64,000 nt of DNA, taken from positions 11,221,351 to 11,285,350 of the forward strand of contig NC_079877.1 in NCBI RefSeq assembly GCF_029227915.1, in the 5' to 3' direction. The notes beneath the pieces are model-generated. The model was not told the origin of the DNA. It saw nothing but the letters and a program-made list of their open reading frames with translations, and did no database searches. The DNA comes from Hydractinia symbiolongicarpus (taxonomy: Eukaryota > Cnidaria > Hydrozoa > Anthoathecata > Hydractiniidae). How positions within the stretch are numbered: the first letter of the stretch is position 1; each line of letters begins with the position of its first letter. Of this stretch, positions 1-64,000 are shown piece by piece. The position numbers were made by a program, and so were the translations under genes.

Positions 1-953
1 CCTATATGTAATCTGCTTTACAATTTCACTTTCGTGTTTTTAATTAGCTGCCAATATCGCAGTGACCCTGCTTGTTCTTATTGACAGAACAGATTATTTG
101 CATTCGTGTTAGCCATGTGACCGTGGGCGAGTTTCCATTCCAGTTATCTAAAACCCGGGTACCAACCAGGTACTGGTGACAATAACATTTCACGTTACAA
201 TTTTCGAAACATGAAGTTCTAGCGATGCGATAAAATAGAAAATATTAATTATGCATCAAAGTTTTCACAAGTTGCATAGTGGAAAGTATACAATATGTTA
301 TGGTTTAAAAGGTGATAAAAATAAATATAATATAAAAACGATCCATTTGTTTTCAATAAATTCAATTCGTGTTAGGTTTTTCAAAAAAAAAGCCAATCGG
401 GAGAATTGTACTGTTGGAATTTCTTCTATTGCATTTTATTGACATGACATAAATAGAGAAACAGTGGGACAGATATGTGTAATCTTTGCTATTATATATA
501 AATCAAATAAAAAGTATAAAAAGATGCTTTTGTTAAAATGTTGTTCCTGAATAGAACGAATTGAAGCGCGTGAGAAACTTGCTTTTTATTCTGTTTTTGA
601 TTTAGTTACAATGCAAGTCTACAGCTGAATAGAGCAGTGGAATATCTTCTTAACACATATCGGATGTTTGATGAGACGTTCAAGGAAATTGATGTTATTT
701 TGTAATATTTTTGAATTTATTTACTGCATGGTCGAGTTGTTATAATTAAATCTCTTTATCCAGCTTGGTATGCACTGCTAATTGCGCTAATTATAATCTG
801 AAGAAATTGAATTGACGTTGGATACTAAAGTTTATTAACACAGAACAAGCGAAACGGTTTAGACTGTTGATGCTAATGTACAAGGCTTTGTTTATGTGGC
901 AAGAAATTTACCGTTTACAGAAGTTTTTCATGACGTAACAGTTATATTTTACC
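1..953. other. Upstream non-coding region
   Basis: No supported gene. AT-rich sequence with only short, unconvincing open frames. It probably contains the promoter and 5' leader of the neurexin-like gene that starts at 954, but I see no clear TATA box or upstream exon. Confidence 0.5.
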
Positions 954-3900
954 ATGCGACGAGGAAGTTACACATTGATTTTGCTTTGTTATTACTTATG
1001 GCGTGTATCAGGTATAACTTTATTCGACAAAAAAGAATCGTACGCAATATTCGATGTGTGGAATATCACCACAGTTGGTCAGTTAGAACTGAAATTTAAA
1101 ACGCAGAGTCGATACTGCTTGTTACTGTATGTTGACGATCATCATTTTAAACAGTATGATGAGCCAACTGAGACAAAAACAGATGGCAGCTTTTTAGAAG
1201 TTACGTTAATAAAAGGCCAACTCGAAGTAACGCTGCAAATATTAAACAAAAATTATAAACAAAGCACACGTTTAGGCCACCATTTAAATGACCTAGCTTG
1301 GCACACGTTAAGACTTACAAAGTTTGTTGGAACCTTACAGGTTAATGTAGATGATGAAACAAAACTTATTACGTTATCTAAAAGTATAGCCGATAGTTTT
1401 TACATCAACTCGAGACTTTATATTGGCGGTTTATCGAAAACAAAAATGGAACGCAGCTACGGAAGTGCAAAAGCTAAACCAAGGTTAGTTTGTTTACAAA
1501 ATTGTTTGTTTGTTTGTTTATTCTTATTCCGCCTTCAGTAATAAATCCTGGCTATCGCTAATTTCTTCTGTCTCCAACATGATTGCCAAGATAATATACA
1601 CAGACCTCAAAACTTCCTTCAATGTAATAAACGATTGTATTTTAAAGAATTTTGGTTCTTGTATTGAACACTCCTCTTAAAATATTTTTTTTTCATCACT
1701 ATTAATATATTAGCAGCGAACAGGTAGTTATTTAGTTCCAATTAGCTTTTAATTGTTCTTTTGGCTTTCAAATATAATCAATTTACTTACATTGGAAGAG
1801 GTTAATCATGTCAAACGCCCTAGTCGACTGATTAAATTTCCATATCTTTTCTGTGGAAATTGAATATTAAGTGTATTTCACATGACCGATATCCTCATGA
1901 CATGGAAGAATATAAAGCGATATTGCCTTTAATTATAAAAATATTCTAAACGTGTGGAAACACCAGAGAACGCGCGAAGTTATTTTTTAAGCCGCGCGGA
2001 GTTTACGATAAGTCGCGATGTCTTATTCATAACGATAGAAAGTCTACTTTGCTTATGCATGATACAAAGTTTAACAAGCACTTCTTCTTATTTGTTTAAA
2101 ATATTTGCAATGTTGGATACCGCCTCGGGCTTGTTGAAAAAAAAACACCGGCCTATACCGAAACCACTGTCGGAGACATTAAACAAGTCAGTTTGCTTAA
2201 TAAAGAAAATGATTTATTATCGCAACCACTATCAATAAGTAAATTGCAAATCCAAATTAACGCCGCGGGGAATTTTTTGCCTGGAGAATTCGTTCGTCGT
2301 TTATATTTCAAGCTTCGCCATTTCGTGCATGTCTACCTTGCGTGGTCGCGATAAAATCAATAAAATGAATCGCATTTGCCTTTCAGTGCATAGGTTTTTC
2401 GTTGCCTATAGTGACACGACTTTGGTTTCGCGAAGACACGGATAGAATACGTGTATTATATAGACCAGACGTGAAAAAATTAACGGGTTGACTCACCCTT
2501 TAAATTACACACTCGTCACAAAGTTGATAAGGACATGTCGCATTTGCTATCAGCGGCATGACTTTTTCTTCGTATACACACAGCAAATACATCTAACTTT
2601 ATTACCAGTAAGTGTACGCTAGCCATGGTTTCACACGATATCTTTTTGTCTGATATATATCTAATTAACGTGTTGATGCTAATGCTTAGATGTCGTTGTT
2701 ATAGCAACTAAATTATCAATAACAACAACTACCGCCACTCCTGCACTTACACTGACATCAAACGCATCCAAGATGGCTGTGTCTTTTTCTACTTCTGTCC
2801 TGCAAACAAAAATTATTAAGTCAATATATGATATATACAAATATTATAATATGATCATAAGAACAAAACGACGAAAGCAAATTAAGCTTGTTTATATTCT
2901 TATTACATCATATAATGTTATATAAATATTGACAAACAAGATAGATATATGTACAGAACTTTATTCTCTTAATTCTAAGAAAGTCGATTCCATGTGAAGT
3001 GCTGCCAACATGAAAACATGAAGTTTAAAATTATTTCTTTCCATAATATTGATTATGTTAATGCCACACGGAATATATACGGACACCGAAAAAACGTGAG
3101 GTTAAAATCGGCAATAAAGGTGCAATGCCGGTTGTCTTTGGCACGAATCATAAACAATAATGTAAACATTTCCTGTCGTTTTTAAATTTGTGTTTTGAAA
3201 CAATTTTTGTGATTATTATAATTGTAATTTTCTTCTAACCAATGAGATAAACTTATTTTTAGATTTATGGGTTGTATTGAAGAATTGAAATATTCGTCCG
3301 GTTCACTAGTATTATCACCGGTTGATCGATTTCTCAAAGGTGAAAAATTGGCGCCAAAATGTCTTAACACGTGCAGTATTAACCCGTGTCAGAATTCAGG
3401 TTCATGCATTAATTTGTTTAACCGAGCTGGGTGTGACTGTTTTGGAACAGGTTACGATGGAGATAGATGTACCACCCGTAAGTTTAATCACCTTTTTTCG
3501 CCCTCAGGCTTCTACACTTTTGAAATCTAGAATGGCATTTTTAGAGGCTAAGTAATCTGGGGACAAGGATGGATTTCTTTTTAACCCAAATTAGCTTGAA
3601 TTTAGTAAAGTTTTTAATTTTGGTTTAGCAACCGACTCGATCAGTATGGATGAGAAAGATTACATAAAGTGGAGTTTACCAGATTCATATTCAAGTTTAA
3701 ACATGATGTCATTACGGCTCCGTTTAAAGTTGGCCCAACCTGATGGCGTCATATTCTACACGAAACGTTCGGGCCGTTTGTTGTTGGTTGAGGTAGTAAA
3801 GGGACAATTGAGAGTAGCGGCTGGACCATCTACAAAAGGTAATATTTAAACGACGAAATTCTATTTTGTGTTTAAACGAAACTGTAGTATAGCAGGTGAA

Positions 3901-5942
3901 ATAAAGCGGAGTTCTTTTCTAACTCGCAGTGAATGTACTTTTAGTCCGCGCAAGTTGGTTAACATGAACCATTCTCGAGGTTTTATTCTCAAAGAGCTCT
4001 GGGGGGTGAGAATGAACATGAACCGGTCGTTACTACGGGATCTGGTTATTTCAACGGTCAAACTGTCCTAGTTAAAAACATAATGTCAAATCGTCTTTCA
4101 CGAGAGGTCTGAAAAAAGGCACGACAAGATTAAATATATCTGTTATACTTGATTTTACGACGATATTCTCATAAGAAATAAGATTTTTGATCGTTGAACA
4201 TATTTCTCACAGTCCCATTTCGTGCATATCTATCACGAAGTTGTGATTTAACAACCATTTTAAACAAAATACGGCTTTTGTAAACTATAGCTAACTATCT
4301 AACAAAGAAATAGATCAGGGTAGGATCAACCGCATTGTTTTAAATCTTGTATTTGCTGCCCATCATCAAGTTGAAACACGTGAACAACACGTGATTAACA
4401 CAGGCGCGACACGTGTACAGCATAAGTGGATGTCTTACTCGCTGTTTTGTCTTTTTAGTTCCACGTGACATCATTTTACAAGGAAACTTATTCGATGCAA
4501 AATGGCACTCAATTACTATGACGCAAAAATCAAATATTATCAGGGTTACTGTTGATAACAAGAATTCACAAAATTTGACTGTAGATTCCGATAGAGGAGA
4601 TCAAAGTGGCGAAAAAGACGATCCAGTATACTTTGGGGGGTTAAAACTGCCCAAATTTACTTTTGAGGTGAAATCTAAGAAGAACTATCAAGGTTGTTTG
4701 CAACAATTACAATATAATAAGGTACGCCATCTTTGTTTCGCTTGCCCGTCTAATCCGTCTGGCAATTGTCCAAAATATTAACACAAGCACCGCCCTAAGA
4801 AGTGCGAAGTAAATTAATTAGTCTTCGTAGGCGACGAATCTTACTTTTCTCTGTATCTTCAGCTTATACAAATACGCAAGATTAAATTCTCATCAATAAG
4901 TTACTAAGGGAAGTTAAACCATGCATACCTCCACTCACTTTGACAAATTAGTTGCGATGGAGAGATAATTTATCTTGATTCTTTCTATAGATTGATGTTA
5001 TTTACAAAGTGAAGAACACTATCAACAAAAGAATAGAGAAATTCGGCCACGTTAAAAACGGGTGTCTGTTTAATAAAACTAACATACCACTGCCGACCAC
5101 CAAACCAGGTATGTGATGTAACAGCCTAGGCTTCAGTTAGTCTTCAAATCAAATTCATTCACAGGGCTATTTTACACCGGTGCTCGCCGTCCCGCCCGTA
5201 TATCACAGCACGAAGGTGGTTCCATGTGTTATTTTCAGTTTCACAATAACTAATATGGCTTCCATGAAAATCAGAAAGATATGTGCTTGGCATGCTTGCG
5301 GAGCATGAGTGTTTACAATAAAACTTCGTGAAATTATCGACTTTCATAAAGCGTAGTCTAGCACGAGTCAAGCGCTTGTAGGGACAAATTTTTAACCTGT
5401 TTTTGTTTGACTAGATAGCCCAGTCAAGTTTCTTTATCATTTCCTCACAAAGAATCAATTGTGTCATACGGAAAAAGGCAAAATGTGTAACCTTCTGTTG
5501 TTTCTTTGCCAATTCTTTGGTTTTTATACTAACGTTTAACTTCTAAATAAATTGATGAAATATTTACCCGGGAACAGCGAAAATATTTTACAGTGAAAAG
5601 TGCAAAAATGTCTAAAAAATGAGAGGAAGTTGAATAGTTTTAATTTAGACTTGAAATTTTTTCTGAACAGAAAATTTCAGCGTTTCGTCTGAAGTGATAT
5701 ATAAATTTTTGTCCAAGTCACTAAATTTTGTGTCAGAGATCAATTTTTTTACCGATCAAGAATATTTACTAGATTATTTCGCTAAAATAGTTTAAAAAAT
5801 AGCAAAAAATTTGTTACCTTATCGTTAAAGTAAATGGAAAAAAAAAAGGCGTCAGGACTTCAGAAAAAAACAGAAGTGGATACAATGCGCAATGGAAGAG
5901 TAATCAAACAAATACTTCCCACTTATAATAATAATTATAATA

Positions 5943-5973
<31 letters not shown>

Positions 5974-7637
5974 TTAACTCATAAGCAGACAGTGCCGAAA
6001 CTACATACATTCCACTGTAATTTCATTAAGCTCATAAAATGACGGAATTGACCACATAAAATCTAAATATAATTTAGGCGTGTTAAAGTTACATTAGATC
6101 AAAATGTTGACAAAAATAAATATGATAAACAACCTACTGCTTTTAATGTCGCGGTTGGCTGTAAAAAAATTTTTTTGCGGAAATTAATTCCCGGGATAGA
6201 ACAGACAGTTAATTGTCGCAACAATTTAATTTGGGAGATAGAAAAACTCTGTATATTCTTCGGGGTGTGTGGATCAAGCAAATTACAATATATGTGACGA
6301 TGATGAATTTTTCACAATTTCTTTTATACGTGTTTCCAGCGCAAAGAGTTACGTAAATTTTTAGCTAAGTAAAAACAATAAAATAATGTTAGCAACTTGA
6401 ACCCCCGTCAATGCTATATCGTAATAAAATTCTTAAGAGTTTAATTAGCCTGTTTTTACTTTTATTTTTAGTGATATCTATTACATCGAAACAAAGAATA
6501 ACAGAAAAAGAAAAAAATAACCACGTGGTAGGTAGCATCTTCGATATTCCAATATTAGCAACCTTGTTCCCAGTTATACCTACTTCTAATTTTCTTACTC
6601 GGGGAGAAGAGGCACCTTGAAGTTGGTCATAACAAGGAATAAAGAAATTCTTTTGGAATTTGTCTTTCCACAGAACAAGTACTTCTATTTGGTCTCCCAT
6701 AGTGGAAACGCTCAATTGTACTATTTCTAAGGTTTTCCATTTTTTTCGCTAAGTGATGGAACTTTGTAAAACATATAAAGATTAAATTACAGCAGCGGAA
6801 AGCTCTCAAAAATAGGATAAAAGTTAGTTCGGAGGCAATATTAAAATTATCAAAATTATGCCAGATAATGGAACATATCGGATGACAAAATCTTTAAAAA
6901 CAGCCAACATTTTGTCTTAAAACTTGAGTTAAAGTCAAAATTGTGCTCTAATAAATTATTTTTTTACAATAAACTTTTTTCCTTTGTTTTTCAATAAGAA
7001 ACATTCTAAACGCCTGACAAAACAGCCTTTCATAACTTTTGATTTAACAAAACCTACACCATCTTGTTTTCTATAATGAAAAGCATATATGAACATGGGT
7101 TTCGCTTTGTCTCTCAAATAAGCATAAACTCCAAATTCTTGGTGCCTCATTTCTCCCTGACTGTTATTATCAATTTTAAGTTTATAGAGAAGAATTTATT
7201 CTGCAGAAGATGTTTTTAGAAACATATAGTCAAAACAATTAAATATATTTGTATGTGGTATAACCTTAACTTTGACCTAGATAAAAGAAATACACACCCG
7301 CGAAGGAGGGATGGACCAAGCAGTAATAATATGGGTGACTGCCACTATCGTAGTTGGTACTATTATCATTATGATCTCCGCCGCATGTGTCGTGCATCAT
7401 ATACGAAGGAGACACCAACACAGTCCACGTCGGACAAGGTCTAAAGACTCCTCCATTGACGATAAAGAAGAGGATGAGCAAACTGAACTGACTAATAAAA
7501 ATCCAGTAGACACTGCGAGTGAGAACTCTCTCCCGCATACACCCACAATGGAAAGAGAAAAACATGACAACTGTAAGAAATCTTCAGAAACAGACGAACA
7601 GCTGCTTGCTACTAATAAGAAAGAAAGCGGCGTGTGA
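954..7637 (+). CDS. Neurexin-like LamG-EGF-LamG single-pass membrane protein (6 exons)
   Basis: Exons: 954-1483, 3263-3477, 3629-3838, 4459-4721, 4991-5108, 7288-7637, giving about 561 residues. All introns are GT-AG and phases agree (2, 1, 1, 0, 1). The N-terminus is a signal peptide (hydrophobic YTLILLCYYLW). LamG1 spans about residues 25-200 (start like neurexin LNS: SYAIFDVWN; end RFMGCIEEL). An EGF module follows (CSINPCQNSGSC...DGDRC, six Cys), then LamG2 (about 250-420), a short Thr/Pro stalk (PLPTTKP), one TM helix (VIIWVTATIVVGTIIIMIS), a basic stop-transfer HHIRRRH and an ~80-residue acidic tail ending KKESGV. One LNS-EGF-LNS repeat is a third of alpha-neurexin, so this is a short neurexin/Caspr-type adhesion receptor. 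The last acceptor (after 7287, ATAAAAG) was chosen because it alone restores frame into the TM; it is the least certain junction. Confidence 0.85.
2380..2600. repeat. Degraded dispersed repeat in intron 1
   Basis: Phrases such as CGCATTTGCTATC, GGGTTGACTCACCCTTTAAATT and CGTATACACAC resemble the body of the Helitron-like copy at 8192-8470. No intact ends are visible, so this is assigned by resemblance only. Confidence 0.3.
5930..5975. repeat. (TAA)n microsatellite
   Basis: A run of AAT/TAA triplets lies within intron 5 of the neurexin-like gene. The rest of this 2.2-kb intron shows no other recognisable feature. Confidence 0.9.
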
Positions 7638-8191
7638 ACAGTGCACCAATTTCTGTGAGATGTTTACACAAAAACAATACGCAAGCAGCGCGTGCAAGTT
7701 CCCGTAAATATGCCAAGTCAGTGGCGTCAGAGCACAGAAAGGCGGAACACGTATCAAAGGACGTAAGAAGTGCCGACCAAGACAATCCTTCAAATGTTTC
7801 CGTCACTATAAACAACTAAAACACGTGGTGGAAGAAAGCGTCGAAAACTTGAAATTCATGTAGAATATTCTAAATATAAGAATTAATTTATTCAACTTTA
7901 AGTGAGGATTTCTCTTTAATCTCGGTATAACTGGCGACCTTGATTGTATAGGGATGCGTATGCTCATATTCAAAATAGATACAGGCCCTGGACACGAAGT
8001 AGAGCTTTCGTTATTATCATTGAAATTCCGTGTCATTGGTCCGAAATATGTATTTTAAAGACGTTTCTTTTAAAAGCAAAAATATTACGCATAGAAAAGA
8101 ATTCAAGGAATAAACTTTTATAAAAAACTTGTTTTCTTGTAATCTACAGTTGAAGTGACTGAAGAGAAAGTAAACGATAAATATTCAATAA
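7638..8191. other. 3' flank of neurexin-like gene
   Basis: Presumed 3' UTR and intergenic DNA. No gene is supported; AT-rich with only short overlapping frames. Confidence 0.4.
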
Positions 8192-8470
8192 CTAGTCGTT
8201 AACCAGTGGACAAATCCACAGGGTCGCCCGTCCTTTATATATCACATTTCGTGTTTCTGTAACACGATAACTTTTTTCGCGGACAAACAGACAGACGGAG
8301 GAAAAATCCACGGGTTCGCCTGTCCTTTAAATTTACTTGTTGCAACAAAGAAGATAAAAAGATATCGCATTTGCTATTCGTGCGTATTTTAAATATTTCG
8401 TGTTTCCGTAACAGGACGCGTCTTTCGCGGACACACAAACAAAACACGGCTATTGTTGAAGAGATAAATA
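8192..8470 (-). mobile_element. Helitron-like non-autonomous element, reverse orientation
   Basis: Read on the minus strand, it ends TTAACGACTAG followed by T, preceded by an imperfect hairpin (CCCTGTGGATTTGTCCACTGG). This is the same 3' end as the intact copies at 10771 and 52431. The body appears partly duplicated: the phrases GGACGGGCGA/GGACAGGCGAACCCGTGG, CGCGGACA and TTTCGTGTTTC occur twice about 130-150 bp apart. The 5' end is not clear. Confidence 0.65.
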
Positions 8471-8756
8471 TGGTCAAAGGTATAGGGCTGATTTATGGGT
8501 GGTGCACTTCTACATTTGCAACAGTCAAATTTTTACCACCAATTTGAGGTTTAACTCTGCGAACGATTTGTTGAAACGGGCGGTTGCATCTCATCAAATT
8601 GAAATTACGGAAAGCGTGTGGCTTCTTTTATCTCTTCCCTTGCATCATCCGCAAAGTCGATAGTAACATGACGCATAATGCATAAACATGTAACATGATC
8701 ATTAGCAGGTAATGAACACAAAAAGATTCGTTTCGTGTTCATTCTCAGAATTAGCA

Positions 8757-9060
8757 GACTGGTAGCCTTGTGGTAGATAGTTCGCTTCCAGTGTAGAAGG
8801 TCTTGGGTTTAAACCTTGGTCAAGTCATGCCAGAGACTGATAAAAGTGTTAATGTATACTTTCTGCTTAGCCCTCAGCATAAGAATAGGATTGATATCTT
8901 AGCAATTGCTATGCTTGCACGACTTTCGTAGCTCAAAAAGGAGCTTCAAATGCACCCCATTCGCAGGACCCTCGTTGATAGCAGTACTAAAAAAGGAACT
9001 GAAGAGGCTATCCTGGGTAAATAATTTCAAAAACAACAACAACAACAATAATAATAATAT
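8757..9060 (+). mobile_element. tRNA-derived SINE
   Basis: The head resembles a tRNA: an A-box-like GTAGCCTTGTGGTAGATAG near 8762 and a B-box-like GGTTTAAACC at 8806-8815, spaced as in tRNA genes. An unrelated body follows to about 9010, then a simple-repeat tail of CAA and TAA triplets (about 9029-9058), as expected for SINE 3' ends. The minus-strand open frame across it is a by-product. Confidence 0.7.
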
Positions 9061-10066
9061 CAAATGAGTTTCTTCAGAAAAAAAGTTGGAGAAAATTGAG
9101 AAATATAGTTCAGAATAATTCAGAAATTTGTTGCTATATTGAAATTTTTTGCGAGACACTTTTCTAAGGTTTCTCTGGTGAAATTTCTTCGCTAACAAGA
9201 AGAGGTCAGACTTGTGCAGAAAAAACAACATTTTCGCAAACTCCTTGAAATAAACTTCGAAAGTATCTTCCTAACTCCTAGATACCTTAAATCCGTTACA
9301 AACTTTGGCGCGAAGAAAACTTGGTGAAATTGTCGATTTTGGTCCGAAATTCAATCAAGTTTTTCTACCGCCGCCAAGAAAACGAGAAAACAATTAAATG
9401 TTTTGCACAGTTTTTATACTATAATTTCATTTACAAGTTTATATAGCTTTATACGTCTTAAAAATTCCTTTTTTTGCCGTAAATACGGCCCAAGTTTGCG
9501 AAATTTACAGAAATAATAAATGGGAATATGTAAAAACAAACCACGGTGGCATTTTATTTTGCTGACTGTAAAACTGCTGACATCATCAATTACCACCTAA
9601 TGACTCCATTTTATTCGAAAGTTTGGTTCTAACAAGTCTGTGCACACAGGACTATTTTTTTGACAAGTTAGCCTGTACTATAAACTAAACATGAAAATGT
9701 GAAATATCAAACTTGCGTGAATTACATTCCGCTAGTATTGAATTGCGTGAAAACAAATTTAGGGAGCATACGTTTTTGCCAACATGCAAGCTTTCCTTAT
9801 ATTTTACGCCCTTAAGGTTGAACACGTGTAGAAATTTGAACACGAAGTGGTAAATGCATTCCGAAAAATAAACGCTTTTGCGGAAATAAATTTTTCAGCT
9901 AAACGGAGTTGAAACTTGATTAAACATAGTATCCAAAGAAAAAATAAAACTTGCAACTTGAACTGTATGTCGTAACGCGCTGGTAAGCAAGATGTGTAAC
10001 AGTAGAAGTAATATCATCTTGCCTTCAAGAAACACTCCATTCTATTATTCCATCGGATTGATAACT
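9061..10066. other. Gene-free AT-rich stretch
   Basis: No gene, RNA gene or intact repeat recognised. It lies downstream of the last zinc-finger exon (stop at 10067) and may hold its 3' UTR. Confidence 0.4.
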
Positions 10067-10324
10067 CTAACTTATAACTTCAATTTTAACTTCTGTCTTG
10101 ATCTTCTGATGTTGTTTTTCATGTCTCTTCAAGTTCGACGACGTTCCAAATGATTTTCCACAAGCAGTACATTGAAAAAGAGCTGAATGCAGACCATGAT
10201 GCGTTTTCCAATAACTTTTATTTGGAAGTTCTTTATCGCATATTCGACAGTGAAACTTTACAATCACGTATGGATTATCCCATTTCTCAAACGGGTTACT
10301 AGAATCCGATTTCATTCTTTTAAC
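10067..10324 (-). CDS. Terminal exon ZF13 (distal)
   Basis: 85 codons after TTATCTGCAG, beginning VKRMKSDSSNPFEKWDNPYV. Finger 1 FHCRICDKELPNKSYWKTHH (x12, IPNK subgroup like ZF2 and ZF3); finger 2 segment GTSSNLKRH; tail KIKTEVKIEVIS (IKTE and VKIE). It lies 2.1 kb beyond ZF12, across a Helitron-invaded gap, and has no clear selector. The remote position may reflect later insertions. Confidence 0.78.
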   Translation of the reverse strand, partial: VKRMKSDSSNPFEKWDNPYVIVKFHCRICDKELPNKSYWKTHHGLHSALFQCTACGKSFGTSSNLKRHEKQHQKIKTEVKIEVIS

Positions 10325-13300
10325 CTGCAGATAAAATTGTTCACTTTTGAGTTCTTTTTTTCGCAAACAGAATTTACATTACAGAATTTTCATGGGAAGT
10401 AATTTTCGCGAATTCATTTTTAGATCTTCTCTCTTCACTTCGCGAAGCAGGTATGAACAAGTTTTTTGTGAAACTTAAAGAAAAACACCTTGTAATGGAA
10501 AGAAGGCAACAGGTAATACGTCAGAAAACTGCGAAAATAAGTGTAAATAAAGGGATGGCAAGTGAGAGGATTATGAAGGAGAATTCATCTATACGAGTTA
10601 TATACGATAGCTTTCCATTTCTATCTAAAGTTATGCGCCAACAATATTGAACTTTTACAAATCTAGTTTTTTTTAGTGTCTCTTTCGCGAGAATTAAGCG
10701 GACCATAACGGTTAGTCGCGGAATGCGCACAAAAAGAGCCCAGGTGACTAAATTATGAGTGGACTAATAATCTATATTATAATGCCCGTATACGTCTGTC
10801 TGTCACGCAAAATGGTAGCTTAGCTGCGACGGGCTAACCCGTGGATTTTTCCACGGGCTAACGACTAGTTTGGGTAAAAATACTTTAAAAAGTCCATTGT
10901 ATTTGCAAACTACTAGCTTAAAGAAATTATTTTTTTTCACTTTCCGCGAAAAATTTTTTCTCCAGTTGGAAAAAGGATTACACTGATTTTATTTCTTCTG
11001 ATTTACTTCGAACTACATATCATATGTAAATGACAAATTCAGCAGTCTTCATTTTATGTCTCCTACATAAAAACCCTTGAAAATTTTATTTTCAAAAAAC
11101 TTCTTTCGAAAATTAATTTCCTTAAGATATGAATAAACCGTTAAAATTATTTTTTTTACTTTGTGTAATTTATTTCTATCTTTTTCAATAATGAAAGTTA
11201 AATCGGTTAATGAGCAAAATTAGCACAGAAAAGGTGAGCCGTTGTTCCTGGAAATACAGAACAAATGAATATTTGTGATTATTTTCATTTTTAAAAAATA
11301 CCCATCTTTTGATTCGAATGTTCTATCGCAATAAAATCCTGATCTTCGTTTCGTCATACCAAAGTAATTTTCGCTAGGTTTTTTTGAGAATAATTTTCGC
11401 GAATGGCTTACTTTATACGTAGCGAAAAAAGTTTCGCGGATCAGAACGAAATATCGCAAATTGGTTAACTAGTTGGAGGACATTATTCGTCACAAGTCGA
11501 TATAATTGAGAAAATTAAACAAAATTTTTGCAACACAACCACTCGCTGTAAATATCAATTCAGTCTTTTCTGATTATTGACTTCTCCATTTCATATTTAT
11601 AATTTTATATTTATTATAATACCCGTATACGTCTGTCTGTCTGTCACCCAAAATGGTAGCTTAGCTGCGCAAGTAGCAAGACGTAGGCAATGCGGTATAA
11701 AAAGGACGGGCGAACCCGTGGATTTTTTACGGGCTAACGACTAGTCCTTTTAAATTTATATATAAAAAAATAAAGTGGTATAAAATAACAAATCATTTAA
11801 ATTTAGTAAAAATAAGAGCTAGAATATACACTATTACATTATTTTGATAACATTTCGCAAAAATCTAATTGATCCAATCTGTTTTTAGTTTATCGTGGGT
11901 TTAATTAGGCGAATGGGAAATATTTTTATAGAATTGGTTGCAGTGGTAACGCATTTAATTGAAACTTTCAGGTTTAATTCATGTAAAGATGAAAACATCG
12001 CGTCAATATTTTAAATTTAGCATGCTTTAACACAATTTACCAATCTCGACGAATTCCCTCCGCATGCAGTGGAACCCCTATGAACGGTCAGAACGCTCGC
12101 ATCCTGACGGAAGAAACGAAATTTAAAAGAAAAGGAATGTTTACATGAACAAAATATAAATTATTAAGAACTAATCGTTACAGGTTGTTTCTCTTTACAA
12201 TGTTAAAAAAATGCTACAATGTTAGTACAATATTTACAAAGTTTTTTCTCTATTTTAAAAATAAAATCTCACAGGAAAAAAAAAACAGCCACGTAAAAAT
12301 ATCACTATAACCTATATGAGGGAGTGTCTGTTAAAAAGGTAAACATAATAAAGAACAAAAAAGAAAATATACAGCCAGTAAAATTGAGAAAGTTTGTTAG
12401 TTAGTTTTAGCAACAGTAGCTAGCAAACAGCGAACAAGACACTATTTCTACTGATACAAGCCTGCCAAGTCACCTATTCCGCAATGACATCAAACTTATA
12501 TCCTTCAGTTTCCACCTTACAACTATGCACAGCTAGAATATGTTTTTTTAGGTTTCCAGCTTGGACAAACGATTTGTGACATAGACTGCACTTGTGAGGC
12601 CTTTCCTCCTCTGATGAATGAGTCAAGAAGTGACGTTTCCAGGCCGACTGGTACTTCGAAGACTGCTCCTTGTTACATATTTTGCAGAGTAAACAAATCT
12701 TTACGTATGGACTGTTGAAGCCCTCTAAAAACTTTAAATCGCCATGAGTTTGTTTGCTATCTGCGCTAATTTTTTTTCGTCGAACCTACACACAATTAAG
12801 AATCTAGACTTTTTCAAACACTTAACAAAATACAAAACAGTCAACCATCTCTCAAAAGAAGTTAAAACTCTCAGTGTCTAAAAGCCATTCAGCCTATTTC
12901 TTGTTTTACTGTGATGTTGTTTTCGTCCACTGCTATGCCATGTTTATTTTTGTAATGATTTCTTAGTTGAAAAGCTTGAATAAAGGATTTGGGACAAACA
13001 GAACACTTGTACGGTTTGTCATCCCCATGAGTAAGAAAGTGTCTTTTCCACGTGGCTTGGTACTTAAAAGATTGTTCTTTATTGCAAATTCTGCAGGCTA
13101 CGATTAGCTTTACATAGGGGTTATTAAAATTCTCCAAATATTTCAAATCTGACGTGCTAACCTGCTTGCAATCCAATGCCACACTCTGCAAGTATTGAAA
13201 AGTAAACAAATGAAATGAAAACAGGTTAAAAGGTAAAAAGCAGTCAACTCTCCCCTTACTCGGTTAGTAGAAAAGCAATGAAAATAACGAAAATGATGAA

Positions 13301-16300
13301 GCAATAGAATCAATGTGTTTTATTCACAACACATAATCCATTTTTGTTCCTTGTTGGGCATGTTTCTTCAAATGTAAGTTAAATGCATTCTTCTGCACAA
13401 ACGCTTTACCACAAGCATCACATTTGAACGGTTTATTTTCATCAGAAGCATGAGTTAAAAAATGGCGTTTCCAGGTGGATTGATATTTCAACGATTGTTC
13501 TTTGTTACACACAGTACACACCAACATGACTTTTACGTAAGGATTTTTGAAGTTCTCGATATATTTCAAATCTGACAAAGCACATGGTTTTGTCAAAACG
13601 CCGTCCAGTGCGTGCAGTTTGGTGTGGCTCTGTGAAAACAAGACATTATTTCTAGTACTACATACATGTTTCGCAGTCAACTCACTCCTTCCTGACAACT
13701 ACTGTGACCCATCTACTTATCTATAAGCGCAATCATTTATATGCGTAACAAACAAACTTCAATTTATACATGCAAGCAAAGGTATTGACAAATATCGTCA
13801 GGTACACAAAAATAACTGACAAACTAGAGTAGGAACAAAAAGTTAAAAGTACACAAATTCCTGCTGTTCTTGTTTTATGTTAGTACAAACATCAGAACTT
13901 CGATCTTGTTTAACGTCTGAATGTTTTGTCGCCACATGCTTTCTCAACGCTGTAATAGTGATAAAAGCCTTGGAACACAACGTACACTTGTGTGGTTTTT
14001 CATCGTTGGACGCATGAGTCAAATAATGCTTCTTCCAATTGCTTGAAAATTTTAGAGACATTTCCTTGTTACAAATTTTACACACAAGAATAATCTTAAC
14101 GTAAGGGTTAGTGAAGTTTTCCACGTAATGCAGACCCGCGTTGCTCGAAGGTGTTTTGGCGTCCGAGCTTGACATTATCCTTCCCTTCGTCTGGAAATGA
14201 GAAAACAACAATAATAAGTCACTAACATATTATATGCACCAAGCAGTTCAACTCTCTCATTTTAAAATTCGTTTTTCACGACAAAATGTTGTTCTTGCTT
14301 TGTCTGACCATAAATCTGCTCCTGCTGTTCATGATATTTTGACACGTGCTTTCGCAGCTGGTCCGCCCTTATGTACGACTTACTGCAATGCTGACATTTA
14401 TGCGGTTTACCCTCAGATGATGCATGTGTCAAGTAATGTTGTCTCCAATTACCGGAGAACTTCAACGACTGCTCTTTATTGCAGATTTTACAGACTATTA
14501 TGATTTTTACATACGGATTGCTAAAGTTTTCCAAGTATTTTAGGCTGGATGCACTTATAGCTTGGTTACTTGACTTTGTGGATGCAATCTGCAAGAAAAA
14601 CACGAAAAAGTCACATGTCTATTAACTAAGCACAAGCAGCAACTCTCCCTCTCATAAGAACGCAAGTGATCGTGACCACTTTCTTATTCTTAAAACAATA
14701 TCTACAATTTATACACGGTGGAAAGTTGTTAAGGATCATTGGTATATCGGATAGGTAGGCTCCATCTTTGGTTGTGGATATTCCTGCTTGATTACGTTAT
14801 GAGGAGGGTACTGCATTTCTTGTTTCAGCTGTTTTTTCTCGTGTTGTTTCAAGAAATGCTTCTTTAACTGTGGTGCAGTGATAAACGCTTTAGTACATTG
14901 AGAACATTTATGTGGTTTTTCTTCATTTGATGCATGACTAAGGTAGTGCGTTTTCCAGTTGTGAGAAAATTTCAGACTCTGCTCCTTATTGCATACTTTA
15001 CAAACTAAAATAATCTTCACGTAAGGGTTGTCAAACTTTTCAATATATTTGAGTGTGGAATTGTTGCTAGGTTTGCCTGCCTTCCCACCAGCAGCATGAA
15101 GTGTCAGCTATAAGATGAAAAGAAAAAAAGGAATTCTGATAACAACCCAGTTTAAAAAACACATCTACAACTAAATTCGAGCAGTCAACTCTCCCTCATG
15201 TTAGCAGAAAATCAGTAAAGCGGATCTTCTGATTTAAACACGTCGATTGTGCCGCCATGTTTTTTCTGCGTGTGGTTCCGCAATGAATTCAAAGAAACAA
15301 ATCCCATATTGCAGTAGGCGCACTTGTGAGGCTTCTCTTCATTCGAAACATGTGTCAAGTAGTGAGGCTTCCAATTACGGGCAAACTTCGATGCTTCTTT
15401 ATTACAGATTTTGCAAACGATAATAACTTTCACGTAAGGATTATCAAAGTTCTCTAAATATTTTAGGCTAGATGAGTTGATTGGCTTTGAACTGGCTTTC
15501 AGCTAAATTTAAAATTACAACACAATGATAAATACTATTTACTAAATAAAGTATGAGAAAAAATAACAGCCGCAAACAAATATGTAGCAAAACTCTGTCT
15601 AAAAAGGTAAGACTAAATAGTGAAAGGTTTTTCCTTCATGTTTGATTTTCACTGTCCACATTCACCATCCAGGAAAGGGTTCACTTTCTTTCAGTTTTAA
15701 ATTCTGTAACATTATGGTATTTTCTTATGTGATCCTTTAACTTATTCGATTGAACAAATGTTTTGTTGCAAAATTTACATTTATGCGGCTTGTCATCTGA
15801 ATGTGTCAGAAAGTGTGTTTTCCAGTTCGTTGATTGTTTTGAAGACTGTTCTTTTCCACACACTTTACATACGAGAAGAATTTTCACATAAGGACTATCA
15901 AAAGCTTCAAGGTATTTTAGACTGAATGTTGTCGAAACTTTCGTTGATGGTGTAGTCCATTTACGTCCAGGCTACAAATGAAAATGGTAGTGTCAACTTA
16001 TAAGTGATAGCGATTACAATTAAATCCCTCATAAGAAGCAAAGTCAGTTTATAAAAAACATTGAAAGTAATATAAAAAATATGGAATCTTGCTTTAACAC
16101 CAAGGTTCAACTTTTACGTTGCTCAAATCATCCCATGGTTCCGAACTACCAGAACCCATCATCCATGGCTCCGTCTTTACATCACTAGATTTAGCTTTAG
16201 AATGTATTTTCATATGATTCTTAAGATTGGTCGAAGTAACAAATGCTTTTTCACACAAGGTGCATTTATGTGGTAAATCTTCCTTTGCTGCATGAGTGAG

Positions 16301-19300
16301 GTAATGCCTTTTCCATGTGTTGGCGTACTTCAAAGATTGCTCCTTATTACAGATTTTACAAACAAGAATTATCTTCACATAGGGGTTGTCGAAATTTTCT
16401 AGATACTTTACGCCAGTTGAATTCAATGTGCTGCTTTTATTCATAGCAGCCTTCTAAAGAAAAGCAGGTGGCGTAAACAAGAGCAACATAGTGAACCCAG
16501 AAAAACAAACAACTCCCTCATAAGATGGCGGTTTAGAAAGAAAAGAGAAAGGTATAGCTGCAACAACAACAACAACAAGAACAACTACCACTTCTCACAA
16601 TCTCCACTTAAGCATTGTTTTATCACCTAGTTCGTGTATTTATTCACTAACTTTGTACCATCGTCATTCAACCAAAAGTCATCAGTGAATATTTTTTGTT
16701 AATAGCCTGGTATGGCACCATACATGCCTGAATGCATGTTAACAACACCCTTGGGGCGGAATTGAAGCAGTTTTTTCATTCAAAAACAAACCACAGTTTG
16801 AAACTAACTAACAAGCCTTAAAAACTAAATATAATTATATCATATATACATACAAAAATAAAGCGAACTAAAAAGTTAGGTTTTCTGATTTAATATTCAT
16901 ATCAGATTCAAAGGGAAAACTTTCATCTTTTAAACTTTTACTATGAACTTTCTGATGTCTCTTTAAATCACACGCTTGCTTAAAAGCCTTTCCACATGTT
17001 GGGCAAGGAAATTTTGGATTGTCTGTGTGAAAAGCATAATGTCTTTTCCAATAACTCGGTTTTGGTAGATCCTTCTGGCAAATACGACATTTAAAATGTA
17101 CAGTGACATAAGGATTGTTCCAATTGCTGAAAATATTTTCACCGCCCTCTTTCTTAGGAGTTCCCTAAAAGGTACACACATCTTACAGCATGTAACTAAA
17201 GCCAACTCTCCCATAAAACGAAATATATTCTTAAAAAATACAATTTAGTCAAATGTATGGTAATATCCTCCTCAGACCTAAACCTTCACAAATAGAATTT
17301 CCAATCTATTCTAAAACGTTTTTGCAAGTTACCAAAACTCACTTTCGGAGAAAACATGTTTTTGCAAAATAAAGAAACTCTGGCTATTTGCAAGTGAAAA
17401 ATTACTGCCAAAAAAGTAAATTTATGGGAACGTAAAAATTCGTGTTTCGCAAAACAAAAAATATATAGAAGTAAATATAAAACAAGACTCCGGGAGAACT
17501 GTATGGGTTTCTCACTGTTTCCATGAGCAATTTTTTAGCTAACTTTGCAACATTCTTAAAGAGAGGGGCACCCGTTATTCTCTTACCAATCAATTCACTG
17601 CAGAATGATATTAGTACATTTGACTTCAGCACTTAAACACAATAAGATACATAAACCTAATGTCTATCTAGAATGAACTTTCTCGTGTCGCTTCAGCACA
17701 TACAACTCACGAAAGCCTTTTCCACATGTTGCACAAGTGAATTTGTGGTCACCAGAATGAGTCAAATAATGTCTTCTCCAATTCTTTTTATTTGGAATTT
17801 CCTTACCACATATTTTACAATGGAATTTACAATTAACGAATTCGTTATCTGTTATTTCAGCCATGGTCGTATTTACTGAGCTCGTTTTATTGCTTGTCTC
17901 AATGTCTCGCTAAACAGTACACATAAAACCGAAAATTACTTTTTTTAATAAACAAATGTGTTCTTTCTCCATTTATAAAACAAAAATTTAATAAAAATCC
18001 GCTTCACTTTTAATGGACAAGTTATCATTGGATGTATTTTCATTTTTAGCATGTTTTTTAACGTGTGCTGTCAGTTGATCCGTGCGCTTATAACTCTTTC
18101 CACACTCCTCACAGACGTACGGTCTTTCATCAGAATGCGTATTAAAATGTCTTTGCCAGTTTGCTTTGGGAGCCTGTTCTTTTCGACATATCTTACACAC
18201 AAATATTATATCAACATACGGACTTTGAAACTGCTCCATAACGGACTTTGCATTCGACTTTAGCAGAGCTTTCTGCAAATGACAAGTTGTCAATTATTGA
18301 TCAATATCACATCCAACTTGACTAATTCAGGATGACTACGAGGATTGTCACCAAGACAGAATTTAAACTCTTCCAAGAAAGTACAAGCAAAACCAAGTTA
18401 AATGTTTAAGACTGGAGACTTAGGAAAACATTCACTGATCTAGCCTTACCTCTTATGAGAGAGTTGACTGCAAAAAAACAAAGGACAATAAAATATAAAA
18501 AAATTGAAGACAACCAAGTGAAATTATTTGCAAGCACAACACTTGATTTTGCTTTTGAAACAAACATCTACGTATCATCTGAAGGTTCATTGGTATTCAC
18601 ACTTGTGAAAATCAAACCATTATGCCACAATTGATATTTTTATAAAAATATTAGTGTTAGCCAAGTTAATTTTTATATAGAAAAGATTTCCTTTTCTGTA
18701 TGAAAATCTAGTTACAAGTTTAGAAAAAATCTCTTAACTTTCTTAGCAAGGAAGTACTTACACGTAGACATTTATTCCAATAGAAACAACTTTCAAACAA
18801 AAAGGAAACAATCGAACTTACATTGTCATCAACTTCTGGTTTCATCCCACCTTTATTACCAAATCCAGCAGATTTACCGCGTTGACTTGGAGACCCAAAG
18901 TTTGATTGCCCAGGAGAGTTAAACTGCTGTGGAGATCCGAAGTTTGGCATTTTATTATTGACATGATTTGGACTTTGTGGAGGCATACCTGGTGATTGAT
19001 GAAGCATACCTTGGTTTGGAGATTGTGCCATAAAGTTCGTATTATTACGAGTAGGAGTTCTTGGAATATTCATCATATTCTAAAAAAAAATACAGACTTA
19101 TATTGGTCAAGTCATAGCAGCATGTGCTTTTGCCGCAAAATAAATTTTGCTTAACTCCAGCAAAATTTGTGTCAATTTAAGCAGTCAAAAAATCCTTAAG
19201 ACAATGTTTTTGCTGTTCAGAAAATACAGAATTCATGCAACTTGTGTAATCAAATCAATTATACATGTTTTCGTTAATTGTTATGTCAAATTTACCATTA

Positions 19301-22300
19301 CATGCTTTTATCTTAGAGCTTAAAATTTGGTCATTACCCATTATTATTATCAATATTGTTGTTTAACTTAATGCTGATGCAACGTTAAACCCTGCATAAG
19401 AAGCACTTGGGGCAGCAGGTCATTTTTCATCTTCTAGAAGGCGCTTAGAAAAGTATTGGAAATGGTTCAAAATATTTTTTCTGTATTATAATAAGTGTCG
19501 CTCGCTCGCTCGCTACGTAAGCTTACCATATTTGTTTACAAGGGCAGACATTTCGCTGACAAACAAATTTTCATTCAGTATTTTTAGGCTGGATGTTTCG
19601 TTACACCAGCCACAAACTAAAAAAAACCATGTGCTGCATGTGATTTCACAGGTGAAACGTGATGTATTACGATAATTGTCTCGTTTGTGTATAATTTTTA
19701 TATAATGTTTAACAACAAATTAATAAATTTATACGATGATTCATTTTTAAACAATTACTTAAAAATCATTTCTCAGAAATGACTTTGGTTTTTTTGTTTG
19801 TTTGTTCAGAAGAAAGAGAGTTCGCTTGAAAGTTACGACTGCGTGGTAAGGCAATTGAGGTTCTCCCTCGTTCTGGCTATCATATATAGCTTGCGTTGGT
19901 GCGCACTTTCCCACAGCTGAGTTGAATAAAACTCTGGCTCTTCCGAGTGTCAGGTCCTTGAGGCATAGTTCCGAATGGGGCTGCTGATTCGATCGTAAAT
20001 CAACAAAACGTCAGGGCTTAAAGTGTTAGCATGTAATCTCAATGCCGGCTTGAACTCACTATTGAACATAGAAAACGAACAAACAAAGAATATATAACAC
20101 TGTAAAAATAGTGTTTTTCAAAAAATCCTACACCAACATAAATTGGCTGCAAGTGTATTTTTCACCAATCTAGACACCTATATTTCAAAGAATTTTCCTT
20201 CCACACACACCATGCACATCCAGAAATTATCATGAATCACTTTATAAGCGTTAATTTAGGATTAAAGAAGAGTTATAATACATACATGTTGTGGATAATT
20301 CAGCATCTCACTAGGTGACATTAAGTTGGGTGCACTTCCTGATGATTGCGTTCGTGCAATTAAGCGTTGCACACCAGCCTTGTTATCTTCAGATAGTCGA
20401 TGTTGATCAAAGTCTGCATCAAGGTTGATAACATTTTGCTCATTACCAGCAGAAAGTTCTAGCCGTGCCTAGAAATAAATTTAAAATCTCCGTAAAACTG
20501 TATTACATTAAACAAATGTAAACTCTTTGTACACAATAGCACAATATGTTTGCCAATTTTTGCATTAGGTACAGAATACCTATGATTTACCTACTAAGAC
20601 ATCAAAATACTGTAAACAGTTAACATCATAAAATCTGTTTTGCTACATTCAAAACATCAAGCTATCCTTTGAATTCACAATTGCACTTTTACCATGATTG
20701 CACATTTTAGTTTAGCTTTAGTTTGAGCTTAAATATCACTTATACCTCTGGTGCAAGCCAAGCTTAAAAGATTCAATATACTTACTCTCTTTCTATGTTG
20801 ATAAGAAGCTTGTTCAGTTGACTTAGCTTTATTCACAAATGACCAAAATTCATCAATTAAATGTTGACAGCTTGCAAGATTTTCAAAAGGCTCCCAAGTT
20901 GGCTCCCATTTGACTTTATACATCTGCTTTCCGTCCTGTAAAGTAATTTAAGGAAACATGAAACACCAATTACCCATGCCAAGAAGACTATATTTCTAAT
21001 GCCAATCTAATACTATAATGTCCATATTGTCTGCAAAATAAAGTAAATAAAAGTAGATAATTTTTGAAAGCCAGATAAATTTTCTATTGAATCGTGTTAT
21101 TTTTGTCATAAAATAATAAACTAGGAAGATTTAAAAATTTGTCGAATTTTTTCAAATTGCAGACTCCTTGCAGCAACCTTTTAGGTTTAAAAACCCGAAA
21201 GGTAAAGGCATTTAAAGCTTATTGCATAAAAAACACTTACTCAAATCTACTGCACTTGAGTACTTAAAAACAGTGTTTCGTTTTGCTTTTTAGGGGTTAG
21301 TTACAAAATTATATTGAAAAGTTGCTTTGTGCTCCTACCTTCACACACAGTTCAAATTAAATAATAAAACTGATTTGAGAAAAATTTGTCTATATACTGT
21401 TTACGTTAAGCTCCATACAATCGTGATTTGGTGATTTTAGAACAAAATCAATTTATATTAAGTAGGTAAAATTAAGGGGTTAGTTACAAAATTATATTGA
21501 AAAGTTGCTTTGTGCTCCTACCTTCACACACAGTTCAAATTAAATAATAAAACTGATTTGAGAAAAATTTGTCTATATACTGTTTACGTTAAGCTCCATA
21601 CAATCGTGATTTGGTGATTTTAGAACAAAATCAATTTATATTAAGTAGGTAAAATTAATGAGAAAAAAAGAAATTACTCAAGAATTGTGTAATTTAAACA
21701 GGCCATTCCTTGAGACAATTGTGATTGCACGCGCACTCGCCCGCACACTTGTAAAAAGATTTACGAGTGCTTTTTATTGCACTCATGAATTTTTTCTTTT
21801 TCTAAACTATTATAGAGCGATGAAAAAGGCTATTACGCTGATTTACATAATATTCATTTCTTTGTGATTGATTTGTTTAAAAAGTATAGAGAACATTAAA
21901 GTTGGCCCCTTTTCTTCATGCTGACACTCTTATACTCGGCTGGTGCATTACACTGAGACTCAAACGAAAAATGGAAAACCATTTGGAACCATGCCACAAG
22001 TCAGTCCAACCATCATCGTCGCAGACGAGAAGGGTGCGCACCCATGCAACTTCAATATAACCAGAACATGGGAGAGGTTAGGTGTCCTGTACCTTAATAT
22101 AGCTTTCGGGCAAATGTTTTAGTGATGTAATATCAAAGAAAAATTATGTTAAATAAAGTTTAAAAAATCTTTTTTAAATGGGAAAGAGAAATCAAAAATG
22201 TCTAGAAATATATTTAATGCCAAAAACATATAGTGAATCTGCCAACATATCATCGCATTCAACGCTGTCTCAACTTTGCACTTGTGGTTAATGCGTTTTA

Positions 22301-24121
22301 CAAAATTCATTTCTATACAGCTTAAATAACATATAACGTTGCGGTAAACAAAAAATAGTTAAGTGTGGATCACACTTGCAAATCTTCACATTGCACTTAT
22401 AAATTTTGCTTACGAGTGCGATTTTTTGCACACCATAGCACTCGTAATTTTTATAGCAGGTGCTTTTTGCAGCTCTGGCATAGTTTTATTCAAGAAATGG
22501 CCTATTTAAACTGTCACTGTTATAAAATCTTAACAACACAATTTTAAAATAAGAGCTCAGTATGTCCAGAAAATTTAATACTTTGCCTCCATATTCATAA
22601 ATCCTTGTACCTTTTAGCCTAAAGTGAGGTGTATGCAGCAAAAATTGTTTAACTTTATCAACACACGAAATTTATTAAAAAGAACAGAAAAAGGTTGTTA
22701 ATAAAAATTTATATTTTTTACTTATATTCTATGAATTATAAACTTTTATGACATGAATATAAAAGATTTGACAGAATTAACAATTTGCGTGTTTCCTCAA
22801 GAATAAACTAAGAGAACAAACATTTTTAGCTCCATATTATTTGCAAGGTTCAAAAATTTTAGGTCAGTTTGTGAAATTTTACGAAATTTTAATATTCCCA
22901 CAATGCATTTTTCCAGCAAAACTGACATCACATACTGTTCTCCCCAAAGAAAAAAAAAACAAGTTCACATCGGCAAAATTTTGCTGAGGTGAATTTTTTC
23001 TTCACAATTTATATAATCATTCAATTGCCTTGAATCTATGTTATATATATAGAAAGTAAAGATAGAAAAGTGATAGAAAGTACTCCTTACATGCAAGAAA
23101 AAATAAAGATCCCAAGTGGTTGCTGGGAATTTTGCTTATTCACCCAAAATAGAATTAAAGTAGTATAAATATGAACACACTGGCTTGAAAAAGAAAAGAT
23201 TGAATTTACGGGCAATTTGCTACCTTGACACTGAAATAAAAGTTCAAGTCACCGTTTTTCTGGACGTGAAATTGTAAATTGCCAAGGCGAATCACAAAAG
23301 AAAATTCATGTCAACATATTTTTGCTGACGTGACATATTTAAATGCTGACGCGAAACAGTATAATGAAGGTTTGAATCGCGACTTTTTGCGTGAAGGTGT
23401 TTTAGCCAATCAGCACTACAGGTTTTTCGCATAAACCAGTTGAATACTAACTTATAGATTTTTAGGAATATATGTCAGATTGAAAATGCATTGAAATTTT
23501 TTTCTCAACTAATATTTCCAAGTTTAGGAGCAGACTTTACGAATTTTAAGGTCAGTGTTTTTTTTGTCGTTTTTTTTTTTCTGTGCATATTTGTTAATCC
23601 AACAATAATATGAACAAATCTAAGTCAAATTACTTTGCCCTCTTCTATAGGTGATAATGATGATTTTTCAGTTTTCACAAGTTTCCCAACATTTCTAATA
23701 TTAACCATTGTGTAAGTTGCAAGAATGCTTTAAAGTCTTTGGCCATGTGACAAATTCCCATTATTTATATTTTGTAGGAATTACCTTCGGTTTCACCATG
23801 ATTAAAAACCGGCATAACTTTCTCAGGACAAAGCTAAATACACACCAATTTACATGTAAGTCAGCCATTAAGTTAAGAAGAGTTTTGCAACTAACTAGCT
23901 AGTCAGCTAGCTATGACATAAATCCTGGCAACGGGGTTGACCCTTAGCCTAATTTTAAAAGATCTCAAAATGTCATGACACACTAGTTTTCTGCTTAGTC
24001 TTTTTCCCCAATATACACCAAGTTAAACTTATTTTACCTGTCCTATTTTGCAATCGACAATTTTTTGGATACCAAAGGAACTTTCAGTATTCGCTGGAGG
24101 AATGTGACTTGATGTCTCCAT
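10067..24121 (-). CDS. Chromodomain protein locus with 13 alternative zinc-finger terminal exons
   Basis: Constant exons (minus strand) are 24121-24038, 20935-20786, 20468-20286 and 19079-18822. They total 225 codons, with every boundary in phase 0. They encode an N-terminal chromodomain (exons 1-2), a polar region (exon 3) and an Asn/Gln/Ser/Pro/Gly-rich linker (exon 4) ending PEVDDN before a GTAAGT donor. Downstream lie 13 exons, each starting after a phase-0 acceptor, coding for two C2H2-type fingers and ending in its own stop. Since each has a stop and lacks a conserved start, they cannot form one poly-finger protein and are best read as alternative 3' exons. Predicted isoforms are about 305-350 residues. 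Known analogues in layout are the insect lola and mod(mdg4) loci, which use a BTB domain as the constant part. Likely nuclear, chromatin-binding; targets unknown. Confidence 0.85.
10771..10868 (+). mobile_element. Mini-Helitron, 98 bp, intact ends
   Basis: Starts TCTATATTATAATGCCCG after an A and ends ACGACTAG before a T. The 3' hairpin CCCGTGGATTTTTCCACGGG (8-bp stem, 4-base loop) sits 7 bases before CTAG. Those are the diagnostic Helitron ends (5' TC, 3' hairpin plus CTRR, insertion between A and T, no target duplication). Too short to code; must be mobilised in trans. Confidence 0.85.
11605..11744 (+). mobile_element. Mini-Helitron, decayed copy
   Basis: TTATTATAATACCCGTATAC opens the conserved part and CTAACGACTAG then T closes it. 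It carries about 35 extra bases (AAGTAGCAAGACGTAGGCAA region), and the hairpin has lost pairing (CCCGTGGATTTTTTACGGG). The exact 5' end is unclear because the TC start is degraded. Confidence 0.75.
12474..12785 (-). CDS. Terminal exon ZF12 (no internal start codon)
   Basis: 103 codons after acceptor TTGTGTGTAG, beginning VRRKKISADSKQTHGDLKFL. Finger 1 CKICNKEQSSK...WKRHFLTH; finger 2 segment VQAGNLKKH; tail SCKVETEGYKFDVIAE (CKVE, a weaker SUMO-type match). It is missed by ATG-based ORF calling but is intact. Selector ACAGTCAACCATCTCTCAAA at 12837-12856. Confidence 0.82.
   Translation of the reverse strand, partial: VRRKKISADSKQTHGDLKFLEGFNSPYVKICLLCKICNKEQSSKYQSAWKRHFLTHSSEEERPHKCSLCHKSFVQAGNLKKHILAVHSCKVETEGYKFDVIAE
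12889..13185 (-). CDS. Terminal exon ZF11
   Basis: 98 codons after TACTTGCAG, beginning SVALDCKQVSTSDLKYLENF. Finger 1 CRICNKEQSFK...WKRHFLTH; finger 2 segment IQAFQLRNH; tail NNITVKQEIG (VKQE next to the C-terminus). Strong selector GCAGTCAACTCTCCCCTTAC at 13240-13259. Confidence 0.82.
   Translation of the reverse strand, partial: SVALDCKQVSTSDLKYLENFNNPYVKLIVACRICNKEQSFKYQATWKRHFLTHGDDKPYKCSVCPKSFIQAFQLRNHYKNKHGIAVDENNITVKQEIG
13324..13629 (-). CDS. Terminal exon ZF10
   Basis: 101 codons after TTTTCACAG, beginning SHTKLHALDGVLTKPCALSD. Finger 1 CTVCNKEQ...WKRHFLTH; finger 2 segment VQKNAFNLH, with Phe at the usual Leu position. The tail is short (QQGTKMDYVL) and lacks a good SUMO-type motif. 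The stop codon runs into AATAAA (TGAATAAAAC), the clearest poly(A) signal in the array. Selector GCAGTCAACTCACTCCTTCC at 13673-13692. Confidence 0.82.
   Translation of the reverse strand, partial: SHTKLHALDGVLTKPCALSDLKYIENFKNPYVKVMLVCTVCNKEQSLKYQSTWKRHFLTHASDENKPFKCDACGKAFVQKNAFNLHLKKHAQQGTKMDYVL
13843..14190 (-). CDS. Terminal exon ZF9
   Basis: 115 codons after CATTTCCAG, beginning TKGRIMSSSDAKTPSSNAG. Finger 1 CKICNKEMSLK...WKKHYLTH; finger 2 segment ITITALRKH; tail CTNIKQEQQEFVYF (IKQE). The selector GCAGTTCAACTCTCTCATTT at 14243-14262 reaches the last base of the stop codon of ZF8, so the gap to the previous exon is fully used. Confidence 0.82.
   Translation of the reverse strand, partial: TKGRIMSSSDAKTPSSNAGLHYVENFTNPYVKIILVCKICNKEMSLKFSSNWKKHYLTHASNDEKPHKCTLCSKAFITITALRKHVATKHSDVKQDRSSDVCTNIKQEQQEFVYF
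14262..14588 (-). CDS. Terminal exon ZF8
   Basis: 108 codons after TTCTTGCAG, beginning IASTKSSNQAISASSLKY. Finger 1 CKICNKEQ...WRQHYLTH; finger 2 segment IRADQLRKH; tail GQTKQEQHFVVKNEF (TKQE and VKNE). Strong selector GCAGCAACTCTCCCTCTCAT (continuing AAGAA) at 14636-14660. Confidence 0.82.
   Translation of the reverse strand: MASTKSSNQAISASSLKYLENFSNPYVKIIIVCKICNKEQSLKFSGNWRQHYLTHASSEGKPHKCQHCSKSYIRADQLRKHVSKYHEQQEQIYGQTKQEQHFVVKNEF
14736..15107 (-). CDS. Terminal exon ZF7
   Basis: 123 codons, the longest of the set, after CTTATAG. LTLHAAGGKAGKPSNNSTLK leads into finger 1 (CKVCNKEQ...WKTHYLSH) and finger 2 segment ITAPQLKKH. The Pro/Tyr/Gln-rich tail carries LKQE and IKQE and ends PKMEPTYPIYQ. 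Strong selector GCAGTCAACTCTCCCTCATG at 15181-15200. Confidence 0.82.
   Translation of the reverse strand: MTLHAAGGKAGKPSNNSTLKYIEKFDNPYVKIILVCKVCNKEQSLKFSHNWKTHYLSHASNEEKPHKCSQCTKAFITAPQLKKHFLKQHEKKQLKQEMQYPPHNVIKQEYPQPKMEPTYPIYQ
15212..15502 (-). CDS. Terminal exon ZF6
   Basis: 96 codons after AAATTTAG, beginning LKASSKPINSSSLKYLENF. Finger 1 CKICNKEASK...WKPHYLTH has a one-residue deletion (x13) relative to its neighbours. Finger 2 segment VSLNSLRNH; tail DVFKSEDPLY (FKSE). The selector is degenerate: GCAAAACTCTGTCTAAAAAG at 15587-15606. Confidence 0.78.
   Translation of the reverse strand: MKASSKPINSSSLKYLENFDNPYVKVIIVCKICNKEASKFARNWKPHYLTHVSNEEKPHKCAYCNMGFVSLNSLRNHTQKKHGGTIDVFKSEDPLY
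15681..15971 (-). CDS. Terminal exon ZF5
   Basis: 96 codons after CATTTGTAG, beginning PGRKWTTPSTKVSTTFSLKY. Finger 1 CKVCGKEQ...WKTHFLTH; finger 2 segment VQSNKLKDH; tail TEFKTERK. Two partial selectors lie upstream: GTCAACTTATAAG at 15992-16004 and ATCCCTCATAAGAAGC at 16024-16039. Together they look like the two halves of the consensus. Confidence 0.8.
   Translation of the reverse strand, partial: PGRKWTTPSTKVSTTFSLKYLEAFDSPYVKILLVCKVCGKEQSSKQSTNWKTHFLTHSDDKPHKCKFCNKTFVQSNKLKDHIRKYHNVTEFKTERK
16094..16453 (-). CDS. Terminal exon ZF4
   Basis: 119 codons after TTCTTTAG. KAAMNKSSTLNSTGVKYLEN leads into finger 1 (CKICNKEQ...WKRHYLTH, x14) and finger 2 with segment VTSTNLKNH. The long tail carries VKTEPW and VKVEPW, a repeated SUMO-type motif followed by Trp, and ends WC. 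Selector CAACTCCCTCATAAGA at 16510-16525. Confidence 0.82.
   Translation of the reverse strand, partial: KAAMNKSSTLNSTGVKYLENFDNPYVKIILVCKICNKEQSLKYANTWKRHYLTHAAKEDLPHKCTLCEKAFVTSTNLKNHMKIHSKAKSSDVKTEPWMMGSGSSEPWDDLSNVKVEPWC
16868..17164 (-). CDS. Terminal exon ZF3 (no internal start codon)
   Basis: 98 codons after acceptor TACCTTTTAG, beginning GTPKKEGGENIFSNWNNPY. Finger 1: FKCRICQKDLPKPSYWKRHY (x12). Finger 2 recognition segment KQACDLKRH. Tail ends DMNIKSENLTF (IKSE). An overlapping minus-strand frame at 16963-17214 starting with ATG is a shadow in another frame. A selector-like CCAACTCTCCCATAAAA lies at 17202-17218, 38 bases upstream of the acceptor. Confidence 0.8.
   Translation of the reverse strand, partial: GTPKKEGGENIFSNWNNPYVTVHFKCRICQKDLPKPSYWKRHYAFHTDNPKFPCPTCGKAFKQACDLKRHQKVHSKSLKDESFPFESDMNIKSENLTF
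17664..17909 (-). CDS. Terminal exon ZF2
   Basis: 81 codons after acceptor TACTGTTTAG. The N-terminal linker RDIETSNKTSSVNTTMAEI precedes FHCKICGKEIPNKKNWRRHY (x12 spacing). The second finger has recognition segment RELYVLKRH and the protein stops two residues after the last His (HSR). It belongs to the IPNK subgroup and is the only exon with no tail and no SUMO-type motif. The upstream gap is only 78 bases and has a weak TTCTTTCTCCATTTATAA. Confidence 0.78.
   Translation of the reverse strand, partial: RDIETSNKTSSVNTTMAEITDNEFVNCKFHCKICGKEIPNKKNWRRHYLTHSGDHKFTCATCGKGFRELYVLKRHEKVHSR
17988..18272 (-). CDS. Terminal exon ZF1
   Basis: 94 codons plus stop after acceptor CATTTGCAG. Linker KALLKSNAKSVMEQF, then YVDIIFVCKICRKEQ...WQRHFNTH (C-x2-C-x12-H-x3-H), then a canonical finger with recognition segment KRTDQLTAH. 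The tail ends NLSIKSEADFY (IKSE, SUMO-type). Nearest to the constant exons. No strong selector is visible upstream; only a weak AAACTCTTCCAAGAAAG near 18366. Confidence 0.8.
   Translation of the reverse strand, partial: KALLKSNAKSVMEQFQSPYVDIIFVCKICRKEQAPKANWQRHFNTHSDERPYVCEECGKSYKRTDQLTAHVKKHAKNENTSNDNLSIKSEADFY
18451..18471 (-). promoter_or_regulatory. Candidate RNA docking site for terminal-exon choice
   Basis: Pre-mRNA (minus strand) reads GCAGTCAACTCTCTCATAAG here, in the intron between the last constant exon (end 18822) and the first terminal exon (start 18272). The reverse complement of this string recurs, with small changes, in the RNA upstream of most terminal exons. The site could therefore base-pair with any one of them. 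The arrangement equals the docking/selector system of Dscam exon 6. Function is inferred; complementarity is seen directly. Confidence 0.7.
18822..19079 (-). CDS. Constant exon 4: low-complexity linker before the splice choice
   Basis: 86 codons rich in Asn, Gln, Ser, Pro, Gly and Met (for example MLHQSPGMPPQSPNHVNN and NFGSPQQFNSPGQSNFGSP). The repeated SPN/SPG/GSP motifs suggest a disordered linker with possible Pro-directed phosphorylation sites. It ends GGMKPEVDDN, then GTAAGT at 18821-18816. This donor must pair with one of 13 acceptors downstream. Confidence 0.8.
19080..20285 (-). other. Intron between constant exons 3 and 4
   Basis: Non-coding on both strands as far as I can see. Contains a short CGCT repeat at about 19498-19513. 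No clear transposon ends. Confidence 0.5.
20286..20468 (-). CDS. Constant exon 3: polar linker
   Basis: 61 codons (ARLELSAGNEQNV ... EMLNYPQH) between acceptor TTTCTAG and donor GTATGT, phase 0 at both ends. No domain recognised; it is acidic then Ser-rich, with a short predicted helix around DNKAGVQRLIART. It contains no internal ATG at its start, so ORF callers miss it. Confidence 0.75.
20786..20935 (-). CDS. Constant exon 2: chromodomain core
   Basis: 50 codons. DGKQMYKVKWEPTWEPFENL followed by ASCQHLIDEFW covers chromodomain strands 2-3 and the C-terminal helix; TWEPxxNL is the family hallmark. Compared with HP1/Polycomb types, the KGY-loop between KW and TWEP is cut to two residues (EP). 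This removes the third aromatic-cage position; the cage Trp (in VKW) is kept and the first aromatic is Phe. The exon ends QHRKR before GTAAGT. Flanking acceptor CAG/GAC. Confidence 0.85.
20936..24037 (-). other. First intron of the chromodomain locus
   Basis: About 3.1 kb without a supported exon. It contains the exact 183-bp tandem duplication at 21293-21658. The remainder is AT-rich; repeated short phrases around TTACGAGTGC near 21757 and 22403 hint at old repeat DNA. Confidence 0.5.
21293..21658. repeat. Exact 183-bp tandem duplication
   Basis: Unit 21293-21475 (GGGGTTAGTTACAAAATTAT to GTAGGTAAAATTAA) is followed directly by 21476-21658. I find no difference between the units. Either a very recent duplication or an assembly artefact. 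It lies inside the first intron of the chromodomain locus. Confidence 0.9.
24038..24121 (-). CDS. Constant exon 1: start and first chromodomain strand
   Basis: 28 codons from ATG at 24121 to a GTAAAAT donor, beginning METSSHIPP and ending GIQKIVDCKIGQ. The FGIQKIVD segment matches the first beta-strand of chromodomains (aromatic-x-V/I-E/Q-K-I). The ATG was chosen because it opens the only frame that continues into the chromodomain exon in phase 0. The upstream leader is not defined. Confidence 0.75.
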
Positions 24122-25231
24122 GTTGGCGGCGTGCAAGGCAAGTTTAAGGCCTTCGTCCGTAACTTTGAAAATAATATTTGATAACACGTGGCTTCAAATA
24201 AGGGGAGTTTCGTCATCCTGCGCAGCTTCTATGGCAACAAAAACACATCTCCATAAAGTGAACAATAAGAATTAATTATCTCCATCATAATAAACTTACA
24301 TTCTTAATATCTTTAATTTTTAGAGAAATAGTAATAGCATGCTTTTGGCCACGGCTATTGCACTCTGGGAACCATTAGTTACCCATCAGATTTTCACAAA
24401 ACAGTTTTTCATTCCTACGAGTATCTTTGATACTTTCACGCGGAAAGAAACTTTGAGGTGTTTTGTTTTTTCAGCTCAACAAGTATGTTCTGGAAATAAC
24501 ATAACCAATGAAAGCTTTTTTTATAACAATATGCATCATAAAAATACCAGGCTGGGATTTCTGGTTAAAAACAAAATATGTAGAACAATAGAAAAATGAA
24601 AATAATTACTCGAGGCTTGTTGAAATTTTGATATTCCTTTAAAAAAAGGCTTGAGGTTGATTTTGTTGAAGTTCTGTTATTATTGTATTGAAACACTTTT
24701 TAAATTTTTAACTCTTGGCTTTCGCATTACCTTCGCTAAAAATTGCGATGTTTTTGTTAACCAAATCACAACGCGTTTAGTGGACATGATCCTTCCGCAT
24801 CATCCACCATAGAGACAACAAGCAAACAGCTTTCGCTAATACACCTTTTTTCCCCACCTTTTAAACCTGCGAAATTCCTAATAGCGTGCGCGGTTTATAA
24901 TTTTGCGTTAAGTGATTTTTGAAAAAAAGTTCATGCAAGTAATTTTTTAAAGATATCAAGGTGTGAAAAGATTCATACACTTTTTCTTTAAAAACTAATA
25001 ATTTTCCATCATTTTATTCAAACCTAATCATTTTATTTTGATTGGGTTTCAAAATATCCAAGGTATTGCTCGCAGAGAATTTCCAAAATTTTCACAAAAT
25101 TTGAGAGGAAAAAATATATTGCAGGAAATAATTTTCAGCTTAGAAAATTTTATCAGATAATAAGTATTGACCTTAAAATGTGAAAAAGTATTTGTATTAT
25201 AAGAAAAAACAAGAAGCCCTGGACGCTCTAA
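24122..25231. other. Gene-free stretch upstream of the chromodomain locus
   Basis: Probably contains the promoter and 5' leader of the chromodomain gene close to 24121. Nothing else is supported on either strand. Confidence 0.4.
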
Positions 25232-25877
25232 GAATTTCCGCGCGCCACCAAAATGTTTAATGAAAACCTGCTAATTCGTTGTGTTATTGTGCCAAACATT
25301 CGAAGGGGTTTGGTGCATGAACCTCTGAAGACAAAGCACACCAGTGACATTATACCTTACAACAAACGCAAACAAAACGAAACGTGTCATAGTAAACTCA
25401 CATTTTAAAAGAAATTGCTAACAAAAAATACAGCCTATCATTCATGGCTGAAAGTCTTGCGATTGAAACGTTTATGGTCTTAAACGGCATTAGTTGACAA
25501 AAAATCAAAATTTTGATGTGACCATCATTTTCAGCATACTTTTTTTATTAACTGTGTCAATTTTTGTCGAAAATAAAGCAGTTTTAATTTTTGGATAAAT
25601 TTTGACCTGAAGTGACATTTAGGTGACAAAAATCAAAATTATTATGTCACCATTATGTTCAGCACACTTTTTTTGTAAACTGTGCCAAATTTTGTCGAAA
25701 AAAAATACCAATTTTGGCCTGAAGCGTACTTCCCAGTAGTTAAGGAGCTTGGGTACGAAGTTTACATCTGTGACGGACCAACGTGAAATCCCAGGGTCGA
25801 TTTTTTCTCAAAAAATGCTCCGAAAGAAAAAAACGACAGTTTTAAAGAATATCCTACGCCTTCGGGCGCGGAAATTC
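25232..25877. mobile_element. MITE-like element with internal minisatellite, copy 1
   Basis: Opens GAATTTCCGCGCGCC and closes GGGCGCGGAAATTC, an inverted terminal repeat of about 12 bases. The interior matches the copy at 55413-56392. It holds two roughly 129-bp units built on GACAAAAAATCAAAATTTTG, GTGACCATCATTTTCAGCAT and TGTGCCAAATTTTGTCG. Non-coding; superfamily not determined, and target duplication not clear. Confidence 0.7.
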
Positions 25878-28195
25878 AATAATTATGGACCTTATCTTAA
25901 CTTGATATTTGGGTTACTGGGGCATTAAAATACTAAAAAAAACATCCAAAAGCATTTTCAAAGATTTTCCAATCCAAAATGGCGGAATTCTGAGAATTTT
26001 TGATATCAGTTTTGGTTTCTTTAAAAATATGGATGGAATACTATGATTTAGAGACTTTCAGACATTTGTGGTGTCCGTACATAAAATTATGGCATGCTGA
26101 AAACATATGGTTTTGTCAATTTTGAGAAATTTCTAAAAAATTTCTAAAGGTCATGTCCCGGGAACCACTCCAGCTAGGACAGTAAAAATTTTAGAATTTC
26201 CGTAACAATTAAGATTTTTTCGGTCTATGACAGGTCGATTTTTCCCATCCTTCTTCCCACTAGAAATATGTTGCATGGAAACTTTTCCATATCTACTTTG
26301 TCCTTTTGTACCTTGCTCATGTGGATTAAGGAATGGTTACTTGAATTAGTCTCTCTAAAAATTCGGTTTTGCATCCCTATACTATTGATGGGATACTTGG
26401 ACCGGTTTTTAAGCTTTTACATGACCCCAGGAAATATTTCTGAACTTGGAAAAGACTTCCTGTAGAGATTAATTTTCTTATCCATGGATAGACGTATTTT
26501 AACTCCCTCGGAGGGACTAGAAATAGAGAATTTTTAGGCTTGATTTCTAAGAATGTCATTTTACCCTCTCTTTGTTGATCTATTCCACCATATACCAACA
26601 AAGCTTTTGTTGTTGCTAAAATTGCTGTGGCTGCTGGCCGCCATGGAAATCACTTTATTTAGTACTGAGCTAAGTGGACCCAACAATGTCGTATCTATTT
26701 AACGTCGACGTACCAACTGCAACTGACACACGACGTAAAACATCAGGAAGCATTTCCTGACAATCCGGTAACGCGTTGCAACACATGGTAAACACACAGG
26801 AAATGATGGGGGCAATAATATGCTGTGGTTGTTGCGAACAAACTAGCATCCAAAAGGTGGATGACATTTAGAAACTAAGAAGCAGAAATTAACAAAGAAT
26901 GGTGAGAAAAATGACTAAGTATATTTTAAACACGCCTTTTCAACAACCTTATTTTGTAGTTCATGAAGAATGTCTTTCTGCATAATCAACCAGAGCTATA
27001 CTATTAGTTATAGCCATATCCAATAAACGCCCAACCCCTTATCCAGAGCTTCTTTGATATTTTTCATTCAGACTTTCTAGCACAAAAAACCAAGAAACCT
27101 TGGGATGAAAATTATAAACACAATCAATTTGTAATGAGAGGGAAGGGAAGAGTGAGCTTTGATATGATTACTTCAGGTTACCTAGCACCAAAAGCAAACG
27201 ATTTTTAACATTTCTGATTATAAAATAAACAGTCCTTTGACGATATATATTTTTTTGTTCAGAAAAAATTAATAAATGCCCAGATATTTATGAAAAGAAT
27301 ACGCTATATAAATGATTTCTATTCATATTAGTAGAAATTTAGACACTTACCAGTCAAAAAAGGATGAATCATTCTAAATCGATCTAAATAAGAAAGTTAG
27401 GTTAAAAATAAGAGTAGAAATGTTTAAGCATAGTCAAGATTTCTGATGATTATGCAACCTTGTCCACGCTATTAAATTCATCAAAAAGGCGAAATGCCCT
27501 AGGAACGAGATTTGACTCCGTATATGCTGTAAAAAAGTTGATACCAAAAAGGTTTAAAGATACCATTTTCTTATCTAACTGGTTTTTATCTATCAGATTT
27601 CCGAAAATGAAATCCAAAATATCCTTTAAAACAAAGGAATCTACAGTGTTTATTTCACTACATCCAAAAATCATTTCCTGGATGTGTGCAGGCTTGTTGT
27701 CACGTGATCTCATGTTTCAACATAGATTTGTAAATGCGTTGATGTTAGCTACCACACTTTTAAAAACCCCTTTACTATTTAGATTGGTTCACAGTCATTC
27801 GTCGACGTCAATGTTTACGTTGAATATTACATGCAAAATGTGAAACTTTTCTCCCTTATCAACTTTGTTTTCAATTTCAAATTGCAAAACCTGGTTCTGA
27901 ATTAGTATTCCAAAATCTGATTGGTTGATAAATTCCCATTCGCCGTGATAGTTAAACTCATTCCAACTTCTGCGTCGAATTACGTAGAATGCTAAAAAAG
28001 AAATATTGTGCATGTGCAGAACCATGTTTGCTTATTCGTGCGACTACGACGAAGTGTGAACCCACCTTTATTTATGCTTACATCACACCTTGAAAAAACT
28101 AAAAGATCACACATCCGTTAGCTGCAAACGTCATGCTACCAGTATGCTCTTATATCCGTTTAGAAATAAATTTAAGCAAATAATTAATTGTCCTG
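25878..28195. other. Gene-free or unassigned stretch
   Basis: Several 60-127 codon frames occur on both strands (for example 27460-27843 plus, and 27450-27713 and 27795-28025 minus). They overlap one another and none matches a family I recognise. I treat them as chance or decayed frames. Confidence 0.4.
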
Positions 28196-28199
28196 TTCC

Positions 28200-28372
28200 C
28201 CTTAGCGGCGGATATGGGCGAGTGAATAGCGCAAGGGTTAACCCCAGCCATATGAGGGAAATTTGGAAGATATGGCACACTGCAGATCGTGGGCCCTAAT
28301 TGGATCTGCGTAGCTCAGTATGAGCTCAAATACTCCAGGGCTCCTGGATATAATAGACAGGGTACATGACTC
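28200..28372 (+). mobile_element. SINE fragment, head missing
   Basis: Sequence from GGCGGATATGGGCGAGTGAA to ATAATAGACAGGGTAC matches the body and 3' end of the element at 46672-46980 read in reverse. Shared blocks include TGAGGGAAATTTGGAAGAT, TGCGTAGCTCA and AATACTC. The tRNA-like head is absent, so this copy is 5'-truncated. Confidence 0.65.
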
Positions 28373-30217
28373 GTGATTTAAAAAACCTTGACATGTAAAA
28401 TATCCACATCTAGCTACCTGTTATCCAAATCACATCTTGTTATAATTTGTTAACATCCAAATTGCTTCGTATTTGGCATGTTTTTACATATTTGTTCTAC
28501 TAAACACAGTTCCCAACATATATTGGATATCCATGATTTATTTGATATATATACTTACCTTTCTTTTAACTCAAACTTTTCAATAAAATAAACTTTTTGA
28601 AATAGCTAGCTAGCTATATTCTTCAAACTTTTGCATAGAAACATAGAAGTTTATTGTACATAAAGCCAGTCTAAGCAACAACAATGACTTTGAAATATTT
28701 TTAAAGGTATTAATTACCTTCTTAAAGCTAGTAACATAGCATTTTTACAGCTCCTCGTGTTGTCTCTCTTCCCTCGTCAAAACAAAATTTCGATTTACTA
28801 ATATTTAATATATTTTACAGGCCGTAGCTTACTTCACAAAAAGAAAACTGAAGGAAAATGTTTCTTTTTTTAGAAAATAAAAACTGAAAAGTAACAAATT
28901 CATCATAAAAAAGTAATTATTCATAAACAGGTTGTCAAGGTCATGAACCTTTGAGCGGTCCGTATATTACTCGCCGTTCTTCGGAAATTGCGAGCAACGC
29001 TTCGTAGCCCCTTTAATCTCTTTATGGGGTGATTTTACGTTTTAGCACTTCAACTATTGAAAGATTCAAAGTCCCACTTGGAGAGAAAAGGAAAAAAGTT
29101 CAAGATGTTATTTTAATTCACTGACAATAACGTTCTACAGTAACAATGTCTAGACAAGGTAATTTTAATTTTTTAGCTAAAAGATATTTGATGGCTTAAA
29201 TGTGGGCTTAAGTGCTTTAAAACTACCCTCTTTTGTTTTCCTCGGAAAGGTAGGCAGGGCAACATCACTTAAAACAGGCCGAACATTATTTTAAAAGCAT
29301 TATCAGTATTATTAATAAGACAGGGAGTAATGAATCAACAGTTTGCAAATCCAGTTGTTAGGATATTAACTGATATCCCATATTCTTATCAAATGTTAAT
29401 AATTGAACTGCATACCAAAATAATTGTGAAAGCGATAAAGGTAAACAAACTATATTCCTGCTATAATATTGCAAACTTATCATTTCATAATGGCTATTCT
29501 TGAATTTTCTTTATGTAGGCAAAACAAAAACACGCTGAATGTTAGACTTGCTTTCGGATTTCGCGGCGTTAGTATTCCGAGACTGAGAAATGTCTGACGA
29601 GTGACAGGTTTAAGTTTATATCCAGTGGATCATCAATAAGGTTTATCTGTATAATAATAACCGCCGTCTGTTTGTCTGTCTGTTACAGAAACACGAAATG
29701 AGATATATAAAGTAAGTATAGAGACTTTGAAATCTTCCTTCTGTCGGTTTTTGCATGTAACTGTATTTATCCATCTTCCGTGCTTGTAAATAATTTGACC
29801 CTTTGGAAGATGCTGCAGCATCTACTCGAAAGCGTAAACTTAACGCAGTCAAACATTTATATGACTCAAATTAAATTTCTCTTACTTCTCCATTAACATC
29901 CCGCGAGCTCTTTTGTAGCCGATACCAAGTGTTTTTGAAACTTTATATATTTTTTTGTGCAAAATAAATTTCCCATCACGGGAAATTTGAATAACTATCC
30001 AGTATTGAGAAATTTTGGTAAATTTCAACGGAGGGTTTAGAGGGGCGGGGAGTATGCAGGAAATGTGGTCAGATTAAAGCATTTACGGTATGCGTTATTT
30101 AAAAACGTGAACAGGCTTGCGGTCTTTGTACATAGAATTTCATAACTTAGAATTTTGCAGAGTGAAGGCTTCTTCATGTAGGCACATATCATTTTAGAAC
30201 ATTGCGAAAGGTCGTGC
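28373..30217. other. Gene-free stretch
   Basis: Apart from the Helitron fragment at 29646 I see nothing supported. It may include the promoter of the Ly6-type gene starting at 30218. Confidence 0.4.
29646..29720 (+). mobile_element. Helitron-like 5' end fragment
   Basis: TCTGTATAATAATAACCGCC after an A, followed by GTCTGTTTGTCTGTCTGTTA and ACAGAAACACGAAATG. This matches the internal part of the reverse Helitron at 8192-8470 and resembles the 5' end of the mini-Helitrons. No 3' end was found nearby. Confidence 0.5.
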
Positions 30218-33160
30218 ATGAAGAAAAGAAATAAAAGAAGAAAAAGAATGAAACAAGTTTTGTGTATATTCCTTTTTGTGATTCTTGTTCGATCAGGTTA
30301 GTTAATAATCTTCTTTACAATATACCATATTCCTTCAAAATTTATAAAAACCTAACAATTACCAGGCACCAGGCTGCATAACAAACCTTGTTCGAATTAA
30401 GCACCGTTTTCTGAATAGCGCCCAGCCCTTGGAACTGTGAGTATTACCAAGCACACTACTACGGACTAAACACCCTTCTCCTACCAAAATCGCGTAGGGT
30501 TCTCATAGTTGTGTTTTTCTTTCTTGAATATGGTTTTCTTCCACGTTGGTTTGCTCTTGAAATTTCAAAAAATGTGGACACTGTCTTCTAGTTAGTGCAT
30601 ACTTTTCAATTTATCCTAAGTCCATGCTTAATTGAATTAATTAAAAAATGAGAAAAAGCTGTACTAACTGTGATATCACAAGCTCTTTGTGAAGCTCCGT
30701 GCATGAGTTACTGCAACTCATAGAACTTCAGCCGGAGAATACATATTATATCTTTCTGAATATACACGAAGAAAACAAAGATAGAGATTTTATATAGTAA
30801 CACATGACAGGAGTACAAAACACAGACTAACGAAACGCATGACTAAACATACAACACAACAACTCCATATTCAACCTTCTTCCCAGGGTATTTTGCCTTA
30901 TTAATGAAGTTAGCCACTCCGTAATAACGGCTCAGGGGCGGCGACGAGGAAACGCGGTTCTACTAAAAACAATTTTGGGCCTCAATATGTTTGAAGTTTT
31001 CATTTTGAAGTATATTTAGGACATGGTGTAAAATGCTACCATAGAGAAATATATGAAAACGTATCGACTCCAAAAACTTGCAGGTCGGTTTCAAACGGCT
31101 GTATGACAATGTTCTTATCACTCACAAAAACAGTCCATGGTAGAAGCTTAACAACAGAACACATCCATCTTAATTGCCTTGAAGAAAAACTTGGTAAATT
31201 AATGTGTGCTGTTTTAGAATACAGGCGGTATGAGAATGGAACAATCAGCAATTGCAGAGTAAGTCTCTCATTTTAACGTCCCTTTGTTTATCCTGAAATG
31301 AAAATCAGAAAGCATGGGGAATTATTTGTAGTAGCAGCCTCGTTTTAGCGCCTGAGGAAGCATTTTTTCCCGCCATCAAATTAATAAAAAAGGAGGCATA
31401 AGGCTCTGGAAGGGAGGTCGTTGTAGTTATATTCACGAGTAAAATTTCTTTTATTCGCGCGTACATTTGCAAAACTTGTAAAAGTGAAGTATGAACTAAA
31501 CTATACGGTTATTTATACAAGATGTAGCCACTTCAGTGTTGGAAACACTGTTAGCAATGTGGACCCTGTGCTCTGAATGTATACATTTAGGTGTACACCG
31601 GCATTGCCTGCCAAGTTTCCGTTACATGGTATGGGTTGAACCGTAGCTGTTGTACAGACTGAACATGCCTGCGCTGTGTATCGAACCACGGACCTTGTGA
31701 TTGCGAACCAAACTCTATAACCACAAGGACACACGCTAAATAAATTAGAGTTTCTCTCTAACATATTCAGCTTTTGTAACAAACTGTAAACATATACATT
31801 GAAAATTCCATACATATTTTGTCAAAGATTGTCTTTATTATTAAAATCAACCACCCAAAGAACAAATAATCAAAAAGAACAAAGCTTTAGTGTTCTTATG
31901 TAAGAGTTATAAACACACGTGGACTTGTTGACAAGTTTGATAATTCTCTTCTGTTTCTTTTCTAAACAAACAGAAGTTTTCTTATAAAAGTTCTCTGTGT
32001 AAAATTGAGTTGGCTTGTTAGTCTTCCAAAGGTATTTCTTGTCTTGTCTTGTCTTGTATTAAAATTTTGTTTATCCCTTCTTCCACAATCAGGGTCGGTT
32101 CTAGAACAGTGGATTAAATTTTTACAATTCCCTTCAAGCATATCAGAATAAGCAACTTGAGTAAAAAGGTATAACAGCATTGCAAAAAATATATTGCCAA
32201 GAACATTGTCAGTAATGGAACAATACTTTTATGTTTAAGGTTTGTGATTACACCACGGCTATAGTGGACAAGTAATTGTCTATTTTTACTCTTCTTTAGA
32301 GGGGGAGAAGAGACAATTTTAATTTTCTGATTCAGCACAAATGCATGCTCTGACATGTTCTTGATTTTTGGTAGACTTGTGCAATGACCACCAACAAATT
32401 GATTTCACATAAAAATTATTTTAATGGCGCCATTGTGGTCAAAAATGACATCGTTTCCGTGACAAAGGTTTTTATTTTAACAATAAGCACAAAAGCCCTC
32501 TTCTTATCCCATAACTTTTATTGCTTTTGTTAGTAAACTTGGTTATGTGTAGAATGTGACATAAAAATGATCGACACAAAAACAATACCATCTCTTGGAT
32601 CAGAAATGTTTCCATTTTTATTTTAATCAAGTCTATATTTAATCGACACACTTGTAATCTTCGGTGTGAGCACGTTCTAAACTTAAAATGCCTAAGCAAA
32701 GTTATAATAGAAGTTAAGTTAGATTGATGTACAAGCTGAACCTTTAGCCATAATATAACAAGATCGATCGTAGCAGCTAATCAGCGACAGGCCGTTGGCG
32801 GCTATATTCCTGATTGTAAATGTATCAGAGCACTTTTGCAATGAACATTTACAATTTAAATGTCGAATGGCGATTATCGCACGGTACTAGATGATACCAG
32901 TTTTGTTAGAAGTTCTATTAATAGGGTTAACAACACGATCTTTTTTTTTTTTTGTTTTTTTTTGAAGTTGCGTCTCCAGTTAATACTTGTTCTTCTACCT
33001 TATACTGTTAACAGTTTCTACATCAATGTTTTAGACTGAGTGGTGCAACACCGACTTTTGCAATAAATATGTTCCACCATCAAACAGCACTGTAGAGACT
33101 GGTATATTCGCCACAATCATTCTTGCAGTTTGTGCAGCACTGCTGAACATCGTGTATTAG
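30218..33160 (+). CDS. Ly6/uPAR three-finger GPI-anchored protein (3 exons)
   Basis: Exons: 30218-30296, 31020-31258, 33035-33160, with phases 1 and 0 that join cleanly. Exon 1 is a signal peptide (MKQVLCIFLFVILVRSG, start 30248; an in-frame ATG at 30218 adds ten basic residues and is less likely). Exon 2 holds the domain start GVKCYHREIYENV, then KTC, NGCMTMF, LNCLEE, LMC and ISNC. Exon 3 has WCNTDFCNK, the Ly6 C-terminal signature, then a Ser/Thr/Asn stretch and a hydrophobic end (TIILAVCAALLNIVY), as expected for a GPI signal. Eight Cys in the mature domain give four disulfides. N-glycosylation sites: NVS, NGT, NST. Only exon 3's frame is closed by a stop, so ORF finders miss the gene. Ligand unknown. 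Confidence 0.8.
31590..31738 (-). mobile_element. tRNA-derived SINE (same family as 46672-46980)
   Basis: Lies in intron 2 of the Ly6-type gene. On the minus strand: A-box-like TGTCCTTGTGGTTATAGAG (31730-31712), B-box-like GGTTCGATAC (31687-31678), then a body with TTCAACCCATACCATGTAAC shared in pattern with the other copy. The 3' end is not well defined. Confidence 0.6.
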
Positions 33161-35669
33161 AAGATAATTTACCTTTTTTATATATTTTAAGCCTATAATT
33201 CTTATTTTTTATTGTCTTACTATTTCGTTAGTGTACTGTAGGAAGGAATTTTGTTTATAGGAAGAAGCAGGGCGCGGCTGAAATTTAGTGTGTTACCCGA
33301 GGAGAACATTTTGAACATTAGAACCTCTCAATTGCCAGAAAACTCTTAGATATCCAACTAAATTGTTTTCAGGTCATCTTTTCTTTGTAATTTTTTATAC
33401 CAAGATTTTTACAGTGTTCCTACTGAAAAAAACAGCTATAAATTTCTCTTTCCTTTCATTATTACTTCCTACAAAAATATTGCCATTGGAAATTATATCC
33501 AAATAATTTGTCATTAAAGACACTTACTTTAATATTGGTAATAAAAAAAATGTAATAAAAAAAAACCCAACGCAAATGATGGGTTGTAAAAGGAAGAAGA
33601 AAATGGTCTTTTTCTTTTGTATATTTTTGAAAAAAAAAATTTTTTTTTTAAAATTTATTAGGAATTAATATAATGGGCCATTCAATAATTATTCTTTATT
33701 ATGCAATAGAGAATTTTTATGCATTACAGACATTTTTAGTTATTTTAGTGTATGATCTACATCTTGAATTTGTTTCTTGCCTCTGGACTTACGCAAAAGT
33801 ACCAAAAATATCATCTTGTGTGCTAAGTAAATGGCCCTGTTATATCTTTTTCTCGTATTAGAGCACTAATTTGCCTGATCATCTGTTACATGAAGGTTTT
33901 TGGTACTATACGAAATGAATGAGTGAGGTCTTAAGGTTGGAAATATTACGTAAACAGGGAGGTGGAGGTGGATAGCACTAGATTTCGTTACAAGGGGTGG
34001 GAGAGGGAATGGTAAAAAGTGGCGACATGAAAATAATTTGTAGATATATATATAATTCTATCAACATATCGACTATTCCAAAATGTTTTCAGGCAGTAAA
34101 AAAGATTGTGTCTCGTCATATGTCGTAAAAAAATACATGATAGTGTTATAATTTACTTTGATATCATATTCTTCATTCTCTCTACAACGTTTGTAACACT
34201 GTATTTCAAATTGGCAATGAATTTCAAGTTTAAAGTTTAAAAAATCTTGTTTAAAATGCAACTAAAGATAAAATTGTGAGAAATTCATTCTCCTTTTCAA
34301 AATCACTTCCAAAGATTTTCATACATCTATAAATAAAAATGAAAAAAAGAAGGTTGTAAAAGTATTTGATGTTCTATCATGCAGCATGCTTAAATGGCAA
34401 TGACCAATAACAGAACTAAAATTTATGTTTTAAATCCAATGAAATACATAACCTAAAACCCTAATCCGTTTTGTGCATTGCTAAGTGAACTTTAACAAGT
34501 TTAAAGCGAGTGTGTCTAATAAATAAGGTCCTCCGTGATGTAATAAATGAAACGACATTCTTAGATGAAAAGGTTAAGTTGGTCGGAAATGGTTTACCGT
34601 TGACAGTTTTTACCATGTGATACTTAGCAGAAGTCACAAAGAACGGTTTTTGATTAACTTGCCATAAACTGTTTTTGTTTTATTTTGTTTTAAATTCATG
34701 GTCACGTCAGTTTTATTTTATTATCATATTACATTTTTCTTTGCACTACAGTTTATCCATTTAAGATTATGTACTTGTTTACGTTTTCAATGAATTTATG
34801 TACAGGACCCACATTTAAAGGTCGATACAAAATTCTGATAGGACAGGGAATGTCAACTTTGCTATGCTAACAACCTTCAAAATGTTTTCATTGTTAAACC
34901 TAGTTCCTCCATAACGCAGACACGAATTATGAAACTCAACTACGCAATGTGTACCAAGTAAAATATTGCTAACTGTCGCTAAATGATTTTTAAAAGAGGC
35001 AAAACTTCTTTTATTATTAGAAAAATGGATCGAAGATTTCAGCTTCAATACCTTTTTAGCTTACTTTCAAAAACACTTACTTCATAACCTAATATCCACG
35101 ATTTATATGAAACATATTTACTACAAAAAGCAATAAAACTCCAAATGGTTACCCTTTTCTAGTCCGTCCTAACAATACACATTTTAGCCTCTAATATGTA
35201 TACACAATAGACACATTTAAGGCTTTCTCGAAGTTTAGTGCTCGCATAAAAACACGTGAACTAACGTACACTCTACTTAAGTTCTTTTGACCAAATATTG
35301 TGACTTTAACTTCTGCAAGAAAATTTCGATATATAAATGTACAGTCCATACAGCTAACAATTCGTAATCACCAAAACCTCTTGTATAAACCCTTACTAAA
35401 TGGTTAGGGTTAAGCAAGGCAACAAATTAATTGACTCGTTTATTCTAGTTGTTTTTTATAAGGATTTACAATTTGTTAGATGAACATGCTAGTTGGTTAC
35501 TTGTATTTCTGTGATGTATTTTGTTAACCTTAGAGTTATCAAGGGTGTATAGAAATAGAAGGATAAAACACAGACCAAATATTCCAGTAACCCGCTGGTA
35601 TTTTGTTTCTGTTTGTTTAATATAAAGATTATATAAAATTTACAAATATGTGACTCTCTCTTTCGTATT
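33161..35669. other. Gene-free stretch
   Basis: 3' flanks of the Ly6-type gene (+) and the metallopeptidase gene (-), which converge here. AT-rich with homopolymer runs; no other gene, RNA or intact repeat recognised. Confidence 0.5.
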
Positions 35670-38600
35670 TTACGAGCAATAATATACTTCGATTCTCATG
35701 CATATCAGATTTTTCCACTCTTGAGGCTTGATGCGAATATAACGTGCAATAAAGGGGTAGTCGAATTCGATGCTTTTAACTGATTTGGTATCTGTGTTTC
35801 CAGCAAAAACCTATGGTTACAACAATTTCAGTTGTGTTACTTGTTTATGTTATCATCCAAGCTTTTAAAGAAATTTGTATATTACCTTCGCTTTACTGAA
35901 GTCTAGATCATCCACGTAAGGAACCCAAGAAATATTATCCTCGCTGTATTCAATGTTAAACTTCGTAACGTACTTAGCATAAGGTGAGTCGCGACCTATA
36001 ATTGTACATTAATTAAATCTTTGTAAAATTAAACAATTTTTCTACTGATTAAGAAGACTAAAATGGTTCTTGCACAGATTGCTACACCGTTAAATTTTAT
36101 GGGGGAATATTGGCGCGGTAGCATGTCAAGAAAAACACTCGTTAAAGAAGATTATTACCATTTTTTACCTAGGCTATTTTTTTTCTGATCCTAATGGTAC
36201 TGTTATGAAAGAGGGTCCTGCGAAGGGGGTTCTAGTGCATTTAAAGCTCCCGTTTGAGCTATGAAAGGCGTGCAAGCACAACAATCGCTCAGCAAGACAA
36301 CCGCCTAAGATATTAATCCTATTTTCGTGTTGAACGTTAATAGGACGGATCCATTTATACTTTTATGGTCTCTGGGATGACTCAGCCGGAGTCACAAAGA
36401 GTCGGTTATTAAGCTAACAGAGTTATGTGGAATGCGATTATATATCACAGATAACTTTGAATTAACATAGGAAGTTGATATTTGCGAATTTCAATCTGCC
36501 AATTTCGATTTTTCTCATTCGTGATAGAATTCGATTCCAAATAAAGAATGTTTCAATATCAATTTCGAACAAGCGTCTCAATCAGTAAGTTTAGAATTTA
36601 TAAAATAGATGGAACGCTGGAGTTTAGTTTTTTATAAGAAAATTTGCACTAATAACAAATATTCTTATCCTAGCAGCAATAATCACACCAGCGCCCAGCA
36701 GGTGCTCTTATCTGAGTCTCACTGAAATTAAAACTTTTGACTTTTAAAAGTACAAGAACTACAAGAAACAAGCTGATTTAGTTCTGTTTCTACTTAACAG
36801 AAGGTGGAGTTATCCAGGATCTGGTTTAACGGGACTATACTTTATCTCCAAAATCTGTACTTTCATTTGTTCGTCAATATCCAGACTGGTGTAATTTTGT
36901 TTTGGTGCACGTTCTATGCTTTAGTATCATTTACATGGATTAAATAAGAAGTACTGTGCATCCCTTCAGTGGCTTACATATACCGTATGGATTTTTGTTT
37001 ACCTTGTACATCTAATTTTTTTACAGTCTTCATGATTCCCAAATCAACCTGCAGAAACTGATTTTTATCTTGTATGCCTGCACACCACGCGCCAACACCT
37101 TTACGACTTGACTTTAAATTTAAGCGTGCTTGGTGTGGACCGTGCCATCTATGAAAAGAGCATAACAACATCATAACAATGTATTCACCTTACTCTAAGC
37201 TTTTGATAATAAACAAACGCAATTACTTACTTGTTCACACTGGAAGAAGCAGTCATTGCTCCATCAGGAACGCGTTTATTTTCGATACCAGCTGCAACAG
37301 GAGTTTCACATTCTAAATAGTTAAGAATGAACAAACGTGAATATTATTCTTAAAAATGCCACTTGAATGTCAAGATAAATGTTGGTGATATTTTTTGGTG
37401 GTCTAAAAACAATATTTATCTTCGCAAAAACGGTCAATATTTAGCGTATTTTTGCAAATCTACTATTTCTTTTTTCGCAATTGGAATTTATTTAAGGACT
37501 GTTTATTAAAGGAAGGTAGGCTTTCATTTAACTTGCTCATGCCTAAAAGGCTGACCATTAACTTAATCATCAACGAAACCAAGAAAGTGTGTGTAGAACT
37601 CACTTTTTGGAACAGGTGGTGGACCAATATCTGTTGGAACTGGTGGTGTGTTTGGCTTTTCTGTTGTTCCGGGAAGAGGTGGTGTGTTTGGTGCTTTTGT
37701 TGTTCCGGGTAGAGGCGGTGTATTTGGTGCTTCTGTTGTACCGGGCAGAGGCGGGGTGTTTGGTGCGTTTGTTGTTGTTCCAGGAAGAGGTGGTGTTACA
37801 AGTTCTTGTGTGGTTGGCAACGGTGGTGTCATCACAGTTGTCGACGGTGATGGTGGAGTAACAGTACGACATTTAACAACTTTTTTCTTTTCCGAGCATA
37901 CTTTACAACTTTTTTTACAAGATACTTTCATATACCTTGGATTTCTGTTGCATTCTCCACGGGATGCCCAAAAGGGACAATATGATGATTGATCTCGACA
38001 AGTTCCTAATAAAACAAGAAATTAATACATATGGCAAGTATGTAGTATTTCAATTTGCAAAAGACATATAGTGGATGTGTTCTCACCGGCTGCTTGTGCG
38101 CCTCCATTGCAAGATTTGCAACAATTGGATTTCATATAAGCCCAGCTTGATCTGCAATAACCTTGCCTTGCCCAAGACGTGCAATAAATGTTGCGATCGT
38201 AGCAGTTTTGATTCACATTGCTGACTGTTTCCCATGTTGTAACGCACTCCGTTGGAAGAGTTTTTTTTGTTGTACCTGATAAAATTACGCGAGATTACTT
38301 AAAAAATAACGGATACAATTTTTTAGCAACAACAATAACAACAATCAATAACATCAATAATAAGATGTATTACCCTTTTTCGTTGGCGTTGTTTTTCCTC
38401 TAGTACTTCCATCGCAATTGCTTCTCATGTTTCTTTGGTTATCTGCAACGGATGGGAAGAATGAAAAATAAGTCTCAAGGAAGTACTGCAAAGGAGAAGA
38501 GAGTTCAAATACAAAGGTTGATTACTGAGAATGAAAATAAAGATAAACAGTACCAATTTTTAAAATTCATGCTGCATGGAGCTTAAAGTTAGTATGGCTT

Positions 38601-40995
38601 AATAAAAATTAATTGAAAGAAGTGATAATTCTACACGGACTATTTTTGATTCTCTACCCCTCATGTTTTCTCTAACCACATATTACTGGCCTCACAATAC
38701 TGAATGTGCACCTACTTGTACATGTGTAATAGGTATTCATGCATGGATACGCCTCTTTGATGATTCTGTATAATGTAGGATCGTACTCTCTTAGCTCGGC
38801 TCTTGTGTTCACGTGATTGTGAATACCATTTGGTGGCCTGGCATCTGGATGGTTGTTAAAAAAGCTTTGCATCCCTTCTGCAAAATATTCCCTAGAATCT
38901 GTCATTGAGTAGGTATTTCTGTACAATCCTCTTCGCTTGGCATTGTTGTATGCTCTCACGATACGACTGTACATACCAGGTATACCGTTACCTCGTAAGG
39001 CTACTTCCTAAAGTAAAAAAAAAACAAATGGAAATTCTACTTCACTCTTCTTCTGTTTTGATCAAACGATACTACTTCATTACCGTTATTATCAGTTATG
39101 CAACTAAAGGTATTTACTGAGAACGTTATCTAACCTTAAAATAAAGTTTTTAGATGGAGATAAATTAAAAAAAATAAAAACTTTGTCTGCTTAAAATGAC
39201 TGCAAACAGCCTGTCTGTAAGCCAATTCAAAAACAGAGGGTTTTGGAATCAAAAATGCCGTTATAATGGCACTTTAATCATAGTCGAATTAAATTTCATT
39301 TCCTCATGTCAACAGAGGGGTAAGGGTACACGAAAAACTGACGCGGACATTCTGTACGATGGGCAATTCCTTATATTACTTACAGCGACATTGTGTGCAG
39401 CCTCGTGAAAAAAAATGTCGTCTCCATAATATCGATCTTGTCTCAAGCATAATAAATTCTCTTCTCCACCAGTTGATATAGGTCTTCCAAGAACTCCGCC
39501 CAAACCACGTGCACGTTGATTGTACCAGCTTGGGAGATGGCTAAACTCTGGAATGGTTGTTGTGTCTGAAATTACGAGAACAGTTTATTTTACTAATTTT
39601 GAGATGGATTTGTTGACAAATAAATGGTAAAAAAACAACAAGATTAAGAAAAACTAAAAATTACAACTCACGTTCTCTCAGGCCAATTACTCCAAATCGT
39701 CCAAAGTTTCTGTATAGACTTTGTCTCACGTCTCGTCTGTCGGCAAATAGGAAACGGACGATATGACACGCCCTTGTCAAAGCTTTATTAGACACTTGAT
39801 TAGAACTAATAATTGGAATGTTATACGCATGTGTATACTTTGTGTAAAATCTATGTCTAAAGGAAAAAAATAAGGTTAAGATGTCATTAATTTTATTTCA
39901 TATTCAACAGCTCTTGTAAAAAACACGAATGAAAAAACACAACATAAAAACAACTACAAAAGACCAGATGTTAAGAAATAAAAAAACCTAATTTCATATT
40001 TTTAAAAAAAAGTAAAAAGTGGTAAAGAAGCCAAAAATGTTAGACCACCTGATGAGTTTATAGCAATTGCAAAACATCTCCCACCTCTCCCGACAAACTT
40101 TTTGATAAAAATAAACACAGAGCATTTTCACATTGAAGCATTAATGCAAAGAACACTGAGCTTGGTCCCTGAAAGATGCTGCCATTAAAGATTTTATTTT
40201 GTTAAAGACAATGTATGTATATATCACCATAAAAAATTGATTTCTGGTTATGTCGATTTGACTTTGACATGTCCTCAGTAACTATCATATGAGTTTAAAG
40301 ATGATTAATGATATATACACCTACCTCGTGATAAAAGTCAGATGTCTTGGTACTGAAGTGATTTTTTCACAATCATGATCATCTGATACACTGCCAGATC
40401 GTAACGAACCAAATGGACTGTTTAAGATTTGATTAACTGATAACCGCACATTGGCAGGTACATTCTTGAATGCAGCTAATAAAAGAATATTGTCAAGTGT
40501 TTACATTTGTCTGCGTTAATAAAGACGGGCAACAAACACATGGGTGCAAATATGGAGGCCGGTGAAACCGTTAATCTTTTTTAAGGCCTAACGGCTGGTA
40601 ACTTTTTTAAACATTTGATACATATTTTATTAATTTTTTCTATATAAAACTACAAATTTAAATTCTGCTGTGTTTACTTATAAAAAGGAGGACAGATAAA
40701 CATATATTACACAAACTTCATTATTGGGCTTTCCGACCACCATAATAATAGAGACAAAAAATAAATCTTTACCTAAGTTGAATAAATCTGCTCTCGGATT
40801 TTCTGCTGAAACCGACCCTAAAAAGAATAGACACGAGTGTTAGTTCGTGTGTACAATGGTAAATTACATTCTAGCACAGTGGACGAGAAATGGTTTCAAA
40901 CATGTAACATAATTGAACCAAGTTTTTATCACTTTTTAAATACCTTTCTCAAAAATCTGCGCTAGTACAAGCAGCAAGATAATTTCTTGCAACAT
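35670..40995 (-). CDS. Secreted zinc metallopeptidase with two ShK domains and an F5/8-type-C domain
   Basis: Thirteen coding exons: 40995-40944, 40817-40773, 40475-40325, 39856-39672, 39565-39384, 39007-38716, 38442-38374, 38275-38087, 38005-37604, 37312-37231, 37148-37003, 35995-35886, 35810-35670. All phases agree, giving about 681 residues. Signal peptide MLQEIILLLVLAQIF. The peptidase domain (about 35-300) has HEAAH at residues 198-202 and a candidate third ligand in SREYFAEG (Glu 245), a gluzincin-type layout resembling the lethal-factor-like (ATLF) peptidase fold; family assignment is tentative. ShK1 starts NCYDRNIYC and ShK2 CRDQSSYC, six Cys each. A Pro/Thr linker with repeats of NTPPLPGTT follows. 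The C-terminal discoidin domain runs from CETPVAAGIENKRVPDGAM to RIEVYYC. Likely an extracellular matrix- or glycan-directed protease; substrate unknown. Confidence 0.85.
37630..37800 (-). repeat. In-frame Pro/Thr repeat in the metallopeptidase linker
   Basis: Five imperfect units of 33-39 bases encode TPPLPGTT followed by two to four variable residues (TNAPN, EAPN, KAPN, EKPN). Mucin-like and probably O-glycosylated; a length-variable region by its nature. Confidence 0.85.
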
Positions 40996-41395
40996 CTAGA
41001 AAAAGAACATATATCTTATTACAAAATCTTCTGAAAAATTATCTCTTTCTAAATAGTGCTCAATAAAATGACTGTGTTGAAACAACTAGAAACTCCTACG
41101 CCATATAACGTAACGCAATTTTTAAACTTTAAGAATTCACACCAATCAAATTAACGCTATCACTGGTTAATAATGTAAAACGAGTACATCCATTAAGTGA
41201 AATAACAATTTCCGATAATAAGGTAGTTACATTCTGCACCAAAGTGAATTTTGCACCGGATTTAAGGGACTATTATGAGAAAATAACTGACAGATTAGTC
41301 AAAAAAATAAAAAAATTGGAAAACGTAAAAAACGTGTATGGAACACGCCTTTTTTTGCTCTGGAAGACATTAGTAGTATAAGTCTCTCAACCTAC

Positions 41396-41440
41396 CTTTT
41401 TAGCCTTTCAGTTTTCTCGTTGCGAAGTGATAAAAATGTG
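41396..41440 (-). other. Non-coding first exon of the metallopeptidase gene
   Basis: Donor AAAAG/GTAGGT ends the exon at 41396. The matching acceptor CTTTTTCTAG stops immediately before the ATG at 40995, so the leader is spliced exactly onto the start codon. The 5' limit is estimated from the TATA box. Confidence 0.55.
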
Positions 41441-41465
41441 TGTGTGATGTTGGAGTGTATCAGTC

Positions 41466-41476
41466 TCTTTTATACA
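41466..41476 (-). promoter_or_regulatory. TATA box of the metallopeptidase gene
   Basis: GTATAAAAG on the minus strand, about 30 bases upstream of the inferred transcription start near 41440 and of the donor at 41396. Confidence 0.55.
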
Positions 41477-42296
41477 CACTAACTCAATGTGTGCTTCTGA
41501 TGACGTTTCGTCAGTTTCGAATGACAAATGACATATTGACATAATGTCTGTTGAGAATGTTTAACTGCGATGATTTTGACGTCATCAACATTTTAATTCT
41601 CAATCGTCCTTTGATTGGTGTAACATTAAAGAAAAAAATAGAGCGAAGAATAACAAAGATATGAGTGCAGCAAAATTAAGCGCTTGGTAAGCACTTTTAG
41701 CTATAGACTTTTGAGGTTATTTCTTCTTCGTAAGCAAAATAAAAATGTGCTTACTTTTATTCTTTTTTATTTAGGGAGTGGTTTTTCTTATTTATTTTTC
41801 ACCTATACTAATACTTTAATAGAACATGCTTGCATGGCGAAATCAAGCCTTTTCAAATGCTAAAATTTTCTTAGAGTAAAATTCTTGTAATTTTGTGGGA
41901 ATTTTTTATTTTCCAACCATCTTGGCACGGGATAAGGAATTGTTTTTAAATGATAGTTTTAATATTTGAAACAAGAAACGATTCCGTTTTCTTTATGATT
42001 GAGCTGTCGAAAGACGTGAGATAACACCTCGCTTTTGAAAGCCACCGTCTTAAGTGTTTTTCTCTGTATTTTGAATAACAAATCCAAACACAGTTATTAC
42101 AGTTAAATTGAGTAAATTTTGGGTCAACGTTTTTAATTATTTTCATTTATTTATTACCCGCAGGTTGACGCAAAAGAAAGATTGTAGCAAGCACCATCGA
42201 AAACGAACAATCTCGCGTAGTCCCGTGTTTTACTAGACACAAAAAAATCCTAAAAAAATATTTACCCGAAGGTTTTTATATTTTTGGATAAAACGT

Positions 42297-43056
42297 TTAA
42301 CCCTATTCGGTCCGGGGGGGGGGGCGGATTCCGCCCCCCCTGACGGTTTTTTTTTAATAACTCCTGGTTGCTTTCTTATATGGCTATGATACTTACTGAG
42401 TTTCAACATTTATCTATTAGACACCTGCATGCTGAATTTTTAGGTCCCATACCTTTCAGAGGCTTTGATATTGGCCATTACTCGAAACTACCCCTAAAAT
42501 CTCTATGAAATCCTTATAATGGGGAAAATATAATAAATCCTGTTAGGATTATCCTTAGAACTTGAAACTTGCAACACAACTTTGTTTCATCAAGAAGAAT
42601 CATTTTGAATAATTTTGACACGTGATTAATCCGATTTCCCGATTTTTTCGGGTTTTACCCGAAAATCGGAAAAAAACGGATTTTCGGGCAATTTTTGGCA
42701 ATTTTTTATTCGATCCATGTAAAAACCGGAAGATATGTTAAAAAAATTTTATTTAGCTTTCAGAAACTTCAAACAGAATGTAAAAATTTCCTCTAGAACA
42801 AAAGTAATTATATTTTAGGCAGATAGTGGCATTTTTAACAATTTTCAAGCTTCTGATGACGTCACAGAAAATGTGCTGACGTAAGCAAATATTTATTGCC
42901 GCCATTTTGTTCCTTTTTTGACGTACTATAAGTGTGCCAAGTTTGATTTAATTTGAACAATCCTATGAAAAGGTATTTAGGGGGGGCGGAATCCGCCCCC
43001 CCCCCCCCCCCCCCGGTCATAGTATGTTCGAAAAACCCCGGACCGAATAGGGTTAA
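42297..43056. mobile_element. TTAA-flanked MITE with G/C tracts, copy 1
   Basis: TTAA direct repeats at 42297-42300 and 43053-43056 flank inverted ends CCCTATTCGGTCCGGGG and CCCCGGACCGAATAGGG. TTAA targets and CCCT ends are typical of piggyBac-type elements. Next to each end is a long G or C run around GCGGAATCCGC. The interior has no transposase, so it is non-autonomous. The frame at 42862-43143 (poly-Gly) is repeat-derived. Confidence 0.85.
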
Positions 43057-44205
43057 AACAGTGCCCACAGTGAGAAATGATAGCAGAAAGTTTAGAATGT
43101 AAGCAAAATATTTGCTTTCAAGAAATATTTTTCTTCTGTACAATGTTAATTGTGATACAAAACAATTTTGTGGTACACGTTCTTCTTTAAGAAGTTCTTG
43201 AGATTTTTAATAATAAAATCTAAAGATATTGTAAGGACATTTTTATAAACCACACAAGCAAATGGTTGTGTGTTAAATGTTTCAGTTTTTACAACACCAA
43301 TGAGTCTCCGCCTACAATACGTGATAAAGTGGCCGTCAAAATGATACAATGAATAATTACTTTTAAAACACATGATAAATGTGAAGTAGTGGTCTAGATT
43401 GTTGTGGCTTATATATCAAAGACAGACAAGTTTTATTATAATTTTTTCCTGTATAAAAAGTACATGTAACCGCGAACGTTAGATTCCTCTGTCCACCAAA
43501 AACAAAGTAACAATAACACATGTAAAAAGCCAACATGAAGACTTTGTTTAGACGATGGTTTGTATTTTAAGATTTTTAAATTGTTAAGAAACTTATGCAG
43601 GAAGTACCCCATTGAAACATCAGTTATTGCTATCATACCGTTCTTCAATTTTACACGAGCCATATAGCTAGTCTTTAATATTAATGAGACACTTTCTAGT
43701 ACCGCCTTCGTGTCGATGACAGGCAGGCAAAATGGAAGTATGCTATTTTTCCTTAATAATGACTGAAAATATATCACACTTGCTAAAGAATTAGTTTTTA
43801 TTCTGTTTTGTATGTCTTTACAAATTATATAATATATTTTACAATATATATAGATAGATATATTGGCAGAAATGTTGCGTTTGGTTTAAGATCTCTTTAT
43901 CTCCAGAGAAAAATGAGCTCGCTGTTCAAACAACGTTTGCTGCGAAACCAGGTTCGAAATTATGCAAAAAATTGTGGAAGAAAGGTAGCTAACAAAATCA
44001 GCCTGAACTGTTTTTTAAGACGAGATGAGTTATTATGCATTTCCTTATACTGCAAAGCTGCAATCTATTTTTGACCGTTTGTTAAAGTTGGCCCAAACTA
44101 TCAACTTGCCATTACTGCGAAGCTGGGAGGCTGCAAAATTGCGACCTCTGTATATTGGTAGGCATGCTAATCAGTGATTAAAATGTGCTAGTGACACTTT
44201 TTAAC
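43057..44205. other. Gene-free or unassigned stretch
   Basis: A 113-codon minus frame at 43436-43777 is open but resembles nothing I know and lacks clear splice context. No gene is claimed. Confidence 0.4.
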
Positions 44206-45001
44206 ATGCCGAAGTCAGGTCCCACAAAGTGCCGGAATATAGGAAAGATGGTCATGCTGAGGTTAGCAAAAGTAAGTACAGTTTAAGAGTTTTGATTTAA
44301 CAAAATAGCCGGATAAAAGTCCTAAGTCCGCCGTAAACCTTGACAAGTGAAGTTTGATAAGTACACATTGCGTAAATCTAATATAGTAACCGCCGAACTT
44401 ATTACTTGTTGCTACGGACTTCAAAATTTGCAGTTATGTGCCAACATTTTTGTTACTGATTGTAGTGAGCAAGTAATTATATTGACATTAATCTTGTAAC
44501 AACTGCTGAACCACTAGCTAGCTAGTTAATAATGTTTGTGATGATTATTATCTTTTAGAGTTAACTATACTAAGCTTGCTATGTTAATGACTTTCTCATG
44601 TGGCTAGCCTCTAGCTAGCTGTGTAGCTATAATGTAAGTGCAAATCTGCAAACACAGGACATGCGCAGCCGTCGCCGGTTACCCTGTTGATATCAGTTGT
44701 TTCACCAAATTTATATGTCTTAAAAAATGGTTGTTTACTGATGTCACCTCTTGCATAATTTTGTAACTTTTCGCCCAATTAGCAATGTTCGTTCAGTTAA
44801 CAGGTCTCGCAAGAACATTTTATTTTGCTTTATAGCGTACCGTCAAGTTTGAATTCTTTATTGTTTTAGAGAAGGAAATCGTGATTTGTTAAATGCTTGG
44901 CTAGCTAGAAACTTTGTTTCCATAATATATCTAGTAAATGTTCACTTTTTCTAACTTTTCCTGTACAGAGAGTGGTTCCGGAACCTTTGTTTAATCAATA
45001 A
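44206..45001 (+). CDS. Possible small two-exon gene (32 residues)
   Basis: Exon 44206-44271 (MPKSGPTKC ... MLRLAK) ends at an AAA/GTAAGT donor. A CTGTACAG acceptor at 44968 opens RVVPEPLFNQ and a stop that overlaps AATAAA at 44997-45002. Phases agree (0). Either a small-protein gene or the end of a longer transcript whose upstream exons I cannot see. No family recognised. Confidence 0.25.
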
Positions 45002-45115
45002 AGCTGGCAAGGTGAAATCGATACGATGGACTTTATTGTTAAACTATTCCTGTGCAGTGTGCATTGTTTCATGAAGCAATTGAAAATACAATGTGAATTA
45101 TTAACGCCAAAGAAT

Positions 45116-45163
45116 CCTGCTGATTTATTACAGCTAGATTTATAGCTATAATAAGTCAGCAGG
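45116..45163. repeat. Imperfect inverted repeat
   Basis: CCTGCTGATTTATTA and TAATAAGTCAGCAGG form 15-base arms around an AGCTAGATTTATAGCT core, which can itself pair partly. Could be a small palindromic transposon relic. Confidence 0.6.
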
Positions 45164-46671
45164 ATAGCTAGATGTATAGCTGAAAAGTATTGGAACTAAA
45201 TATATATACTTAGTCACGTTTGTTATGTAAAACGTACATAATATTTAATGTCTTGAGAAATATTGTTGTTTTTGTAAACAATGTTCTGTCCTGGAGTATT
45301 TTATTTTTTATATACCACTTCAGACAGACTAGCGCCCAAAAGTTACTTTAAATTTAGTTTTTTAAAGGATTTGAGCCCTATGTTGATAAATAAACGCTTG
45401 CAAGGCCGATACGATGTCCTGAGGGCAATATTTAAGTTTATATTGTATTTATTACTGACAGCTATTTTGTTTTGGTTTGTAGAAACCAGGATCATTTTTT
45501 AAAGATTTACTTGTGACAAGATTGTAAAACCAGGTTTTGTTATAAAAAAAAAATTCGATTTGAATTTCATAGTTTCAATTTTTCAAAACAAACCATTCGA
45601 ATAACCATGCATGGAACTTTTATAAAAAAATTTTATACGAAATTGTAGTCTTTCACACAAATTCGTTTTGTTTTGTTTGTTGCTCATTGTGCTGATAATT
45701 ATATTAAAAACGCAGTTATTCATGTGTGCACCATTGAACATGGATTTAACATTATTAATATTTCTTGACGTTTTTCTAGCGGAGTGACTCGAGATTTTAG
45801 ATTAACTGCAACTCAATTTTGGTGGTCATTTTGGTTGTTATGAGATTTAAAGTTAATACTGTACACTAAAAAGTTTGTCGCTAAGGCTTTTTAGCCAATT
45901 AGCGTTGCGGATTTCCTGTATAAACCGGTTGAAAATAGCTATCAGATAATATATATAAAATATAAAATAAAGAAAACAGGGGCGTAGCCAGCGTCAGTCA
46001 GGCTCTGCGATCGACTGACCTACTTTTTTCATTTTAAAACGTCGTTTTTTCCACCGCCACCGCCAACACATGGATGGGCGCACCAATTGTGCATCCGGCA
46101 CAAATCTTTTCCCGGGCGGCGCACACAAGTTTCGCGCTTCGCACGTCGTTTTCACAGGATTTAACAGTATCCACTTTGTTTTGCATGCTGAGGTGTTGAA
46201 TCTCTACTTTGTTTCGCAGATGGTCTTTTTCACAGGATTACCTGCGAAAATTATGCCTATGTACGGTCTTGTGTCATCTATTTATGGTCATTTTGGACGC
46301 ATCCTATTGGCTAGTAAATTTCGCAGAGAGGTTAAGAATTCGCTCCATATATGGCTATAGAACATACCCAAAAAGTCAAAAAAAACACAAAAAAAACAAG
46401 GCTAGCAAAGTTGTGAAGGGAAAGAAAGCATGATGTTACTGTCAAACGTGGATCCGTATTTAGCTTTATAACTTGTATAGAGCTTCATGAAAATTCTCTA
46501 TACTCGAACCATCCAATTTTTGCATCTGTATGTAAATATTCAGATTTGTTTTCCTGTGTAGAAAGCACTTTCAAATTTTCAGTTAGCTAGCTATTCATCC
46601 TCTTCTGTAGACAGCAGATCTTGTAGATAGATAGATAGATGTGCATATTTTACATGGCTAGCCTCACAAAT
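45164..46671. other. Gene-free stretch with repeat remnants
   Basis: The string CAGGGGCGTAGCCAGC near 45978 looks like a hAT-type transposon end, but no partner end was found. The frame at 46209-46433 ends in a Lys-rich run and is not recognisable. No gene claimed. Confidence 0.35.
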
Positions 46672-46980
46672 ATTGAGGGATATACCCTGTCTATTATTTC
46701 CAGGAGGGGCCATGGCGTAGATGGAGAGTCCTAGAGTATTTAATGCTCATTTTGAGCTACGCACACCCAATTAGAGACCGCGCTCTACTAGACAACTCCC
46801 GGCAACATCCAACGGCCCACACAGTGTGCCATCTTCCCAATTTCCCTCACATGGCTTGGGTTAACCTGGGGCTATGGTAACATTCACTCGGCCATGTTGA
46901 ATCGCCGTCAAGAGGAATCGAACCCCGGTCTCCCACACAGAGTACGAGAGCTATAACCACTAATCTACGGCGCCACTCCA
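46672..46980 (-). mobile_element. tRNA-derived SINE, best copy
   Basis: On the minus strand the head reads GCCGTAGATTAGTGGTTATA with A box at 46967-46950 and a perfect B box GGTTCGATTCC at 46924-46914. The body (about 240 bases) ends AATAATAGACAGGGTATA. The same body occurs at 28200-28372 and, more diverged, at 31590-31738. Confidence 0.8.
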
Positions 46981-48360
46981 TACACATACACTATACAGAA
47001 TAAAGCTATTCTTATAAGCCTTTATATCAGTTGAAGAGAAATATTCAACCTTTTATCCTGATTGTGGTCAGCTATGATTCAAGACGGTTTTAAATTAGAA
47101 GATTTTTCCTCATCTGCCTTGCGATAATGACAAACATTCTGGGCAATTTAAACCTAATCCCTTCAGTTTCTTTAAGTTTGAATAAAGGTACGTTAAAGGG
47201 TTCTGCTCAATATTTTAAGCTAGGAAAGAAAAGTAAACGTGTGTATCATCTTGAAGTTGTTCCTTTTGCATTAACCCAAACGTTAGTTAATCAATGTGGT
47301 ACTTCTAGCACTAATGACGAGACATCTTATATTTGTAAAAAGCAAACCTTTAACTTTTAATCTTTCTCGTCAAATGGATTTCTAAATCGAAACCTATTAA
47401 ACCTAAACAAGTTTTATCTGCAGAGCATTGGTAAATTCATTCCCTTCATGTTTTTTAACGGTATTGGGAAATATAATGTAGGCACTCACTACGACAAGCT
47501 CTACACTTCTGATTACAATTATTCTTCCCATTGTAACTTCCGAGAGGACGTCTAAAGGTTTATTCATTGTAGTGAAGGCTCTCAGGTTTGTTTTTTTCAA
47601 AGGTCATTTTAAAAACCTTTTAAACTTTCTCTTGATATATATACAGAATTGATAAGGTCATTGTTATGGCGATGCTGGCAATGTATCTGTTAAAATTAAT
47701 AGTTGTCTTGCTAACATTTTAAAGTAAAACAGATTAGCTTTATACATATCCTTGTTCTTCTCATTGCTTAAATTTAATTGTCTGTAATTCATGCTTTGTA
47801 CATTATTTCTGAAACATGATGAATCGAATCAAACGTAACATATTTTTACAAATTTTCCAAAAGTAGGTTAAAATTTTTATGCAAGAATGTTCCTTACTTA
47901 ACTAATAATCCCAACTGTGCCCATAATTTTAATGTTTGTAACACGATGTGTGGAATGTATTATTAACACGAGGTTTTTCAATGATTTGTATGAAGGCATT
48001 TTATCCATGGTTCCATTTCATTATATCTTTGAATTTTTTATTATATTTATGAAGAAAGAAGATTTTGATTTGGTTATTTTTTAATGGCAGAAAACTTTAT
48101 AACTGCAGAAAACTTTATTTTGGTGCTAAATATGAAGAAAGAAGAATGAACATTTTAATTATTGCTTTAATAACTTTCAATCTATAAAAAAACATTATGA
48201 TGGTGTTGTGTTGCCTTATTGCTGGTTTGATTACAACCTTATTTTATGTTGTCATTTATTCCCCTTTTTCGATCAATACTATTGGATCGGCTCTATTTTA
48301 CATTTTCAGTCTCTCAATAAAATTCGTTAAATTTCCAGGCAAATTAAAAACAGTGCTAGT
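46981..48360. other. Gene-free stretch
   Basis: Only short frames (for example 47127-47360 plus), none recognisable. Part may be the 5' portion of the broken retrotransposon that becomes recognisable at 48361. Confidence 0.35.
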
Positions 48361-49560
48361 AATCTTTCTCTTCAAAATAGGAGAGAAAACAATTAAGTCC
48401 AATTATAGACCAATCTCCATTTTACCGTGTTTCTCTGAACTTTTGAAGACTTTATGGATACGTTTTTTCCAACAAAATTCTGTTTATTAAAAATTTAGTT
48501 TTAAAATGATACAATACTACAACTTCTAATGAAAATTTCCACCACACTCGATAGGTATCTTCTTACGCATGGAGAATTTGTGGATCTATCTAAAGCTTTT
48601 GATACAGTTAATCTCGAAATACTTATTTCAAAATTACAACATTACGGTCTCGACAGAATAACACTGAAATGGTGATTACTTATCAAAACGAAAACAATGT
48701 ATTCCTCTTAAACAACCTTTTTCAAAAACTAATTAGTTGTGGAATGCCACAGGGACCAATTTTAACGCCGTTACTCTCTTTGATCTACGTGACGACATTT
48801 TTAACACCACAATCGTTTTAAATTTTAATACAAGCTCGTGAGCTTGTATTAAAACGCAAATGTGTCCCACAAGAATGGAAATTTTTGCCTCTCTGAGCAC
48901 CGAAATGGGAGTAGTCGTGTGCTCGAATCTCATCTTGGTAACTATTTTTACTTTTTTTTTTTGCTGTTATATAAGATAAGTGTTCAAAATCATTTTTTAA
49001 CTAACTGGTAAAGTAAAAGTGTCTCCATCAAAGTTTACAAAAGTGAATGTAGGCAGACTTAAGGTCTCCCAAATGCCTGGAAAGTAGTCTGCAAAATTTC
49101 CACAACATTACGTAAGAGAGAAACGAAGACTTATCAACCATCAACTTTCTGCATTCCTCTTCTGGACTTCACATTCGAGGAGTTTTCCGTTCAAAAAGAT
49201 ATCACAAATCAATTTTGAAAAAATAGCTGTATAGTGCGTAACAAATATTATAGCCTATCTGAATAGCATAATATGTCGTGTCTAACTTCGTAACAGAAAT
49301 CACAATCTGATTGACAGCTTTTTGTAAACTTTATTCGCGAGGTTGTTTACGTATAACATACGTCTTGTTGTGTTTGCAGACGATACGATTCTTTTTTTCT
49401 CACACAAAGACGTAAAAACTCTTTATGAAACAGTAAACTATGAACTAAAACATGTAAGTGACTGGTTTAAGGCAAATAAACTTTCATTAAACCCAAGTAA
49501 GACAAAACACACGCATTTCCATAAACCATGTATGACAGTAACTTTTCTTTAATAATAGTC
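48361..49560 (+). pseudogene. Broken non-LTR reverse transcriptase
   Basis: Reverse-transcriptase motifs appear in order but in different frames: KSNYRPISILPCFSELLKT (about 48390), VDLSKAFDTVNLEILISKL (about 48570), CGMPQGPILTPL (about 48738), then VVFADDTILFFSH with the catalytic FADD (about 49365) and NKLSLNPSKTKH. Frameshifts, stops and a roughly 500-base insertion between 48825 and 49330 disrupt it. No endonuclease was recognised. Confidence 0.8.
48823..48854. repeat. Perfect 15-base palindrome
   Basis: TTTTAATACAAGCTC, GT, GAGCTTGTATTAAAA. It sits at the left boundary of the insertion that splits the reverse transcriptase, followed at about 48925 by a B-box-like TGCTCGAATCTCA. Confidence 0.85.
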
Positions 49561-52430
49561 AAATTAACCATTAAAGCTCTGTGAAACTCCCTGGTATATT
49601 ACTTGACAAAAATTGTTTCGAATAAAGTTTAGCATAAAGTATTTAAAAATAGCGTATTATTGTATAAAGCTAAACCGTACTTAAATGTTTAATGTCTAAA
49701 ATCATTGTATTTCTCTTTCATACATAATCACACCACATATTGAAATATAGCATGTACATCGACAAGTAGAAATAAACATAAACAAATATATTTTAAACAG
49801 AAACACGCTGTAAGAATAATTTTCAATGCCGATAGGTGGTTGAATTAAAATGTGGAACATGTATGAGCTCAGTTAAATTTTTTTCTAAATCAAGACATTA
49901 AATACCTCTGCTAATTCAAAATTGCTTTATCTTTCTTTTTACACCTTTCGTTAATAAAGTAAATTTTTGCTCGCTTTAAGGGGCTTTGATGATAAGACAA
50001 AATATGTCTTCTGTTTGCCCTTGCCATATTTTTTAACACTTTATGACTATTTTTTGTATATACTGTTGTCGGATATATACTCGGTATTTTTTATTGATGC
50101 ATCTTTCTAATTGTTTTTGTTTTAAGTAAATATTTTAAAATTATGTAAAGCTATGACAGTTAAAATCCTTTTTTTCCTTGTTTAATCGATTTTTGTTATA
50201 AAATTCCCTTTTGTGAATTCAATAGACTTCGAATCGAACAGGAATAGTACGCAATTTTGATAAACATAAATAATAAGGGTCTTTATGTCCATTTTGCTCC
50301 GCTTTGTCAAGACCTTTCCTCACATTAATGCCGCCCTTAAACGTGCATAAGCGCCTTTCTCTTTCAGGGTCCTTTTTAAAGGAAAGTGTTACGATTCTTA
50401 TCAGGGTGGATGTTTTTTCAAAAAAGTAGTTTCTTTTATAACTGTGTAGCAAGGAGATCCAGCATAATTTTCCTACCACCAGAAAATCGAAAGCGCTATA
50501 AGGCGGGAAAGATTACGCTAGGTGTCAAACAATTTTTCTGCGGTCATAATACCGACCGCGCATTTTGATTGGTTAATATTATTGTTCTTTGCTCATGTGG
50601 TCAATATCGGTAAATCCTTTGTTTAAAGTGCGAATGGCCTTACTCCACTGCACAAATATAGTCAATTCCTAAATCATTTAAGAGGGTAAGGCGTGACCAC
50701 GCCAACTTTGTGCCGATTGTTTAATATCCTCGAGGAAAGCTTAGTTACCTAGGCTAATAACTGTAAAGAATTTTTAAAATAGAAGTTATTCTCGAATAAA
50801 CAGCCTTTTACTTGTTTCAAACAATTATTAACGCCCTGGGCGTTTAATTTGAATATTTTTACGTGTTTTATATTTTAGATTTTATAGCCATGCTTCCTTA
50901 CACGACGAGGAACTTTTGGTACTGTCATTAAAAGACGAAAGATGTATACATCCTCATTGCTCTCTTTGTTCTATTATTATTTCTATTTGATGATTGTTTG
51001 TGCATAAAGAAAAATATAATTTGTCTAGATTTAATCATCATTTTTTGTGTTAGCATAATTAAAAGCTGGGCACGTTCGGAACTATAATATTTGTTATGAA
51101 AATACTTTTTAATAATATGGAATTAAATGACGCTGTGTTGTCTAATATGTTAATGCCACAACAATATAATTTTGCTGATTTTTTCCCTTTGATATTTGGC
51201 GACTTAAAGTTAGACAAAAGTGACAGGTTTATGTTAATTACTATCGACTGAAATTGATAATTCATGTCGCCAGTGGTACACCATATTTACTCGAAATGAC
51301 AGACAATATTTTTTTTTTGTATATATTCATTTTTTTATTTTTTATTTCGCTAACATGCATACGGAAGGGACGTTAAAACGGCTTTATGTTTTTAAATGAC
51401 TTATTTGCTGCATTCCTAATTATCACTTCAGCTTTTCGGAAAAACGGGGTTGGTCCGTTTCGTCGCTTATCTAATATACTACATTCGGCGTAAAAAATTA
51501 TACCCACCCATGACAATAGCATTTCTAATTCTGACGAATTCAATAGAGTAACATTTTCTGAGCAGGTTTCTAAAACAAGCACTTCTCTCAAATAAAAATT
51601 GTAGAACAATTTGGGTGAGGGGCCACGGTCCCTGGAGATAATTCTTCTTCGCCGGTTCGGCAATTGGCGTATACATGCCTTTCGTGCAAACTTGAATAAA
51701 TGTGTCATCTGTTTTTAAATTGAATTATTCTCTATTACATATTTCATGATCCAGAACCATATGTTCATATTCTCTAGGAAATATAAGAAACGACATATTC
51801 TTTAACTATAATAACGCCACTACATATGGCTGTGTTTTACCATATTTACTTTTTCTATTGCACGAAACAGATTTCTTCTAAATTTGTTTGTGTTTTATGC
51901 TTTTTATGCATCATAATTTTTTGCCTTTTTTTTCAAACCTCGATAAAGCTTTTTTGTTTCATAAAACAACCTCTATTTTGAAGGTTTTCCTTAAAAAAAA
52001 CTTGTTTTTTTTGTTTCAATTTGAATTTTGCTTCAATTTCCATGCTTTGAAAAACTAATTCCACGCTTCTAATATCCCCGCCTCCCTAGTAATCCGGTCT
52101 TTAGTTCTAAAGTTGAAACGCTAATTCAACAGCAGAAAAGTAGAGTAAATACGGTATAAGATAAAAGAAGAGGTAGAAAAATGTGGATGATGGTATGTCC
52201 TTGGTCAATTGACAAAGCCTCATGAGATGAAACATTAGTTAAAAGGGATTCATTCTTTAAAATTTTGGAAAAAACAAGAACAGTGCAAAAATCGTGTTCT
52301 TTGTTACAAAAATAATTTCAAATATAAAATGCACAAAATTCAAATTTAAACACGACAAAAATTTGTCTGTTTTTCTCCTATATAAAATATATACAAATGC
52401 CGATAGTGGAACTTTAAATAATAAAAAATA
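49561..52430. other. Gene-free or unassigned stretch
   Basis: A 111-codon minus frame at 51373-51708 and smaller ones are present but unrecognised and unsupported by splice context. AT-rich. Confidence 0.4.
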
Positions 52431-52544
52431 TCTATATTATAATACCCGTATACGTCTGTCTGTCCGTCCGTCTGTCTGTCACGCAAAATGGTAGCTTAGC
52501 TGCGACGGGCGAACCCGTGGATTTTTCCACGGGCTAACGACTAG
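52431..52544 (+). mobile_element. Mini-Helitron, 114 bp, intact ends
   Basis: TCTATATTATAATACCCG after A, ending CTAACGACTAG before T, with the perfect hairpin CCCGTGGATTTTTCCACGGG. Nearly identical to 10771-10868, except for extra GTCTGTCC units in the 5' part. It lies about 130 bases downstream of the bHLH stop codon (opposite strand). Confidence 0.88.
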
Positions 52545-52676
52545 TTATATAAAATATTATAAATATTAATAAACAAATACGCTAAGCCTCAGTGCTAAGG
52601 ATTTCTGAACAGTCTTCTATGATTTTACCATTCTAGTGCTTTAGATATTGTTTATGAGGGCGTAGTAAATCTAAAC

Positions 52677-53288
52677 TTATTCTTCAAGACAACTCGATAG
52701 TTGATTGATGTATGCAATTGCTCTTTTTAATATACCCAACTTGGAATGCGGTCTGACTATATATTCATCGTCCACTGCGATCGGCAGTATATCATTCAAC
52801 ACATTATACGTAGTGTTCAGTCTTTCAACTCTTTTCTTCTGGCGTTCATTTAAACGTAGACGATGACTTTCAAGATATGAGTCATTGTATTTACTGCCTA
52901 CCTTCCGCGACTTCATCTTTTTTTTGTAATTCTTAAGATTGTAGAACTTCCAGTCTACCGTTTCAGAATGTTTCACTTCAAAATTTTGACAACACGACTT
53001 GTTGGTAGACTGTTGAATGGAGTTGCTTTTTGATTTATTATATTCCCCAGTATCATGTTCACTACAAGAATCTATACCCTCGGGTAAGTCAATTTTTGTC
53101 CATGTTAAATCTGTCGAAATGCATTCCGTGTGATTAAAAAGTTCATTTCCATGTTCAAATAAATCTGTGATGACGTCACTATAATGATCACTATTCATAC
53201 TCTCTTTTATAGAGGGAAATAAATCGGACAGGGAGTGGTCATAGTTGTCAATAATCATAATTGTTTCTAAAAATAGACAAGAAATCAT
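52677..53288 (-). CDS. Divergent bHLH transcription factor
   Basis: 203 codons from ATG 53288, or from ATG 53258 if the upstream CTATTTTTAG (ending 53268) is an acceptor, which I think likely. The C-terminal 60 residues form basic-helix-loop-helix: RLRLNERQKKRVERLN (basic and helix 1), TTYNVLNDILP, a long loop with DDEYIVRPH, then SKLGILKRAIAYINQLSSCL (helix 2), ending two residues later (EE). The preceding 140 residues are acidic and Ser/Thr-rich with no domain, perhaps an activation region. The closest look is to class A tissue-specific bHLHs (ASC, Mesp, PTF1-like), but no orthologue can be named. The E-box-contacting Glu is Gln. Confidence 0.82.
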   Translation of the reverse strand: MISCLFLETIMIIDNYDHSLSDLFPSIKESMNSDHYSDVITDLFEHGNELFNHTECISTDLTWTKIDLPEGIDSCSEHDTGEYNKSKSNSIQQSTNKSCCQNFEVKHSETVDWKFYNLKNYKKKMKSRKVGSKYNDSYLESHRLRLNERQKKRVERLNTTYNVLNDILPIAVDDEYIVRPHSKLGILKRAIAYINQLSSCLEE

Positions 53289-53991
53289 AAAAATATAACG
53301 TTTTTGTTGGTATACACAAACAAACTCTTTAGCAGTTGTTTCACAAAAGTCGTATCTGGTTCAGTTATGTCTAAGCTTAACTTTAACTCGTGCTTATACA
53401 TGGCTGGCTTCTGCAGACGAAATTGCATGAACATCATGGCAAAATAACAGAAAAGAATGACGTCATTTTTTAAAAATAGAAAATCAAATTTTATCTAGTA
53501 CATGTACACACTAAACAAAATTCAAAACCAACTTCAATTAAAATCATTTTTTTATGTTTACTTTTTTGGCACTTTAGCTAGTTCTTTTTCAGTACCTTTT
53601 GCTAGAGAATTATTAGAGAATTTGTTAGAGAATTGCCTTTTTTACACGTGTAAATTCGTCTTTGCCTTGCTTTGTTTAGCGATACTATTTCATCTTTTTA
53701 CTACTCTCTTTTTTTTCGTTCACTCTGATGTTTTGAATGAACAATCATGTGGATTCGTGCAGTTTAGTATGATACATTGAATCTCAAAAATATGCTAAAA
53801 ACGTAAATATGTATACCATAGAAGAGATAATGATATTGAAACACTTTATTGCAGTAAAAAAGAGAAACGAACTTTTGTGTTTAGAAGAAAAAAAAACTTT
53901 TTTTTTAATTCATTTCCAAATAAATTATTCTTGTACCTAGCTGCGAAAATAATTCCTTTACTTGAGTATTTAGGTCTGTGTCCTGTGAAAT
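53289..53991. other. Upstream region of the bHLH gene
   Basis: Likely promoter and leader of the bHLH gene. No other feature; the plus frame at 53502-53780 is unrecognised. Confidence 0.4.
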
Positions 53992-54718
53992 TTAACCCTA
54001 TTCGGTCCGAGGGTTTTCGAACATACTGTAACCGGGGGGGGGGAAGACGGGGGCGGAATCCGCCCCCCCCCCCCCCCCCCTCAATAACTTTTCATAGGGT
54101 TGTTCAAAAGAAATCAAATGTGCCACACTTATAGTACGTCATAAAAGGAACAAAATGGCAGCAATAAATTTTTGCTTGCGTCAACTCAATTTCTGTGACG
54201 TCATCAGAAGCGTAAAATTTTTTTAAAAATGCCACTATCTGCTTAAAATTTAATTACTTTTGTTCTAGATCGAATTTTTACATTCTGTTTGAAGTTTCTG
54301 AAAGCTAAATGAAAGTTATTTAACATATCCTCCGGTTTTTACATGGATCGCATAAAAAATTGACAAAAATTGCCTGAAAATCCGGTTTTTTGCGATTTTC
54401 GGGTAAAACCCAATAAAATCGGGAAATTGGATTAGTCGCGTTTTCGAATTATGCATATTGATTCTTCTTGATGAAACAAAGTTGTGTTGTAAGTTTCAAG
54501 TTCCAAGGATAATCTTAACAAGAGTTATTATATTTTCCCAATTATAAGGATTTCATAGAGATTTTTAGGGGTGGTTTCGAGTAATGGCCAATATCAAAGC
54601 CTCTGACAGGTATGGAATCTAAAAAATTAGCATGCAGGTGTTTAATAGATAATTATTAAAACTCAGTAAGTACCCCAACCGCCCCCCACCCTTCCCCCCC
54701 CGAACCGAATAGGGTTAA
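53992..54718. mobile_element. TTAA-flanked MITE with G/C tracts, copy 2 (reverse)
   Basis: TTAA at 53992-53995 and 54715-54718. Ends CCCTATTCGGTCCGAGGG and CCGAACCGAATAGGG. The interior is the reverse complement of copy 1 at 42297-43056, for example GTTTCGAGTAATGGCCAATA versus TATTGGCCATTACTCGAAAC. G and C runs are of different length from copy 1. Confidence 0.85.
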
Positions 54719-55412
54719 AAGGGATAATGTTTTTATTCATATGGTAGACTTGTTCTAGGAGACAGCTCTCACAGGTAATTGAAATAAGGGGGAAAAAAGA
54801 GTTAACTTAAAGTAAAAGGCGATAACAAGCCTTAGTGATTCACAGGATACGATATCTGGCATTAAATATAAAAACCTCCTTTTAGATTAAGATTTTTGAA
54901 AATGAAATAAGGAAATCCAGCTCAAAAATACATTTATATAATATTAACCTAATCTATGTAAGAATCTGCTTTTAACAGTGAGAAATTGGCAATTGGTGCA
55001 GGTAACGAAATTTTAGGCTTGGTTCCTTCCAACAACCTGGTTTATCAAATTTTATATTTTGGACATTGGTAGTGGAATGAATACAAAGGATGCTTATTGT
55101 AAAAATTAGTTTTTACATCAGGCGTGCACATAGAATATTTTCCCAACATATTCTAAAACCTTGATATTTGCAATAAAAGCTCTCATTCTCTTCTTTCTTT
55201 AGAAATAGCTACAGACGACGAACTAGAGGGATCAAAGAGTTCACTTTCTATGTTATAAGGATAAATGTTTTTTGTCGTATTGTAAGATTTTTCCAGTATA
55301 GCTTGAGTAATTTAGGAAAGGGATTAAAAAATCTATCTACTTTACTTTACTCTTTAATGTTCTTTGTTTTTTAATTTCAGATCCCAAGTAAAAAGTTGGA
55401 CAACGAATCTAA
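54719..55412. other. Gene-free stretch
   Basis: Nothing recognised on either strand. Confidence 0.4.
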
Positions 55413-56392
55413 GAATTTCCGCTCGCTACCAAAATATTTGATGACAACTTGCTAAGTCGTTGTGTTATCGTGCCAAACATTCGAAGAGGTTTGGTGAATG
55501 AAGCTCTGAAGATAAACCACACAAGTGACATTATATCTTACAACAAACGCAAACAAAACGAAACGTGTCATAATAAACTCACATTTTAAAAGAAATTGCT
55601 AACAAAAAATACAGCCTATCATTCATGGTTGAAAGTCTTGCGATTGAAACGTTTATGGTCTTAAACGGCATTTAGTTGACAAAAAATCAAAATTTTGATG
55701 TGACCATCATTTTCAGCATAGTTGTTTTATTAAACTACTTTATTTGTCGAAAATAAAGTAGTTTTAATTTTTGGACAAATTTTGGCCTCAAATGACATTT
55801 AGGTGACAAAAAATAAAACTTTTGTATCATCATCATTTTCAGCATACTTTATTTGTTAACTGTGCCAATTTTTGTCTAAAATAAAGTAGTTTAAATTTTT
55901 GGACAAATTTTGGATTCAAATGACATTTAGGTGACAAAAAATCAAAATTTTGATCTCACCATCATTTTCAGCATACTTTATTTGTTTACTGTGCCAAATT
56001 TTGTTGAAAAAAAAGTACTTTTAATTTTTGGACCAATTTTGGCCTAAAATGACATTTAAGGTGGCAAAAAACCAAAACTTTGATGTCACCATCATGTGCA
56101 GCATACTTTTTTTGTTAACTGTGCCAAATTTTGTCGAAAACAAATACCAATTTTGGCCTGAAACGTCATTTAGATGACTTCCCAGTACTTAGGGAGCTTG
56201 GGTACGAAGTTTAAATCTATGACGTTGCAATTGACCATTTGGGACAGGGTTAGTTAATTAGTCAGTTATACCACTACTACCTCCTCTCAGAGGAACGTGA
56301 AATCCAGGGTCGATTTTTTCTCAAAAAATGCTCCAAAATAAAAAAAAACGACGGTTTTAAAGGATTTCCTACGCCTTCCGGCGCGGAAATTC
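55413..56392. mobile_element. MITE-like element with internal minisatellite, copy 2
   Basis: Same ends (GAATTTCCGCTCGC and GGCGCGGAAATTC) and same orientation as 25232-25877. Here the internal unit occurs four times, starting near 55679, 55805, 55933 and 56063 (126-130 bp apart), against two in copy 1. Confidence 0.75.
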
Positions 56393-58654
56393 AATAAGTA
56401 TTAAATTTAGATCGACCAAAACTTTTTTACAGCGATTATCAATAATACATTTTTACGATTTAAGGCCTTTTCGAGCGTTCGTTAAACTATAAAGCGAAAG
56501 ATTTGCGATACAAATATGAATAATTGCCATCACAGGATAACATATAAATTGATATTGATTTTGGTTTAGTTGAAGATTCAAAATTTGTTTAAAATCCGTC
56601 ACCCGCATGTGGCGCATATTTAAGAATTATTTACTATTATGTACACTTGAAAAGCGCTGATATGAAAGGGTGGGACTGGCTCCATTGATGCATTATATTG
56701 TATAAAAAAATGTTATGAGACTAATCTGATTTTATGGAATTGGTGTCAGGAATTTTTTTCAATTTTTTTAAAGGGAATGTTTCTAAGAAATAAAATAGAT
56801 ACAATGCTTTACGAGTGCAGAGGAATAATTGATCAAGGAAAGGAAAAATAATACAAAACATAAAAAAGTCTGGAAGAGAATGTTGCCTCCTTACCTTGTA
56901 GATCTGTGTCTGATATAATGCAGAAATATGATTAGCATAATTCCAAACGAATATAGTGTAATTAAATTAATCCGAAAATGGGTTTTAATTAACCTAAATT
57001 ATTCTACATAAATTACTCCTGTTTTTTAAAAATATTTTATGGTATGTAGTTCCTTATCCTCGTAAGAAAGAGGAAAAAAACATATAGTTTGTTGTTATGG
57101 CTAAATTCCTTAACAACTCGTACATTTTTAGCGACGGTGAAAAGCCGCTCTTTTATTAGGACGACTAAAGCTTAAAAGGACTTCATTGGCATTTGCAACA
57201 AGATTTTCAAAATCTTAATTTTTGACAAGCCAAAATCTCCAAGCAGACGATTCTAATTCAGTGATAGCAAATGTAACAGGAAAGAGGTAGAGAGAGCTTG
57301 GACTTGTAGTTCAAACAAACTTTAAATGCTCCACGATGAATAGAAGACTTTCAAAAGTCCTTCATGAAGAACTGTAGAAAAAGAAAAAGAAATTTTCTTA
57401 TCTTACACTAAATGTATAAGATTTTGTTGATAAGAAGAGAGTAGAGTTTAAATAATCGAGTGCAGCGCTAATTAGAGGGCGGCGCTTATTACGAACTTTA
57501 AACTTCAGGTGTGGCGTTTATTGGAGGGCGGCTTTAATTTGAGGGCGGCGCTAATTAGAGGAAATACAGTAATTAACATCAGATCAAGTGAAAAATGACT
57601 TTAAATAATAAAGATAGGTAAAAAATATACACTGTTTTTATATCTTTAATATTATATTAATGATCTTATTGTGATGTCGCTTCGATGATTACACTGTTTT
57701 ATCAAAAATAATCAAAAGCAAAAAGAAGTTAAAGACGAAGATATTTTTATTTTTATCACTGCACTTTCTAAACTAATTCATGAGTAGAGATAATAAAAAT
57801 AAAGACTCGTTCGATTTGTTGTTAAAAGTTTCCGATCTGTGTATTTATCAAATTTTGCGCTATCTCATTACAACAAACTTCATCGTTCGAAGTTGGATGT
57901 ATGTTGTGAAAGAGCGAACCAGAATACGAGGAAAACATTATTATTGGCTGCGTCTATATAGTTCCACGAAGTATTAATTAAGGTTCCACTACGATTTTAT
58001 GTAAAATATTTTTGGTTATCTTGAGTTAAAGATCTTATTTGTAATGTTTATTAGTAAGTACATCTCAAACTTGCTTCTTTTTTACCCACACAGGCATAAA
58101 ACTTTTTTAAAAATGTTGTTAGGTAGGAATATGGATATTTATTTATGAAACATTTGTTATTTGTGTGTCGTTAGAGTAGTTATTTTATTAGATTTCAGGA
58201 TATAGAAGTTCCTTAATTTTTGCTCTATCGCTTAAAATCTACTTTATCACTGCCACAAAATAGTGTTTTTTCGTCTCTCCTTAAACGGTTTTAAGGATTT
58301 TAATAATGTTTTAAAACTATCAAACTACCGAATACATTTGAGAAAGGATATACAAGTCAAAATTGAAGATAAATTTGCATTCTCTCCCGAGCCACAAGTA
58401 TATTATCGTATGTTTGTAGAACAGGTTAACATATTCAGGTCGGATCCTGTCCATCAACAAAAGGTAAACGGACATGCATATATCTTGGTCCTTGATTACT
58501 GGTGCTTGTCTGAAAAATTTAAAGAAGGTTGTCACCTCTTTTTATAAAAGCTCTATCTCATATTTTTCGTATTTTTATTATGTTAGTGATTTTCCTCATT
58601 GGAGTGAGGTTCGTATATTGATCATAATTCAAACATTTTACCCCTGTGCTACAA
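56393..58654. other. Gene-free stretch with repeat remnants
   Basis: Near 57467-57567 the phrase GAGGGCGGCGCTAATTAGAGG and variants recur three times, probably a degraded transposon end. Frames at 57780-57977 and 58263-58547 (plus) are open but unrecognised. Confidence 0.4.
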
Positions 58655-58800
58655 ACACCCCTTAACGCCCAATGTGTTTCCGAAGCCACACCCCTTAACG
58701 CCCAATGTGTTTCCGAATCCACACCCCTTAACGCCCAATGTGTTTCCGAAGCCACACCCCTTAACGCCCAATGTGTTTCCGAATCCACACCTGTTAACGT
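58655..58800. repeat. 33-bp minisatellite with alternating units
   Basis: Four units of CCCCTTAACGCCCAATGTGT plus TTCCGAAGCCACA, alternating GAAGCC and GAATCC so that the true period is 66. The length is a multiple of three and the minus strand reads SETHWALRGVA/SETHWALRGVD repeatedly, but I see no start context or gene around it. Confidence 0.9.
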
Positions 58801-60281
58801 CCTACAATTTTTTTTCATTTGATATTTTTTTTGTGGTTTGAAGAGGCCCTGTGAAATTTTTTATTTTGTTCCAATCCGTAAAAAAACGTACACCTTTCTA
58901 ATTAGCAGATATCGTTGGTGCAAAAAATCTGTACGGTAAAGAGTTATACTTTCTTCCTCTTTCATGGGTTTTTGGAACTGTTTGGGAGAATTGTTTCCAG
59001 GCAAAAAGAGACAGCAATAATAGGGTGTCTGCTAATTGGAAAGAAAAAAGTTCTAAAAATACTCCTTTCGTGTATAAAAATACGTCCGTTAATTGGTGTG
59101 TGCGCCAAATCTTAGTCCGCTTTTTAGAAAGTTTTTTATGAGAGTTCGACATAAAATCCGTCCGTCAGAGGTCTCCACCAAACTTGACACCAGGAAGTCC
59201 TGGGGACGAGATTGAGGTGTCCACCTTTAGTAGTTTCCGTTAATTAGAGAGAAAACAGTATCTTTCCAAACTAAAAATTCACTAAATTAACGCTATGAAC
59301 TTTGGGGTTCTTTTTCTAATTGGCGCGTCAATAAGTTAATGAATTATGTCGAAAAAAGTTAAAATGCCATTCAAGGTATCAAGATGTAGCCACCATATAG
59401 TAGGATTTTTTTATCACGTGATCAGACAAGTCCAGAGTTACTTTCCAGTTTTATCTCAAAGATTGGGGTCGAGAATGACTTCCTTTTGCACTAAACATTT
59501 CTCTGCATGCGACCCGAAACTTTCTCTTTGCAACTAAAAGTAAAAAAAATCTAGTCCGAAATGTTTGACGTATGCCCTGTATATATTTTTTTCATTTTTT
59601 GCGAGAATTATACTTGGCTAACTTTACGTGTCTCGATTTACCAAACGCATTATATTGTAGCAGTTTCCGGCAAGCATGTGCATGAATAAAATAATATCTC
59701 GAAGCATTTTCGTACCTGAGAAGTTAATTTTAGTTACTTATCAATAGACACAATAAATGGCAAATAACTACCAGAGTCCTCGAGTGTCCACTAAGCAAAC
59801 TTTAAAGGAATACTTGAACAGAATATTACAAGTACTTTTTACATTTATTTAACTTGGCAGAATTGTATACAGGAAAGTTTTGACTTTATGGCCGAGCAGT
59901 GTTTTCATCGTCGCGGTCTGTCGTTTATATTTCTTGCCTGTACCCCATCTCGATACAAGATCAAAACATTACGTCACGCCGCAACTCATCTATAAGAAAA
60001 AAAGTATTTTATTAAGAGGGGAAGTATAGGAACCATTACATACTGCTGTTTGTTTCGAGTTCCCTGTTGTAATGGAATTACACACACGGAAAAAATGGAA
60101 TACGAAGCATTAAGTTATCACAAATAGTAATTATAGACAAATTAATTAGCTAGGATAACGATAATTCTTACAACAGACCTGTCAATTTTTATTTTTTAAA
60201 CAATTATTTTAAGTTATTTGGATCGGGCTTTCTGGGGACTCTAAAGGGAAGGGAGAAAAAGACGACGTAATGCCACAAAAT
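58801..60281. other. Gene-free stretch with transposon-like phrases
   Basis: Between 58895 and 59250, variants of TCCGTTAATTAGAGAG / TCTGCTAATTGGAAAG recur about four times, suggesting an old DNA transposon or satellite. No gene recognised. Confidence 0.4.
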
Positions 60282-60374
60282 CTTGTTTGTTTGTTTGTTT
60301 GTTTGTTTGTTTGTTTGTTTGTTTGTTTGTTTGTTTGTTTGTTTGTTTGTTTGTTTGTTTTTTTGTTTGTTTGT
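60282..60374. repeat. (TTTG)n microsatellite
   Basis: About 22 tetranucleotide units with one T-rich interruption near 60361. The open frames over it (poly-LFVC or poly-KQTN) are artefacts. Confidence 0.95.
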
Positions 60375-61118
60375 CTTGATTGTACGAGGTTTTTTGGAGT
60401 GACAGTAAATTCGGATCGTCGTTTTCTTTCTTACAACCTGCGCTATTTCCCTGGAATCGCAGATTACTCACAGACGATAGTTCTGGACAAAAGTTGTTGT
60501 TTCAGTTTTCTTTGCAAAAATATGAATAATATAAGTAGTATCCATGTCTGATCAACATCAGAGCATCAACACCAAACACATTCCATCCTGTAGTTCTGTC
60601 TCATTTTGTATTTTCGGTATTACGGAAGAAGTAAAATACAAAGGCGATTTTACAACAGTATTGCGAACGATCCGAAAATGAACTCTCTCTCTCTCTCAGA
60701 GGATTGATAAAGAAGGTGAAACAAAAACTACCCAGTATATACACACAAGTGCTGGCAGAGCCATGAAAATACGTAGAGAAAGCATAATTTCTCGGTCGTA
60801 AATATAAGACAACAGAAATTTTTGTATATATTTACGTTTAGAGAATGTCTAATACGCGTTTTTGTTTGTTGCAACTTCCGCTATCATCCTCTCCATACTC
60901 AAGTAATACACACCTTGTTAAGTCAACATTTAATCCAATTACGTCATTATAATGTTTACGCTAAGTCAAACATTAAGTCCCCTGGGCCTATTAAACGTCT
61001 TTAAGAAATCACTATGCAATCCAGCTAGGACAAGGAATAATTTCGTTGAAAGTCATTAGACCTTTCTCGCTAAGTTAAACAATATTATTCCTATGAAAAA
61101 GGTAGATTTATCCAAACC
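60375..61118. other. Gene-free stretch
   Basis: No feature beyond a short CT run near 60686-60698. Confidence 0.4.
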
Positions 61119-62640
61119 TTATAGGTTAAAATAGCGTTTAGTGTTTCTTACGAAACTTGGTAAAGTATCTGATTTTCGAATTTCGATTGGCAAGTTATTA
61201 TAAATCTTTGATCCCATAAATTTAAAACCAAATCTATTTATTTCAAGTCTCACTCTAGGTATTGTCAGTAAGTAATTGTTGTTTCGGGTGTTTCTACTAT
61301 GCGATCCTATCTCAAAGAAATCTTCAAAATTGCTACACACCGCTTTGTCCAAGCATTTTCTGACGAGCATGACAGCATGTTTTTTATCTCATTCATAATC
61401 GGTACTTGACGTTTCTCTGTCACTTTCGCAATTCTTCTATCAAGCGATTAAAGCTTATTTTGCTGGCCGTTGGTAAGATTCAGGTTTGTAGTACAGCAGT
61501 AAAAAGCGTTGGCAGCAGCATTCCGACGTAGATTTCAGTAATGGCATTGTTCGTTAAGTTGGATTTCAATGAGAGTAGTAAACGAAGCTGGGCAGATATT
61601 TTCTTGTGAAGACTTAAAAAGGGATAGTTCATGGACAAAGTCTGGTCAAGAACAGTCCCAAGATATCGATATTTGGTGGTTGCGTTAATTAGTTTTCCGT
61701 TGATTTCCAAGTTCAATGTTAATCTTTTTTTATTTAAATTTTTACGAGTGCCAAATATCATCGATTCGGTTTTTCCAGCCTTCAGATTTAATACAAGTTC
61801 GTTTTCAATGAAGTACTTGTATACGTTTTTAAAATTCAGCGTTGAAGGCGATCCCAAGTTGCTGGCTTGCTTTTCATCCAATGTATTACATGGTATCGTC
61901 CGCAAAGTTTAGTACTCTAGAATGCTTCAAACAATTTTGGAAATCATTGAAGTAAATTAAAAAGAGACAAGGTCCAAGAATCTGTGGTACACCACAAACA
62001 ATGGGGTTGGGCTTAGACCATTGACCATGTACTTTACAAATGTGGGCGCGGTTAAACAAATAGTCTGCAAACCAGTTTAGCGACAAACCTTTTACTCCAT
62101 AACTTCAAAGTTTTGACAGGAGAATGGAGTGGCCTAAAGTATCGAAAGCCTTCGACAGGTCAACGTAAAGCGCACCTGTAAATTCCCTTTGTCCATCTCT
62201 TTCGTGATTTCCTCTGTCAGATAAAGTGTGGCTAATTCGGTAGATCGTTTTTCCCTGTATCCGTATTGGTTAGGTGATAAAAAATCACTTTCTTCAAGAT
62301 AGTTCACAAGTTGAACATAAACAGCTCTTTCCATTATTTTGATATGACTGGTAGGATGGAGATCGGTTGATAATTTGACATTTCGTCCATTTTCTCACCC
62401 TTGTGGAGTGGGATGACTTTCGCTAACTTCCATTCAGTTGGTATGGTGGCTGTCTTTAGCGACAAGTTGATGATGAACGATAAGGGACTTGATAACGCTG
62501 TGACTCCGCCTTTATTGGTGTTCAAATGTTCCTTGATGACGTCATCCACTCGTCCATTCCGAGATGGGTGAGTTGACCAAGTTTTAAGAAATATATCCAA
62601 TTTTAGTTCCGGGTGGTCTTTAATTACCCATGTAGGAGAA
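61119..62640 (-). pseudogene. Broken non-LTR reverse transcriptase (minus strand)
   Basis: In order on the minus strand: WKLAKVIPLHKGEKMDEMSN and YQPISILPVISK (62600-62334), VQLVNYLEESDFLSPNQYGY with EKRSTE (62334-62134), WFADYLFNR, CGVPQILGPCLFLIYFNDFQ and catalytic LNFADDT (62086-61886), ELVLNLKAGKTESM and TTKYRYLGTVLD (61905-61480), then a C-terminal piece with NRFGFKFMGSKIYNNLP (61370-61119). At least four frame breaks. The segment order is complete for RT palm, thumb and C-terminus, but endonuclease and 5' ORF are absent. Better preserved than, and different from, the copy at 48361-49560. Confidence 0.85.
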
Positions 62641-63396
62641 GATGTCAGTTAATTTCACCCGTTTTCAAGTTATTTGGCCACAACTTAAAATGCACAGGTT
62701 TCTTAAATTTTAAAAATGCTATTGACGACAGTCTAAATGCATTGACGTCGTGCTGCAACATCTAAAAATAAGACATAACCTTTTCAGCGGCCTTGGAGGA
62801 AAAGGAAGATATCCACCTTGTCTGTTACACACAAAAAAAAGGAGGTTGCCTATATTATTATAGGGGATAAACCTAAACTTTAAGAAATAAAATTCGAGCT
62901 ACTAAGTTTCGAAATATCTTGGTATAGGTCGCCAGCTAACTCTATACACACATGTTCAATATAATAATAGTACTTCGTGAGGGTGTTATTATATCATTTT
63001 CACACACAAGACCGGACCTATAAATAGAAATGTTTTTTTGTTAAAAGTGCATGATCCTATACATTTTAAAAAATGCTGAGCTCTTATAAATTTTTCCTAA
63101 TTTTGTGCAAATTAAAGACAACGGTAATTTTTTCTCCTGAAAAATAAAATTGAACCAAAGATGTAACAAAACAAACTTTAGTCTTTCTAGGGTTTTCAAC
63201 ATAAGAAAGTAAAATATTCAAATAAGCGCTCAGTTTTTCAAGGTAGTTTTCGAATAAGCGCCCCCCCCCCCCTTTATTAGGTGGGCCCTTATTCAAGGGG
63301 AGCGATAATCAGATCATTACAATGTTGCTTTTCCGCAAAATAATAAACCCCAGGGGGACACAGTCTTTATTATTCTCTATTTTAATATTCTAAAAT
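62641..63396. other. Gene-free stretch
   Basis: Possibly decayed 5' sequence of the adjacent retrotransposon. Near 63255-63305 GCGCCCCC... and GGGCCCTTATTCAAGGGGAG look like a degraded transposon end. No gene. Confidence 0.4.
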
Positions 63397-63591
63397 TTAA
63401 ATACCTTCAGTTGGTAAATATTGTTTTGCTTTCATCGGAACACACTTCGAGCATTGCCATTTTGCCTCTTTGTTATAAACTATTTTGTCACCATTTTTTC
63501 ACATTGGCACCACAAAGAGCACCATGTACATCCTTGGATTTTTTGTAGTACCATAACCAAGGTAGTTTGCAATCACCCTTTAAATGAATTT
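63397..63591 (-). pseudogene. Possible terminal exon with a one-base frame break
   Basis: After acceptor TGTCTTTTCAG the frame reads IHLKGDCKLPWLWYYKKSK and DVHGALCGANVKKW, then a stop. Immediately after an A6 run the +1 frame continues NGDKIVYNKEAKWQCSKC to a stop at 63397. The Cys/Trp composition looks like a real extracellular domain, but I do not recognise it. The break is either a pseudogene lesion or a homopolymer base-call error. A donor-like CCAAG/GTGAGT at 63965 could belong to an upstream exon crossing the window edge. Confidence 0.35.
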
Positions 63592-64000
63592 CTGAAAAGA
63601 CAGGCGTGTTTCATCTATTTCCTGTATTGTGTCCTGGCCTATGTTGTCCTTTTATATAACTGAACACCTGTTTTCGTCAGAACGAGGGTGACAGATTGTA
63701 CTAAATTTATTCTTTGCTAAATTGGAGTTAATGTTTTGACCATTCAATTCATAATTTATCTTTGCATAAATATAAAAAATAATGATAAAATACACAATGT
63801 ATGGTACATGCTTGATGCACAGTCTGTGTTTTGTTCACATATCAAACGTTGTTTATATTTCAATGTCTAACAACAAGAGGTTAATATAATCATTTAAAAT
63901 ATTTATGGTAGAAACACATGTTTCTAATCTCAGCAATAACACTACACGGTGTACAGCAATACTCACCTTGGCTTCCAGGGGATTAGAAGATCTGTCTATC

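Follow-up and report, generated by a model that had tools for sequence, protein, structure and literature searches.

A docking site within one intron of a Hydractinia chromodomain gene was found to be complementary, far above chance, to selector sequences located upstream of 10 of the 13 alternative terminal exons of this gene. We consider it quite probable, from the arrangement of the sequence, that, through competing RNA pairing in cis, one acceptor comes to lie at the constant donor and that the ending of the transcript is chosen by pairing. The locus would then represent a compact and statistically strong docking-selector case in a cnidarian, located on the terminal exons of a putative chromatin- and DNA-binding protein. 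The whole stretch of DNA that was analysed, 64 kb in length, is referred to as the window.

A chromodomain gene with thirteen alternative endings

The minus strand carried a chromodomain gene made up of four constant exons and, downstream of them, 13 zinc-finger exons that are in phase and have a stop each (Table 1). The Pfam domain Chromo (PF00385) was matched at 3.1e-09 on E1-E4 joined and at 1.6e-06 on the E2 ORF alone, and the score of the joined exons, 37.1 bits, lay above the cut-off of 25.1, in agreement with an HP1-type chromodomain. It was the sole domain at E≤0.01 in the constant 225 aa, and no BTB domain was found there. In the PDB, the constant part (E1-E3) was matched by MPP8 (1.2e-04) and CDYL2 (2.9e-04). 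The protein resembled the MPP8, CDYL and HP1 chromodomain proteins by its constant part, whereas the added zinc-finger endings set it apart, and orthology is not claimed. The loop ahead of the TWEP motif, as judged by eye, is presumably shorter than in HP1. One clear donor, that of E4, fed the terminal-exon array.

The 13 C2H2 exons, all with phase-0 acceptors, lay on the same strand, tightly packed and in order. The amino-acid identity among T4-T12 was 41-56%, and their fourfold sites were saturated (31% identical, 105/342, versus a random expectation of 28%), so that unselected gap sequence should be randomised. When features of mutually exclusive internal exons were checked, each variant had its own stop and donor-like sites (6/8) followed 7 of the 13 stops, equal to three of the four constant donors; none followed the other six stops, and none anywhere reached the 7/8 of E4. 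Some endings might hence be spliced onward. A search for the poly(A) signal (9 variants, searched from the stop as far as the following acceptor or over 500 nt) found none after 4 of the 13 stops (T6, T8, T11 and T12). The T8 protein, the one tried, had no relatives in viral and prokaryote collections.

Table 1. Features of the gene, the docking site and the selectors (energies in kcal/mol)
Feature	Position	Strand	Remarks
E1, constant exon	24038..24121	(-)	start codon, METSSHIPPANTESSFGIQKIVDCKIGQ; donor gtaaaa; sequence reading
E2, constant exon	20786..20935	(-)	chromodomain, Pfam Chromo match
E3, constant exon	20286..20468	(-)	in-frame, ag/gt borders
E4, constant exon	18822..19079	(-)	Q/N/S/P-rich; phase-0 donor gtaagt (7/8)
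Docking site, extended	about 18430..18472	(-)	5' part (18471-18451): nine selectors; 3' part (18452-18430): T6, probably T12
Candidate 18-nt microexon in docking site	18450..18467	(-)	tttgtttttttgcag before, gtaagg after; predicted from sequence
Terminal exon T1	17988..18272	(-)	no selector for 21-nt dock
Terminal exon T2	17664..17909	(-)	no selector
Selector before T3	17200..17218	(-)	-26.9, p=0.001
Terminal exon T3	16868..17164	(-)	
Selector before T4	16505..16525	(-)	-26.7, p=0.001
Terminal exon T4	16094..16453	(-)	
Selector before T5	16014..16048	(-)	-20.8, p=0.001 with 21-nt dock, split pairing; reaches over dock 3' part; -36.9, p=0.002 with 56-nt dock
Terminal exon T5	15681..15971	(-)	
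Selector before T6	15603..15625	(-)	-26.6, p=0.0005 vs 2000 control 35-mers; partner is dock 3' part including gtaagg; ~100 nt ahead of acceptor
Terminal exon T6	15212..15502	(-)	
Selector before T7	15181..15195	(-)	-28.6, p=0.001
Terminal exon T7	14736..15107	(-)	
Selector before T8	14636..14659	(-)	-26.4, p=0.001
Terminal exon T8	14262..14588	(-)	
Selector before T9	14243..14260	(-)	-27.9, p=0.001; starts directly past T8 stop codon
Terminal exon T9	13843..14190	(-)	
Selector before T10	13673..13687	(-)	-25.5, p=0.002
Terminal exon T10	13324..13629	(-)	
Selector before T11	13240..13254	(-)	-28.5, p=0.001
Terminal exon T11	12889..13185	(-)	
Selector before T12	12837..12876	(-)	-25.8, p=0.001 with 21-nt dock; -43.8, p=0.001 with 56-nt dock, pairing possible along nearly whole extended dock
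Terminal exon T12	12474..12785	(-)	
Terminal exon T13	10067..10324	(-)	no selector; 2.1 kb past T12

Complementarity of the docking site and the selectors

The docking site was located ~350 nt downstream of E4, in the intron between E4 and T1. A first-pass annotation of this DNA had placed it at 18471-18451, and that sequence was recovered exactly on the minus strand; the dock proved longer, however, and T13 lay beyond the extent of 12837..18471 given for the whole arrangement. The same annotation had called for a comparison of pairing energies with shuffled gaps. The 21-nt site was paired by RNAduplex with each pre-exon gap and with 1000 dinucleotide shuffles apiece. Energies of -20.8 to -28.6 kcal/mol were obtained for nine of the 13 gaps, versus shuffle means of -8.2 to -13.4, all at p≤0.002 (eight at the floor of p=0.001 and T10 at p=0.002). 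The gaps of T1, T2, T6 and T13 gave -7.0 to -15.9 kcal/mol with this site (p 0.17-0.50). The T6 gap paired with the continuation of the site at 18452-18430, and none of the 2000 control 35-mers equalled that pairing. The seven strong and three weaker or split selectors described previously thus held as ten in total, T6 being reached through the continuation and not the 21-nt site, and T1, T2 and T13 were left without a clear selector.

Against a 56-nt dock, T1 reached p=0.018 through adjacent sequence. The 3' half of the dock was strong for T6 alone and nominal for T12, p being above 0.05 in 8 of 10. A separate dock for T1, T2 and T13 was sought in 19079-18300, where none beat 20 random regions (best versus null minimum: T1, -19.2 vs -20.0; T2, -13.8 vs -19.5; T13, -17.3 vs -21.7).

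The site was further compared with 15,994 minus-strand scan windows of the 64 kb, taken in 4-nt steps, by pairing with 11 gaps (T2-T12, last 130 nt). It ranked first, with a mean of -23.3 versus -9.2 (sd 1.65) over all. Control versions paired more weakly, at -7.0 to -16.4 for the reversed site and -6.9 to -19.6 for the antisense. An ungapped search allowing ≤6 substitutions returned the site itself, one unrelated place and the T3 and T4 selectors only; most remaining selectors required a bulge or were shorter. With local structure counted in, net pairing was favourable in 8 of the 9 selectors, although barely so in T5 and T10 (-0.4); in T8 it was unfavourable (+1.5). Chance is excluded by the pairing statistics.

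The nine selectors lay 34-72 nt ahead of the acceptor, slightly upstream of the expected branch point, and their acceptor distance was 49 ± 10 nt compared with 131 ± 148 nt from the preceding stop. Uniform placements as tight were found in 0/20,000 trials with T5 set by the 56-nt dock and in 1/20,000 with T5 set by the 21-nt dock; when the long gaps T3 and T4 were dropped, the counts were 27/20,000 (T5 at 41) or 293/20,000 (T5 at 19). This positioning bears on the proposal that a small RNA or a protein targets the repeated motif, with the dock acting as a microRNA source or decoy and no long-range pairing taking place. The motif does lie where the ending before it would have its 3' UTR (that of T9 right past the T8 stop), the site is ~21 nt long, and cnidarian microRNAs often pair near-fully with their targets. 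However, the motif tracks the downstream acceptor rather than the upstream stop, complementarity to the single best intron site is unexplained by a protein motif, and Rfam gave 0 matches at gathering scores in the 64-kb window, which counts against the small-RNA reading. We regard this proposal as highly improbable.

The persistence of the selectors was assessed by one rule, the best-pairing 22-mer of each gap, repeated on shuffled gaps. Their mutual identity was 0.61 versus 0.49 ± 0.02 in shuffled gaps (0/200 as high), and pair-keeping (G-U) transitions amounted to 0.73 versus 0.56 (3/200 as high), a modest excess within the genome. In hand-aligned selectors, 12 transitions kept the pair and 2 broke it, next to 16 transversions; the binomial p of 0.0004, or 0.04 with each position and type counted once, is overstated because the selectors were picked for pairing. 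The same picking bias affects the hand-picked identities of 67% in selectors, 46% and 53% in flanks and 44% in random sequence. Recent tandem copying that carried a meaningless motif along, by chance and shared ancestry, would agree with the exons being tandem copies. Yet the selectors were alike beyond pairing-based picking while the fourfold sites were saturated, and copying leaves the complementarity to the dock unexplained, so that the probability of such an origin is close to negligible. Since the selectors were kept at a set acceptor distance despite the saturated fourfold sites, they are likely under selection.

A microexon-like element within the docking site

The dock contained 3' and 5' splice-site sequences of its own, which the first-pass annotation had missed. 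They enclose a candidate microexon that in frame reads STLS-stop and whose 18 nt preserve the frame. The 3' site had 13/15 pyrimidines and the 5' site scored 7/8. This was the sole such pair ≤60 nt apart at those cut-offs on both strands of the window, where four pairs, the element included, were found at the looser values of 11 and 7. Two pairs of equal strength occurred in 80 kb of other loci (one strand); thus, such pairs arise without a dock. None was present in the paralogue intron (n=1). The T7-T11 selectors end in CTGC, which is complementary to the GCAG of the microexon acceptor, and the T6 selector covers GAGGTAAGG. A 14-bp stem joining 18554-18541 to 18398-18385 (-18.5) would leave the element in a loop, and the region around it folded better than 198/200 shuffles.

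Since the dock overlaps a microexon-like element bearing an in-frame stop, a further effect of pairing would be to hide a decoy exon. It is possible, although we lean away from it, that the dock is primarily such a decoy. With the dock unpaired, E4 would join the 18-nt exon and run into the in-frame stop (DDNSTLS), yielding a finger-less chromodomain protein, while a paired selector would hide the 3' splice site and free a finger-bearing ending; the 5' splice site would be hidden too by T6, perhaps by T5 and T12. This role is compatible with bridging and is favoured by the splice-site pair being unique in the window at strict cut-offs, by the selector contacts with both of its splice sites, by the frame-preserving stop and by the stem and fold. 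On the other hand, the microexon is a prediction, very short and noticed post hoc, equally strong pairs exist at other loci, and the paralogue intron holds none.

Recursive splicing of the microexon was ruled out on reading the sequence, as the E4 junction rebuilds no GT. A microRNA precursor at the dock was rejected as well, since the site folded as a small hairpin that is part of a branched structure and not as a precursor arm. In the scan of 15,994 windows, E4 was seen to hold a weaker rival site.

Proposed mechanism and relation to known systems

According to the mechanism of competing cis pairing, the transcript would take its donor from E4 and end in one of the 13 alternative C2H2 exons. 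The intronic dock would base-pair with one selector at a time on the same pre-mRNA, looping out the intervening exons and placing the chosen acceptor near the E4 donor, and distal endings would thereby lose less of the competition to the nearest ones. For T1 and T2, the nearest endings and without a clear selector, a bridge would not be needed. The absence of a clear selector at 3 of the 13 exons, the marginal or unfavourable net pairing of T5, T10 and T8, the pairing with the dock's 3' half being strong for T6 alone, the donor-like sites past 7 stops and the four stops with no poly(A) signal after them count against this mechanism. We infer that pairing takes place in cells and alters acceptor choice, and that different zinc fingers direct the same chromodomain to different DNA targets. 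The competition of selectors postulated previously was sustained as complementarity above chance; since the variants are terminal and E4 is the one clear donor, competition would mainly set the acceptor that is reached rather than exclusivity, and is probably not the source of the mutually exclusive endings.

The lola and mod(mdg4) genes of Drosophila join a common N-terminal part to many alternative 3' exons of the zinc-finger type. The Hydractinia gene likewise has a constant chromatin-related N-terminus and one of many alternative terminal exons, but with a chromodomain in place of BTB and with endings on one strand in a compact array. Trans-splicing was weighed as well, in an RNA-guided form of what mod(mdg4) and lola do, in which the endings would be transcribed separately and the dock would pair with a selector on another RNA. 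Base pairing is possible in trans, and the constant intron includes a 5' splice-site-like sequence; an intronic U1-binding sequence was reportedly described for Drosophila trans-splicing by Gao et al. in 2015. The gene logic also agrees with mod(mdg4), where alternative 3' exons from independent promoters are joined in trans (PMC12692577, in excerpt). That excerpt makes no mention of docking-selector pairing, which is present in the Hydractinia array as complementarity. However, all 13 endings share one strand and follow each other closely in order, so cis splicing suffices and trans-splicing appears improbable.

For Dscam exon 6, excerpts of two papers describe a docking site after the constant exon and selectors before the variants (PMC8042237, PMC11802352). 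The likeness to this layout noted in the first pass was borne out, as one docking element came after the constant exon and ahead of the first variant, upstream of the array, although selectors preceded 10 of the 13 variants and not every one. The Dscam1 exon 6 cluster of insects is alike in the single dock within the post-constant-exon intron, the upstream selectors and the competition. It differs in that the Hydractinia variants are terminal with their own stop, 3 of 13 are without a clear selector, the dock coincides with the microexon-like element and the host is a cnidarian and thus a non-bilaterian; Dscam1 is an adhesion molecule, whereas the product in Hydractinia is a chromatin/zinc-finger protein. 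With terminal variants that each have a stop, exclusivity may need no extra repressor, unlike in Dscam1. A further likeness is that in Dscam1 exon 6, too, different selectors may pair with differing parts of the dock.

The docking-selector cases to be found in the literature, as excerpted, were insect genes (Dscam, 14-3-3 zeta, Mhc and MRP1), and a few mammalian genes, e.g. ATE1, have other long-range or competing pairings. Among the papers listed by the literature search, none combined docking site and selector with mutually exclusive splicing and cnidarian; one paper, a review of single-cell isoform diversity (PMC4984447), was listed for docking site and selector sequence together with RNA secondary structure and terminal exon. 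An origin of the docking-selector arrangement apart from arthropods, with the dock being a stop-bearing decoy microexon and pairing both silencing the decoy and delivering one of 10 endings, is doubtful as a whole. If true, a single chromatin reader would be sent by RNA structure to one or another of many DNA targets, or be left in a default form lacking fingers. Competing cis pairing, if correct, would offer an accessible animal for testing stochastic or cell-type choice of transcription-factor endings via RNA structure. It would also allow one to ask whether tandem exon copying repeatedly yields competing RNA structures, to which it gives rise in the model of PMC6071210. The one paralogue looked at had a single ending.

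Gene architecture

The docking site (dock) and its selectors lay on the minus strand of the window, in a gene whose four constant exons (E1-E4) were joined in phase 0, giving 225 residues with a chromodomain. The constant part matched Chromo in Pfam (3.1e-09), and MPP8 and CDYL2 were its nearest solved relatives. E4 was followed by 13 exons (T1-T13). Every one of these has its own stop and a phase-0 acceptor and encodes C2H2 finger motifs; the Pfam zf-C2H2 check covered three of them (T1, T4 and T13). By eye, the exons fell into two subgroups, T1, T2, T3 and T13 versus T4-T12. A donor-like site (6/8) was present downstream of seven of the 13 stops, equal in score to three of the four constant donors; the E4 donor scored 7/8, which was reached by no donor-like site after the T stops. 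From the sequence, T1-T13 were read as terminal exons.

An I/V-K-x-E motif was seen by eye near the C-terminus in eight of the 13 T exons (variants IKSE, VKVE, IKQE, VKNE, VKQE and VKIE), which resembles the SUMO-attachment consensus. A 183-base unit occurred twice in tandem with a 100% match in the E1-E2 intron. The GC content of the window was 33.9%, and that of the Hydractinia symbiolongicarpus assembly is stated as 35.85% in PMC10411563.

Positions of the gene parts and other features within the window
Feature	Position	Strand
Constant exon E1	24121-24038	-
Constant exon E2	20935-20786	-
Constant exon E3	20468-20286	-
Constant exon E4	19079-18822	-
Docking site (21 nt)	18471-18451	-
Dock-like stretch in E4	18907-18931	-
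Stem bracketing the dock	18385-18398 / 18541-18554	-
Acceptor-donor-like pair before T3	17586-17611	-
Tandem unit, E1-E2 intron	21292-21658	
T exons (I/V-K-x-E at 8 of 13 ends)	10067-18272	-
ShK-domain ORF	37563-39897	-
bHLH open frame	52677-53360	-
Retroelement-like fragments (by eye)	61119-62648	-

Predicted pairing of the docking site with the gaps

The 21-nt site was paired with the gap preceding each of the 13 T exons, using 1000 dinucleotide shuffles per gap as the control. The RNA pairing claimed by the first-pass annotation withstood this comparison in nine of the 13 gaps (T3, T4, T5 and T7-T12), at −20.8 to −28.6 kcal/mol and p≤0.002 each; the T1, T2, T6 and T13 gaps showed no pairing with the 21-nt site above their shuffles. 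When 15,994 minus-strand windows were scanned against 11 gaps, the docking site took the top rank: nine of the 11 gaps paired with it at −18 or better. Among the best 25 windows, those overlapping neither the dock nor one E4 site reached at most 5 of 11. Reversed and antisense sites paired less well, the strongest value being −19.6 (T8 with the antisense site).

The dock-like stretch inside E4 (CACAGCAGTTTAACTCTCCTG) showed the strongest mean selector pairing of all windows outside the dock (−17.9) and reached −18 or better with six of the 11 gaps; it could be a competitor of the dock or a chance occurrence in coding sequence.

The E4-T1 stretch was searched for partners of the gaps missed by the 21-nt site, and the T6 gap was found to pair with the sequence adjoining it on the 3' side (−25.1 vs −20.8 for the best of 20 random regions). 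The originally proposed extent was thus too short, the dock continuing 3'. With a 56-nt dock, p≤0.002 was obtained for T5, T6, T8, T11 and T12, 0.015-0.044 for the selector-bearing T3, T4, T7, T9 and T10, and 0.018 for T1; the T2 and T13 gaps, without a clear selector, gave 0.82 and 0.34. For the 3' half of the dock, the test was restricted to the 35 nt adjoining each selector of the first half: T6 was clear (p=0.0005), T12 nominal (p=0.0135), and the eight other selectors gave p of 0.05-0.94. The combined p was 0.0006, and 0.024 with T6 removed; on these tests, T6 has secure complementarity to the 3' half, and the evidence for the other selectors is suggestive.

Conservation of the selectors and their proposed role in the choice of ending

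T4-T12 shared 41-56% residue identity, and their fourfold sites were identical in 105 of 342 cases (31%, random 28%); because this agreement is near random, the copies are old. Hand-picked selectors agreed mutually at 67%, compared with 46% and 53% in the flanks and 44% in random pieces. Since these had been chosen for matching the dock, the comparison was repeated by rule (best-pairing 22-mer per gap), giving 0.61 vs 0.49 ± 0.02 in shuffled gaps, with 0 of 200 as high. Nine selectors preceded their acceptors by 49 ± 10 nt, a spacing equalled in 0 of 20,000 uniform placements (1 of 20,000 if T5 was measured by 21-nt-dock pairing; 27 or 293 without T3 and T4). The T6 selector core, ~100 nt upstream of its acceptor, was outside this test. 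Transitions that preserved a G-U pair outnumbered those breaking the pair by 12 to 2 in the hand alignment and by 16 to 6 by rule. The share by rule was 0.73, compared with 0.56 for shuffled gaps, of which 3 of 200 reached it; the hand-aligned selectors also showed 16 transversions. When local folding was counted, pairing became marginal for T5 and T10 and slightly unfavourable for T8, which counts against the model.

It was proposed that dock-selector pairing would span ~1.7-6 kb and bring distant acceptors near the E4 donor. T1 and T2, closest to E4 and without a clear selector, may be default endings; T13, 2.1 kb past T12, also lacks a clear selector, which the model does not account for. 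If E4 is the sole donor, each transcript would receive one ending regardless of RNA structure, and the pairing would therefore be best read as the chooser of that ending. This differs from Dscam, for whose internal variants PMC6071210 describes the need of an extra mechanism to stop the joining of downstream variants.

A strong polypyrimidine tract and gcag open the dock, and gtaagg follows 18 nt further on. This was the only acceptor-donor pair of such strength in both strands of the window and one of four at looser cut-offs; two equally strong pairs were found in 80 kb of other loci of the genome (one strand). Read after E4, the candidate microexon encodes STLS-stop. The T7-T11 selector ends overlie its acceptor and the T6 selector its donor, suggesting that pairing may also conceal a decoy exon that would otherwise terminate the protein before the fingers. 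The dock was bracketed by a 14-bp stem (−18.5) that would loop it out, and folding of the region beat 198 of 200 shuffles. A small acceptor-donor-like pair (tactaatatcattctgcag, 11 nt, gtaaga), weaker than the dock element, was seen by eye in the long gap before T3.

Paralogues and neighbouring features

On the contig that carries the array, a paralogue (chromodomain exon at 22068338, finger exon at 22069856) appears to have a single ending. Neither the dock nor a selector of the present gene recurs in it; the 200 nt preceding its finger exon paired with the dock at −9.9 at best. The docking system therefore seems to go with the exon array. A copying model described in PMC6071210, in which one stem-loop arm is duplicated along with the exon, would fit this system. 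Its origin may be independent of that in arthropods; the protein encoded here is of another kind than Dscam. The contig holds more exons of this family, both chromodomain and C2H2, at 22020001-22090000 and 22420001-22430000, with several finger matches at 22.42 Mb; gene structure was worked out for one of these genes.

Elsewhere in the window, some fragments looked by eye like retroelement reverse transcriptase, with no Pfam match in the one ORF scanned. Another ORF combined a ShK domain with proline-rich repeats; the ORFs beside it looked metalloprotease-like by eye, with no Pfam match in the one scanned. A 227-aa open frame contained a bHLH domain (Pfam HLH, 6.6e-09).
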